From NCBI GenBank assembly GCA_039000515.1, contig JBCFYV010000100.1, forward strand, positions 56,667,433 through 56,731,432: a DNA stretch of 64,000 bases. The letters are read 5' to 3'. A program made the position numbers and the translations under genes. The notes beneath the pieces were generated by a model, which did no database searches, was not told the DNA's origin, and worked only from the letters and a program-made list of their open reading frames with translations. Of this stretch, positions 1 to 64,000 are shown one piece after another (within the stretch, counting starts at the first letter, position 1; each line of letters starts with the position of its first letter). This DNA comes from Timema cristinae (lineage: Eukaryota; Arthropoda; Insecta; Phasmatodea; Timematidae).

Positions 1-67
1 TATTTGTTTATCTATCTAACCATATATTTGATTATATTTCTATTTGTCTCCCTGTTTGCATATATAT

Positions 68-102
<35 letters not shown>

Positions 103-121
103 TATTATATCTACATGTTTT

Positions 122-335
122 TAGGGTGACCTGGCGGTCTAGGGGTAAGGTGTCGGATTGTTGTGTGATTTCCAAACCCTTCCTTCACCTCTGACAAGAC
201 GTGTATTAATCACAACTTGTGAATGTGTGGAATGCCAGGCCGCCACCGTGGTTCGGATCTCACGTTAAACAATCAGCCTATCACTACACATTAGCGTAAG
301 TGCGTATAAACCGAACGGGTAGTAAGACGCGGTGC

Positions 336-375
<40 letters not shown>
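122..375 (+). mobile_element. SINE-A, internally deleted, with (AAT)n tail
   Basis: The head gtgacctggcggtctagggg carries the tRNA-like A box. About 65 bp holding the B box is deleted. The tail ends gaacgggtagtaagacgcgg and tgctaa, then AAT repeats. Confidence 0.85.
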
Positions 376-377
<2 letters not shown>

Positions 378-711
378 ATGTTTTTAAATGTATTCATCCA
401 TCTATATGTCTAATTTCTTGTCCATCCATCTATATTTTTATTCATATGTCTATCGATTCATTGATTTATCAATCAATCAATCATTCATTCAATACATCTA
501 TATTTTAAAAAGTAATTTGTAAGCTTATGAATCGTTCTAATAGAAATGTCAAATTTATTATAAAAATTTTCAGTTGTATTTTAACATAATAAATACCGTC
601 GTAGTTGGTTTCACAGATAATGTATAGGACTCCGAAGGAGTTTCTAGGTAACATGTCGTTTTCCCAAAGCCTAGATATCTTATACGTAGCTGCCATATAT
701 TTTTAAAATTA

Positions 712-993
712 TTATTAGCACCGCGTCTTACTACCCGTTCGGGTTGTACGCACTTACGCTAATGTGTAATGGTAGAGTGATTGTGAGATGAAATGGAGGA
801 CCTACAGTTTAACGTGGGATCGAACACGGTGGAGGTCTGGCATTCCACACATTCACAAGTTGTGATTAATACACGTCTTGTCAGAGGTGAAGGAAGGGTT
901 TGGTAATCAGATAAATCTGTGCCGGGACGAGGATTGAACCCCGGCCACCAGCACAGAAGTCTGACACCTTACCCCTAGATACCAGGTCACCCA
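712..993 (-). mobile_element. SINE-A
   Basis: Near full-length copy. On the minus strand it runs from ggtgacctgg through a B box and the shared tail to tgctaataat. It is a tRNA-derived Pol III retroposon of about 280 bp. Confidence 0.9.
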
Positions 994-1129
994 GCTGCCA
1001 TATCGAGTTATTAAAAAATATATATAAAATTCTTCATGAACGTATATATAAAAATTATATAAGTAAGGTATTTAACGTGCACTTTCTGAAACGACTGATT
1101 ATATCAGCACACGACTTTTAAACTGAATT

Positions 1130-1270
1130 AAAGACACAACACCCAGAACTCCGCCTGTTAACTTATCGCTGTGAAAGAGGAAAACACTAATTTCATAAAT
1201 GAACATACCATAAATCGAACCCAGTACTCGTAGTTCAGTAGGCATGTGCTACCGACTGAACGAAGGCGTC
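1130..1270 (-). mobile_element. SINE-D fragment
   Basis: Minus-strand match to the family D head and body (tRNA-like box, then accgataagttaacaggcgg-type body). Diverged. Confidence 0.5.
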
Positions 1271-1998
1271 AAATAACGTCTATTTATTAGTTTGTTTGTT
1301 GAATACACTTTTTTTAAAAAAAAGACAGAGTAGCTAATTAAAATACTAAAACCTTTTTCAAAGATGACCATTACAATGTTGTCAGAGATAAAAATATCTG
1401 AAAGTTTGCTTGGGTTTACAAGCGGTGATTATATGCGCTTGGTATCGTAAAATGGTTCTTTTTTGTTACGTCACAGTTAGTACTAACAACAATTATGAAT
1501 TAAGTCTCATTATAAAACCACGATTAATTTCAATTACCATTCGGATAAGTAACTATATTTATTTAATCAAACTATTCATCGAGGAAAAATAAAAACACTT
1601 CCGTCGGCTTGCAACCGAGATGTTGTTTATTGTGTTTACAACGATCGTGTAGTAGTTATTGCCACCTGGTTGACGTCATTAAGGGGCAGGAAATGTCCCG
1701 TGCCATGAAACGTGACCGGCCATTAAATCATCAGTTTATTAGATTGTGCTTATAACAATAACTTTTATGCTTTTCTTCTAACGTTAAGATTACGGTCAGA
1801 TAAGAAGTAAACTATGGAAAGGTACGCTCGAATCCTTCGATTTGTATGGTTATTAAAGAGATTTCAATGGTTATTAGAGAGATTCAAGGTTCGTAAAAAT
1901 CTCATAGAAGTCTCTCGAATACAATGAATACCTTGACTCGATAAAACCATTTATTAGCTAATTTTAAAAAGGAGTTCTATAGATTTATGTAGCTGGGA

Positions 1999-2000
1999 GA

Positions 2001-2079
<79 letters not shown>

Positions 2080-2090
2080 TAATACTATTT
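1999..2090. repeat. (AAT)n microsatellite
   Basis: About 25 AAT trinucleotides. It directly adjoins a deleted SINE copy in minus orientation and probably began as its 3' tail. Confidence 0.9.
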
Positions 2091-2145
2091 AGCGCCGCGT
2101 CTTACTACCTATTCGGCGAGTGCGTTAGACCAAGCGGCCGCCGAA
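2090..2145 (-). mobile_element. SINE-C, tail fused to head by deletion
   Basis: accgcgtcttactac-type tail joins within about 10 bp to the head caagcggccgccgaagcggg. The body is gone. Confidence 0.7.
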
Positions 2146-2189
2146 GCGGGTAAACATATGGAAATTGTTTTAGTAACTTTTATAGACCA

Positions 2190-2330
2190 GATTAAATGGC
2201 CACATGGTCTAAGTCACTACACTCGCAATATATACCAGACTGCTGATGACGGGTAGATCATGTTTAAATCCCAGTCAGGTGGACTAAAGGTGGTCTTATA
2301 AATGGATTCCCAGTCTCTCTCCACGCGACA
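2190..2330 (+). mobile_element. SINE-C remnant
   Basis: Weak head (tggccacatggtctaagtca), degraded B box (gtttaaatcccagtc) and part of the body. Confidence 0.6.
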
Positions 2331-2416
2331 TCGGATACAGTTCCTGTAAAATGTCCCTTAATCATCGCTAAACTATTAATGCAGGTTTGTGGTTAGCGCG
2401 GATTGTTAATAATATG

Positions 2417-3975
2417 CGCAAGCACAGAACTACAAGAATAATGGTAAGAGTTAGTGGTTACCTAATATTGCACACAGAACTACTAGAATAATGGTCAGAG
2501 TTAGTGGTTATATAATATTGCACACAGAACTACAAAAATAATGGTCAGAGCTAGTGGTTATATAATATTGCTCACAGAACTACTAGAATAATGGTCAGAG
2601 TTAGTGATTATATAATATTGCACACAGAACTACAAGAATAATGGTAAGAGTTAGTGGTTACCTAATATTGCACACAGAACTACAAGAATAATGGTCAGAG
2701 TTAGTGGTTATATAATATTGCACACAGAACTACAAGAATAATGGTAAGAGTTAGTGGTTACCTAATATTGCACACAGAACTACAAGAATAATGGTCAGAG
2801 CTAGTGGTTATATAATATTGCACACAGAACTACAAAAATAATGGTCAGAGCTAGTGGTTATATAATATTGCACACAGAACTACTAGAATAATGGTCAGAG
2901 TTAGTGGTTATATAATATTGCACACAAAACTACTAGAATAATGGTCAGAGTTAGTGGTTATATAATATTGCACACAGAACTACAAAATTAATGGTCAGAG
3001 CTAGTGGTTATATAATATTGCACACAGAACTACTAGAATAATGGTCAGAGTTAGTGGTTACCTAATATTGCACACAGAACTACAAAACTAATGGTCAGAG
3101 TTAGTGGTTATATAAATATTGCACACAGAACTACAAAAATAATGGTCAGAGCTAGTGGTTACTTAATATTATGGTCTAGGGGTACGGTGTCAGACTTCTA
3201 TGCTGGCGGCCGGGGTTCGATCCTCGGTCCCGGCACAGATTTATCTGATTTCCAAACCCTTCCTACACCTCTGACAAGACATCTTGTGAATGTGTGGAAT
3301 GCCAGGTCGCCACCGTGGTTCGGATTCCACGTTAAACTGTAGGTCCTTCATTTCATCTCACAATCACCCTACCATTACACATTAGCGTAAGTGCGTATAA
3401 CCTGAACGGGTAGTAAGACGCGGTGCTAATAATAATAATAATAATAATAATACTTAATATTACACACAGAACTACAAGAATAATGGTCAGAGTTAGTGGT
3501 TATATAATATTGCACACAGAACTACTAGAATAATGGTCAGAGTTAGTGGTTACCTAATATTGCACACAGAACTACAAGAATAATGGTCAGAGTTAGTGGT
3601 TATATAATATTGCACACAGAACTACAAAAATAATGGTCAGAGCTAATGGTTATCTTATACTGCACACAGACCTACAAAAATAATGGCAAGAGTTAGTGGT
3701 TATATAATATTGCACACAGAACTACAAAAATAATGGTCAGAGCTAATGGTTATCTAATATTGCTCACAGAACTACAAGAATAATGGTAAGAGTTAGTGGT
3801 TACCTAATATTGCACACAGAACTACAAGAATAACGGTCAGAGCTAGTGGTTATCTAATACTGCACACAGAACTTTAAGAATAATGGTCAGAGTTAGTGGT
3901 TACCTAATATTGCACACAGAACTACAAGAATAACGGTCAGAGTTAGTTGTTATCTAATACTGCACCCATATAACT
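2417..3975 (+). repeat. 50-bp minisatellite, interrupted by a SINE
   Basis: About 25 copies of a unit built on cacacagaactacaagaata, atggtcagagttagtggtta and tataatattg. A SINE-A copy sits inside it at 3171-3450. It ends about 60 bp before gene 1 exon A. Confidence 0.95.
3171..3450 (+). mobile_element. SINE-A inserted in the 50-bp array
   Basis: Body and tail are complete. The head starts at atggtctagggg. The insertion is flanked by matching tacttaatatt on both sides, a clear target-site duplication. Confidence 0.92.
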
Positions 3976-4034
3976 TGTTTACAACTAATACAACCTGTTT
4001 TTCTAAAACCTGTGTGTCTATTGACCCTGTTTAG

Positions 4035-4127
4035 CGAACTACTTGAAGATATGTCACACTCGGGATCCTAAACTCAACGTCTGCATCAAGGACTCCATCA
4101 GTCGACTCATCGTGGCCATGAAGAGTG
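4035..4127 (+). CDS. Gene 1 exon A: N-terminal Cys-pair exon
   Basis: Acceptor is ctgtttag and donor is gtatgg at 4128. The reading starts CG AAC TAC TTG and gives [16 protein letters not shown], then [15 protein letters not shown]. The two cysteines, nine residues apart, match the N-terminal disulfide of takeout/JHBP proteins. The exon is 93 nt (2+90+1). The matching exon in gene 2 is 90 nt. Confidence 0.85.
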
Positions 4128-5773
4128 GTATGGTATTACAACTAGACTTGTTTTAGAGAAGGGTTGGGAGAATCATTGGTGACGGTGTGGACCGCACACG
4201 GACTAAACGTCAAGCTCGTTTAGTCTAGTTCACCGGTGATGTGGAGGTCGAGATCATACTCTCATCCGGGTGTAGTGAGAGTAATTTTCCCTGAATGGTT
4301 TTCCACTCTCTATCTCCACGCAAATGAAGGTAAATTACGGTACATTCTAAACTTCTCATTCCAAGCATACTACATGGTATATATTTATGAATTAATAGGG
4401 GGAGGCTTCCTATGTCTACTTTAAAAGGGAGGTTACCTATGCCTACTAGAAGAGGGAGGCTACCTATGCCTACTAGAAGAGGGAGGTTACCTATGCCTTC
4501 TAGAAGAGGGAGGTTACCTATGCCTTTTATAAGAGGGAGGTTACCTATGCCTACTAGAAGAGGGAGGTTACCTATGCCTACTAGAAGAGGGAGGTTTCCT
4601 ATGCCTACTTTAAAAGGGAGGTTACCTATGCCTACTAGAAAAGGGATTGTTGCCTATACTTACCAGAAGGGGTTGTTGCCTATACCTACCAGAAGGGGTT
4701 GTTGACAATGCCTACCAGAAGGGGTTGTTGCCTATACCTACCAGAAGGGGTTGTTGCCTATACCTACCAGAAGAGGTTGTTGCCTATGCCTACCAGAAGG
4801 GTTTGTTTGTTGCCCATGTCTAATAGAAGATATGTTTGTGCGCAGGTTCCTCGGAGCTGTCTGTAGCTCCCATTGATCCTCTGGACATCCCCTTCATGGA
4901 GATGTACCAGGGCTCCATGAACGCTTCCCTCCAGTTGACCTTGAAAGACACCAGGATCACAGGACTCACCAACACGGAGATACTCACCGTCAAGTGAGTC
5001 TCAGTGGCAAGGGTTCCTACCGGTCCTTCTAGAGACAACACGAAGATTTATCAACCGTCGTGATGTGTTTTCCTCTTCGTCTTTTTATCTTACCTCTTCC
5101 TCTTACTTCCTGTTCAGGCTATAAGCATACATGATAATTATTATATAGGGCCAGGGATGAGGAAGGAAGTGTCTTAGAGGTAAAATACCCGCATTTGCGT
5201 GGAGGAAGAGTGGGGAACCATTCAGGATTAAAACCAACCTCAGTAGACCCGACTGGAATTAGAACCCCGGGCCTCTCGTCGTCAGCAGGTCAGTCCAACA
5301 CGAGAGTGATGCCTTAGACCATTTGACCAATGAAACGGTTAGTTTTATTATTATTATTATCATCATCATCATTATTATTATGATTCATTATATTCTAGTC
5401 TATTTAGTGGTGATGATAATGTTAGGGTTCGAATCCCAAATGGTGCTATAAGTGTTTTTTCCCTTGAATGATTTCCTACTTTATCTCCACACTAATGTGG
5501 CTACATATCGTATGAATTGAAACTTTCTCGTCCATGCTATGTTATTGTGAATATGTGTAAATCACGGATGGGTGGTAAGATGTGGTGCAAATAAAGGAAA
5601 CGTTCTATTGGGCTCCAGGGTGATGGAAGCTTTAGGTGGGGATGTAGGGAACGCGAGTTAAGGGGTGTATTTTTGTAGTTTTTATATAAAAACATTTGTT
5701 TGGTCAAAATAAATCAAAAGGTTCCCCAGTAGAAAATAGTGTTTAATTTTCTTCACATAGTGATATCAACAGC

Positions 5774-5823
<50 letters not shown>

Positions 5824-8800
5824 CATCATCATCACCGCGTCTTACTAACCACTTACGCTAATGTGTAATGGTAGGGTGATTGTGAGATGAAATGGAGGAC
5901 CTACAGTTTAACGTGAGATCCGAACCACGGTGGAGGCCTGGCATTCCCCACATTCACAAGATGTGATTAATACATGTCTTGTCAGAGGTGAAGGAAGGGT
6001 TTGGTAATCAGATAAATCTGTGCCGGGACCGAGGATTGAACCCCGGACCCCCAGAACAGAAGTCCAACATCTTACCCCTAGACCAACAGGTCACCGTCAA
6101 CCTTGTTGTTAAATATCTGTCCTGGAATTTAATGACAACTTTTTATGTTCATTTAAAAAGTTTCTCATCTAATGCCGCCATGCTCGTGACAGATAGTCAA
6201 CAACTGTTGATATCGCCATCTTACGTTCCCTTCACTTCTACCCTAAGGGCTCCTCTACGTTGAATACAATCATACTCACCTATTTATGATAACATATGCA
6301 CATATATTTACAAAACAATTATTTGTTTGGGAGACGTCTAGTACACTTCAAATTGTTCAAGATATTGTAAAATAACTCAAACACACAAAAATATGGCTTA
6401 ACATTCACACGTGAATAAAATTAATTCCCTTTGAACTTTTATGGTGGATTTTTAAAAAAGGAAATGGCTTTATTTGATTTCATCGCAGTCCAAATTGGTT
6501 CTAAAATTTTTCACCCAAAGGATCCTAGTTGTGTTCAATTTAACTGTTTCAAAGTAAATCTTTTATTTCTACACAAGAAAATCTGATTTAAAAACGATCT
6601 ATTCGCTTTACAATCTGTCAGAGATAACGTTATTTACTGTCACTGGTTGCAGGTGTAACGTGGTGGACAACAAGTTTGAGCTGAGCAGTAAGATCCCTAG
6701 TGACGTCACTGTAATATCTCTGTTTGCAGGTGTAACGTGGTGGACAACAAGTTTGAGCTGAGCAGTAAGATCCCCTAGTGACGTCACTGTAATATCTCTG
6801 GTTGCAGGTGTAACGTGGTGGACAACAAATTTGAGCTGAGCAGTAAGATCCCCTAGTGACGTCACTGTAATATCTCTGGTTGCAGGTGTAACGTGGTGGA
6901 CAACAAATTTGAGCTGAGCAGTAAGATCCCCTAGTGACGTCACTGTAATATCTCTGGTTGCAGGTGTAACGTGGTGGACAACAAGTTTGAGCTGAGCAGT
7001 AAGATCCCTAGTGACGTCACTGTAATATCTCTGGTTGCAGGTGTAACGTGGTGGACAACAAATTTGAGCTGAGCAGTAAGATCCCCTAGTGACGTCACTG
7101 TAATATCTCTGGTTGCAGGTGTAACGTGGTGGACAACAAATTTGAGCTGAGCAGTAAGATCCCCTAGTGACGTCACTGTAATATCTCTGGTTGCAGGTGT
7201 AACCTGGTGGACAACAAGTTTGAGCTGAGCAGTAAGATCCCCTAGTGACGTCACTGTAATATCTCTGGTTGCAGGTGTAACGTGGTGGACAACAAATTTG
7301 AGCTGAGCAGTAAGATCCCCTAGTGACGTCACTGTAATATCTCTGGTTGCAGGTGTAACGTGGTGGACAACAAGTTTGAGCTGAGCAGTAAGATCCCCTA
7401 GTGACGTCACTGTAATATCTCTGGTTGCAGGTGTAACGTGGTGGACAACAAATTTGAGCTGAGCAGTAAGATCCCCTAGTGACGTCACTGTAATATCTTT
7501 GGTTGCAGGTGTAACGTGGTGGACAACAAGTTTGAGCTGAGCAGTAAGATCCCCTACCTCGACATTCAAGGACAGTTTATCGCTGAGGGCAACGTCCTGA
7601 CCTTTCCCCTCTTCAGTTCAGGAGGGTTCTCAATCAACATGAGTAAGTACCTCGTGTTCTTCTTTTATATATGTATCTACTTTCTCTCTACCCCTCGGAG
7701 AGAGAAATACTGTGATCGTCAAAAATATTAAATTCAAGATTTTGATAAATGATGACGTTTCATGACCCCCTAAAACCAAAAAAGTGGTTTTCGTGGTTCT
7801 GTCCGTCTGTTTGTCTTTCTCGGCCTGGAGTCGAAATGATTGGCTAAAACTTGGTATTTAGGGTTATTATAATTTTTCCTTGAAGGGTTAATGGAATAAC
7901 ACATCTAGCCCTAAAATTAAGGTTAGTTTACTGAAGGGTATAAAGAGAAAAAAAATCTATGTTTTCAAAATAGGTTTTGATGATTTTGATTGAACTTTGT
8001 ATGTAAATGTTGTTTAAAATTATATGACGGGGAGGTCTAGGATGGAAGACCGGTTGGGCTTACTGAGGATGTTTTCTCAATATCCCTACACGCAAATCAG
8101 GGGACATTGCCTATAAACTCCACCTTACTAATCCCTACTCGGTTATCGTAATTAATATATATTTATTTTCCAATCTCAAGCTTCGTAACTTGACATTACC
8201 TCCATAACTGTTTCCAGGCTGTGCCCAGTTCTTTTTATTCAAGCCATGTATTCTCCACTGCTAGGCCTGTCGTAGTTTCATCTGTTTTATAATATAACTT
8301 AACACTAGGACAGGCACAACACCAGTCTCCCGGCCGTTAATTTATCACTGTAAAAGGGGGTAGCACACATTTCACCAATGATAAATTATTCGGTCATGCA
8401 GGGGATCGAACTAGGGACCCCTAGCTCAGTATATAGACACACTACCGACTGAGCTAAGATGTCGGATCAAGCTTCAAAATTATAAAAGAAAAGGTGACCT
8501 GGTGGTCTAGGGGTAAGGTGTCAGACTTCTGTGCTGGCGGCCGGGGTTCAATCCTCGGTCCCGGCACAGATTTATCTGATTACCAAACCCTTCCTTCACC
8601 TCTGACAAGACATCTTGTGAATGTGGGGAATGCCAGGCCGCCACCGTGGTTCGGATTCCACGTTAAACTGTAGGTCCTTCATTTCATCTCACAATCACCC
8701 TACCATTACACATTAGCGTGAGTGCGTATAACCCGAACGGGTAGTAAGACGCGGTGCTAAAAATAAATAAATAAATATAAAAGAAAAAAGTTCAAAGCTA

Positions 8801-11800
8801 AGCTATTTTTGTATAAATGTTTATAGTATTTATCTAGAAATATCTTACAGTTTCTATCGAGGGCAATCTATAGTCCAACTTCTTAGTTCAATCTGTAGTG
8901 TGTCTGTCTATCGAGCTAAGGGCCCCGGGATTTATTCTTAACATGGTCAAAAAAATACATCTTTGTTGAAATGTGAGTTTTCCCTTTCACAGTAATGAAT
9001 TAATGGTTGAGGGACGAGGTGCTGTGCTGTTATAAACTTACGTTAGCTTATAAGTCTTATGCTGACACAAACAAAAAAGTTTACAAAAATGCACGTTAAA
9101 TAACTCAAATAAATTAAAATTAAAATCTCTATGGCACTGGAGAATATTCGTTTAGGGACTAATCAAATGAGCCCCGTTTCTAAATGTGAACGCCTTCATC
9201 CCGTTGTTTTGTGGCCAGGTGACGCCACTGCTGTGTGGATCATATACTTCCACGACCTGGCGATCAACGGCTCGGAGTACATGTCCATTGACAAGTTTGA
9301 CCTGGACGTCATCCCATCGGAGATAACTTATGACTTTGGCCGAGTCCTGGATGGAGACAACAATTTGGGTCAGAGAAAGTTCATCCACAATTTACTGTAT
9401 CATTTTAATAAGTGTATATAATTTATTATTATATTATTACCCGCCTGGTGGCGTAGTTGGCTAACGCGCTTGTCGTGTTGAGCTCGACTGCTGAGGACGG
9501 GGAGATCGAGGTTCGAATCTCGGTCGTGTGAACTGGGGGTGGTGTTTCCTAAATGGTTTTCCACTCTCCTCCCACAAATGCGGGTTCACTTCCTCTAATT
9601 CAAACTTCCCAATTCCTAATCCAATAGCGTAATTAGTACTTAAAGCGTGTAACCCAACGGGTAGTAAGACGCGGTGCTAAATATTATTATTATATATTAT
9701 TATTATTATTATTATTAGCACCGCGTCTTACTACCCGTTCAGGTTATACGCACTTACGCTAATGTGTAATGGTAGGGTGATTGTGAGATGAAATGGAGGA
9801 CCTACAGTTTAACGTGGGATCCGAACACGGTGGAGAGCCTGGCATTCCCCACATTCACATGTGATATGTCTTGTCAGAGGTGAAGGAAGGGTTTGGCAAT
9901 CAGATAAATCTGTGTCAGGGACCGAGGATTGAACCCGGACCCCTAACACAAAAGTCTGACACCTTACTCCCAGACCGCCAGGTCACCCTATTTTATGATA
10001 AAAGAGAGATACAATCTCTGTGATGTACAGTTAAACTTGTTATTATTATTTTTCAATTTTTTGGCAGCAAGTCTATATGTATAGTTAGGCTTTAAATATT
10101 GTGTTGAAGTTACTTTTACAATTTGATGCCAAATGTTTGTCTGTAAGACGTGATATTTCGGGTGTTTGTTCAAACGGAAAAACAACGGTACACACTCTTG
10201 CTGACAAACATTGAACATTGGTGTGCAAATCCAACCACCTGACTTTGGATTTATAATACCACCAATTAAAAAAAATAATTCTAAATATCTTCAATTTATA
10301 TAACAATTCTCCTATCCCCGCTGGTTGAACTAGTTTATATTTAGAAAATTGAAAAATTACACCTGGACACGGGAATCGAACCCGGGACCTTTGCTTAGTA
10401 CGCCAATGCTCTACCCACTGAGCTATCCACACGTCCATAATAGGACTCTGCCTTAAAGTATGAGTGAAGAATGACCCTGGGCACGGAGACTAATCCTGAA
10501 TAGCTCAGTGGTTATAGCATTGGTGTACTAAACCAAAGGTCCTGAGTTCATTTCCCGTGTCCAGGTGTCAATTTTCAATTTTCAGAATATGATATCTAGA
10601 TGGAGTAATTCTCACTAAAAAGAATAAATACTAGCTTCGGCCGGCTATTTGATTAATAGTTTATATTTACTTGATTTATACTCAATTATTTTATTATTCA
10701 AGTAATTTTGTTATAAATATCATGCATAATATTTTCTTCTAGTTTATTACTTTGTTTTATTAAAATAGTTTAATATTTTACATCACCAATACTTTTTATC
10801 TGATAAATTTAATTGGTTCATGTGGGCCTACCCCGTACGATCCATTAACATAATTTTGATATATTTCTAATCTTCATTTATGTTTTATATCAGTTTTTAG
10901 TTTTATTATTTTCATATTTCTATTACAAAGTTTCCCCTTATTGTTAAACCTAATACATTTTCTTTTGTATAATTGTTTTAAATGTGTTTTATATTATTTT
11001 AGCTGAGCCATAATTTCCCCTTGATATGTTAAATATCTCAAATTTGTAAATTTAATAAATAAAAAATATGATCTATTTAGTATCAAAGTCTTGTCATATC
11101 TTACTTTACTTTAACAATAAAATGGTTTATACTGTACTCTTTGGATTAACAGATTAGGTTATGTTCATAATTTACCTCTGATAACAGATTATATACTGGA
11201 CATAGTTTTCAATTGGAAAATAACTACCATATATTATTTAAACCAACACTTTACAGGAATCCCCTTTTGGACAATCAATATTGATTGAAAGTCATTTTAA
11301 TATGGCAATTTAGAAATGTCTTAATTGATTTATTAATAATACAAAGTTAATCTAAAAAGTTATCAAAAGCTTCTAATCAAACTTCCAGATGGATTAATGT
11401 AAAATTTATCTTCATATTGCTAATTAAATGGGCTAAAATGTAAGTAACTACAATAGTTGAACAATTTTTACTATTCGCCATTGTGACAATATGAGTTTTT
11501 CATTTATCAAATAATAGGCTTTCTATGAAAATCAGACTGTAATTTGTAAATATAAAACTGATTTTGATATAAACAGTCTAAAGTTACCCTGTCCTATTGA
11601 TGTATATTTTTTATTTATAATTCTAATAAAAGCTGTCATTTATTAAGATTTTTGTTTTTATTTTCAGGTGAAGCGATGAATAAGTTTCTGAATGAGAACT
11701 CGCACGAAATATTCAAGGACATGAAACCTAAAATTATGGATGAACTTGGCGAAATATTCAATGAAATTGGCAATCAAGTGCTTAAAAACTATCCCAAAGA

Positions 11801-11819
11801 AATTCTTCTTCCTTATTGA
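4035..11819 (+). CDS. Takeout/JHBP-family secreted protein, gene 1 (5' exon not found)
   Basis: Spliced gene with five recognised coding exons: 4035-4127, 4846-4993, 7509-7642, 9219-9368 and 11668-11819. All junctions are AG/GT and the phases agree (1,2,1,1), giving about 225 residues. Takeout proteins are small secreted JHBP-fold proteins thought to carry hydrophobic ligands such as juvenile hormone or odorants in a tubular cavity. Evidence in sequence: an N-terminal [18 protein letters not shown] segment with the conserved Cys pair, a middle [19 protein letters not shown] segment, and a C-terminal [20 protein letters not shown] block ending in ILLPY and TGA. Family members run about 250 residues, so only a signal-peptide exon of roughly 20-25 codons is missing; it should end in phase 1 upstream of 4035, or lies outside the window. 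Polyadenylation signals follow the stop. The third exon is preceded by a tandem array that copies its own splice acceptor. Confidence 0.85.
4225..4365 (+). mobile_element. SINE-C remnant in gene 1 intron
   Basis: Diverged: gaggtcgagatcatactctc, then ggttttccactctctatctc. No tail is left. Confidence 0.4.
4398..4812 (+). repeat. 26-27-bp minisatellite before gene 1 exon B
   Basis: About nine copies of a gggaggttacctatgcctac unit of 27 bp, grading into about six copies of a ggttgttgcctatacctacc unit of 26 bp. The 27-bp part is open in one frame (RGRLPMPTR repeats), but I see no reason to call it coding. Confidence 0.9.
4846..4993 (+). CDS. Gene 1 exon B
   Basis: Acceptor gtgcgcag, donor gtgagt. 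It encodes [20 protein letters not shown] followed by [20 protein letters not shown] and TNTEILTVK. The 148-nt length equals gene 2 exon 3 exactly. The -PLDIP- and -LKDTRITGL- segments correspond to the family's first long strands. A 27-bp minisatellite ends only about 35 bp upstream of the acceptor. Confidence 0.85.
5115..5340 (-). mobile_element. SINE-C, diverged
   Basis: Minus-strand body (cccgcatttgcgtggaggaa), B box region (attagaaccccggg) and head (gccttagaccatttgaccaa). Confidence 0.65.
5400..5592 (+). mobile_element. SINE-C, diverged
   Basis: B box gggttcgaatccc, body, and a tail ggtaagatgtggtgcaaa. Confidence 0.6.
5600..6225. mobile_element. Foldback MITE-2, split by SINE-A
   Basis: The left arm (ctttaggtggggatgtaggg; tttaattttcttcacatagt; gatatcaacag) is before the SINE. 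The right inner arm (tttctcatctaatgccgcca; caactgttgatatc) is after it. The right outer end is lost. Confidence 0.75.
5834..6095 (-). mobile_element. SINE-A inserted in a foldback element
   Basis: Nearly full-length minus copy with an (ATT)n tail at 5774-5822. It splits the foldback element at 5600-6225. Confidence 0.88.
6640..7552 (+). repeat. 78-bp minisatellite that copies the exon C splice acceptor
   Basis: Twelve acceptors (AG at 6652, 6729, 6807, 6885, 6963, 7040, 7118, 7196, 7274, 7352, 7430, 7508), spaced 78 bp, or 77 bp in two units. Each unit holds ggttgcag, the first 47 bases of exon C, then TAGTGACGTCACTG and a spacer. Nine of the 11 upstream units end [19 protein letters not shown]. 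The two 77-bp units (after 6652 and 6963) shift frame and stop in the next unit. Confidence 0.95.
7509..7642 (+). CDS. Gene 1 exon C, intact copy after a decoy array
   Basis: Acceptor ggttgcag, donor gtaagt at 7643. The exon reads (K)[18 protein letters not shown], then [20 protein letters not shown] and GFSINM. It is 134 nt, the same as gene 2 exon 4. The first 47 bases and the acceptor are repeated 11 more times upstream, but only this copy continues past ATC CCC into TAC CTC GAC. Confidence 0.9.
7680..8025 (+). repeat. Interspersed repeat R1, 5' part only
   Basis: Shares gagaaatactgtgatcgtc, gacgtttcatgaccccctaa and ttaaggttagtttactgaag with the larger copies at 15690 and 39600. Class unknown. 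Confidence 0.7.
8035..8160 (+). mobile_element. SINE-C remnant
   Basis: Weak match to the C body (ctacacgcaaatcaggggac) and pre-tail. Confidence 0.4.
8212..8465 (-). mobile_element. SINE-D
   Basis: On the minus strand: head tagctcagtcggtagtgtgt, B box ggttcgatcccc, body with gatgaattaacgg, and a 3' end cctggaaacagttatgg without a TAA tail. Confidence 0.88.
8493..8775 (+). mobile_element. SINE-A in gene 1, upstream of exon D
   Basis: Full-length copy from ggtgacctggtggtctaggg to gacgcggtgctaa plus AAATA repeats. It pairs in inverted orientation with the copy at 9716-9988. Confidence 0.95.
9219..9368 (+). CDS. Gene 1 exon D
   Basis: Acceptor gtggccag; donor gtcaga at 9369, a weak donor. It encodes [20 protein letters not shown], then [20 protein letters not shown] and [11 protein letters not shown]. 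The closing DNNLG matches FNGDKALG and FNGDKSLG in genes 2 and 3. Inverted SINE-A copies flank the exon at 8493-8760 and 9716-9988. Confidence 0.85.
9440..9715 (+). mobile_element. SINE-B
   Basis: Head ggtggcgtagttggctaacg, B box ggttcgaatctc, body ccactctcctcccac, tail gtagtaagacgcggtgctaa. Full length (about 245 bp) with an (ATT)n tail shared with the next, opposite SINE. Confidence 0.92.
9716..9988 (-). mobile_element. SINE-A in gene 1, downstream of exon D
   Basis: Full-length minus copy that joins the SINE-B tail to tail. Confidence 0.92.
10325..10480 (-). mobile_element. SINE-E
   Basis: On the minus strand: tRNA-like head ggatagctcagtgggtagag, intact B box gggttcgattcccg, then tccaggtgtaatttttcaat. 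It is head-to-head with the next copy. Confidence 0.85.
10450..10640 (+). mobile_element. SINE-E with leader
   Basis: The leader gccttaaagtatgagtgaag precedes a tRNA-like head (tagctcagtggttatagcat), a degraded B box (gagttcatttcccg) and the body ending ctcactaaaa. Confidence 0.85.
10640..11660 (+). other. Gene 1 last intron, unassigned
   Basis: Very AT-rich intron sequence before exon E. I see no repeat family, ORF or RNA in it. Confidence 0.6.
11668..11819 (+). CDS. Gene 1 exon E: C-terminal exon with stop
   Basis: Strong acceptor tttattttcag. The exon encodes [20 protein letters not shown], then [20 protein letters not shown] and [10 protein letters not shown], then TGA at 11817-11819. 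This is the conserved C-terminal takeout block, paralogous to gene 2 DNMNVFLNDNWAEVFKEFG. Confidence 0.9.
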
Positions 11820-11918
11820 AATGATATATTTCTAAAATAATATAGCCTAGGAGTTGACTAAATGGTTTATATTTAAATATAAATAATTTAATGTTCATAA
11901 AGATCTATATTCTAACAA

Positions 11919-11928
11919 AATAAATAAA
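11919..11928 (+). terminator. Polyadenylation signals of gene 1
   Basis: Two overlapping AATAAA hexamers lie about 100 bp after the stop codon. Their position fits a short 3' UTR. Confidence 0.6.
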
Positions 11929-12027
11929 AGCAAACTAATTTAAATATAAATATTTTATTCACAATCCAAATTTTGATTTTATCCTAATGTGAATGGTTTT
12001 GAATGTATTTTTAATAATTTTTTTTAT

Positions 12028-12266
12028 TACCTTGTCTTACTACCCGTTTAGGTTACACGATTATGCACTAATTAATCTAATGGTTTTAGAGATTAGGAAG
12101 GTTATATTTAGAGGAAGTGTACCCACATTCGCGTGGAGGGAGAGTGAAAAATTCTTTTAGAAAAACCCCTTCAAAACATCTAACCGGATTCGAACCTCGA
12201 TCTCCCCATCATAGACAGTCTATTATACAGCGAGAGTATGCGCTTTAGACCAAACGGTCACCTAAG
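12028..12266 (-). mobile_element. SINE-C
   Basis: Tail gtcttactacccgtttaggt on the plus strand, body, degraded B box, head accaaacggtcacc. Confidence 0.8.
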
Positions 12267-12566
12267 AGGGTATTTTTGATATTGAAAGTACATTTTCTAA
12301 ACACAATTTTTTTTCTCAGCACATTAATTACAAATTAATATCGTAATGAGGTCAATGAAGGTTAGTCACCCCTCATTATTATTCTTTGATTATTACATTA
12401 AGGTTAATTAAGGCTGGTCAACTCTTGTTATGATACATTTAATGTCACATTAAGGCCAATCAGACAGAACAATCAAATATGTATAAATGATTGTTGCACA
12501 AGTTTCTGGAAAATGTTGATGAGCTAATTTAAATACGATCAACAACATTAATAATAGTCTGAATTC

Positions 12567-12778
12567 AGGTGACCTGGTGGTCTAGAGGTAAGGTGTTGGA
12601 CTTCTATGCTGGGGTCCGGGGTTCAATCCTCGGTCCCGGCACAGATTTATCTGATTGCCAAACCCTTCCTTCACCTCTGACAAGACATCTTGTGAATGTG
12701 GGGAATGCCAGGCCTCCACCGTGGTTCGGATCCCACGTTAAACTGTAGGTCCTCCATTTCATCTCACAATCATCCCAG
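12567..12778 (+). mobile_element. SINE-A, 3'-truncated
   Basis: Intact head and B box (ggttcaatcctcgg). It stops in tctcacaatcatccc without the tail. Confidence 0.88.
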
Positions 12779-12889
12779 CAGGTACTATGATAAATAAAGA
12801 TGGCGACCATTAAAAAAAACCTCAAAGGGTTCACCTAAAGTGATGTGGGGATTTGAAACACGTGTAAAATACATTGCCATTTGTATGTT

Positions 12890-13140
12890 ACCCGCTTCGA
12901 TGGCCGCATGGTCTAAGGAGCTACTCTCACAGTAGACTAGACTGTTGATAACGGGGAGATCAAGGTTCGAATCTCAGTTGGATATACTGAGGGTAGTTTT
13001 TCTAAAACAGTTTTCCACCTCCCTAAATGCGAATGTGGCTACACTTACTCTAAATATAACCTTCCTAATCCCTAAAACTATTAACGTAGTTAATATATAA
13101 GCGTATAACTCGAACGGGTAGTAAGACGTTGTGCTAAAAA
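12890..13140 (+). mobile_element. SINE-C
   Basis: Head cccgcttcgatggccgcatg, B box ggttcgaatctc, tail cgaacgggtagtaagacgtt. Confidence 0.9.
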
Positions 13141-13570
13141 TATATACCCTGTCAGGTTTAAGTTAATATCTGACTGCTATCAAATATGTGTTTCATAAAT
13201 AAATGTACTAAATATAAATATTTAAAAATTATGTTGGAATTAAATTAAATACTTTTATCAATTATTTAAGCTAGCACGATCAATTCAAATCCCTGAACTA
13301 CTTTTTTATGAATACTGACCTTGTATGTATGTCAAATTATAGGGGCTATCCAATTGGAGCTACGATTGAAACAAACCGTTTTACTGCCATAATTATTGTT
13401 TAGCATTTCAAGAATACAAAATGGTTATTATGTTTTGTTAGGGAAGGTATACTCTGCATACGAACTTAATTTTTAAATTAAATTTTATGGACGAATTAAT
13501 TTGAGAATGGTTTTAAGAACTGGCAACCTTATTCAGTAGGTCTATAGAATAATAATTTGAAATAAATTGT
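13140..13570. other. Unassigned intergenic DNA
   Basis: AT-rich; nothing recognised. Confidence 0.5.
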
Positions 13571-13573
13571 CTG

Positions 13574-13692
13574 AGTCTTTAAGGTGGTGTGGAAAAGAGT
13601 TAAGTGGAGAAGATTACTATTGGGAATGTTTTTATTACGATACCTTTTCTAAGCAAAATAATGCTTGAATAGAAACGTTTAGTTTAATTTTC
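13574..13692 (+). mobile_element. Foldback MITE-2 remnant
   Basis: Weak left-arm match ending tagtttaattttcttcacat. Confidence 0.45.
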
Positions 13693-13938
13693 TTCACATG
13701 ATAAACTTAAAGTTCTGGGATATTAATTTTCTTGAGCTTAGAAGAATTCAAACAGGAACTTTCAAAATTAGAATTAGTTTATATTTCTGTTCACGGCAGA
13801 TATTCCAGCAATTTGAGTTTACTGTTTGTAGAAAATTACAGCTAAATTTATATACTTAAGCAATATTTTATCCAAAAATGTGTTTGCTATAAAAACCTAA
13901 GAAATACTGACCTTAATACGCTATTTTCCCCTAAACAC

Positions 13939-14491
13939 CTTAAGGAGGCCGCTTCGGTAAGCAGTAAATTACCAAGCAGACGCTCAGCTCTAACGAATAT
14001 TTAATTCTACGATCCATTCCAAATACGGTTCACAACAAAATAAAATAGGAACATTCCAGCAGGGATATTTTATCTTAACAACCCTATAATTTAAGTTTTA
14101 TTAAGAGAAGAAAATTTTTGAAAATGTGACAGTTCCTAATTTTAAACGAATTTTTAATCATATTTACGGAGCTTATGAGACTAGACTCGATAAAAATTGC
14201 TTTAGATTTAGCCTTCCTTTAATACAGTCATTTGTTGACAGACTCAAAACAGAATATTTCAAGATATTCGAGAACTATCAGAGAGAGAGAGAGTTCCTCT
14301 TTACCTTGAGATAAGAAGTTTCGTGGTTTTATTTACCCTCTTTCTGATTGACATGACAAAGTGAGGTTGTAGGTGAAGAGTGAAAGAGAGTATAAGCTTA
14401 GACAAAATAGAAAATAAGTTACATTGTATTTTAAACTGTGTGGCCTGACAGTGGTTGATACTTTCTATCTTAACGAGGCGGCCACCTTAAA
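13939..14491. mobile_element. MITE-3 with TTAAGG-type inverted ends
   Basis: Left end cttaaggaggccgcttcggt; right end reads cttaacgaggcggccacctt on the plus strand, which is the inverted form. The interior (about 550 bp) has no transposase. Confidence 0.6.
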
Positions 14492-14831
14492 TAAGAATAC
14501 CTAACTACGTTGTATTATGTGTATATATATATATATATTTATTTTCAACCAATCAGACAATACCACCACAGGTTGGCCTTGTGATATTTACATCAATACC
14601 AGATAATATATTCATGTCCAAACGGACATGTCACATTACCAATCATTCTGTGGCATTTTCCACAACACCTCACAGATAAACGCCTAGATTTAACAACCTG
14701 TGAGGTCAGTCAGTGACTTATAGAGATATCACATCGGAACAAAAAAACATACATTCTTAAATAATTTTAAGAAATAGCCCTAAATTGTCACAACCTTATT
14801 TCTTTTAGCTTAATAATAATAATAATAATAT

Positions 14832-15076
14832 TTAGCACCGCGTCTTACTACCCGTTCGGGTTATACGCTTTAAGTACTAATTACGCTAATAGATTAGGAA
14901 TTGGGAAGGTTGAATTAGAGGAAATTAACTCGCATTTGCGTGGAGGAAGAGTGGAAAACCATTAAGGAAAAACCACACCCAGTTCACCCGACCGAGATTC
15001 GAACCTCGATCTCCCGTCCTCAGCAGTCGAGCTCAACACGACAAGCGCGTTAGCCAACTACGTCACCGAGGCGGGT
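14832..15076 (-). mobile_element. SINE-B
   Basis: Near full length. The tail is preceded by (AAT)n on the plus strand; the head cgcgttagccaactacgtca is on the minus side. Confidence 0.93.
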
Positions 15077-15689
15077 TTCTCTTTTATTTTAAGGTATTTT
15101 ATTTTGTAAACGGGTTTTTTTAAATGTCTATAACTCAGACTATTTGGTTTATCCAGGAAAAGGTCTAGTAGGATTCTTCCTGCCAGGATGTAGATTAAAA
15201 AATATCCGTGATGACATTATGTATATATAGAATAGGAAACAAGAAAAAGGTAGTTTGGAAATTAAGTCAATGCTGTCCAGGAGCAAATAGTAGATTGAGT
15301 GTGTGTATACTCGTTATTGGAATAGGGGAAGTATTATCTGTGAGTGAACCATATGCCTCACAGTGTGAAGTGCTTGTTTTCTTCCTTCTGTTTCTATTTC
15401 GTAAAGTGTTATCTAAGTGTGATAATGCTTAGACTGCTTAGGTGAGTTTAGTTAAGACGCAACCCGCTTTTAAAGACAGCTTTGATTTCACTACGCAAGC
15501 AACGTCGTTAATGTGATCAGATTTATTTAACGAAATATTATTGCAACTGTTCAACGAGGATGTTCTCATTAAGATAAGCAGTGTATTTTTTTTTTCAGGA
15601 TTTTGTTTGATAGGACATTATAGAAAAGACAAAAATGCTTATTTGATATCAACATTGATAACATTTTACTACATTATTACTTTTTACTT

Positions 15690-17265
15690 TCTCGCTATCT
15701 TACAGGTAGAGAAAGTATTGTGATCGTCAAAAAAAATCGAACTTAAGATTTTGATGAAGTTGACGTTTCATGATCCCCCCCCCCCCAAATAAAAAAAAGT
15801 GGTTTTTGACTTTCCGTCTGTCTGTCTGTACCTCCAACTAGAGCCTAAAATACTTTACCGATTGGTCTAAAACTCGATATCGAGGGTTTTCATAGGATTT
15901 CCCCCAAGGGTTTTTGGAATTGCATATCTAACTCTAAAATTAAGGGTAGTTTACTGAAGGGCAAAAAGAAAAAAAGTCGATTTTCTCATAATAGGCTCTA
16001 ACGATTTTGATTAAATTTCATTTCTAAACATTTCTAAATATTAAATACAAAATGGCTTCCCTCAATATTTCGGCGAAATTACTTTAAGGGCTCCAGTCTG
16101 ATGCATAAATTAATTTTTTTTTATAATATCTCCTAAACTATTTGAGATATGAAATTACTTATCGTTACAAATATGTAGGTCTTCTGATAATACAAATATT
16201 TAAAAGAAGCATATTTTTATAAAACCAATAACTTTTAAGCTCTACGTAAATATATATATTAACTTTTCGAACACAAAAGGTAAAAGTATTGCGACCGAAA
16301 AAGAAAATCTAACCTGAAATGTTGATGTATGTCTACGTCTAAAGACCCCCTAAACAAAAGTGGTATTTGCAATTACGTCTGTCTGTGTGTCTGTTTAAAC
16401 TTAAAATTAAGAGTAACTTAAAAAGGGCAAAAAGAGAAAAAATCGATTCTCTCAAAATTGACTCTAACTATGTTGATTAAAATTCGTATCTAGGCATTGA
16501 TTAAGATTAGAAATAAACTGGCTATTTTCATTTTACCATGAAAATGAATTTAGGGTACTTTACAGAAGCAGAAACTTCCGTATCTCCGCAACTATTTGAG
16601 ATACTAAATAACTTATCATTGCAAAATTGTAGTACAATTAAAACTATTTTTTTTATATGAAATATATTTTTATAAAACCAACCAATTTTGAGTTATTGGC
16701 AAATATATTAATACAATTTTGTGAGTCTTAGTTGTAAAGAGATACTACTTAAATTTTACCGCAATAATTCTCCAATGCCATAGAGTAAAAAATATAAGTA
16801 GTCTCTAAAAGTTTTTCCTTAAACCTCTTAGTAGAAATGTTTGTACAACAATGATCTATCTCCATTTTAGACTCAATAGTCAATATTTACATTTTTTATT
16901 GGTCAAAATCTATAAATGAGGAATTTAATAGAAATGCGATGGAATGAAGATTCGCAACACCTAATAAAATGTCGAAAATTTTAACCGGAAGTTGAAATTT
17001 TAATACTAAGTGTTGATCCTTGTGGACCTAACATTTATCTTTTTTTATCGGCCCAAATACAAATGAGACATGGATTCTTTTAAAACAGAATTATAAAATT
17101 TAAAATCGGACTAAAAATCTTTATTTTTCATAAGAATAGTGCAATTTATGCTTGGGTTTGCTAGTGTATATTATTTAGTTTTACATATATTACGAGTTTT
17201 AAGTAAATATCTCCATTTTCAAACAATAGAGCGAGAAAGTCCGTGCGTAGTTCCGTACTATTTAT
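15690..17265 (+). repeat. Interspersed repeat R1, tandem dimer
   Basis: Two diverged units (15690-16260 and 16265-17265), each opening with an (a)gtattgtgatcg/gcgaccg motif, a gacgtttcatg/gatgtatgtctacg segment and a gtctgtctgtctg run. The 3' end is gagcgagaaagtccgtgcgt. A minus copy of the same element is at 39600-41010. No coding capacity was recognised. Confidence 0.7.
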
Positions 17266-17559
17266 TTAGTTATTGATAGTATATATTACAAGTGACAGCT
17301 GCAGATTCCATGACTTGACGTATGAATACATGACCTTAGCTCTAAGGCCACCTTTCTATGAAGATTGGACTGTAGAGTTCACTCACTTTATTTTTAACTT
17401 GTTTAGTAAATAATAATAAAGTAGTAAAGTTGTACACTCATGTACGTGTTTATGGTTCGTTTTACTCTAAATTCTTCTCAGGAAGTTTAAAATCTAATTA
17501 GTTATTTTACTTAATATTTTATAACACCTTTCAATAGTGATTAATTAATTATTCTTGCA

Positions 17560-17755
17560 GTTTACTAGATTGCCGATGATGGGGAGATCTATGTTTGGAT
17601 CTGGTTCGATCTACTGAGGGAGGTTTTTCCAAAAGGGGTTTCCACTCTTTCTCCACGCAAATGAGGTTACCTTTCCTATAAATATAACCTTCCTAACTTC
17701 TTAAAACATTAACGCAAATAGTTCATAAGCGTATAGCCTTAACGGGAAGTAATAC
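17560..17755 (+). mobile_element. SINE-C, 5'-truncated
   Basis: Starts in the head-to-B-box region (gattgccgatgatggggaga) and runs to aacgggaagtaatac. Confidence 0.75.
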
Positions 17756-18022
17756 ACGATAATTTATAAAACTAATCTCTCTAATTTTTTATGTTTAAAT
17801 CTCAAATTTTAAAATAAATACATCAAAAATCCAAATAAAGGTGACATTCCCTTGGAAGTTTTTCCTGATTGTGTGTTTATTTCGTATAAGCGTTCACGTT
17901 TCAAGGCTAAAAGTTATTTATCATGAGATCTCGCCGTTTGCTAGAAGTGAATGCAACCTGCGTTGCATATATGTATTAAGAGTAGGCGAAAACAAGGGGC
18001 CGTATTGTATCGTTTAGAGCAG

Positions 18023-18064
18023 CCCTGAGCAAACCACAGCCCGCGGTTCGCATCCGGCCAGTAA
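18023..18064 (+). mobile_element. hAT-like terminal fragment
   Basis: cagccctgagcaaaccacag followed by cccgcggttcgcatccggcc resembles ends of non-autonomous hAT elements. Confidence 0.35.
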
Positions 18065-18069
18065 CGTAT

Positions 18070-18425
18070 TTCTATGCGACTTTGTACGATTGGGGTAAAG
18101 TTCTCGCCTCATGACTCGATGTTCGTGGGTTCAAACCCAGCCGGGGTGACACGGATTTTTCTTGAGCGATAAAAAAAATCCGTAGCGCACTTCCTTTGAA
18201 GGGGAAATAAAGCTGTCGGTCCCATGTTGATGGTGGCAAGTAAAGTAACATATGAAAATACCATTACCAGGAAAATTGGTAGGCTCCTAAGCGCTCACTC
18301 TTAGAAATTCAGTGTGAAAGGCAAAGGGAAGGCATCAGACTTTCTGAACTCCCCTAGTACATTGGGTTTATACCAGATAGGTGCGGGAAACACCATCAAG
18401 CCAACATCTGAGTGTATGAATAGTT
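18070..18425 (+). mobile_element. SINE-F
   Basis: B box gggttcaaaccc follows a tRNA-like head. The body includes tccgtagcgcacttcctttg and gaactcccctagtac. A second copy lies at 41580-41960. Confidence 0.8.
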
Positions 18426-18812
18426 ATATATGGTTGAGTTATTGACTTGTGATTAAAAATAAGAAATTATAACTATTTATATATGTATATATATGTAAAT
18501 ATGTGTGAATAAATATGTTCTACAATCTCAATAAAAAAGACCTTATCGCAGTACCAATGGACATTTACAATAAGTTTTAATAATTTCAAACCAGTAAATG
18601 TATTCCCTACTTTAAAGAAATGACGAAATATATAAAAAAATTGCATTTATCCAACCAAGTTTGGTTTTATTGGAGAAATACTTACTTGTTTTTTTATTTT
18701 GTTTAACTTCTAGATGTTGTCTATATAATTTTATATTTATTATATAGTAAATTGTGTCCAGCAAAAATTCTAATTTATTTGACAGGCCATTATAATATTT
18801 AAATTTTCAAAG

Positions 18813-19172
18813 CGGCCCTTAAGGGGGAAATGGAGGGAGAGCGATAAAAGGGCAGTGAACTTTCAGTTTTTATAACAACACTTTTTTTAGGTCAAAAGAA
18901 CTCCTCATGTTGCTCCAGTAGAAACAAAGAGTTTAATTTTCTTCACCTGGTGATATCAACAGTTGTTGAATATCTGTCACGAGCATAGTGGTATTAGATG
19001 AGGAACGTTTTAAATGAATAGAAAAAGTTGTCATTTAATTCCAGGACACCTTATTCTATATATGTTTTTACTGGAATAATATTTGATTTATTTTGACAAA
19101 AGAAATGTTTTGATATAAAACTGCAAGACACACAAAAAAAAAAAAAATTCGTGTCACCTTCATTCCCACATA
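18813..19172. mobile_element. Foldback MITE-2
   Basis: Left arm from ccttaagggggaaatggagg through tttaattttcttcacctggt and gatatcaacagttgttgaat; the right arm is diverged. Confidence 0.7.
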
Positions 19173-19490
19173 AATAAGTTTTTTTAAACGCATTCAAGAC
19201 TAAAGTTCTTGAAATAATTTTGAAAAATAATTCTACTCGTTAGTAGTAGATTTCCCATGGTAAAAAAATATGATTTAGCCCGCCAAAAATACACAAAACC
19301 TATGTTATATTGGGTCTCAGATACTTTCAAACCTCTTTAATACGATTGCTTATACTGAATAGAAATTATTAGCGAACAAGAAAAATATCAATTTCCCTAT
19401 AAATGAAACATACCAAAATTTATAATTAACTAAAGTGTATTTTTCTCTTCAACAGTGAAAATAAAGTTTTCCACAAAATTAAAACAATTA

Positions 19491-20025
19491 CTTAAGGCCC
19501 TTGGCCCTGTAGAGTGCAATTTTAGAACCTATTTTATGGTAGGGTGGGTGGGAAGGTTAAATGCGTGGCGTGGCTTCACAACCGATCAAAGTATCCTTCC
19601 GCGCCAACAAGAACCAATGGATCATGGAAACCATAGATGGCACTAGCTACCAGACAGGTCTTGTGGAAAAAATCATACGTTTGGAAATGTAAGTTTTCTC
19701 GAGAACGAATGAAATTGTTATGTTAATATTTTCAACACCCCTTCTAAGACAATGTATCGATGTTTATTAATTGTCACATTTTATTATTTTTTGTTATGAA
19801 GCCAGCAATTTTCTATTGAAAAATATCAATTTTATAGTTATTTTATCACTGATAAATTATAGAGAGGTGTGTATTTTAAAAGTATGACTTAATCAACATG
19901 TTCCTATTCTTGAACAAACAGTCTCCGAAAATAAAATTGTAAAACAATAACATTTCTTGAAGATAACTGTTTGTTCCCATGGTTCTGCAGTTCCACGCCA
20001 AATGAAAAGGGCCAGTCACCTTAAG
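19491..20025. mobile_element. MITE-1 copy 1
   Basis: Ends cttaaggcccttggccctg and gggccagtcaccttaag form imperfect inverted repeats (CTTAAGG....TGGCCCT). The interior is shared with 50038-50575 (ttccgcgccaacaagaac; gtaagttttctcgagaac). No transposase. Confidence 0.85.
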
Positions 20026-21505
20026 ATAAAATATTTTTTTACGTGTGAACGGTTTTGTTATACTATTCAAATACAAGTAAGCATCTTAAGGGTTTATAGC
20101 TAAAATTGTCTGTAGCTAAAATTTACAGCTCTTGGTTCAAGCATTAGATGATATAAACATTTTTATGAATAAACTTTATATATATATATTATATTTATAT
20201 ATACGTTTACTTAGGGGAAAATGGGCAGAGGGGGAGATAGTTTTTATCTAATTCTTTATAATGGTGTATTCTGTTCACAACTTATTTTCAAAATATATAT
20301 ATTTATATATACATATAGCGGGTGAGCCATTTGACTGAGACAATAAATATCCAGAAAATGAAGCATTTTATAAACAATTTTATCGAATAAAAACTTTTTT
20401 TTAGAGGGGGAAATAAAACACCAATAGCTATTTTTTGATTTGGTGAAAGTCTCTAAAGTTATTTCTAGGCTAACTTTGTTTTTTTTAAATAAATATCTAT
20501 AATTTCTAACAGCACTTAATTTTACAAATAAATTAAACACAAATTTCCAAAAACGTTTTTTATTTGACATAAAAATTTTGAAGATATTTTAACTTGTAGA
20601 CTATTTTTTATAAGAATTTGCATTAAAGAACTTTTTATTACACTATGTTAGTATTTATTACGTTAAATTCAATATTACTTTATAAACTTACTTTAATAAA
20701 TGTTCAAAATGATGACCATTAAAATCGATACACTAATTTTTTGAATAAAAAGTTCTTGGATTAAAAGTATTCTAAAAGAAATACAAGTTAAAATATTTTA
20801 CAAAAATTGATGCCAAATAAAAAAATGTTTCAACAAAGATTTTTTTTTTGTAGAATAAAATGCCGTTACAAATATTATAAGTTTTCCTTTGAAAAACAAA
20901 GTTGACCTTTAAATGACCTTGAAAACGTCCATCAAACCAAAAAATAATTATTGCTGGTCTCTTTCACCCTCAAAAACAAAAAAAAACCTTTGTTCAAAAC
21001 AATTGTTCTTATATGCTTCGTTTTCAGAATATTCTGCTGTCGCAACATAAATTCCTCAACCGATATATAGGCCACATTTATATATATATATATTTTAGAG
21101 CTAATTTTACAAAGAACACAAGTTTGAATCTGCTGATTAATTATATTTTTCACAAAGCGTGGGTTTTTTTTAAATCAACTTATTCCATTATACCACAAAA
21201 CTTTTACATCTCATAACGCATCTCTCTATTTATTTGGAATGATATATTGTTAGAGGCCAAATCAAAATGAGTAGCGAAGACATTTAGAAAATATAATCCA
21301 TCGCTTATTCATGTACATTTCTTGAAAGCATATGTCCAAGGATGTAGGCTTTTGTGGTACTCATTAAAATGACCACAAAATGTGTTATTAAACCTAGGTT
21401 CACAAACCAACTCTCACGAAAAACAGGATGGTACTAGAAGCTTCTCTCGCAAGTAGCCACTCCCCCCCCCCCCCCCCCCGTGGGATAAGGTGATAGTTAA
21501 ATAGT
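20026..21505. other. Unassigned AT-rich DNA
   Basis: No gene, repeat family or RNA recognised. It includes TA-rich tracts and a run of 19 C at about 21461-21479. Confidence 0.5.
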
Positions 21506-21513
21506 CTTTTTTT

Positions 21514-21760
21514 ACCACCGCGTCTTACTACCCATTCGGGTTATACGCCTATGTACTAATTACAATAATGGCTTAAGGATTAGGAAGGTTTAATTGAGAG
21601 GAGGTTCACCCACATTAACGTGGAAGGAGATTGGAAAACCATTTAGGAAAAAAATCACCTTCAGTGCACCCGACTGGGATCGAACCCCGAACTCCCCATC
21701 TTTGGCAATTTAGTCTAATACGAGGGTAGCGCGTTAGACCACTAAGCCACCGAAGTGGGT
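21514..21760 (-). mobile_element. SINE-C
   Basis: Full-length minus copy: tail accgcgtcttactacccatt on plus, head gaccactaagccaccgaagt. Confidence 0.9.
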
Positions 21761-21924
21761 CTATATAGTTGAGTGTATTGGTCTTCGATAAATGATTTAT
21801 CGGACTTACAACATCCAGTGTTGTAAACTGTTGTCAGACGATACTAATAAAGCCCAGGGATGTTTCAAAGAGCACGCAACAATCTCATGACAAGACGTGG
21901 ACTTCTAGAATAACTTTTGTGGTG

Positions 21925-22097
21925 AATTTAAATGAAGTGTACCCGCATTTGCTTGTAGAGGGAGTTGTAAACCATTTAGTAAAAAAAAACCACCCTCAGT
22001 TCACCCGACCGGGAATGAACCACGATCTCCTCATCATCGGCAGTCTAGTCTACTGTGAGAGAGTAGCGCCTTAGACCACGCGGCCACCGAAACTGGT
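21925..22097 (-). mobile_element. SINE-C, 3'-truncated
   Basis: Body (acccgcatttgcttgtagag), B box region and head (gaccacgcggccaccgaaac); tail absent. Confidence 0.8.
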
Positions 22098-22459
22098 TTG
22101 ATGTAAACTCTAATAACGTTTTTTATTTCTTTATTAATCTGTGTGTGCGGCCTCTGAACAGTGATCCAAATGTTGATTAACCCGTCTTGTTCACGCAACC
22201 AGTCAGTCCCACAAGACACCGCGGCCGTGAAACCACTCCACCACGTCGCTTCCTTCCTTCTTCTGAGAACTGACCTTGCTACCGCCGCGTCAATGACGTC
22301 ATAAACTTATCTTTCCCCGGAATCGCACCAGAGCGACCCGCGTGGGAGGAAAAAGAACAACGTCTTGCGAACTTAACATCACTTGAAAATGAGAGTTTGC
22401 TATCAAACACGACAGCGTTTTTACAACCTCTTCACGCTATACTCATTTATGATCAATTA

Positions 22460-22655
22460 TCCTCATGGGGTAAGGAAGAGGAAGGTAGCGTTTTAGAAGT
22501 AATCTGCCGGCATTCACGTGGAAAGAGCGTGGGAAATCATCTAGGAAATAAACTCAGTACACCTGGCTGGTATTCGAACTCCCGATCTCCCCGTCTTCAC
22601 CAGGTCAGTCTAACACGAGAGTGACGCCTTATACCATACTGCCACTGAAGCGGAT
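22460..22655 (-). mobile_element. SINE-C, 3'-truncated
   Basis: Body ggcattcacgtggaaagagc, B box gtattcgaactcc, head gccttataccatactgccac. Confidence 0.75.
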
Positions 22656-22852
22656 AAATAAATATTAATATTATGTTCACCTAAGGATCTAGGATATAAA
22701 ACCTAAAACCTTTTACCTATAAATCCAAAATATAAGATTAAAATTTTCTCATTATCTAAGAATCTGAAATATAACATTTGTATTTAATATTTTCACACGA
22801 GTCCAAAATAGTGGGACCAAACCTTATTTATGGTTTACTTGCATGCTACACT

Positions 22853-23112
22853 GTTTCCAGCCTGGGTTAGTTTTTTATCCAAGACATATATTCTTCACTA
22901 CAATCGTTCTAGGCCTGTAGTAGCTTTATATGCCTTATAATATAACTTAATACTAGGACAGGCACAACATCTAGTCCTCAACCATTAATTTATCAATATG
23001 AAAGGGTAAACCCAAATTTTACCAATGATACATTTTTCGGCCATGACGATAATCGAACCCCGGGACCTTCAGTATGGTAGACAGACACGCTACCATCTGA
23101 GCTAAGGTGTCG
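22853..23112 (-). mobile_element. SINE-D
   Basis: Near full length. Minus head gctcagatggtagcgtgtct and B box ggttcgattatc. Confidence 0.88.
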
Positions 23113-23265
23113 TATACAACTTATTCATTCTATATTAATTTTATTTACAAACACAAATTATCAACTTGGATATTTTTCTACCTATAAATATAAAATATCG
23201 AAACCGAATCTTATATAAAAATAATATCTTAAAGAAATTAATATTGCAGCTTTGATATGTTATTA

Positions 23266-23535
23266 TTATCACCGCGTCTTACTACCCGTTCGGGTTGTAC
23301 GCACGCACGTTAATGTGTAATGGTAGAGTGATTGTGAGATGAAATGGAGGACCTACAGTTTAGCGTGGGATCCGAACCACGGTGGAGGCCTGGCATTCCA
23401 CACATTCACAAGATGTCTTGTCAGAGGTGAAGGAAGGGTTTGGTAATCAGATAAATCTGTGCCGGGACCAAGGATGGAACCCCGGACCTCAATACAGAGG
23501 TCTGACACCTTACCCCTAGACCACCAGGTCACCTA
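23266..23535 (-). mobile_element. SINE-A
   Basis: Full-length minus copy that joins a SINE-C remnant at 23535. Confidence 0.93.
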
Positions 23536-23730
23536 CTACTAGGCTAAAGATGATGAAGGTTAAATTTAGAGGAAGTGTACCCACATTTTCGTGGAGAGAC
23601 AGTGGTAAAACATTGAGGTAAAACCAACCTCAGTTTACCCGACCCAGGTTTGAACCATGACCTCCCGTCGTTGGTATTTTAGTTTATTGCAAGAGTAGCG
23701 CTTTAGAACATTCTCTCATCGAAGCGAATT
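23536..23730 (-). mobile_element. SINE-C, 3'-truncated
   Basis: Body ttagaggaagtgtacccaca, B box region ggtttgaaccatgac, degraded head. Confidence 0.7.
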
Positions 23731-23896
23731 TAAATTGATTTTTTTTTTAAATTTTTGCTTATAGCTTCATGACTTAGGCCAACTATTGTAACTGAATATG
23801 AAAACACCCAACCCTTATTTCTATTTTTCTATAACAACTTAAACATTAATATGAGTACATAATCAATTTTTATTTAAAAGAAATTCACATCAAACA

Positions 23897-24182
23897 AGGT
23901 GACCTTGTGGTCTAGGGGTAAGGTATCGGACTTCTATGCTGGGGGGGTCCGGGTTTCAATCCTCGGTCCCGGCACAGATTTATCTGATTTACAAACCCTT
24001 CCTTCACGTCTGACAAGACATCTTGTGAATGTGTGGAATGCCAGGCCTCCATCGTGGTTCGGATCCCACGTTAAACTGTAGGTCCTCCATTTCATCTCAC
24101 AATCACCCTACCATTACACATTAGCGTAAGTGCGTATAACCCGAACGGGTAGTAAGACGCGGTGCTAATAATAATAATAATA

Positions 24183-24229
<47 letters not shown>

Positions 24230-24255
24230 CAATAATAATAATTTAGCCTATTAGC
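23897..24255 (+). mobile_element. SINE-A with long (AAT)n tail
   Basis: Full length. The tail of about 75 bp of AAT repeats suggests a fairly recent insertion. Confidence 0.93.
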
Positions 24256-24634
24256 GTAATGGTTAGTAAGACACGTAACTAAAAAGCCAACAAGAATACA
24301 CGGACATAATTTATGATGATATTAATGTGAGTTCTATTCCTTTCAGACCTTGAAGACGCCCACACGAGATCGTTTAAACAAATATTGTCCATCTAATAAA
24401 ATAAAAGCCAACAGAAGCTCGAGTGTTTCAAAGCTTCAGGGCAGATGTTACGTCAAGGCAAGGCGGTGTTGTTACCGGGTGACACTGGACGGCTGATGAA
24501 TGGGACGATTGTGGTGTGTTCTTTGTTTGTTTTGGTGAGCCACAGTTGCACAAACTCTGTATTGACCTCGTCTGGAGATGTCACTGCAGGCCGAGGAGCG
24601 ATGGGCTAACAACAGACAGGAGAGCTGGCCAGTT

Positions 24635-25045
24635 GGGATTGTGGGATTGTGTTCAACTGACAGTGCCGAGACTTGGGACGTCCTTCTCTCTTTCAGTTGG
24701 GATCGTGGGATTGTGTTTAACTGACAGTGCCGAGACTTGGGATGACCTTCTCCCTTTCAGGGATGTGGGATTGTATTCAATCTGACAGGGCCGAGACTTT
24801 GATGTTGGTATTTAGGGGTCCATTTCTACTCCCTTTTTGTTGGGATTGTGAGATTTTATTCAACTTACAGTCCCGAGACTTGGAATGACCTCCTTTTCAG
24901 TTGGAATAGTGGGATTGTATTCAACTTATAGTGCTGAGTCTTTGGATATTGGTATTTAGGGGTCAATCCCTTCTCCCTTTCACCGGGGATTGTGAGGTTG
25001 AGTTCAACAGACAGTGCTGAGACGTGGGATGTTGGTCTTACAGCC
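24635..25045 (+). repeat. Degenerate ~68-bp tandem repeat
   Basis: About six diverged units with ttgggattgtgggattgt, caactgacagtgccgagact and ctccctttcag. Some units carry an insertion ggtatttaggggtc. Confidence 0.75.
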
Positions 25046-25162
25046 GGCCTGGGTAAGCCGCCATGTTTTGTAGTCTAAAGCACGCGTCACACTTGGTAAA
25101 AAACGTGATCTTGACACTCTATGAGGTGTTTAGGAAGCGAGCCCATCGTCCGAGTTAGCATC

Positions 25163-25166
<4 letters not shown>

Positions 25167-25200
<34 letters not shown>
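25167..25200. repeat. (CA)n microsatellite
   Basis: About 16 CA dinucleotides. Confidence 0.9.
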
Positions 25201-25202
<2 letters not shown>

Positions 25203-25472
25203 GAACCACTCATGTGTACTCTCTGCGTCCTTGGTCCGTACACTCGCTCAATACAAAGAGAGAGAGGGTTTCGCAAGCGGAACACACTCGAGTCACCTTG
25301 GAAGCTCCTCCTCCAAGGGTGCTTCTCTGAGGGTCCTTGGACGAGTATCTGCTCCCATCTGTTGAGAGCCATCGCCAGAGTCGCCGACAGAGTTCTACCA
25401 TCGGATTACGCCCCCATGTACTGATTACTCCAATGAGTTAGGGAGGAATGAAGTTTGACTTTAAAGGAGGCT

Positions 25473-25720
25473 TAGCCCGCTTCGGTGGCCGCATGGTCTA
25501 AGGCGCTATTCTCACAAGATACTAGACCACCCGAGACGGCGAGATTGAGGTTCCATCTCAGTTGGGTGTCCTGAGGGGGGTTTCCCCTAAGTGGTTGTAC
25601 ACTCTCCCTCCACGCAAATGTGGGTATTCTTTCTCTAAATTCAACCTTCCTCCTCCCTAACTCTTTAACGTAATTAGTAAAAAAGCGTGTAACCCGGACA
25701 AGTACGGTACTAAAAAATAA
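25473..25720 (+). mobile_element. SINE-C
   Basis: Head cccgcttcggtggccgcatg, body ccactctccctccacgcaa, rearranged tail ggacaagtacggtactaaaa. Confidence 0.85.
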
Positions 25721-25749
25721 AACATAGCTTATGCAACCAAATTATCGCT

Positions 25750-25865
25750 TAGAAAGAGCGAAAAATCATTTAGGGTGGAAAGAACCCTCAGGGGATTCGA
25801 ACCTTGATCTGTCCATCGTTGGCCGTTCAGTCTATTGTCAGAGTGACGGCTTATTCTATGGTAGT
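25750..25865 (-). mobile_element. SINE-C remnant
   Basis: B box gattcgaaccttgatctg and a degraded head. Confidence 0.6.
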
Positions 25866-25934
25866 GATAAACTTGACTCCAAAGTAATGTAACGTTAATT
25901 TAACCTTCACTTAATGCTTACGTAACGTAGGAAA

Positions 25935-26150
25935 ACTAGTATGTAATCAGGATTCACGTATCGTAAGGAAACTAGTGTGTGATCAGAATCGACGTAACGT
26001 AAAGAAACGTGTGCGTGATTAGGACTCACGTGACGTAAAGAAACACGGTGTGTGTGATCAGAATCGACGTAACGTAAAGAAACGTGTGCGTGATTAGGAC
26101 TCACGTGACGTAAAGAAACACGATGTGTGTGATCAGGATTCACGTAACTT
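25935..26150 (+). repeat. Tandem repeat of ~70 bp
   Basis: Two to three copies of gtgatcagaatcgacgtaac, gtaaagaaacgtgtgcgtga and ttaggactcacgtgacgtaa. CACGTGAC is a recurring palindrome-containing core. Confidence 0.75.
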
Positions 26151-26384
26151 AACGTAACAACTATGGCTGAACACAGACAAATGAACATGAACTGTTTGAA
26201 AACAAATTGTTCACTGAAATGAAACCAAATCATTTAGGGCTGTTTATTCTACAAGTCCTTACGATAGAGGTTTTACTGGAGTTACCAAATAAAGTGTTAA
26301 AAAAGGACACAAGGTCTTAAAGTTCACACGAGACGGGGACAAACAGGCCGTACCGAGGATGAGTGCATTTAGAATTAATAACCA

Positions 26385-26755
26385 TTTAGGAAAACTGCCC
26401 TCAATACCCTAAAATGATATTCAAATCCTGTCATTGGCAATTCAATATATTTCGAGAGTAACTCCTTAGTCGGTGACCTGGCGGTCTAGGGGTAAAGTGT
26501 CAGACTTCTGTGCTGGGGGTCCGGGGCTCAATCCTCGGTCCCGGCACAGATTTATCTGATTACCGAACCCTTCCTTCACCTCTGACAAGACGTGTATTAA
26601 TCCCAACTTGTGAATGTGTGGAATGCCAGGCCTCCACCGTGGTTCGGATCCCACGTTAAACTGTAGGTCCTTCATTTCATCTCACAATCACCCTACCATT
26701 ACACATTAGCGTAAGTGCATATAACCCGAACGGGTAGTAAGACGCGGGGCTAGTA

Positions 26756-26787
<32 letters not shown>

Positions 26788-26830
26788 GACTCCTTAGTCA
26801 GCGCGACCACTGTTATGGTTGTTTTCTCAT
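26385..26830 (-). mobile_element. SINE-C remnant split by SINE-A
   Basis: The C copy runs up to gagtaactccttagtc and resumes after the inserted element with actccttagtcagcgcgacc. Confidence 0.7.
26474..26787 (+). mobile_element. SINE-A with target-site duplication
   Basis: Full-length copy flanked by actccttagtc on both sides; the tail is AAT/GAT repeats. Confidence 0.93.
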
Positions 26831-27145
26831 TAAACTGACGTTCATATATGAGCACGCCTAGCGACCATGAGCTGATAAATAAAAATTTGTTACATTAGAT
26901 ACACTTCCTGGTAAACAAACAAAACAAAAAAACCATACATTAAAATTGTTACAAAACTGGTTGGTGCGTCAACATAAATCTGTTGATTGGAATTAATTAT
27001 TCGTGTTTGAGCGTGTGACACGGTATTAAGAATAATTTTAATGACATAAAACTTACTAAGAAATAAACTGGAAGTAAACACAATTTAAAATAACTTTCCT
27101 GGTTTGTTTTATTTAACTTTGATAGTTACACGTTTTTATTTCTTA

Positions 27146-27392
27146 GCATCACGTCTGACTACCCGTTCGGGCTATACGCCTGTGTACTAAAAACACACAT
27201 GGTTTAGAAATTATAAAGGTTTAATTGAGAGGAAGTGCATCCGCATTTACGTAGAAGCCGAGTAGAAAACGATTTATAGAAAACTAACCTCAGCGCACCC
27301 GGCTGGGATCGAAATCCTGACCTCCCCATCTTCGGCAGTCTAGTCTACTTCGAGAATAGCGCTTTAGACCACGTGGCCACCGAAGAGGGTGA
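27146..27392 (-). mobile_element. SINE-C
   Basis: Full length: tail tagcatcacgtctgactacc, head gaccacgtggccaccgaaga. Confidence 0.9.
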
Positions 27393-27551
27393 TAATTTAA
27401 CTAACTATATATTTACCTAATATATAATAATATTAGTTAATCCAATGAACAAAAGTTGATTATTAACTCCATTACATTCTAATCAAAGATATCAATCATA
27501 CTGATTCCAAAGATTAGACACGCTTATATAAGTTAGATTTTCCATCCATCG

Positions 27552-27806
27552 CTGTTTCCAGGCTGTGGTCAGTTTTTTATCCAAGCCATATATTTTCCAC
27601 TACCGGCCTGTCGTAGCTTCATATGCCTTATAATCTAATTTAAGACTAGGGCAGGCACAACATCCAGTCCCCCGACCGTTAACTCATCACTGTGAAAGAG
27701 TAGATCCACAATTCACCAATGATACTTTTTCGGCCATGTCGAGAATTTAACCCAGGACCTTTAGCTCAGAAGACAGACACGCTATCAACTGTGCTGAGGT
27801 GTCGAC
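27552..27806 (-). mobile_element. SINE-D
   Basis: 3' end ctgtttccaggctgtggtca on plus; head agcacagttgatagcgtgtc on minus. Confidence 0.88.
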
Positions 27807-27944
27807 CTTATATAAGTTTAAAAAAACTTAAAAATGTGATTCATTCAACACCAAATCTCCTCTAATAGAGAATCTAATTATTGTTGATAATTTTAAGACA
27901 ATTGATAAACAACTGCCTGGCGTAATTAATATATGCGTATAGTA

Positions 27945-28140
27945 TGAACAGCGTCATAGAAGGAAAGGTTGAGGGAAAGAGGAGCTTAGGAAGGAGGAGG
28001 ATTCAAATATTGGAGGACTTGAAGGAAAGAAGAGAACTATGGGAGCTGAAGGAGGAGACAGAGGACAGGGAGCATTGGAGGTCTAAGTTCAATGACTAAA
28101 GTAATGGACCTGTCGTAAGACAGAACACCTAATAATATTA
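27945..28140 (+). mobile_element. LINE reverse-transcriptase tail, decayed
   Basis: One frame reads VEGKRSLGRRRIQILEDLKE then RRELWELKEETEDREHWRSK and ends with a stop. This is the typical extreme C terminus of insect non-LTR retrotransposon polyproteins. Nothing upstream is preserved. Confidence 0.75.
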
Positions 28141-28151
28141 ATAATTATAAT

Positions 28152-28182
<31 letters not shown>

Positions 28183-28299
28183 TCCTGAACAGGTAGTAAG
28201 GCTATGTGCTAAAAAAATACCCCCTCCCTTATTGATATGATAATTAATTACAATGTACAGTACAATGTAGTAGATTATTATTATTATTATTATTATTAT

Positions 28300-28547
<248 letters not shown>

Positions 28548-28569
28548 TGTAGTAGAGATGAGGATAAAA

Positions 28570-28740
28570 TCATTTTATAGATCTCCTAAGGGCATTCGCG
28601 TGGAAGAATAGTGGGGAAACATTTAGGAAAAGTCACCCTCAGTAGCCCTGACCGAGATTCTAATCCCAAACTACCGGTCATCGGCAAGTCAGTCTATCAT
28701 GAGAGTGATGCCTTAGACCGTTCAACCACCGATGCAGATC
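28570..28740 (-). mobile_element. SINE-C, 3'-truncated
   Basis: Body ggcattcgcgtggaagaata and head gccttagaccgttcaaccac. Confidence 0.7.
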
Positions 28741-29017
28741 CTCTCAATATTAATTTGACCAACTACAAAATAAAAGTAATAAACTAAGTCTGGCTGGCCT
28801 TGGAAACGGCACTAAGATCGGCGGCCAAAGATTTATTTAATGGAAGAAGTTAAATTATATACCAAGACTTGGAGGACATACCAAGATTTTAACCAAAACT
28901 TAAAGTGAAAGATCATATTTGACAAAATATACATAAAAAATGGAACTACTACTAACTAAAACTAAATAACAATGTCAAACCTACTAGAGTATCTAGATAT
29001 CTGTGTTATCACTTTAC

Positions 29018-31118
29018 TCTATGTGGTCCCTGGATGAGAACCTCTCATAAACCACTGGTGATAAACATCTAGGTTACACTAGCAGGGCTCTGGGACGTCT
29101 GTGGGGCCCTCCTGTGTTCATCACATGGTATCCTGGTCCTTGGATGAGAACCTCTCATAAACCACTGGTGATAAACATCTAGGTTACCCGAGCAGGGCTC
29201 TGGGACGTCTGTGGGGCCCTCCTGTGTCCAACACATAGTATCTTGGTCCTTGGATGAGAACCTCTCATAAACCACTGGTGATAAACATCTAGGTTACACT
29301 AGCAGGGCTCTGGGACGTCTGTGGGGCCCTCCTGTGTTCATCACATGGTATCCTGGTCCTTGGATGAGAACCTCTCATAAACCACTGGTGATAAACATCT
29401 AGGTTACCCGAGCAAGGCTCTGGGACGTCTGTGGGGCCCTCCTGTGTCCACACATAGTATCCTGGTCCTTGGATGAGAACCTCTCATAAACCACTGGTGA
29501 TAAACATCTAGGTTACCCGAGCAAGGCTCTGGGACGTCTGTGGGGCCCTCCTGTGTCCAACACATAGTATCCTGGTCCTTGGATGAGAACCTCTCATAAA
29601 CCACTGGTGATAAACATCTAGGTTACACTAGCAGGGCTCTGGGACGTCTGTGGGGCCCTCCTGTGTCCAACACATAGTATCCTGGTCCTTGGATGAGAAC
29701 CTCTCATAAACCACTGGTGATAAACATCTAGGTTACACTAGCAGGGCTCTGGGACGTCTGTGGGGCCCTCCTGTGTTCATCACATAGTATCCTGGTCCTT
29801 GGATGAGAACCTCTCATAAACCACTGGTGATAAACATCTAGGTTACCCGAGCAAGGCTCTGGGACGTCTGTGGGCCCTCCTGTGTCCAACACATAGTATC
29901 CTGGTCCTTGGATGAGAACCTCTCATAAACCACTGGTGATAAACATCTAGGTTACCCGAGCAAGGCTCTGGGACGTCTGTGGGCCCTCCTGTGTCCAACA
30001 CATAGTATCCTGGTCCTTGGATGAGAACCTCTCATAAACCACTGGTGATAAACATCTAGGTTACACTAGCAGGGCTCTGGGACGTCTGTGGGGCCCTCCT
30101 GTGTCCAACACATAGTATCCTGGTCCTTGGATGAGAACCTCTCATAAACCACTGGTGATAAACATCTAGGTTACACTAGCAGGGCTCTGGGACGTCTGTG
30201 GGGCCCTCCTGTGTCCAACACATAGTATCCTGGTCCTTGGATGAGAACCTCTCATAAACCACTGGTGATAAACATCTAGGTTACACTAGCAGGGCTCTGG
30301 GACGTCTGTGGGGCCCTCCTGTGTTCATCACATAGTATCCTGGTCCTTGGATGAGAACCTCTCATAAACCACTGGTGATAAACATCTAGGTTACCCGAGC
30401 AAGGCTCTGGGACGTCTGTGGGGCCCTCCTGTGTCCAACACATAGTATCCTGGTCCTTGGATGAGAACCTCTCATAAACCACTGGTGATAAACATCTAGG
30501 TTACCCGAGCAAGGCTCTGGGACGTCTGTGGGGCCCTCCTGTGTCCAACACATAGTATCCTGGTCCTTGGATGAGAACCTCTCATAAACCACTGGTGATA
30601 AACATCTAGGTTACACTAGCAGGGCTCTGGGACGTCTGTGGGGCCCTCCTGTGTCCAACACATAGTATCCTGGTCCTTGGATGAGAACCTCTCATAAACC
30701 ACTGGTGATAAACATCTAGGTTACACTAGCAGGGCTCTGGGACGTCTGTGGGGCCCTCCTGTGTCCAACACATAGTATCCTGGTCCTTGATGAGAACCTC
30801 TCATAAACCACTGGTGATAAACATCTAGGTTACACTAGCAGGGCTCTGGGACGTCTGTGGGGCCCTCCTATGTCCAACACATAGTATCCTGGTCCTTGGA
30901 TGAGAACCTCTCATAAACCACTGGTGATAAACATCTAGGTTACCCGAGCAAGGCTCTGGGACGTCTGTGGGGCCCTCCTGTGTCCAACACATAGTATCCT
31001 GGTCCTTGGATGAGAACCTCTCATAAACCACTGGTGATAAACATCTAGGTTACCCGAGCAGGGCTCTGGGACGTCTGTGGGGCCCTCCTGTGTTCATCAC
31101 ATAGTGTCCTGGTCCCTG
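29018..31118 (+). repeat. 110-bp satellite-like array
   Basis: About 19 units of 110 bp including ggatgagaacctctcataaa, ccactggtgataaacatcta and gggacgtctgtggggccctc. Two linked variant classes alternate (acactagcaggg or acccgagcaagg; ttcatcacat or ccaacacat). Confidence 0.95.
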
Positions 31119-31479
31119 GTCCCTATAAGCTATGTTCTGCTCCATGTCGCCGAGGACCCGGATACAGAACTGACTGTATGTACCCCATTATGCACTGAGG
31201 TGATAAATTCTCCTCAACACGTGTGTAATTTACCTCGAGTGCTATCAAACAATCTCTCCGTGCAAGGACACCGGGTTTGTACCTTGACCAGAACCTTTAC
31301 AAGGGGGAAAAAATAACCACACAACAATTATTTACAGTCATCCCATCTATATTTTTCAATTACTGAGTCATATCGTTGGTTGGTAATAAGAGTTATCAGA
31401 AGGAAGCAGAGCTAAAATGTGAGATTAAAGGAAAATGCATTATCGTTCACCTTGAGAAGTGATGAGCAATTTAATTGTG

Positions 31480-31565
31480 TAATGAACCACCCACAATACA
31501 GAATACCTGGGTCGGTGTTCGAACCACTACGGTCAGAGTCGAGCACATTATCCGTGCACCTGATT
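31480..31565 (-). mobile_element. Possible tRNA-type SINE head
   Basis: B-box-like segment ggtgttcgaaccactacggt with a head-like run on the minus strand. Family not assigned. Confidence 0.35.
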
Positions 31566-31615
31566 CTTCAAAACCAATCTCTGAGGTTACTGAGGAGGAG
31601 AGGTCTACAAACCCT

Positions 31616-31660
31616 AGCTAGTGCTTCCCAAACTTTCAGGCACATACCCCTTCCAGGGCT
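31616..31660 (+). mobile_element. hAT-like terminal fragment
   Basis: ctagtgcttcccaaactttc followed by aggcacataccccttccag resembles terminal sequences of hAT MITEs. Confidence 0.35.
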
Positions 31661-31831
31661 CCAATTATACAATTGTATTAACAAAATAAAGATATTGTTT
31701 GTCTGGCATGAGAGTTACTATATATAAAACACACAGAGGTTCTGGAATTTTTAAATTAGTAGCCCCTGTGCACAAACATGTGCCACTAGAAGCCGGAATT
31801 TTATAATATGGATTATTATTGGTTTGTTTTT

Positions 31832-32060
31832 AGTAACACGTCTTACTACCCGTTTGGGTTATACATCTAATTACTCATCAGACTTATGGTTTAAGTGATT
31901 AGGAAGGATTAATTTAAAGATAATGCATTCAATTTGTGTAGAGGGAGAGGGAAAAACCATTTAGGGAAAAAACACTCTCAGTGCACCTGATCTCCCCGTC
32001 TTCAGCAGTTTAGTTTAACACGAAAGTAGCGCGTTAGAACACGTGGCCACCGAAGTGTTT
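31832..32060 (-). mobile_element. SINE-C
   Basis: Tail gtcttactacccgtttgggt on plus; B box partly deleted; head cacgtggccaccgaagtg. Confidence 0.8.
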
Positions 32061-32394
32061 TTTTTAAATTAATTAAAAGCTGGGCTAGAAGAAATAAAAT
32101 GAAGAGTTTTTTGGTCTGATCGAAGCAAAGAAAAGCGTTTACCCGGGGTAGCCACGCAATTAATTGCACGTTTACTCCAGGTACTTCTTTCTAGTATAAA
32201 ATAAACAAAACAAATACGTGCAATGGTGTGGAGTGAAAATGGTAATTCCTAGGGTTTTTTTTTTGCGTCTAACTACCCTAATTTTCGTAGGAAATAACTT
32301 CGGGGAGGGCCTATTTTTAACTAGACCACAACAGTACAGAAGTATTTTGGTAGGATAAGAGGCATTCCAGAACGGTAATAATGAGGCCATTATC

Positions 32395-32610
32395 CTTTTA
32401 TCCTACCAAAATACTACTGTAAATTAGGATTCTTGTAAGAAATAGGACCTTTAAAAACAAGCCTCCTACCAAAATGACACTGTAAATTAGGATTCTGGTA
32501 AGAAATAGAACCTTTCAAAACATCTCTACTACCAAAATGACACTGTAAATTAGGATTCTTGTAAGAAATAGGACCTTTCAAATCAGGCCTCCTACCAAAA
32601 TTACGATATA
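32395..32610 (+). repeat. 63-bp tandem repeat, 3-4 copies
   Basis: Units contain cctaccaaaatgacactgta, aattaggattcttgtaagaa and ataggacctttcaaa. A partly inverted copy precedes it around 32335-32385 (gtattttggtaggataagag). Confidence 0.8.
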
Positions 32611-32629
32611 GCTTTTTAGGTTACACGTA

Positions 32630-33130
32630 GATGTACTAATTACGCTAATATTAATGACTAGGAAGGTTGAATTTAAAAGAAAAGGTATCTGAATTTGGGT
32701 GAATGGATGGTGGGAAACAGTTTAGGAAAACCTCCCTTAGTACACACGAACGGTATTCGAATCCCGAACTCTCGATAACCGGCAATCCTAATCTGATGTA
32801 TTTGACCACCGAAGAGGAAGTTCCAAGTGTTAATCTAATATTATATGGTGAAATAAATAAAGCTGTGACAAATAAAATGACATTTTTATAAAAGTCCCTG
32901 GCATTGCGTCCCACCCACATGGCTTTATTTATGTTCCCACTTAAGATTAGTGAATACTTGGGACTTTCTCCTCGGTGGTCAAACACATCAGACTGGTACT
33001 GCCGGTTATGGATAGATCGGGATTCGAATACCGTACGGGTGTACAAAGGGAGGTTTTCCTAAATTGTGTTCCACTATCCATCCACGCAAATGTTGGCACA
33101 CTTCGTCTAGATTTAACCTTCCTTGTCCCT
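32630..33130. repeat. Long inverted duplication holding SINE-C
   Basis: Arms 32640-32868 and 32910-33130 are inverted copies of a SINE-C plus the same flank (ataaataaagc at the centre). The spacer is about 40-50 bp. The right arm continues to the SINE-C tail at about 33195. Confidence 0.85.
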
Positions 33131-33194
33131 AATACATTAGAGTAATTTGTACGTATGAGTATAAACTGGGCGCGTAATAAGACGTGCTGCTAAC

Positions 33195-33231
<37 letters not shown>

Positions 33232-33233
33232 GT

Positions 33234-33645
33234 CGATAGCCCAGTTCGTGGAAATATCAGCCAGTACTAATGTACCGTTGTCCAGGGGACGTCCGAATGT
33301 ACTGATAGTACATCCTTTACTTGGAGGCTCTTACATGTCCTGATGATATGAAGGTGATAGTGAGTATGAGGGTGATAGTATGAGGGTGATGGTGAGTATG
33401 AGGGTGTGATAATTAGTATGAGGGTGTGATAGTTAGTATGAGGGTGACAGTGAGTTTAAGGGTGTGGAACCAGTGGAAACATTTACAGCTTAACTTAAGC
33501 CTAACTAACCAAACTCTGTTGACCGTGATAATTATTCTAACTTTCGAGAAAAATCCTTCGGTAAATGTAGGGAATCGAGCCTGGGGACCCTAGGTCATTA
33601 GCCAGGAGCATTGACCACTATACAAGGAGGGCGGTTGCTAAAATA
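33234..33645 (-). mobile_element. SINE-G
   Basis: Minus-strand head with agtggtcaatgctcctggct and a body ending in the gtccaggggacgtccgaatg and gtacatcctttacttggagg region. A second copy is at 53150-53500. Confidence 0.75.
33355..33470 (+). repeat. Short tandem repeat inside SINE-G
   Basis: Irregular repeats of gtatgagggtgatagtga in the body of the SINE-G copy at 33234-33640. Confidence 0.7.
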
Positions 33646-33974
33646 ATAAATAGTATACAACCCGAGTGATACGTCGCGTCCCGCCCGAAATCCTTAAAGT
33701 AGCACATCCTTGGAAATACACCGTCGTCCCAGACTTCCTCAGGAGCTAACGAGGGTTGTGTTGGACAGATTCTGGTTACCGGAGCACCTGCATCGCGTGG
33801 GACACATGCCTCTGTCGAGAAATGTTGCGTGATTTAATCGCCTGCTCACAAATGGGCGGTATACGGACGCTCTCATTCAAAGACAAGCACGCGCGATGAT
33901 TTTCTTTAAAATTATTCGGTGACATAATGTGCGTGATAGCCAGTGTCGCGTGAATAACAACCCAACATCGTGTG

Positions 33975-34200
33975 TTACCTCCTGTTCAGGTTATACATAT
34001 ATATATACTAATTAGGTTAATTAGTTAGGGAATGAGGAAGGTTGAAAGTAGAGCAGGTGTATCCGCATTTGTGTGGAAGGAGAGTGGAAATACCGTATTG
34101 GAAAAAACCACCTTTATTACACCCGTCCGGGATTCAAATTCCGATTTCTCTGCCATCTGCAGACTAGTCTAACATGAGGATGATCATTCGCTCACCAAAT
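33975..34200 (-). mobile_element. SINE-C, diverged
   Basis: Body tatccgcatttgtgtggaag and B box region gggattcaaattccgatttc. Confidence 0.65.
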
Positions 34201-34355
34201 TGTCGAGACTATTACCTGACAAAACCTGCAGGTATTCATAAGAAAACAAGCCGACACATTTACACGTCATGAGACAATGTTACAATGATCGCTACTAACG
34301 GTAACATTTAGATTTTAGAAATGTAGACTAGGGATTTAAAAAAATATATAATGGC

Positions 34356-34530
34356 AGTGGTCTGAATAGTCAACTGAGGTACAGAGGTTTGATTCCCGCA
34401 TGGTTGAATAAATCATCATTGGTATAATGTGGCTTTGCCTTTTCACAACGATAAATTAACGGTCGGGGTGATCGGATATTGTGTTTGTTCTAGATTTAAG
34501 TTAGTTAGTTTGTCGTGTGCTGGTAGAATA
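34356..34530 (+). mobile_element. SINE-D, 3'-truncated
   Basis: B box ggtttgattcccgcatgg, then the D body aaattaacggtcggggtgat. Confidence 0.7.
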
Positions 34531-34721
34531 GGTTGGTTCAGAAAGTCACGTTTAATACCTCATATAAGCCTTTATTTATTTATCCATTCAAACAAAATAT
34601 ACCTAATTGATTTAATAAAGATGTGGGAATTGTTTTATTTTAAATTGTACCTTCATTAGATTGAAAATGTCTAGACTTAGAGTAGATAAGAAAGTTTCTG
34701 GCTGGTCAAGAAAAATAGCCG

Positions 34722-35090
34722 CTACCATCCTTCACCCAACCTCGCCAACCCTCTAATTTCTTCCCCTCTACTACAACCCCCTCTCTTCACCGCTCCTCTC
34801 ACAAACACTTGCCTTCCACCCATAGCCTTCTCCTTCCCATTCCCCCCTTCACCCTTCCACCACACCTTACACCCATAACGGTAATTTCCCCACGAATGGT
34901 GATGCAACTCTCATTCTTTTCACCTCCGCATGGGGAAACCAAGTTACCAACGTTGTGTCTTAAAATGGTAAACTACCCTTTTAATCTGTATCACTACACC
35001 CTAACCCAACCAGCCCTTTCCTCCCCCCTATACCTCCCCCTATACCTCCACCAAACCCCATCACCATCTTCATCCCCTCTATCCTAGGGT
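34722..35090 (+). other. Pyrimidine-rich tract of ~360 bp
   Basis: The plus strand is strongly C/T/A-biased, with long stretches almost free of G (for example 34745-34860 and 34975-35080). It has no gene. Confidence 0.7.
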
Positions 35091-35209
35091 GTATCAAAAG
35101 ATGGCGGAATAAAATGAGTTACCCCCTAACCTGCCCCTCCCCTCCTTGATATATGACTGCCAGCGTTCATAAGGTAGACCGCTATAGGCCCTCTAGGCCC
35201 CAAATACTA

Positions 35210-36292
35210 CACGGCTCATCTTTTGGCGCTCATCCTTTGTCTCTAATACTACACGGCTCGTCCTTTGTCTCTAATGATACACCACTCATCCTCTCTAATA
35301 CTACACGGCTCATCCTTTGTCTATAATACTACACGGCTCATCCTTTGTCTCTAATACTACACGGCTCGTCCTTTGTCTCTAATACTACACGGCTCATCCT
35401 TTGTCTCTAATACTACACGGCTCGTCCTTTGTCTCTAATACTACACGGCTCGTCCTTTGTCTCTAATGATACACCACTCATCCTCTCTAATACTACACGG
35501 CTCATCCTTTGTCTATAATACTACACGGCTCATCCTTTGTCTCTAATACTACACGGCTCGTCCTTTGTCTCTAATGATACACCACTCATCCTCTCTAATA
35601 CTACACGGCTCATCCTTTGTCTATAATACTACACGGCTCATCCTTTGTCTCTAATACTACACGGCTCGTCCTTTGTCTCTAATACTACACGGCTCGTCCT
35701 TTGTCTCTAATACTACACGGCTCGTCCTTTGTCTCTAATACTACACCGCTCATCCTCTCTAATACTACACGGCTCATCCTTTGTCTCTAATACTACACGG
35801 CTCATCCTTTGTCTCTAATACTACACGGCTCGTCCTTTGTCTCTAATACTACACGGCTCATCCTTTGTCTCTAATACTACACGGCTCGTCCTTTGTCTCT
35901 AATACTACACGGCTCGTCCTTTGTCTCTAATACTACACCGCTCATCCTCTCTAATACTACACGGTTCATCCCTTGTCTCTAATACTACACGGCTCGTCCT
36001 TTGTCCTAATACTACACGGCTCGTCCTTTGTCTCTAATACTACACGGCTCATCCTTTGTCTCTAATACTACACGGCTCGTCCTTTGTCTCTAATACTACA
36101 CGGCTCGTCCTTTGTCTCTAATACTACACCGCTCTTCCTCTCTAATACTACACGGTTCATCCCTTGTCTCTAATACTACACGGCTCGTCCTTTGTCCTAA
36201 TACTACACGGCTCATCCTTTGTCTCTAATACTACACGGCTCGTCCTTTGTCTCTAATACTACACGGTTCATCCTTTGTCTCTAATACTACAA
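35210..36292 (+). repeat. 28-bp minisatellite, ~38 copies
   Basis: The unit is ctaatactacacggctcatc plus ctttgtct, with cgtcc/catcc variants and a shorter 24-bp subtype (ctaatgatacaccactcatc). A SINE-A copy bounds the array on its right. Confidence 0.95.
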
Positions 36293-36561
36293 GGTGACCT
36301 GGTGGTCTAGGGGTAAGGTGTCAGACTTCTGTGCTGGCGGCCGGGGTTCAATCCTCGGTCCCGGTACAGATTTATCTGATTTCCAAACCTTTCCTTCACC
36401 TCTGACAAGACATCTTGTGAATGTGGGGAATGCCAGGCCTCCACCGTGGTTCAGATCCCACGTTAAACTGTAGGTCCTCCATTTCATCTCACAATCACCC
36501 TACCATTACACATTAGCGTAAGTGCGTATAACCCGAACGGGTAGTAAGACGCGGTGCTAAT

Positions 36562-36594
<33 letters not shown>

Positions 36595-36595
36595 G
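36292..36595 (+). mobile_element. SINE-A at the edge of the 28-bp array
   Basis: Full length, directly following ctaatactac of the array, with an AAT tail. Confidence 0.93.
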
Positions 36596-36830
36596 GATAG
36601 TTTTTTTTTACCTTTCATATCTTCAAGTAATAACGTGCTAAGATTTGTCTAGATGACATAAGTATCTTGAACAAGTATTACATTGACCAGTTTAATTTTA
36701 CAGCCCTTAGCGAAAACGTTCTTATGCTTACTGATGCGAGCGATATAACCACAATTCAAACTCGCATGATGCAGGGTCAACCATTTTGAATTTAAGTACA
36801 CAGTATGTAGAAGACTACTATCCATAACAT

Positions 36831-36851
36831 GGGGGGTGGGGGGGTGGGGTG
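36831..36851 (+). other. G-quadruplex-capable motif
   Basis: Four G runs (G6, G7, G4 and neighbours) separated by single T within about 20 bp. Confidence 0.6.
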
Positions 36852-36922
36852 TTCCTATCTTGATGTTTAAGCGTGGTGTACAAATATACTCGTTAATCAT
36901 AATGACTTTGATATGTTATATT

Positions 36923-37172
36923 ACCCGCCTCGGTGGCGTAGTTGGCTAACGCGCTTGTCGTGTTGAGCTCGACTGCTGAGGACGGGAGATCGAGGTTCGA
37001 ATATCGGTCGGGTGAACTGGGGGTGGTTTTCCCTAAATGCTTTTTCCACTCTCCCTCCACGTAAATGCGGGTTCACTTCCTCTAATTCAACCTTCCCATT
37101 TTTAAATCCATTATTGTAGCTAGTACTTAAAGCGTATAACCCGAACGGATAGTAAGACGCGGTGCTAAATAT
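36923..37172 (+). mobile_element. SINE-B
   Basis: Full length with (ATT)n tail. Confidence 0.93.
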
Positions 37173-37174
37173 TA

Positions 37175-37700
37175 TTATTAAATATATATATGCTATAATT
37201 AACCTTCTCATTATGTTGCAACTCCGAAATCCTATCTACCAAGCACACGAGCAGAATATTGATGGCGGTGGTTTCTTACACAGGATCTTACTACCCCTAT
37301 ACCAAACATCCTGAGCCCTGATTGGTTTATAATCAAGGGTCTAACGATCAGTTATTGAACCATTCAATACAAGTTCATTCCGATTGACTACCCAGTTGTA
37401 AAAAAACACACCTTTCTAAACGGTTCAAAAAGGAGTGTTCTCTTATTGGGTCAATGAATAAATGACTGGAACTATTCAAAGTTCGATTTCCTCATGGAGA
37501 CATTTTATAAGATATTAACCAAGTGTAAACAGAGAGTATCGTCTTAAGTCATATTATCAATGACTATAACAATAGTGGAGCACTTGACTAAACTTCACAA
37601 GATTTCAACAAACATTACAGGATTTTAAAAGATTTCAACTAACTTAATCAAAATTCACATAACCTGTTGGATAGATTTATCATAAACAAGTACAATGTTA
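37175..37700. other. Unassigned intergenic DNA
   Basis: No feature recognised. Confidence 0.5.
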
Positions 37701-37702
37701 CA

Positions 37703-37815
37703 TGACATACATACATACATGCATACATACATCATACATACATACATACATACATACATACATACATACATACATACATACATACATACATACATACATA
37801 CATACATACATAAAC
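37703..37815. repeat. (CATA)n microsatellite
   Basis: About 25 uninterrupted tetranucleotides with two early interruptions. Confidence 0.95.
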
Positions 37816-37829
37816 ATATAAATAATATA

Positions 37830-39160
37830 TGCCATTATGTATACATTTTTACAAAAATACATGTCAAATTGCATACATACCATTATATATGCGTGCCATC
37901 AAATATACATACCTGAAAATATACATATCAATCATGTATATAAAATTAAGGGTAGTTTAATATTGAATATATTTTTTAACTTAAATATTTAAAAATTACT
38001 TTTAATAATCTTTAAAAAAAATGGTATCAGTGGATATTGCTTGGAATAATAAATAAGAATGTGTATTTGTTTTTACTTAAAATATTCATATGGTAGTAGT
38101 TTAGTAAAGATTAAGATTTGAAAATTTGAAGTGTTTCCAAAAATAGCCGATACAATCTGGTTCAAAATATATACAGGGGGATGTTTTACATCATAAGTAG
38201 CATTGTACACTTGTTTTTCAAATAAAAACTAATTTGAAGGTAGTTTACTAAATACAGATTTGAGTATAATTTAAATTTATAAAAATATAGCTGTAAAAAA
38301 AAAGTTCAAAACTTTTATCTTAGATTGATTTAATTTGAATAATAATATAACATATTTGTTTTTTCTAAGGACAATTTGTTTAAGAATAGTTTACTGATAA
38401 TAACTAAAAAAAATAAAAATTATTATGAATGGTTTAACAATTCAATTACTTACTTTCATGTGTTCCAAACTATACTAGACTCTACAAGGAGAAATAATGT
38501 AAGATTTTGTCGTATGATTTATTTTATACTTTTACTATCTTAAACACGTTTACGAGGTTGGAAAAGATTGCAGCATAAATTACATAGACGTATCCACTTT
38601 TATAAATATTTTTTATTGTTGTGAATATTGATTATTATTTAATCAAGGCCACAAATAATAAGCTTAGTCTTGCTAATTTAAACGATTACTACCATTTCTA
38701 TAAATGGTATTTCTTAGTATTATAGTTTCAAATTTTCTCTCTGAGCATGAACGAATCCTTATTTCATTCAAGGTTAGAATTTAAAAGAAAAATAAATATA
38801 GCAGAGGGAGGAATACTATTGCCAATTATTCCACAAATGATAACTTATTTTCAAAATTGAGGTGGTTTTAAACACTCAATTTACTCAAGTATTTTAACTG
38901 TGAGCTTAATAAATATGTATGTGTAAAAATATTGCGAAAAACCTTAGGAAATATTTGGTCCAATTCTATGAGGCTTTTAATATTATCCCAGAATATTTCT
39001 AACCAGTTTTAACCAGTGGTTAATTGATGGTAACTTCCAGACTAAAGGCATACTACTGACTTTGATAAAGTCCTCCCAAGACGAGGGTGACTTGCGTTAT
39101 CTGATAGCTCGCGATATTAAGTTATAACTCATATGTAGCTGACGATTTCCACACATCCAT
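37830..39160. other. Unassigned AT-rich DNA
   Basis: Contains scattered ttaagggtagttt-type motifs reminiscent of repeat R1, but no clear copy and no gene. Confidence 0.45.
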
Positions 39161-39165
39161 CATAG

Positions 39166-39370
39166 ACTCTGCCATAAAATATGAGTGAAGAATGACCCCG
39201 GGCACGGGACGATTCTTGGATAGCTCAGCGGCTAGAGCATTGGCATACTAAGCCAAAGGTATCGGGTTTGATTCCCGTGTCCAGGTGTAATTTTCAATTT
39301 TCAGAATATGATATCTAGATGGAGTAAATCCTCACTAAAAGCATAAATAATAGCTTTGGCTATTTGATTG
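39166..39370 (+). mobile_element. SINE-E with leader
   Basis: Leader ataaaatatgagtgaagaat, head ggatagctcagcggctagag, B box gggtttgattcccg, body ending ctcactaaaag. Confidence 0.85.
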
Positions 39371-39389
39371 TTGATTTTTATTTTCTAAA

Positions 39390-39495
39390 TAGTGCGTGAA
39401 CTTTCCATAAATTCAAACCTTCCTAATCCACATCCCATTAGGTTACATTTATGTTGTTATTCCAGCCGGGTAGTATGACGTGGAGTGCGAAACAA
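39390..39495 (+). mobile_element. SINE-C tail fragment
   Basis: aaattcaaaccttcctaatc and gggtagtatgacgtggagtg. Confidence 0.55.
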
Positions 39496-39599
39496 ATCCT
39501 CACATTAATCACAGTTCCTGATGAATAATTATGATGCTCTCATGGACTAAAACATTTAAAAAAGAAGTCCTTCCCTGATACAACATAACAGAAACAAAT

Positions 39600-40624
39600 T
39601 TGATAAAAAAAAATTGGTACGGAACCCCGCACGGACTTTCTCGCTCTATTGTTTAAAAAAGGAGATATTTACTCAAAACTCGTAATATAAGTGAAACTAA
39701 ATAATATATACTAGTAACCCAAGCATACGTTGCAATATGCCTATGTAAAACATTTTTTAGGTCCGAGTTTTAAATTTTATAATTTCATTTTCAAAGAACT
39801 CCTCATTCATATGTTTGGACCGATAAAAAAAGATCAATTTTGGGTCCACAAGGGTCAACACTTCGTATTAAAATTTCAACTTCCGGTTAAAATTTTCGAC
39901 ATTTTATTAGGTGTTGCGAATCTTCATGTCATCGCATTGCTATTAAATTTCTCATTTATAAATTTTGACCAATAAAAAATGTAAATATTGACTATTGAGT
40001 CTGAAATGGAGATAGATCATTGTTGAAAACATTTCTCTTAAGAGGTTTAAGGAAAAATAGCAAACTTTTTGAGAGACTTACCTATATTTAATTACTCAAT
40101 TGCATTGGAGCATTATTTCGTTAAAACTAAAGTAGTATCTTTTTACAACTAAAGCTCACAAAATTGTATTAATATATTTGCCAATAACTCAAAATTGGTT
40201 GGTTTTATAAAAATATATTTCATATAAAAGTTTTTTTATTTTTAATAGCACTACAATCTTGCAATAATAAGTTATTTAGTATCTCAAATAGTTGCGGATA
40301 TACGGAAATTTCAGCTTCTGTAAAGTACTCTAAAATTAATTTTCATGGTAAAATGAAAATAGCCAGTTTATTTCTAATCTTAATCAATGCCTAGATACGA
40401 ATTTTAATCAACATAGTTGGAGTCGATTTTGAAAAAATCGAGTTTTTCTCTTTTCACCCTTTCTTAAGCTACTCTTAAATTCAAGTTTAAACAGACACAC
40501 AGACAGGCGTCATTGCAAATACCACTTTTTAGGGTTCGGGGGGTCATGAGACGTTGACATCCATCAATAGTTCAGGTTAAATTTTTTAAGTTCACAATAC
40601 TTTTAACTTTTGTTTTCGAAAAGT

Positions 40625-40668
<44 letters not shown>

Positions 40669-41010
40669 GTATAGCTTGAAAGTTATTGGTTTTATAAAAT
40701 TATGCTTCGAATTAAATATTTGTATTGTTAATATATCTACATATCTATAATGATAAGTAATTTCATATCTCAAGTAGTTTCGGAGATATGATAAAAAATG
40801 AGAATTTACGCATCAGACCGGAGCCTTTAAAGTCATTTTGCCGAAATATTGGGAGTAGCCATTTTGTTTAAAATATTTATAAATGCTTAAAAATGAAATT
40901 CAATCAAAATATTTAGGATAGATTTTGAGAAAATCGACTTTGCTTCTATTTGCCCTTCAGTAAATTACCCTTAATTTTAGAGTTAGATATCCAATTCTAA
41001 GAACCCAAAT
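39600..41010 (-). repeat. Interspersed repeat R1, inverted copy
   Basis: Minus copy of the element at 15690-17265 (acgcacggactttctcgctc on plus at its 3' end; gacgtttcatg-type segment at about 40545). Split by a (TA)n tract. Confidence 0.7.
40624..40668. repeat. (TA)n microsatellite
   Basis: About 20 TA dinucleotides inside the repeat copy at 39600-41010. A similar TA run lies at 61-105. Confidence 0.9.
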
Positions 41011-41271
41011 ATACGGGTAGCCATCTCAAAGATAATTATGTTTTACTGTTCATCCTGTGTATTTGTGGGTGAATTACTGCTCGCTGGGTCGTTGTGGGCA
41101 AATAAGTGAGGTTTTGGTTACAATTCGGATATCTGCACCGATACTTGGCGACGATATTACATTGAGTGAAGTCTTAGCGTCAGTTAGAACAGCTGTGAAG
41201 AAATAATGATGGTTCTACCATCAAATTAAATCCTCATAGTAATAAGAATAAACAACTCCTTCTTCTTTTCA

Positions 41272-41522
41272 CCTACCTCGGTGGCGTAGCTAGCTAACGC
41301 GCTGGTTTCATGTTGAACTAGACTACCGAGTACGGGGAGATTGAGGTTCGAATCTCACTCAGGTGAACTGGGGTTGGTTTTTCTTAAATAGTTTTCCACT
41401 CTACCTCCACACAAATGTGGGTTCACTCCCTCTATATTCAACCTTCCTAATTCATAACCCGTTAGCGTAGTTAGTATTTAAGCGTTCAACCCGAACGGGT
41501 AGTAAGACGCGGTGCTAAGTAT
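41272..41522 (+). mobile_element. SINE-B
   Basis: Head tcggtggcgtagctagctaa, B box ggttcgaatctc, tail gtagtaagacgcggtgctaa. Confidence 0.92.
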
Positions 41523-41574
41523 ATTCTTCTTATTCTTCTAAAGTCAACAACTAGAAAGGTGGTCCAATATGATT

Positions 41575-41965
41575 TATATCCATCCGCAGCTGGGCTGTCA
41601 CTCAGTCCCTTCGGCTGAATAGTGCCACCCGCACCATCTGATATAAATACACCGCACTAGGGGAGTTCAAAAAGTGTTATGTTTCCCCCGTTAACGTCCA
41701 CGCTGAATTTCTATGAGCGAACGTGAAAGGACCTACCAATTTTGCCAGGAGAGGTATTTTCACATACCTTCCAAGGTTATTTTACACGCCACGATCGACA
41801 TGAGGGACCGACGGCTTTACTTACCCATCCGAAGGAAGTTGTGCTATGGATTTTTATCGCTAAAAATAAAAAATACGTTTACCTCAATTAGGTTTGAACC
41901 CATGATAGTAGGTTCAGAGGTAAGAACTTTACTCCAAGATCACCGAAGTCCGCAATTTTAGTTTA
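41575..41965 (-). mobile_element. SINE-F
   Basis: Minus B box gggttcaaacctaa, body with gaactcccctagtgcggtgt, matching 18070-18425. Confidence 0.8.
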
Positions 41966-42212
41966 GAATACATGTATTAACATTGTAACTGAAATTAAAC
42001 TGATTCTATGGTTTGCGCCAGAGATAATAAAGATTCAATTGAGCGTGGTCCATGTCTGACCGTGTGAAGCTGGTTTCCTCCAGCCAATCAACATATAATG
42101 TAGACTTTAGTACCTTCCAAACCTTGACCTTGAATTGATAATCTGAATAATAAAAGCAAGAAGATATATCATAATTTTTTTTATAATGATAAATTTTTAT
42201 TTATTTTTATAT

Positions 42213-42416
42213 ATACAGGGTGCTGTTGAAACAATTAAACGATCTATACTGCGGAAAATGATTAACAACGAGCTGAGGTTTGTCGGACGTCCGGTGGAAG
42301 AAACTCACCTGAAAGATATTATCTTCAAAAAGTAAAAAAAGTGTAGATTTACTTTTCAATTAAAGCGTTAATTTTCAAGTTACTAATCGTCTAATTATTT
42401 CTGTCCCCCCCTGTAT
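42213..42416 (+). mobile_element. Small TIR element (MITE-5)
   Basis: Left end acagggtgctgttgaaacaa and right end (inverted) acagggggggacagaaataa share a diverged inverted repeat of about 28 bp flanked by TA. Inside, one frame reads ETIKRSILRKMINNELRFVG then RPVEETHLKDIIFKK and a stop, perhaps the C terminus of a lost transposase. Confidence 0.6.
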
Positions 42417-42572
42417 ATAAAAATAAACACACACACACACACACAAGAAGACCTGATTGACAGCTCTTTTCCCCCCACTATTCCGCGGCCAATAAGATTC
42501 TTCTTAAAATGGTTAGGCTTGTAAACAAGTTTATTTCCCGCACGATTTCATTGCTGTCGTGTGACGCAATTG

Positions 42573-42580
42573 TATATAAA
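42573..42580 (+). promoter_or_regulatory. TATA box of gene 2
   Basis: TATATAAA lies 136 bp upstream of the start ATG at 42716. That predicts transcription starting around 42603-42612 and a 5' leader of about 105 nt. The open frame continues upstream to an ATG at 42509, but the TATA box sits inside that stretch, so I prefer the 42716 start. Confidence 0.6.
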
Positions 42581-42715
42581 GAAAGGAAAGTGGCATTTTT
42601 CCTCGACATTGAGAGTTGCGGTACGGGTGTTGGATCGCAAGCAGGTGTCGCCCCAGGGAGTATTAGGGTCACAAGTTGTTTGGACTTGTCCGGCAGTCGC
42701 GTGGACGTAACGAGG

Positions 42716-42788
42716 ATGATCAATACCTTCTCTATACTGGCTGCGGCGACGCTTCTCCTAGGACAGACGTCGCTAGCGCTCAGATTAC
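42716..42788 (+). CDS. Gene 2 exon 1: signal peptide
   Basis: ATG ATC AAT ACC opens a typical secretory signal: short polar start, AAATLLLG core, then QTSLA-LRL as a probable cleavage region. Donor gtgagt at 42789, phase 1. Confidence 0.8.
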
Positions 42789-45700
42789 GTGAGTAAAGAA
42801 CAACAACGTCCGTTGATTTTATAACAGTTTGGGGTTACACCGGGGACATGGCTGGAAGTTCTCGGTGTGATTTGTAAATGCGTCTCTTTTTATTATCATT
42901 ATTATTATTAGCACCGCGTCTTACTACCCGTTCGGGTTATACGCACTTACGCTAATGTGTAATGGTAGGGTGATTGTGAGATGAAATGAAGGACCTACAG
43001 TTTAACGTGGGATCCGAACCACGGTGGAGGCTTGGCATTCCACACATTCACAAGTTGTGATTAATACACGTCTTGTCAGAGGTGACGGAAGGGTTTAGTA
43101 ATCAGATAAATCTGTGACTTTTTTTTTTTTACTCATTTGTAAAATAATTAAGGATATTTTTCTGTTTTTCTTTGTGTCTTACTATTCCTCAAGAGTACAT
43201 ACATTTAATAACACTGGTAGTATAAGGATGAGTAAGGTAGAGTCTAGAAAAGATGAACACGCGTTTTCTTTAGGGAAAAGTAGAAACATAATTTATGAGA
43301 AATAACACCACAATCTCAAACACCCCATCACCGGCAAACCAAACCAGAACAAACCCGACGCTTTTTCCGCGTGTCCACCTATGAGGACCAAAGGTGCAAA
43401 TCTTGCGTTGGATCTGGCTGCTCGGTGATGTGGTTCGAATCCCTGTCGTGTGTATTGTGGTGGTATTTACTATATGATTCTAATCTTTACTTTCACTCAA
43501 ATGCAAGTAGCCCGTCTGTTGAAATATCAGTTTCGTCTCTTCTTTTTTGTGGACATGCGAATATACCGGATATAAACGATGTAAATAGTTTGATCAATAC
43601 TTGTAGATTATTTATAAATTAAATCTTTGTTAAATAATTCATACAAATGTTAAAATTGACCAATCACAGGAATGTTATATTTGGATAATGCAAGAAAGTA
43701 GGGAAGGGCTGATATTAAATGGTGCAATGCAGTTATTAGGATATACAGTAGCCCCGTGGCTTCTTTGGTGCTGACTGACAGCTAACAGCTGACTTCTGAC
43801 AGTCAACATTTAGGTATATACCTAAACTTTTACTGTCAAAAGTTACAGCTGCTAGACAAATGTTTTTGCAGATCATCTGGTTCGGCGTAGGGATACATAA
43901 TTTTGTCTGGTAACTTTTCAAAGCCGTCAGCTGTCAACTGTGAGCTACCAGTCAGCACCAAAGAAGTCATGGGGCTACTGTACAGATGATTTAACTATGT
44001 TGGGAAATAGTAAGGAAGTTGTTGCGAAAAATCAGAAATTGTATTAGAGACTGGTAAGGAAATAGGATTAGAAGTGAAAACTGAAAAAAGAAAATATCTT
44101 ATCACAGAGAGAACACAGATTGAGGACAATAATTTATATATTATTGTGAACAACATATCAGTTGACATGGTTAATGAGTTTAAATATTCAGGAACAATTT
44201 TAATTAGCAATAAAAATATTAGATTGGAAATTAAGAAAATAATACAGTCGATAAATGCATGATATTATTCGGTCAGTAAGTTGTTGATATATCACATGCT
44301 ATCAAGAAATGTACAACTCAGAATATACAAATAAATAATTTTACCTGTTGTTCTTTATGGGCGTGAAACGTGGTATCTTACCTTACATGACTAAAATAAA
44401 TGTAGGATGTTTGAAAACGAGGTGCTTAGGAAGATATTTAGTACAGAAAGGGATGTAGATAATGGGGAGTGGAGGAGGTTACATAATAATGAGCTAAATA
44501 CCTTCTACTAATCACAAGACATTGCTAGGATAGTTAAATGTATCAAATTACGGTGGACCGAATATGAAAGGCGAATGGAAGAATCTACAACTTGTTCGAG
44601 GTATTGACTGGCAAACCCAATGGGAAGAGACCACTGGGAAGACCTAGACGCAGATGGGAGGATAACATTTGGATAGACCTGAAAGAGATAGTGTGTAATG
44701 AGTTGGACTGGATAGAACTAGCTCAAGATAGGGATAGGGTGTAATGAGGTGGACTGGATATAACTAGCTCAAGATAGGGATAGGGTGTAATGAGGTGGAC
44801 TGGATATAACTAGCTCAAGATAGGTATAGGTGTAATGAGGGGGACTGGATAGAACTATCTAAAGATATGGATAGGGTGTAATGAGGTGGACTGGATAGAA
44901 CTATCTCAAGATAGAGATAGGGTGTAATGAGGTGGTCTGGATAGAACTAGCTAAATATAAGAATAGATGGTGTAATTTTTTCAGTGTGGCAATCAACTTT
45001 TAGAGTTCTTAATGCAATAGATTAAATAAGTAATAAGAGTAATTATCATAAGTCACGGATATAGACGTTTCTGGATACATCTTTCAAATCAATTAAATAT
45101 AGTTGAAAGATTCATGTACAAAGGTATCGAACCGGAACCTTGGACGTCAATGCTTTCTATCACTAAGCTATCCATGAATCGTCAGGTGTTAATACGGGAG
45201 TGACAGAGACGCGAGGAAAGGTCACTATTTTTTACAACTTTTTGTATACAAATTTAATTTTTGTCAAAATAGATCAAATATTGCTCCAGTATAAATATAG
45301 AGTATAATTTTCTCCACATGGTAATATCAACAGTTGTTGAATATCTGACAATTTTTCCTCTTAATTTAAAAAGTTTCTCATCTAATACCGCCATGCTCAT
45401 GACAGATATTAAACAACTGTTGATATCACCGCGTGAAGAACACTAATCTCTATGTTTATACCGGAGCAAAATTTGATTTATTTTAACCAAATAAATGTTT
45501 TTCTATAAAAACTATTAAAAAAAACACTTCCCTTTTCCCGCGTCCCCTACTTCCCCACCTTAAGGGTAATTGTTCACTCATAGTTTGTGCAGACTTTCTG
45601 ATAAGCGTGTGTATTTATCACACTATCCGCCTTAAAGTATGAGTAAAGGAGGACCTTGAGTAGGGAACAAACCCTGGATACCTCAGTGGTAGAGCATAGG

Positions 45701-48700
45701 CGTGAGTCCCAGGTTCGATATCCGTCTTACACGCCTAGTTTTTTTTTAAAAACTATATTTGATTTAATTTTTTTCAGCACTAAGTTTTATTACCTATTCG
45801 GGTTGTACGCTTCTGTACTAATTACACTAAGGGTTAAGGATGAGGAAGGTTAAATTTAGAGGAGATATGCCCGCATTTTCTTAGAGAAATTGTGAGAAAC
45901 CATCGAGGAAAAAACACTGTCATCAGGAGTCTAGTTTATTGCGAGAGTAGCACTACCGAAGCTGATTTAAATTTTTATTGAAATATTGATGAAAAAAAGT
46001 TATTTTTTGTTTGACAAAAGTTTATAACTTTGTTTTTCAGCCCATTACCTCAAGTCCTGTAAGGTGGATGCCAACTTCGAGGCCTGTGCCTTAAAGAATG
46101 GTCAAGACTCAATAGCCACACTCGTAAAAGGTGAGTAAGGTCGATAGCCACACTCGTGAAAGGTGAGTAAGGTCGATAGCCACACTCGTAAAAGGTGAGT
46201 AAGGTCGATAGCCACACTCGTAAAAGGTGAGTAAGCTCAATAGCCACACTCGTAAAAGGTGAGTAAGGTCAATAGCCACACTCGTAAAAGGTGAGTAAGG
46301 TCAATATCCACACTCGTAAAAGGTGAGTAAGGTCAATAGCCACACTCGTAAAAGGTGAGTAAGCTCAATAGCCACACTCGTAAAAGGTGAGTAAGGTCAA
46401 TAGCCACACTCGTAAAAGGTGAGTAAGGTCAATAGCCACACTCGTAAAAGGTGAGTAAGGTCGATAGCCACACTCGTAAAAGGTGAGTAAGGTCGATAGC
46501 CACACTCGTAAAAGGTGAGTAAGGTCGATAGCCACACTCGTAAAAGGTGAGTAAGGTCGATAGCCACACTCGTAAAAGGTGAGTAAGGTCGATAGCCACA
46601 CTCATGAAAGGTGAGTAAGGTCGATAGCCACACTCGTAAAAGGTGAGTAAGGTCAATAGCCACACTCATGAAAGGTGAGTAAGGTGCCCGTTTCATTATG
46701 TTTACCCGAGACTAAACTACGCTCCAAGACAGGCCCGGATTTATATCCGTAGAGCCGCCGGGGTTGTAAGCAATTAGGGGCACCAACATTAAACAAGAAT
46801 TTTTCTTCTTGACATCATCATTTTTCTTTCTTTACATAATTCATTAATAGTTATATTAATAAAATCTCAATGTCAAATATATTATTTAAACAAGGAAATA
46901 TTATGATAACCGGGGCGCGGGTTTGAATTATATGAAAACGATTAAAAATGAACTCTAAAATGACCTGGAAATTTTAATAAAATGACTTCAAATTTTTTAA
47001 ATACCTAAAAAATGAACAAAAACTAGTAATGAATGCACATGAATAAATCAAAATGAACTTTAAAAATGTAAAATTCAATGGAAAGCCTTTAACACCTAAA
47101 CTCTATTATTCTATTACATATAATATAGATTTACAAATAACTCCTTCAGAAGTAATAGCTACCCCCTCCCAACACAACCCTCTCCAGTCTAGTTGCAGTC
47201 TCACCAGGAATGTGTAATACCTCCTTCAGAAGTAATAGTTACCCTCTCCCGACACAACCCTCTCCAGTCTAGTTGCAGTCTCAACAGGAGTGTGTAATAC
47301 TCCTTCAGAAGTAATAGTTACCCTCTCCCAACACAACCCTCTCCAGTCTAGTTGCAGTCTCACCAGGAATGTGTAATACCTCCTTCAGAAGTAATAGCTA
47401 CCCTCTCCCAACACAACCCTCTCCAGTCTAGTTACAGTCTCAACAGGAGTGTGTAATACCTCCTTCAGAAGTAATAGCAACCCTCTCCAGTCTAGTTGCA
47501 GTCTCACCAGGAATGTGTAATACCTCCTTCAGAAGTAATAGTTACCCTCTCCCAACACAACCCTCTCCAGTCTAGTTACAGTCTCAACAGGAGTGTGTAA
47601 TACCTCCTTCAGAAGTAATAGTTACCCTCTCCCAACACAACCCTCTCCAGTCTAGTTGCAGTCTCACCAGGAATGTGTAATACCTCCTTCAGAAGTAATA
47701 GCTACCCTCTCCCAACACAACCCTCTCCAGTCTAGTTACAGTCTCAACAGGAGTGTGTAATACCTCCTTCAGAAGTAATAGCTACCCCCTCCCAACACAA
47801 CCCTCTCCAGTCTAGTTACAGTCTCAACAGGAGTGTGTAATACCTCCTTCAGAAGTAATAGTTACCCTCTCCCAACACAACCCTCTCCAGTCTAGTTACA
47901 GTCTCAACAGGAGTGTGTAATACCTCCTTCAGAAGTAATAGCTACCCCCTCCCAACACAACCCTCTCCAGTCTGGTTACAGTCTCACCAGGAATGTGTAA
48001 TACCTCCTTCAGAAGTAATAGCTACTCCCTCCCAACACAACCCTCTCCAGTCTAGTTGCAGTCTCACCAGGAATGTGTAATATCTGCTTCAGAAGAAATA
48101 GCTACCCCCTCCTAACATAACCCTCTCCAGTCTAGTTACAGTCTCACCAGGAATGTGTAATACCTCCTTCAGAAGTAATAGCTACCCCCTCCCAACATAA
48201 CCCTCTCCAGTCTAGTTACAGTCTCACCAGGAATGTGTAATACCTCCTTCAGAAGTAATAGTTACCCTCTCCCAACACAACCCTCTCCAGTCTAGTTGCA
48301 GTCTCACCAGGAATGTGTAATACCTCCTTCAGAAGTAATAGCTACTCCCTCCCAACACAACCCTCTCCAGTCTAGTTGCAGTCTCAACAGGAGTGTGTAA
48401 TACCTCCTTCAGAAGTAATAGTTACCCTCTCCCAACACAACCCTCTCCAGTCTAGTTGCAGTCTCAACAGGAGTGTGTAATACCTCCTTCAGAAGTAATA
48501 GTTACCCTCTCCCAACACAACCCTCTCCAGTCTAGTTACAGTCTCACCAGGAATGTGTAATACCTCCTTCAGAAGTAATAGTTACCCTCTCCCAACACAA
48601 CCCTCTCCAGTCTAGTTGCAGTCTCAACAGGAGTGTGTAATACCTCCTTCAGAAGTAATAGCTACCCCTCCCAACACAACCCTCTCCAGTCTAGTTGCAG

Positions 48701-51700
48701 TCTCACCAGGAATGTGTAATACCTCCTTCAGAAGTAATAGCAACCCCTCCCAACACAACCCTCTCCAGTCTAGTTACAGTCTCAACAGGAGTGTGTAATA
48801 CCTCCTTCAGAAGTAATAGCTACTCCCTCCCAACACAACCCTCTCCAGTCTAGTTGCAGTCTCAACAGGAGTGTGTAATACCTCCTTCAGAAGTAATAGT
48901 TACCCTCTCCCAACACAACCCTCTCCAGTCTAGTTGCAGTCTCAACAGGAGTGTGTAATACCTCCTTCAGAAGTAATAGTTACCCTCTCCCAACACAACC
49001 CTCTCCAGTCTAGTTACAGTCTCACCAGGAATGTGTAATACCTCCTTCAGAAGTAATAGTTACCCTCTCCCAACACAACCCTCTCCAGTCTAGTTGCAGT
49101 CTCACCAGGAATGTGTAATACCTCCTTCAGAAGTAATAGCTACCTCCTCCCAACACAACCCTCTCCAGTCTAGTTACAGTCTCACCAGGAATGTGTAATA
49201 CCTCCTTCAGAAGTAATAGCAACCCTGTCCAGTCTAGTTACAGTCTCACCAGGAATGTGTAATACCTCCTTCAGAAGTAATAGCTACCCCCTCCCAACAC
49301 AACCCTCTCCAGTCTAGTTGCAGTCTCACCAGGAATGTGTAATACCTCCTTCAGAAGTAATAGCAACCCTGTCCAGTCTAGTTACAGTCTCACCAGGAAT
49401 GTGTATTTTACAACCAGACAAGCAAAGAGGATACAAAGTTCATGGAATACTCAAGATAAATGGCTTAAAATGACTCAAAAATTCCTTTAAGAAACCCAAA
49501 AGACACAAACCAAGAAAATATAACTTTAAATTTCAAAATGACAAAAAATAACAAAGAATATCAATAAAATATACATTCCCACAACCAGGGGATCATGAAC
49601 AGAGTTTTTTTATATTCATTGTCTGTGATGTACCAAACCAAGAACGATAATATGTCATCAAAATCCAGGCCCTGATTATCACAATAAATTACATTTGTCT
49701 TAAAACAACCTTTTTACTATACATTTCTTTTGATTTTAGTTGACCTTGACAAGGAAAGAAAATAATATAAACGTTTAAAATTATAAAATTAATATTATTA
49801 ATGTTATTCATATATATCCTATCCAAAAATGACCAAAGAGAATTTTTATAAAATTAGCCAAAATATTTTTTTATTGTAAATGTTTGTGGAGGCCCTGGGA
49901 CGTTAGCCCTTTTCATCCACCCTTAAATGAAGGCCTGCCCCAAAATCCACTCGAAATAATTGTTTTTTTGTTATATATAATCAAGAAACTTTGTACAGAT
50001 ATAGAAAATTACCTCCTAATGAACATTCCGAAAGTCCCTTAAGGCCCTTGGCCCTGTCGGGTGCAAGTTTAAAACCTATTTTGTGGGGGATGGTGGGCGG
50101 AAGGGTTAAAGGCATGGCGTGGCTTTAAAACCGACCAAAGTATCCTTCCGCGCCAACAAGAACAGATGGATCACGGAAACCGTATATGGAACTAGTTACC
50201 GGACAGGTCTTACGGAAAAATCATACGTTTGTAAATGTAAGTTTTCTCGAGAACAAGTGAAATTATTATGTTAATATTTTCAACACGCCTTCTAAGATAA
50301 TGTATCGATGTTTATTATTTGTTACATTTTCTTATTTTTTGTTATGAAGCCAGCAGTTTTCTGTTGAAAAATGTCAATTTTATCGATATTTGATCACTGT
50401 TAAAATTATAGAGGTGTGTGTATATGAAAAGATATAACTTAATAAACATGCATCTATTCTTGAACAAACCGTTTCCGAAAATAAAATTGCAAAACAATAA
50501 AAATTCTTGAAGATAACCGTCTGTTCTCATGGCTCTGCATTTCCACGCCAAATGAAAGGGGCCAATCGCTTTAAGATTAAGTTTGTTATACAGTCGATAT
50601 CTTGAAAAATGGCCACTTTATTTCCCTCACAATTCACTAACATTTAGAGATAGCCTAAACAATTGAGAGTGATGGCTTGTAGGGCGTAAAAAAAACAAAA
50701 ATGTTTGTATCTAATAGTTTGATCTAACTAAACTGGTTTAGGAAATATCAGCACAGGAAAACATGTTCTCCACACTCGCCGGCCGTGAAATGTAATCAAG
50801 ATCGCCTTGAGAAAGGTCTTCCTTCACACAGCGGTGCAAGATTACTACTCAAGGCGGGGAAGCGAGGAGAGATCACGGTTTTTGCAGTTTTTATAGCAAC
50901 ACTTCTTTTTTTTGACGAAATAAATTAAATATTGCTCTGTTAGAAACATAGTTTAATGTTCTTCACACGTTGTTATCAACAATTGTTGAATATCTCTCAT
51001 GAGCATAGTGGTATTAAATGATAAACTTTTTAAATGAAGAGAAAAATTTGTCATTAAATTCCAGGACACCATTAATAGATATTCAACGACTGTTGATATC
51101 ACCGTGTGAAGAAAATTAAACTCTATGTTTATACTGGATATACATATTTGATTTATTTGACCAAAAAAATGTTTTCCTATAAAAACTATAAGAACACTGA
51201 CCTTTTATCGCGTCCCCTACACTCCCAAACTTAAAATATACAGACTAATATTCATATAAATGACCTTTTAGAAAACACAACAATTTTTTTTTGCAGCCAA
51301 CATTGATAACATTTTACTATCTTACTAATTTTCGTCTTACTACTTGTTTATGTTGTACTCATATAAGATACATACTCTAATGGATAGGGATGAGTAAGTC
51401 AGAATATAGGGGAAATGTACCCACACTTGTGTGGATGGAGAGTGGAAAACTATTTAAGGAAAATGTCTCAGTACACCCGGCGGAAATTCGACCCTCGATC
51501 TCCCCGTCATAGGAAGTCTAATTTATTACGAGAGTGACGCCTGCTTAGACCTTTCTACCACCAAAGCATGTTGTATTACTCATTTGTGTTATTTTATATG
51601 TATTGATAATATCTATCAAAAGTGACAACTGCAGATCACATGACTTGACGTATGAATACGTGAAAGTAGTTTGATTAGTTTTTTAAAATGTCAGCTACTG

Positions 51701-54700
51701 TCCTTCCTACAGTGTTCCTACTATTAGACCGATTCAACACTAGCGGTTTAAACGCGGCGGTTTTTGCTTCCACTTGTGTGCAGAATGGTTTAAAAATGTT
51801 GTATTGCGGGACTTATTTTGTTGGAGGAAATTCGCAAAAAAAAAAAAAAAAAAAAAAAAACCCTATTCAAAATAAACGTTGTTGGACTCACCCCACATTA
51901 TCGAACCGTCTCTCAACAGGACAGTTTCATATTATGTTTGTGAATCACAGAATGTACCCAAAGAAGTTATTTTTGTACTACATGATGTCTGTGGTTTCAT
52001 TTGACGAACTACTTGGTTTAGTGAATGAAAATATTGAAAAACGTGATACCATCTTGAGGAAGAGTATTATTCCTGCTGAAAGACTTGTTGTGACATTGAG
52101 GAACACACTGCCTGTTAACGCCTCCAGAGGTACAGTAGCCCCATGGCTTCTTTGATGCTGACTGTCAGAAGTGACAGCTGCTAAACACATGTTTTTGCAG
52201 ATCATATGATTCGGCGTAGGGCTACATAATTTGTTCTAGTAACTTTTCAAAACCGTCGGCTGTCAGTCAGCACCAAAGAAGACATAGGGCTGCTGTAAAC
52301 GCTGGTCTAGACGTAAACTTATTTTCTAACTTAATAACAAGGGTTTCATTCAAAGAAGCGGTTGCTAGCGTTTTAACAGCTAATTTAGAATAGGCCTTAA
52401 TGATGTATCTGTCCCGATAATTCCAGGGGACCCTCAGTACCGGATCCCTAAGTTGGAGCCTCTGGGACTGGACGAGATCAAGATCGATCAAGGATCAGGA
52501 CCTGTACAACTGTCCCTGACTGGGAAGGATGTCAAAGTGCACGGCCTTAGCCACGCGGTACTTAAGAGCATCAAGTAAGTTAAGGCGTCTTCACAACAAA
52601 CTTTTCATAAGAAACGGATGTTCCATTGTTAGTATTATTTTAACACCGCGTCTGCCTGCCTGTCCAGACTATACGCTTGTTAAATAATTACACCAATGTG
52701 TTAGGAATGAGGAAGGCGGTGTTTAGAGGAAGTGTACTCATATTCACGTGGATGGAGAGAGGTGAACTATTTAGGAAAATAAACACCTCAGATTATCCGA
52801 TAGTAGTGACTCGAACCTCCAGCTTCCTATCCCCGGATATAGCCCCTACATCTTAGCCCACGCACCTACCTATATAAGTGTTTGCCACAGTTTATTTAAA
52901 GCCATCCCACTTAACCGGCCAGTTCTGCCATAATTTATCCAACACTAGCCCTCCTAAGCCTTAGCTCTTAGATTATGTCGTTTATTAATCAAAGTGTCAA
53001 AGATGTGTCCACTCGGCTTTACATGAAGTGTAGCGGTCTTACTTTGAAATATTCCACCATGGTATAGATTGTAGGACCAGATCATGGTGTAATCCATCAA
53101 GGTAATGTTACCTTTCAGTTTAAACGGATTATATCAATATTTATTTATCTATGCGTGTTTGGGCTACATCCCTCGTAGCCCAGTAGTGGAAATATTATCC
53201 AGTACTGATGTATAGTTAGTTGTCCAGGGGACGTACTAATGTACTAATAATAGTACAACCTTTACATGGAGGCTCTTTACATGTCCCGGTGAGATGAGGT
53301 GATGGTGATAGTGAGGCTGGAGGTTTGGAGCCAATGGAAATTTTAAACCTAACTTAAACCTAACTAACCAAACCTTGGTGACCGTTATGGTAACTCCCCT
53401 TTCAGGAAAAAAATCCCACGGTACCAGCCGGGAAACAAACTCGAGACTTCTAGGCTCGTAGCCAGATGCGCTGACCACTACACCACGGGGCCGGTTATTG
53501 TAACGATTAAAATACTAATCACCCGCTTCGGTGGCCGCATGGTCTAACGCGCTAATATCGTGTTATACTAGATTACCGATGACGAGGTTCGAATATAGGT
53601 AGAGTGAACTGAGGGTGTTTTTTTTTTCAAAATAATTTTCCACTTTTCCTTCACTCAAACGCAGGTATATTTCCTCTAAATATAACCTACCTAAAGCCAC
53701 TAGTGTGAGTATTATATAAAGGTATGTGGAGTAAGACGTGGTGCTAATAGAAAGTAGTGTCTCTGAACGAAAGTGTGTTTGTTTCAGGTTCGACAGCGAC
53801 AGTAAGTTGTTAGATATTGATTTTACGATAGACAAAGTGATCGTGTTGGCCAAGTACGACATATCGGGCAAAGTCCTCGTCTTGCCGATCACCGGTACAG
53901 GAGACTTGAACATCACGCTAGGTAAGCTCCCATTGGCTTCTTCGCTTCTTCCAATCATCCTACCATTACACATTAGCGTAAGTGCGTATAACCCGAACGG
54001 GTAGTAAGACGCGATAATGATAATATAATAATAATAATATAATAATAATAATAATAATAATGGTTTCAAGCGAAAAGTCGCAAATAATCTGCGTGTGGAA
54101 GCTCATTCTTGAGATTCAGAGGGGTGAGACGTATGTGTGTGTGTGTGTGTGTGTGTGTGCGTGCGCGAGCGTGGTACGTAATTCTTGTGTATTTTAGCTC
54201 TAGTTTTTTTTCCTTTTTTTAAATACTTTTTTGTGTGTTTTATACATATATATATTATTTTGTTAAACTTCAGTTTAATTGTATTGGTTAAGTGTAAGAA
54301 AAGGCAGTAGCCTTAACTTCGCCATTAAAGTCGATTATTATTAATAATCAGATACAGTGCCTGCCTAAGCTAGGTATTTAAAAATAAACATTCTTATACA
54401 AAATAAATAAAATATTACTTCAGTTGATACCTGCCAGTTTGATCCGACACCTTAGCTCAGTCGGTAGCAGGTCTATATACTGAGATAAGCTTCCCGGGTT
54501 CTATTCCCGCCATGGTCGAAAAATATATTATTGGTGAAATTTGGGTTTACACTTTCACAATGATGAATTAACGGCCGGGGGACTGGATGTTGTGCCTGTC
54601 TTAGTCTTAAGTTATATTATAAGACGTATGAAGCCACGACAGGCCTAGCAAGATGGTAGTGGAGAATATATGTCTTGGATAAAAAACTGACCCAGGATGG

Positions 54701-57700
54701 AAACAGTGATTTATTTTATCACACGTGGTAATCTCAGCATCACCTATTAAATATTTGTAACTAGCATGAGGGTGTTAGAACAGAAACTACTTAATTAATC
54801 TAATCTCAAAATAAATTACTAAGTGAACCCAAAATACTATTTATTTGTCGCTACTCAACCCCAACCCACAAAGCTGAAAGTAGCTGACAAATTTGCTCGC
54901 GGGGTTGGGCTGAGGATCGACAATAGCGTAGTAAAATGGGATTAGGGAAAATGGCGCCTCCACAGAAAAAAAAAGGGGGAAATGGCACCCTCCTATCAAT
55001 CATCACACCATTAGGGGAAAAGAGCACCCCACACTGTTTGACACACTTACAAAAACAAGTACACTCCAGGACCTAACAAAGTGTTTGAGGAGTCTAACCT
55101 AGATTCAAAAATGGAGTAAAAGGTCGTAAATAATTAGTTTGGTAACTTCAATTTATACGTTCACATCAAATTCTTACAGATACAGAGTATTCTTTATTTC
55201 ATATAAAAACCTAACCTAACCTTACCTAACCTAAGAAAATATAGCCTAACCAACAGGCAAAGAGACGGGTTCAATGAATCGATGTACTTTGACCTCCTCA
55301 AGACCTCATGATGCGTGATGAGTCGATTTGAAATCCCCCCCCCCCCTCCTAAACAAAAGAATGCGATGAACGATCCACGCCGTTGAAAATGGTAAGGTCG
55401 TGAGGAAGTGATAAAAGTGCGCCCACAATGCCTTGTTAAAATTATTTACGTGAGACAGACAAGGTCGTGTGGGTGCACTTTTCCCACCTATTAGTGTGAT
55501 GATTCATGGGAGGTGCAGTTTTGCCACCTTTTAGTGTGATGATTCATGGGAGGCGCAGTTTTGCCACCTTTTGTGTGATGATTCATGGGAGGTGCACTTT
55601 TCCATAAAATGTTATTAAGGTTGAACATAGAAATAGTTGTGTTTTTTTTGTGTGTGTTTTCTAAAATGTCCTTCCTTTGTTTCAGACGACTCTCTGGAGT
55701 TTACAAGGTCAAACTTGACCTCAAGAAGAACGAGAAGGATGGAAAGGATTACGCACAAATCAATAATAGCGACTTTAAGTTTAGCACCAAGAGGGCTTAT
55801 TTCCAACTCGACAATCTCTTCAACGGGGACAAAGCCTTGGGTAGGTGCAAAACCTTTTTACGGTCTAGGCGAGTCTCAAAGTAAACACGTTCAACTAGTG
55901 TCGGTTAGGGACTTGGCCTAAATGTGACGTCACGGCAAGTCAAGTCAGGATGTCACATGTTAAATGAAGTTTTATTTGAATAATTTTAAAGACGAAACAT
56001 TGAAATAGAAGCCTTGGTGCTTAGATAATTTTAAAAATATTCTTACATTGTCACATAATTATTTCGTTGATCTTGAATCAGTTCTTTTGGATTTTTTTTA
56101 ACCGACTACATTCAGCCCTCAACATACAACCATACATACATACATACATACATACATACATACATACATACATACATACATACATACATACATACATACA
56201 TACATACATACATACATACATACATACTACTACATGCATACATAAATACATACATAAATACATACATAATACATACATACATACATACATACATACATAC
56301 ATACATACATACATACATACATACATACATACATACATACATACATACTACATACATACACACACACACACACACATACACACTCATCCTCAACATGCCC
56401 AAACCACGTAAAACTCTTCTATCACACTGTCCTGTTGTATTCCCTTTCAACCAGCACTCCTTCAGCTCCCATTCATCACTGACTCAGACTATACAGTTTA
56501 TACTTGTTATTTCCAGTGGCAGCCTTCCTGCCAGATTGAAGATTAAAAAAGTCCTTGGGGGGCGTTTGTCCATTTAGAATAGTAAACAATCAAAACATAG
56601 CTTTGAAATGTAAGTGAACGCGGTCCAAACGTAGAGGCTTATCGTGCTAACCTCCATCATCTTGTCCTCTGTTCACGTTTTATACATTGGTGTGTAAGTG
56701 TTATGGTTCTTGTGAGTGCTTGAAGTGTGTCAAGTTTAATATACATTGGTGTGTAAGTGTTATGGTTCTTGTGAGTGCTTGAAGTGTGTCAAGTTTAATA
56801 TACATTGGTGTGTAAGTGTTATGGTTCTTGTTAGTGCTTGAAGTGTGTCAAGTTTAATATACATTGGTGTGTAAGTGTTATGGTTCTTGTTAGTGCTTGA
56901 AGTGTGTCAAGTTTAATATACATTGGGTGTAAGTGTTATGGTTCTGTGAGTGCTTGAAGTGTGTCAAGTTTAATATACATTGGTGTGTGTTATGTTCTTG
57001 TGAGTGCTTGAAGTGTGTCAAGTTTAATATACATTGGTGTGTAAGTGTTATGGTTCTTGTGAGTGCTTGAAGTGTGTCAAGTTTAATATACATTGGTGTG
57101 TGTTATGGTTCTTGTGAGTGCTTGAAGTGTGTCAAGTTTAATATACATTGGTGTGTAAGTGTTATGGTTCTTGTGAGTGCTTGAAGTGTGTCAAGTTTAA
57201 TATACATTGGTGTGTAAGTGTTATGGTTCTTGTGAGTGCTTGAAGTGTGTCAAGTTTAATATACATAGCACGCTTCTCGAGATAGCTTCCACTCTACCAA
57301 CAAGACAACTTCGTTGATTTAATCATTTTCCTAAAACGCGCGTTTAATTCTCAGAACCAAAGACGATTGATTGAACTATGTGTGCGCACCACGTCCTACT
57401 GCCCATTCAGTCTATACAGATATTTCTAACTAATGCGGTAGGGAAGAGAAATATATACTGTAGAAGAAATGTAACCACATTTGCTTGTAGATAGAGGATC
57501 AGAAACAACTTAGGGAAAAAAAACATCTAATAACATTCTACCGGGATTAAAACCCCAACCTTCTTAATGAAAATGTCCACGGATGAGGTCGAGATATCAA
57601 TATCACCTGGTCAAAAGAAGGTCGGGGTTTTAATTCCAGCTGGCTGCTGGGAGTTAACTTTCCCTTAATGTTTTTCTTTCCCCCTATCCAGACAAATGCG

Positions 57701-58875
57701 GCTACATTTCGTCTTTAACGTTTGTGTATTTTTTTTAGCACCACGTCTTACTAGCCATTTAGGTTGTAAGCTTACGTGCTAATTACGCTAGTGGTTTCAG
57801 GGATTAGGGAGGCTATATTTAGAGTAAATGTACCTGTATTTGCGTAGAAGGAGAGAGATAGAGAGTGGAAAACAATTTTTGGGAAAAACCACCCTAAATG
57901 TACCCAACCGAGATTCGAACCTTGATCTCCCCATCATAAGCGATCTAGTTTACTCTGAGGGTAACACCTTAGACCATGCGGCCACCGATGTAATCTGTTT
58001 ATATAAATAGCCAAACTTAATGAATAACCAAATAACCCGTTAAGGTGGTCGAATGATCCTAAGGCGTCAGTTTCGTGTTAGACTGGACAGTCGATGGTGG
58101 GGAGATCTGGGTTGCAATCCCGGTCGAGTGTATTGAGGCAGGTTTCCCCTAATTTTATTTCCCACTCTCCCTCCACACACATATTCGGGTACATATCTTC
58201 TGGATCCTAACTTCTTCCTCTCTACTCCATTAACGTAATTAATATTTATGCTCATAACCTGAGCTGGTATAAAGACCTGTGTTGGTGAGTTGCGGCCCAC
58301 TCGTTTGAGAGAGAGAGTTACGGCCCATCGTTTGAGAGAGAGGTACTAGTTACGGCCCACTCATTTGAGAGAGAAGTACTAGTTACGGCCCACTCATTTG
58401 AGGGAGAGGTATGAGTTGCGTCAACCTAATTAGCAGTGTGCTTCTATCATGCTGCCGTAAATTTCAAATTGAAACTATCATCGTCTCATGTCGACATCCC
58501 TCGTAATATCTAAACTTCCTCAGTTCTTGTCGTTCAATGGTTTTGGCAAAAATGTAAAGATTTGTTAGATTAGGTTAGGTTAGGTTAGGTCAACAGCCCA
58601 GGCCGTAATTCAACTGTCTCTTTAGAGGTAAACAACCCGTGCGGCCGTAACTCACCTGCAGCTCAATAATATCCAGTGGGAAATAAAAAATAAGTTGTTT
58701 TTTGTTCGTTTCAGGTGACAACATGAACGTGTTCTTGAACGATAACTGGGCCGAGGTGTTTAAAGAGTTTGGTCCTGCCGTGGGTGACGTCATCAACGTA
58801 GTCATTAGCCGGATTCTCACCGGAGTGTTTGAACTTGTTCCCTATGAAGATATATTTGAGTTCAACAAAGCATAA
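42716..58875 (+). CDS. Takeout/JHBP-family secreted protein, gene 2 (one exon out of frame by 1 nt)
   Basis: Six coding exons: 42716-42788 (signal peptide), 46041-46130, 52427-52574, 53788-53921, 55686-55840 and 58715-58875. They sum to 761 nt, about 253 residues, the usual family length. Domains in order: hydrophobic signal MINTFSILAAATLLLGQTSL, Cys-pair segment YLKSCKVDANFEACALK, DPQYRIPKLEPLGLDEIKID, the KYDISGKVLVLPITGTGDLN strand, GVYKVKLDLKKNEKDGKDY, NLFNGDKALG, and the C-terminal DNMNVFLNDNWAEVFKEFG block ending VPYEDIFEFNKA. The likely role is extracellular carriage of a hydrophobic ligand. Introns are very long and filled with satellites. Two oddities: the donor of exon 2 is reiterated 18 times, and exon 5 spliced at its normal acceptor is one base short (see findings). 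It may be a working gene using a shifted acceptor, a recent pseudogene, or carry a sequencing error. Confidence 0.88.
42908..43117 (-). mobile_element. SINE-A, 5'-truncated, in gene 2 intron 1
   Basis: Tail and body present; it stops at gataaatctgtg, next to a T run, before the tRNA-like head. Confidence 0.9.
43744..43984. mobile_element. MITE-4 copy 1 (mariner-like ends)
   Basis: Inverted ends cagtagccccgtggcttctt and tggggctactg, flanked by TA. The interior gttttgcagatcatctggtt is shared with the copy at 52131-52297. Confidence 0.8.
43990..45040 (+). mobile_element. LINE reverse-transcriptase remnant with 3' end
   Basis: Broken frames spell parts of the C-terminal half of a non-LTR retrotransposon protein: VNEFKYSGTILIS, LPVVLYGRETWYLT, FENEVLRKIF, KLRWTEYERRMEE, DLKEIVCNELDWIELAQDRD. 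Several stops and frameshifts make it dead. A 46-bp tandem repeat expands its last codons. The 3' end is gcaatagattaaataagtaa. Confidence 0.82.
44690..44965 (+). repeat. 46-bp tandem repeat grown from LINE coding sequence
   Basis: Six units with gggtgtaatgaggtggactg, gatagaactagctcaagata and gggata. The first unit reads CNELDWIELAQDRDRV in frame with the LINE tail just upstream. Confidence 0.85.
45205..45560. mobile_element. Foldback MITE-2
   Basis: Two long inverted arms centred near 45345-45370. The right end cgcgtcccctacttccccac is followed by cttaaggg. Confidence 0.82.
45622..45745 (+). mobile_element. SINE-E, diverged
   Basis: Leader gccttaaagtatgagtaaag, head ggatacctcagtggtagagc, B box caggttcgatatccg. 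Confidence 0.7.
45775..45970 (-). mobile_element. SINE-C, diverged
   Basis: It ends 70 bp before gene 2 exon 2. Tail ttattacctattcgggttgt on plus; B box region deleted. Confidence 0.75.
46041..46130 (+). CDS. Gene 2 exon 2: Cys-pair exon, donor duplicated downstream
   Basis: Acceptor tgtttttcag. The exon reads (P)HYLKSCKVDANFEACALK, then NGQDSIATLVK(G). The first donor, gtgagtaagg at 46131, keeps the frame into exon 3 (GGG GAC CCT). Any later donor of the 32-bp array adds GGT GAG TAA, a stop. Confidence 0.88.
46109..46680 (+). repeat. 32-bp minisatellite that copies the exon 2 splice donor
   Basis: The unit is the last 22 bases of exon 2 (atagccacactcgtaaaag region) plus gtgagtaagg. There are 18 donors from 46131 to 46675 at an exact 32-bp period with no indels. 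Variants are only point changes (cgtaaaag, cgtgaaag, catgaaag; tcgatag, tcaatag). Confidence 0.95.
46690..47137. other. Gene 2 intron 2, unassigned
   Basis: AT-rich; no family recognised between the 32-bp and 80-bp arrays. Confidence 0.5.
47138..49410 (+). repeat. 80-bp minisatellite in gene 2 intron 2, ~28 copies
   Basis: Units contain cctccttcagaagtaatagc, taccctctcccaacacaacc, ctctccagtctagttgcagt and ctcaccaggaatgtgtaata. Several units are shortened by about 20 bp (47479, 49224, 49369). Each unit has a pyrimidine tract followed by cag, so weak acceptor-like sites recur. Confidence 0.95.
49410..50037. other. Gene 2 intron 2, unassigned
   Basis: AT-rich; nothing recognised. Confidence 0.5.
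50038..50575. mobile_element. MITE-1 copy 2
   Basis: Same ends and interior as 19491-20025, with left end cttaaggcccttggccctgt. Confidence 0.85.
50850..51240. mobile_element. Foldback MITE-2
   Basis: Left arm atcaacaattgttgaatatc, right arm gatattcaacgactgttgat; outer ends caaggcggggaagcgagg and cgcgtcccctacactcccaa. Confidence 0.85.
51330..51572 (-). mobile_element. SINE-C
   Basis: Tail cgtcttactacttgtttatg on plus; body acccacacttgtgtggatgg; B box gaaattcgaccctcg. Confidence 0.8.
51688..52130 (+). pseudogene. PIF/Harbinger-like transposase fragment
   Basis: From about 51885 the open frame reads KRCWTHPTLSNRLSTGQFH, MMSVVSFDELLGLVNENIEK and RDTILRKSIIPAERLVVTLR. This matches the N-terminal region of HARBI1-type transposases (W-HP, F--Y-RMS--FDELL, R-PI-PEERL-VTLR). 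An A run at 51838-51860 interrupts the preceding coding part, and the catalytic domain is absent. A MITE-4 copy follows directly. Confidence 0.7.
52131..52297. mobile_element. MITE-4 copy 2
   Basis: tacagtagccccatggcttc at one end and gacatagggctgctgta at the other. It is shorter than copy 1 by an internal deletion. Confidence 0.8.
52427..52574 (+). CDS. Gene 2 exon 3
   Basis: Acceptor aattccag, donor gtaagt. It encodes GDPQYRIPKLEPLGLDEIKI, then DQGSGPVQLSLTGKDVKVHG and LSHAVLKSIK. The GSGPVQLSLTGKDVKVHGL stretch is a classic takeout segment. It is 148 nt, equal to gene 1 exon B. Confidence 0.9.
52643..52872 (-). mobile_element. SINE-C, diverged
   Basis: Tail aacaccgcgtctgcctgcct on plus; body ctcatattcacgtggatgga. 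Confidence 0.7.
53150..53503 (-). mobile_element. SINE-G
   Basis: Minus head gtggtgtagtggtcagcgca, then cgagtttgtttcccgg. Body matches 33234-33645. Confidence 0.78.
53520..53750 (+). mobile_element. SINE-C just before gene 2 exon 4
   Basis: Head cccgcttcggtggccgcatg; tail gtaagacgtggtgctaatag. Confidence 0.88.
53788..53921 (+). CDS. Gene 2 exon 4
   Basis: Acceptor ttgtttcag, donor gtaagc. It reads FDSDSKLLDIDFTIDKVIVL, then AKYDISGKVLVLPITGTGDL and NITL. The exon is squeezed between a SINE-C copy ending about 38 bp upstream and a SINE-A tail beginning about 33 bp downstream. Confidence 0.9.
53955..54062 (+). mobile_element. SINE-A tail fragment just after gene 2 exon 4
   Basis: 5'-truncated: it starts at atcctaccattacacattag and runs to gtagtaagacgcg, then AAT repeats. 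Confidence 0.88.
54125..54160. repeat. (GT)n microsatellite
   Basis: About 15 GT dinucleotides in gene 2 intron 4. Confidence 0.9.
54447..54712 (+). mobile_element. SINE-D
   Basis: Head gacaccttagctcagtcggt, B box gggttctattcccg, body to ggatggaaacagtgat. Full length. Confidence 0.92.
55210..55234 (-). repeat. Interstitial TTAGG-type repeat
   Basis: cctaacctaaccttacctaa then cctaa: five CCTAA-type units with one T change, in gene 2 intron 4. Confidence 0.7.
55490..55605 (+). repeat. ~49-bp tandem repeat before gene 2 exon 5
   Basis: Three to four copies of ttagtgtgatgattcatggg plus aggtgcagttttgccacctt. It ends about 80 bp upstream of the exon. Confidence 0.8.
55686..55840 (+). CDS. Gene 2 exon 5, 1 nt short for the frame
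   Basis: Acceptor tttgtttcag, donor gtaggt. The conserved frame reads RLSGVYKVKLDLKKNEKDG, then KDYAQINNSDFKFSTKRAYF and QLDNLFNGDKALG. From the tttgtttcag acceptor the upstream phase leaves this frame off by one. The homologous gene 3 exon is 156 nt against 155 nt here. A second AG at 55698-55699 would restore frame with loss of about five residues. Confidence 0.8.
56127..56363. repeat. (CATA)n microsatellite with CA tail
   Basis: More than 50 tetranucleotides with a few interruptions, then a CA run to about 56385. It lies in gene 2 intron 5. Confidence 0.95.
56685..57268 (+). repeat. 59-bp minisatellite, 10 copies
   Basis: The unit is tatacattggtgtgtaagtg, ttatggttcttgtgagtgct and tgaagtgtgtcaagtttaa. 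It lies in gene 2 intron 5. Small deletions occur in the fifth, sixth and eighth units. Confidence 0.92.
57385..57560 (-). mobile_element. SINE-C, diverged
   Basis: Tail accacgtcctactgcccatt on plus; head missing. Confidence 0.6.
57585..57725 (+). mobile_element. SINE-C remnant, opposite orientation
   Basis: B box region gtcggggttttaattccagc and body ccagacaaatgcggctacat. Confidence 0.55.
57737..57993 (-). mobile_element. SINE-C
   Basis: Tail ttagcaccacgtcttactag on plus; head gaccatgcggccaccgatg. Confidence 0.88.
58038..58283 (+). mobile_element. SINE-C, diverged
   Basis: Head cccgttaaggtggtcgaatg; body cccactctccctccacac. Confidence 0.75.
58285..58425 (+). repeat. ~35-bp tandem repeat
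   Basis: Four copies of tacggcccactcatttgaga followed by gagaggtactag. Confidence 0.8.
58570..58589 (+). repeat. Interstitial (TTAGG)4
   Basis: Four perfect units of the insect telomere motif, 125 bp before the acceptor of gene 2 exon 6. Confidence 0.8.
58715..58875 (+). CDS. Gene 2 exon 6: C-terminal exon with stop
   Basis: Acceptor ttcgtttcag. It encodes GDNMNVFLNDNWAEVFKEFG, then PAVGDVINVVISRILTGVFE and LVPYEDIFEFNKA, then TAA at 58873-58875. This is the conserved C-terminal takeout block. Confidence 0.92.
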
Positions 58876-58898
58876 AGAATCACCGGCGGCGAGGGAAA

Positions 58899-58904
58899 AA
58901 TAAA
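58899..58904 (+). terminator. Polyadenylation signal of gene 2
   Basis: AATAAA lies 24 bp after the stop codon; further AATAAA hexamers at about 59093 and 59303 could serve longer 3' UTRs. Confidence 0.5.
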
Positions 58905-59491
58905 ACACGAGCTTGCCACCTACAACAACAAATAACTAAACTAACTTCAAGTAATTGGAACTAACACTCTTTTCATAAAAAAAAATGAATTAATAGGTTC
59001 TACTCAGTTTTTAATCATCCTAACCATGTATTTTTTCCGTCTCAAACTCTGGGTTTACAGCCCATATACCAAAGACACGATTTTATATAAACAAAAATAA
59101 ACTCAAATAATTGGACAAATTTAAAGTGGTATTTATAGAACAAAAAAATATCGTCTTGGTATTTTTTTAATTACCTGTTTAAATAAATACTATAACGCCC
59201 CTGTAAAGTATTAAATGTTATCAATATTAAAATATAGGATATGTTTCTAATAATAATAATAAAAAAATAAGATTTGTTTCCACATGTTTGTTGTCTGTTA
59301 CAAAATAAAAGAGTTAAAGATTATTTGAGATGTTAAAAATAAACCACATTAAAAAATCAAGTTGTGTATTCATTTTTATCAGCCCGGAGTTTACAACATA
59401 GTTGTACGGCCACAAATATTATTATTATTATTATTAATATTATTATTGCTAATCACTTTTAGTTTTAGTTTATTATTATTATTATCATTAT

Positions 59492-59740
59492 TTAGCACCG
59501 AGTCTTACTACCCGTTCGGGTTATACGCTTTAAGAACTAATTACGCTAATGGATTAGGAATTGGGAAGGTCTAATTAAAGGAATTGAACCCACATTTGCG
59601 TGGAGGGAGAGTGTAAAACCATTTAGGAAAAACCAACCCTAGTTCACCCGACCGAGATTCGAACCTTGATCTCCCCGTCATCGCCAGTCTAGTCTACTGC
59701 GAGAGTAGCGCGTTATACCATGAGGCCACCGAAACGGATA
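59492..59740 (-). mobile_element. SINE, B-type body with C-type head
   Basis: The tail side matches SINE-B (gaattgggaaggtctaatta), but the tRNA-like head is SINE-C (ttataccatgaggccaccga). It looks like a mosaic. Confidence 0.75.
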
Positions 59741-59811
59741 GTTTTACCGTTTATCTTTATTTTTAACATGAAATACTAATAATTATAATTAATATGGAAG
59801 ACAAATTTAAC

Positions 59812-60250
59812 CACCTCTGTGGTACAGTGGTCAGAGATGTTGGCTACAGGTTCAGATGTCCCGGGTTTGATCCCCGGTGCTTCCAGATATTTCTATGAGG
59901 CATTGGGTCTCTAACGGGATCAAACTTAGCCTCGTAAAGACAAATGAGGAGCTACTTGAAAGAAGGAGTAGCAGCTCCGGCCAAAAAAACTGAAATTAAC
60001 AGCCGAAGAGTTCATTGTGATGATCACATGGCACCCTCTATCCACAGAAATTGACACTATCTTCGCCAATAGACGGTGGCCACTCAGCCGGTATGGCTCT
60101 ATTTCTGGCTGACATCCAACACCCTGGACATCCCGGACACCATTATGATGTGGTTACCCGTACATTTTTACAGACTCTCTGTGGCCTACAGGCCCTGGAT
60201 TGTTCTTTACAATTAATTATATTAAAGGGCTAAGAAGCCATCTCAAGGCT
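59812..60250 (+). mobile_element. SINE-H
   Basis: tRNA-like head ctgtggtacagtggtcagag and B box gggtttgatccccgg. The body of about 350 bp has no match in the window, so its extent is uncertain. Confidence 0.6.
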
Positions 60251-60299
60251 TATTAACCGGAATATTAAAATCCAGAAAACTGTACCACGGTGTGAAACC

Positions 60300-61645
60300 A
60301 AGCTCTAGCTGTATTACCTACCTAAGTTAGGTGTTATCTGTGGAGTGAGACGGGCTCTTAAGACGTCTGGTTCTAGCTGTATTACCTACCTAAGTTAGGT
60401 GTTATCCGTGGAGTGAGATGGGCTCTTAAGACGTCTGGTTCTAGCTGTATTACCTACCTAAGTTAGGTGGTATCTGTGGGGTGAGACGGACTCTTAAGAC
60501 GTCTGTTTTGAACTGTATTACCTACCTAAGTTAGGTGTTATCTGGGGAGTGAGACGGGCTCTTAAGACGTCTGGTTCTAGCTGTATTACCTACCTAAGCT
60601 AGGTGTTATCCGTGGAGTGAAATGGGCTCTTAAGACGTCTGGTTCTAGCTGTATTACTTACCTAAGCTAGGTGTTATCCGTGGAGTGAGATGGGCTCTTA
60701 AGACGTCTGGTTCTAGCTGTATTACCTACCTAAGTTAGGTGTTATCCGTGGAGTGAGATGGGCTCTTAAGACGTCTGGTTCTAGCTGTATTACTTACCTA
60801 AGCTAGGTGTTATCCGTGGAGTGAGACGGGCTCTTAAGACGTCTGGTTCTAGCTGTATTACCTACCTAAGTAGGTGTTATCCGTGGATGAGACGGGCTCT
60901 TAAGACGTCAGTTCTAGCTGTTTACTACCTAAGTTAGTTGTTATCGTGGGTGAGACGGGCTCTTAAGACGTCTGGTTCTAGCTGTATTACTTACCTAAGT
61001 TATGTGTTATTTGTGGGGTGAGACGGACTCTTAAGACGTCTGTTTTGACTGTATTACCTACCTAAGTTAGGTGTTATCCGTGGAGTGAGATGGGCTCTTA
61101 AGACGTCTGGTTCTAGCTGTATTACCTACCTAAGTTAGGTGTTATCCGTGGAGTGAGATGGGCTCTTAAGACGTCAGGTTCTAGCTGTATTACTTACCTA
61201 AGTCTAGGTGTTATCCGTGGAGTGAGAGGGCTCTTAAGACGTCTGGTTCTAGCTGTATTACTTACCTAAGCTATGTGTTATGGGGAGTGAGACGGGCTCT
61301 TAAGACGTCTGTTTGTACTGTATTACCTACCTAAGTTAGGTGTATCTGGGGGTGGGACGGGCTCTTAAGACGTCTGGTTCTAGCTGCATTACCTACCTAA
61401 GTTAGGTGTTATCCGTGGAGTGAGATGGGCTCTTAAGACGTCTGGTTCTAGCTGTATTACCTACCTAAGTTAGGTGTTATCTGTGAGATCAGACGGGCTC
61501 TTAAGACGTCTAGTTCTAGCTGTTTACTTACCTAAGTTAGTGTTATCTGTGGGTGAGACGGGCTCTTAAGACGTCTGTTTGACTGTATTACCTACCTAAG
61601 TTTTAGGTTTTATCTGTGGGTGAGAGGGCTCTTGAGACTTTTTGA
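60300..61645 (+). repeat. 69-bp minisatellite, ~20 copies
   Basis: The unit contains gctcttaagacgtctggttc, tagctgtattacctacctaa and gttaggtgttatccgtggag. Each unit carries the palindromes CTTAAG and AGACGTCT and the hairpin ACCTA-agt-TAGGT. Copies from about 60880 onward are more degraded. Confidence 0.92.
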
Positions 61646-61649
61646 ATGA

Positions 61650-62299
61650 ATACTACATAAGCTGTATTTTGAGGGATAATTAATTTTGAAAATTTTTTGT
61701 GAATGGACCTTGGACTTTAAAATATAGCTGTTTCGTGGAGCAATGGAAATCATTTAGGAATATATCTTGTAACTTGCCTGGGTTCGAACCAAACTGCCGC
61801 ATAGAAATCGCACGTTGGGCTTAACGTATATTCTACGAGTTACACAAATGTTAATGGAGTGGTTGTTCCTAGGAGGGATTACAATATATTTTTTCAATAA
61901 ATTATTAAAGTATTAAGAATTTAATGAAACACTAAGTACCTTTTTAAAATATCACAGGTTTAAAAAAAAATAAAAACCTCATAACAGTTTTACACGTAAG
62001 ATAACACAAGGGCGGTTAGTGTCTGATTAGTTTCAAGCGTGCGTGGTTGTGCACGGTTTAGAAACCATCCCGACGGCTTCCTTAGGAATGTTCCAAAGCC
62101 AGGATTAGTTGTGTCCAGAGAGAGTTGCCAAGGAGCAGAAACACGTAGTGGAGGCAGCCAATGAGGTCCACAGACGCTGGAGTCAGGCACGACGCCCGCA
62201 CTATGGACCGAGGGAAGGTACATGACGTAGCTCCATGTTGTGACGTCACTAGGGGACTCTCTCTCAGGTCCACTTTGTGAGGTCACCAGTGCCCGTGCC
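61650..62299. other. Gene 2-gene 3 spacer and gene 3 3' UTR
   Basis: The part next to 62300 should be gene 3 3' UTR. I found no repeat family here. Confidence 0.45.
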
Positions 62300-62457
62300 T
62301 CATTCAGCGATGGGGAATACGTCCTCGTAAGGAACGAGCCCCAGGAACTGGTCCATGAGAATGTCCAGCGTCTTCTTGAAGGCGTCCCCCACCACGGGTC
62401 CCAGCTCCTTGAGGACGTCTCGCCAGTTCTCGTTCATGAACCTGTTCATGTTGTCCC
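62300..62457 (-). CDS. Gene 3 last exon
   Basis: Acceptor ttgttccag on the minus strand. It encodes GDNMNRFMNENWRDVLKELG, then PVVGDAFKKTLDILMDQFLG and LVPYEDVFPIAE, then TGA. It is 158 nt against 161 nt in gene 2. Confidence 0.9.
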
Positions 62458-64000
62458 CTGGAACAATCAGCCGGGAGACCCGGATTCGATTATCGGAAAT
62501 GTATCACTAATTAAAATATGTGTTTACCCCCTTAAATTGATAAATTAACGGTCGGTAGACTAGATGTTGTGCTTGTCCTAGTCTTAAGATAGATCATAAG
62601 CATATGAAGCTACGACATGTCTAGCAAGCCAGTAGTGGAAAATATATGGCTTGTATAGAAAAACTGACCATAAGCTGGAAACAGTAATGGATGTAAAAAA
62701 AACTGGAAATATTTTCCTTTTTAACTTTTAGAAAATATCAATTTTTTTACAAAAAATGTTAAAAGCTCAATATTAAAGATATGATTTAAATAAGGAAACA
62801 TTTTCTCACACAACATTAGATTTCTTTATTGCAAGAATGTTATCAGAAATTTCACTTGTTTTTTAGTTAATCTTGTTAAGGACAGAAAATAATGTCAAGA
62901 GTGTGAAAAAAAAAATATTAAAAAAAATGTAATGTCAAAATAATGAATGACGTTTATTTTTTATATACAAATATAACCAAAATATAACCAATTTTTAGTT
63001 ACCTGGGGCTTTTGTCTCTATCGTCTTCCCTTAAGCCCGGTCCTGTGTAATGCACCCTCATTTGTTTGGAGAGAGGACGATAAAACTACAAGTACGTGTA
63101 AATCCAATCTCTTGGTGCGGCTGGTCGGTATTCAAACCCTGACCTTGGTGTCACTGTCTCTGTCGGCGCGACCACCGATTCACTCGGTAATACCGACAGA
63201 GGGGGTTAGGATATAATCTCACCAAGACTCTTGTCGCCGTTGAACAAGTTGGTCATCTCGACGTGGAAAGATTCCGGCTCGAATTCGAAAGTGCTCCCCC
63301 CAAGTTTTATGTAGTCCTTCCCATCGGACTTGCGATTCTCCAAGTCGTGATGAAACACATACACGCAATGGACGTTTGCTGAAACAACACACAAATAATA
63401 TCCGTTACACTTTACTCTCAAGGATCATTGCAACTTTGGAGGAGACGCGCATTAGATTCAATTTGATCCTCAGTTACTTACTTAATCTATGGCACTAGGA
63501 ACGCTATAGTCCATTGCCGCACCTAACAAAAGAACGCAATCTATATCTATCATGAGCTAGTTATATCTAGTCAACCTCATTATACGCTATCTCTATCATG
63601 AGATAGTCCTATCCAGTCCACCTCATTATACCCTATCTCTATCATGAGCTAGCTTAGTTTATTATACTAAGTCCACCATCCATTACTAGCCTTAGCCTCT
63701 TCCTCTCTTGAACTAGTCGAGTGTGACAGGTTTGATGTAACCGGCTACTCACTCATATTCAAGATCAGGTCTCCGTTACCGACGATGGGTAGAACTAGAA
63801 TCTTTCCCGAGATGTTGTATTTCGCCTGCATGTTGATCGGGGAGTTGAGGTCGAACTCCATGCGTCGCTCGGAAATGTTGACCCTGTCAACATGTAGGGG
63901 TTTATACAGACTGTGCTTCAAACTGAACAGTTCTTATAACTGAACTAGTCGAACTAGTTCACCTTCTTGGAGTGATTAACGAGGTGACGCGACAGTAATC
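62300..64000 (-). CDS. Takeout/JHBP-family secreted protein, gene 3 (3' part, cut by window edge)
   Basis: Minus-strand gene with exons, in transcript order, 64000-63963 (partial), 63883-63753, 63378-63223 and 62457-62300. The phases match genes 1 and 2. Segments seen: VNISERRMEFDLNSPIN, MQAKYNISGKILVLPIVGNG, CVYVFHHDLENRKSDGKDY, SFHVEMTNLFNGDKSLG and the C-terminal DNMNRFMNENWRDVLKELG with VPYEDVFPIAE and TGA. It faces gene 2 tail-to-tail. Its introns here are short (about 80 to 770 bp), unlike those of gene 2. The signal peptide and the Cys-pair exon lie beyond the window. Confidence 0.88.
62463..62700 (+). mobile_element. SINE-D, 5' part degraded, in gene 3 intron
   Basis: B-box-like cccggattcgattatcgg, then aaattaacggtcggtagact and gctggaaacagtaatgg. 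It starts about 6 bp from the gene 3 last-exon boundary. Confidence 0.8.
63010..63195 (-). mobile_element. SINE-C-like remnant
   Basis: ggtattcaaaccctgacctt (B box) and gcgaccaccgattcactcgg (head); body diverged. Confidence 0.55.
63223..63378 (-). CDS. Gene 3 penultimate exon
   Basis: Acceptor gtgttgtttcag, donor gtgaga. It reads TNVHCVYVFHHDLENRKSDG, then KDYIKLGGSTFEFEPESFHV and EMTNLFNGDKSLG. It is 156 nt, phase 1 in and phase 1 out. Confidence 0.88.
63470..63668 (-). mobile_element. LINE 3' end with the same 46-bp repeats
   Basis: On the minus strand, about three units of gggtataatgaggtggactg, gataggactatctcatgata, then tgccatagattaagtaag. It matches the end of the LINE at 43990-45040. 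It lies in a gene 3 intron. Confidence 0.75.
63753..63883 (-). CDS. Gene 3 exon homologous to gene 2 exon 4
   Basis: Acceptor atgttgacag, donor gtgagt. It encodes VNISERRMEFDLNSPINMQA, then KYNISGKILVLPIVGNGDLI and LNM. The 131-nt length is one codon less than in the paralogs. Confidence 0.85.
63963..64000 (-). CDS. Gene 3 exon, 3' end only
   Basis: Phase-compatible reading DYCRVTSLITPRR before a GTGAAC donor. It aligns loosely with [17 protein letters not shown] of gene 1. The rest is outside the window. Confidence 0.5.

What the first reader, a model, noticed from the sequence alone, without database searches (positions are those of the whole stretch)
6640..7552. Takeout gene 1: a splice acceptor and exon start multiplied into twelve tandem copies
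A 78-bp minisatellite spans an intron-exon junction. Each unit has a usable acceptor (ggttgcag), the first 47 bases of exon C, then TAG TGA in frame. Only the last copy leads into the full exon. Nine of the 11 others would give [19 protein letters not shown]; the two 77-bp units shift frame and also stop. Each acceptor overlaps a donor-like CAG|GTGTAA, and each exon copy holds GTAAGA, so zero-length or 35-nt microexons are also conceivable. Either the spliceosome always picks the last of twelve near-identical acceptors, or the array sets the dose of productive mRNA and length changes tune it.
Basis: partly seen in the sequence, partly recalled or inferred. Interest (0 to 1): 0.93.

Follow-up and report, generated by a model that had tools for sequence, protein, structure and literature searches.

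The report
Minisatellites sitting on splice sites
In a stick-insect gene the start of one exon, with its splice site, has been copied twelve times in a row so that only the last copy can make the full protein, and similar repeat arrays lie on other splice sites of the same gene family, a natural experiment on how cells pick the right splice site.

Summary
Window 6643-7556 is a 78-bp array (12 acceptor-plus-exon-start copies) on the intron 3/exon 4 boundary of an intact six-exon takeout (JHBP) gene of a stick insect, by its matches a Timema. Only copy 12 leads to the full exon; 11 of 11 upstream copies give early stops. Exon 4 is 134 nt, as are 18 of 20 homologous exons of other takeout genes read here, so copy 12 is the ancestral exon start. 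On this family's own matrix acceptors 2-12 are near-equal and acceptor 1 scores higher, so a choice of copy 12 must come from context; the internal donors are weak.

It is not a singleton: 8 of 79 readable takeout junctions (5 acceptors, 3 donors) lie in arrays, against 16 expected by random placement. Best reading: arrays over junctions are tolerated because the splice-site copy next to the exon body is used, and leakage mostly gives stop-containing mRNA. No RNA, allele-length or other-gene-family data were available; a dose-setting role is not excluded.

The parts
4035..4127 (+). takeout gene 1, exon 2 (exon 1 lies just outside the window, L009:9640-9757, about 0.24 kb before window base 1)
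   Evidence: tblastn with T. bartmani P0001 and GT/AG boundaries
4846..4993 (+). exon 3 (148 nt), donor CAA|GTGAGT, the 5' partner of the array acceptors
6643..7556 (+). 78-bp minisatellite, 11.7 copies, over the intron 3/exon 4 junction
6653..7508 (+). 11 complete units, each 47-48 nt like the exon start + about 30 nt of intron tail ending in an acceptor; units 1 and 5 are 77 bp; every forward frame of the consensus unit contains stops
6699..7489 (.). 11 copies of the 12-bp palindrome AGTGACGTCACT (contains TGACGTCA), one per unit, just upstream of acceptors 2-12
7509..7642 (+). exon 4 proper (134 nt), the only array copy that gives the full protein; donor TGA|GTAAGT at 7643
9219..9368 (+). 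exon 5
11668..11819 (+). exon 6, ends in the stop codon

Best explanation
A minisatellite has grown across the 3' splice site of exon 4 of a takeout gene with an intact reading frame. It is tolerated because splicing normally uses the copy that is joined to the exon body and lies 134 nt from the strong 7642 donor (exon definition); the other 11 acceptors stay in the intron. Occasional use of them makes mRNA with an early stop, expected to be degraded or useless. The same process has put arrays on at least seven other takeout junctions in this genome, on donors as well as acceptors. Shown: the anatomy, the intact frame, the family exon length, the acceptor scores, the stops, the recurrence in this gene family, the depletion in exons. 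Inferred: the exon-definition choice, the decay of leaked mRNA, and near-neutrality.
For: Intact 264-aa ORF, 243 of 264 aligned positions identical to T. bartmani P0001. The homologous exon is 134 nt in 18 of 20 exons of other takeout genes (140 and 131 nt in the other two, whose script tried a GT at +134 first; with the best-scoring donor and no such preference it is 134 nt in 12 of 20). So acceptor 12 + donor 7642 is the family's exon; any upstream acceptor would make an exon of 212-990 nt. Good e4 donor (71st percentile). 8 of 79 readable junctions lie in arrays; 2000 random circular shifts of the arrays within the same sequences give 16.0 +/- 3.7, P(null <= 8) = 0.014; arrays cover 167 of 4942 bases of exons with both ends known (3.4%) against 20% of all 114,536 bases: junction arrays look selected against but tolerated, exon interiors far less. 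Leak products: early stops for 11 of 11 upstream copies in gene 1 and for 41 of 44 extra copies tested in the other seven arrays: L033B 18/18 (one further, outlying AG not tested), L035A 4/4, L035B 1/3, L033A 3/4, L055C 1/1, L037B 8/8, L039E 6/6 (five, the sixth). Sequence around is minisatellite-rich: 19.5% of the window, 9.4% of 200 kb sampled on the same contig. Two-copy precedent: human CBS 844ins68, where the downstream of two duplicated sites is used (PMC2630376, passages; PMC7490669, passages).
Against: No RNA was available. On the family's own matrix acceptor 1 scores higher (74th percentile) than acceptor 12 (50th) and is transcribed first, so a first-come choice would favour the wrong copy. 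A high early-stop rate among leak products is expected by chance and is no proof of selection. The depletion test is modest (P about 0.01), rests on 79 junctions of one gene family, and no other gene family could be used as control (15 requests, all busy). In two of the eight arrays (L035A, L039E) the copied units share no exact exon prefix with the real exon, so they multiply the acceptor but hardly any exon. 3 of the 44 extra copies give no early stop but an in-frame insertion.
Confidence: 0.66

Rival explanations
1. Rheostat: the 12 acceptors compete, a fraction of transcripts goes to early-stop mRNA, and array length sets the dose of takeout protein.
For: Acceptors 2-12 are near-equal and about as good as the median real one of this family (43rd-50th percentile), acceptor 1 better still; 11 of 11 upstream ones are unproductive. 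The human OCT1 8-bp donor duplication gives aberrant splicing in 38-52% of minigene transcripts but only 0.3-0.6% aberrant transcript in liver, with reduced expression (PMC8137991, abstract). The human CBS 31-bp VNTR is linked to reduced CBS activity (Lievers 2001, title only, seen in a reference list).
Against: Exon definition disfavours 212-990-nt exons (general knowledge); no RNA, protein or length data; no sign that length is regulated.
Confidence: 0.15
2. Recursive or microexon splicing: array units are removed stepwise as 78-nt GT..AG introns, or spliced as 35-nt microexons.
For: Every unit starts GT and ends AG; AG|GT is present at all 12 copies. In potato RdRp a duplicated intron-exon boundary activated a cryptic GTAAG in the exon copy and made a new intron (PMC4974935, abstract and results section). 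On a recalled general matrix both internal donors fell inside the range of this gene's own donors.
Against: On the family's own matrix CAG|GTGTAA is at the 6th percentile and GCA|GTAAGA at the 14th; adjacent-unit microexon introns would be 43 nt; of 2048 microexon combinations only the one without microexons is productive.
Confidence: 0.05
3. Artefact or decayed gene: the array is misassembled, or the gene is no longer used.
For: Array length from one assembly only; exon 5 donor GTCAGA is poor (lowest of five on a recalled matrix); exon 4 is missing from the database models of T. genevievae (P0004, P0005) and T. douglasi (P0003).
Against: 914-bp array with ordered unit variants (5 variable columns) in a 63-Mb contig; full ORF with 243 of 264 positions identical to T. 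bartmani; homologous exons of other genes end at the matching place.
Confidence: 0.08
4. Regulatory array: the 11 TGACGTCA (CRE-like, name recalled) palindromes are the selected feature, as an intronic enhancer or as RNA stems that mask acceptors 2-12.
For: One perfect 12-bp palindrome per unit; 11 of the 16 TGACGTCA in the window are here. RNA folding pairs most palindromes with those of other units.
Against: Units are nearly identical, so any motif in a unit would be multiplied; the fold was not compared with shuffles; the stretch before acceptor 12 is paired too.
Confidence: 0.04

Closest known systems
[quoted passage not shown]
   Same: Copy of intron end + exon start duplicated in tandem; the downstream site is strongly favoured (PMC2630376, passages, which speaks of donor sites; PMC7490669, passages, which speaks of the 3' splice site).
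   Different: 2 copies against 12; human polymorphism; RNA known there, not here.
Human junction-spanning VNTRs: CBS 31-bp VNTR c.1444_1467+7(16_21) and FAM20C
   Same: Minisatellite over an exon-intron boundary; CBS with 16-21 copies (PMC2630376, passages); FAM20C VNTR said to affect alternative splicing (PMC5941971, one passage).
   Different: Single human loci; by its name the CBS one is on a donor side; here several junctions of one gene family in one genome.
Intron gain by tandem duplication across an intron-exon boundary (potato RdRp; Drosophila tandem-duplication introns)
   Same: Duplicated 3' splice site + exon start with a cryptic GTAAG in the exon copy (PMC4974935, results section); a premature stop in all 18 tandem-duplication intron sequences (PMC2891723, passages).
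   Different: There the new intron is spliced and kept; here a 12-copy array, and splicing at the internal donors is unknown and looks weak.
Recursive splicing / zero-length exon sites (recalled)
   Same: AG|GT juxtaposed at each unit boundary.
   Different: The donor half is weak (6th percentile).

Membership tests
Takeout/JHBP family (PF06585) | JHBP domain over the protein | tested here: met
   E 2.1e-47, 161.7 bits, cut-off 29.2 (exons 3-6)
Takeout/JHBP family (PF06585) | intact ORF and family exon structure | tested here: met
   264 aa; exon 4 = 134 nt as in 18 of 20 exons of other genes
Splice-junction VNTR (CBS 31-bp, FAM20C type) | tandem array covers an exon-intron boundary | tested here: met
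Splice-junction VNTR (CBS 31-bp, FAM20C type) | copy number varies between individuals | not testable with these tools
   one assembly only; one search found one locus
Splice-junction VNTR (CBS 31-bp, FAM20C type) | effect on splicing or expression | not testable with these tools
   no RNA data
844ins68-type acceptor duplication | downstream copy used, upstream copies excluded | not testable with these tools
   only indirect: exon length and stops
Intron gain by tandem duplication | a donor inside the copied exon is used with the next acceptor | tested here: inconclusive
   GTAAGA present 12 of 12, 14th percentile; use not testable
Recursive splice sites | strong acceptor directly followed by a strong donor | tested here: not met
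   acceptors good, donor CAG|GTGTAA at the 6th percentile of 35 donors

The most novel reading that the evidence does not exclude
Splice-junction minisatellites are a recurrent, copy-number-variable class of splicing modifier in Timema: arrays of 2 to about 20 near-identical splice sites on junctions of takeout genes set the productive mRNA fraction and let expression of these genes drift or adapt by unequal exchange, without any coding change.
Probability: 0.13. Interest if true: 0.87.

Novelty: new variant of a known kind. Interest (0 to 1): 0.64.

Why it matters
Near-equal splice sites in series are a clean natural test of a long-standing question: does the spliceosome choose by site strength, by order of transcription, or by distance to the exon's other end? 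Here strength is nearly equalised by nature (12 acceptors in gene 1; 19, 7, 5 and 4 in other arrays; 9, 5 and 2 donors), and array lengths may well differ between individuals (untested). It also suggests that, in this gene family, arrays run over splice junctions at about half the rate of random placement while being kept largely out of exon interiors, and that gene predictors may lose such exons.

Tried and rejected
Zero-length exons and microexons: scored and enumerated, disfavoured. A recalled metazoan splice matrix put both internal donors inside the range of this gene's own donors; I replaced it by a matrix from 42 acceptors and 35 donors of this family, which separates them. The recalled matrix was still used to pick boundaries. 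Evidence in other Timema: exon 4 is absent from the T. genevievae and T. douglasi models; P0005 ends at TVK, which in the DNA of this window is where the donor reads as TGA. This fits an array or an assembly gap there and cannot tell which; two further protein searches found no other model and none with the truncated peptide. RNA folding of the array was run without shuffle control and is not used as evidence for the best reading. Origin of the intron part of the unit: it aligns imperfectly with the intron tail before copy 1; order of events not resolved. The long antisense ORF through the array follows from the 78-bp (26-codon) period. Papers: (Timema, takeout) listed one unrelated paper; one search listed nothing on this array; some searches looked for precedents, and those used are cited; only open-licence papers are held. 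A control gene family (PF00118) was asked for 15 times and never answered, so whether the pattern is genome-wide is untested. Leaving out gene 1 exon 4, which led me here, one search gives 7 junctions against 15.7 expected (1.2% of shifts as low).

Full report
What is there. TRF finds one 78-bp array at 6643-7556 with 11.7 copies and 98% matches. Cutting it at the acceptor gives 12 exon starts, 6653 to 7509, spaced 77 or 78 bases; 11 full units precede the last copy. The 11 units differ in only five columns: a G/A at a silent lysine site shared by several units, a one-base deletion in units 1 and 5, and three private changes. A search of the 1.29-Gb assembly with the unit finds 12 hits, all here (that search skips very common words).

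The gene. Proteins found by similarity (5 with E <= 0.001) are from stick insects: Timema bartmani P0001 over the full query, Bacillus rossius P0002 at 56%, and partial models from T. douglasi and T. genevievae. The protein is a JHBP/takeout protein (PF06585, E 2.1e-47). With exon 1 taken from the 10-kb stretch just before the window (exon 1 ends about 0.24 kb before window base 1), six exons give an unbroken 264-aa protein, 243 of 264 aligned positions identical to P0001. A protein search of the assembly gives 5 matches: four exons of gene 1 and one weak hit elsewhere.

Which copy is the exon. The JHBP profile matches at 83 places in the genome (counts there are lower bounds). I could read 40 of these 83, in 23 genes by my own grouping by position, plus three gene 1 exons that the list did not hold. 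The exon homologous to exon 4 is 134 nt in 18 of 20 exons of other genes (140 and 131 nt in the other two). That script tried a GT at +134 first; with simply the best-scoring donor the length is 134 nt in 12 of 20. Gene 1's copy 12 to donor 7642 is also 134 nt. So the last copy is the ancestral exon and the 11 others are additions.

What the other copies would do. Spliced to exon 3 and read to donor 7642, acceptors 2-4 and 6-11 give a 135-aa protein ending SKIP, acceptors 1 and 5 one of 155 aa; only acceptor 12 gives 264 aa. All three forward frames of the consensus unit hold stops. Of 2048 combinations of 35-nt microexons the productive one contains none. Skipping exon 4 also stops at once, after TVK.

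Splice-site strength. With a matrix made from 42 acceptors and 35 donors of the same gene family, excluding gene 1 exon 4, acceptors 3-11 are identical (48th percentile), 12 is at the 50th, 2 at the 43rd and 1 at the 74th. The true exon 4 donor is at the 71st percentile, the internal GCA|GTAAGA at the 14th (4% of all GTs in the window score as well) and CAG|GTGTAA at the 6th (31% score as well). Acceptor strength therefore cannot explain a choice of copy 12; if anything it favours copy 1. The distance to the 7642 donor can: exon lengths would be 134 nt for copy 12 and 212 to 990 nt for copies 11 to 1.

Not a singleton. Arrays covering a junction (at least 3 nt on the exon side and 10 nt on the intron side) were found at 8 of 79 takeout junctions (43 acceptors, 36 donors), in 5 of the 23 genes. 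Besides gene 1 they are: C100:56280711-56281405, 36-bp units with 19 acceptor copies CAG|GTA[TC]CC at exon B; C100:56281454-56281646, about 42-bp units with 5 donor copies at exon A of the same gene, 1-3 exon bases copied; C100:56278100-56278464 (cut by the locus end), a 174-bp repeat with 35-bp sub-units and 2 donor copies at exon C of that gene (same gene by position, strand and reading frame), 52 exon bases copied; C100:62586527-62586627, 27-bp, 4 acceptor copies, 5 exon bases copied, where the 100-nt intron consists of the repeat; C100:62586718-62586884, 33-bp, 5 acceptor copies, in the same gene, no exact exon prefix copied; C12:81268802-81269320, 75-bp, 7 acceptor-like copies, partly diverged, no exact exon prefix; C100:56759999-56760369, 40-bp, 9 donor copies with 15-20 exon bases each. 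The gene with three such arrays reads through exons A-E without a stop when the copies next to the exon bodies are used, starting downstream of a stop in the first codons of my exon A, whose own start is doubtful.

Is that many or few? Arrays (period 10 or more, 2 or more copies) cover 20% of the 114,536 bases examined. Shifting them at random within each sequence (2000 times) spans 16.0 +/- 3.7 junctions; 8 or fewer occur in 1.4% of shifts. Without gene 1 exon 4 it is 7 against 15.7 (1.2%). In exons with both ends known arrays cover 167 of 4942 bases, 3.4%. So junctions look partly protected and exon interiors strongly. On the same contig 20 stretches of 10 kb have 9.4% minisatellite; this window has 19.5%.

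Mechanism. I think the exon-body-proximal copy wins by exon definition, so growth of an array away from the exon body is nearly invisible. Leakage mostly gives early stops: 11 of 11 upstream copies in gene 1 and 41 of 44 extra copies tested in the seven other arrays; the three exceptions insert 9, 18 or 14 residues in frame. One outlying AG upstream of exon B in L033 was not tested. Such a stop rate is about what chance would give and is not evidence for selection; it does mean that nonsense-mediated decay can hide leakage, as argued for new Drosophila introns (PMC2809761, abstract). For the last-exon array (L039) stops would not trigger junction-dependent decay (general knowledge).

Known relatives. 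[quoted passage not shown] CBS also carries a 31-bp VNTR of 16-21 copies over an exon-intron boundary (passages), and FAM20C has a junction VNTR said to affect splicing (one passage). In potato RdRp a duplicated junction created a new intron with a GTAAG donor from the exon copy (results section). So each ingredient is known. What I have not seen in the searches made is a 12-copy acceptor array, or several junction arrays in one gene family.

Limits. No RNA, no second haplotype, no other Timema DNA; one gene family, and 40 of its 83 listed exon matches; the control family did not complete; the depletion P value is modest and depends on repeat-finder thresholds; junction positions were assigned by profile edges and splice scores, with L032 E, L039 E and the search range of L062 C set by hand and the acceptor of L033 exon A doubtful.

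Noticed in passing
window 46112-46685: A 32-bp array of about 18 copies whose consensus unit holds a donor-like AAAAG|GTGAGTAAG on the + strand; no gene assigned to it.
   Followed up: no
window 6699-7489: Eleven perfect TGACGTCA (CRE-like, name recalled) palindromes, one per unit, 11 of the 16 in the window.
   Followed up: partly
window 4400-4807: A 27-bp array in intron 2 of the same gene ends 38 nt before exon 3; arrays also end 17 nt before the exon in L054 and 32 nt before it in L056.
   Followed up: partly
L035 (C100:62584856-62588038): A takeout intron of 100 nt that consists of a 27-bp minisatellite, each unit ending in CTGCAG|GTATC; two upstream acceptors would add 9 or 18 residues in frame.
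   Followed up: partly
window 52427-58870 (+) and 62300-64000 (-): Two further takeout genes; their homologous exons are 134 and 131 nt, and none of their junctions that I examined lies in an array (exon D of the second was not examined).
   Followed up: partly
L009:2299-3407 and 6959-7761: Repeated peptides in the ORF list suggest more minisatellites upstream of gene 1; TRF was not run there.
   Followed up: no
window 9369-9374: Exon 5 donor is GTCAGA, a poor donor, although the reading frame requires it.
   Followed up: partly
window 8497-8760 and other places: A dispersed repeat (gtgacctggtggtctagggg ... cgcggtgcta) is seen several times on both strands in the sequence read; it looks like a SINE-type element (inferred).
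   Followed up: no
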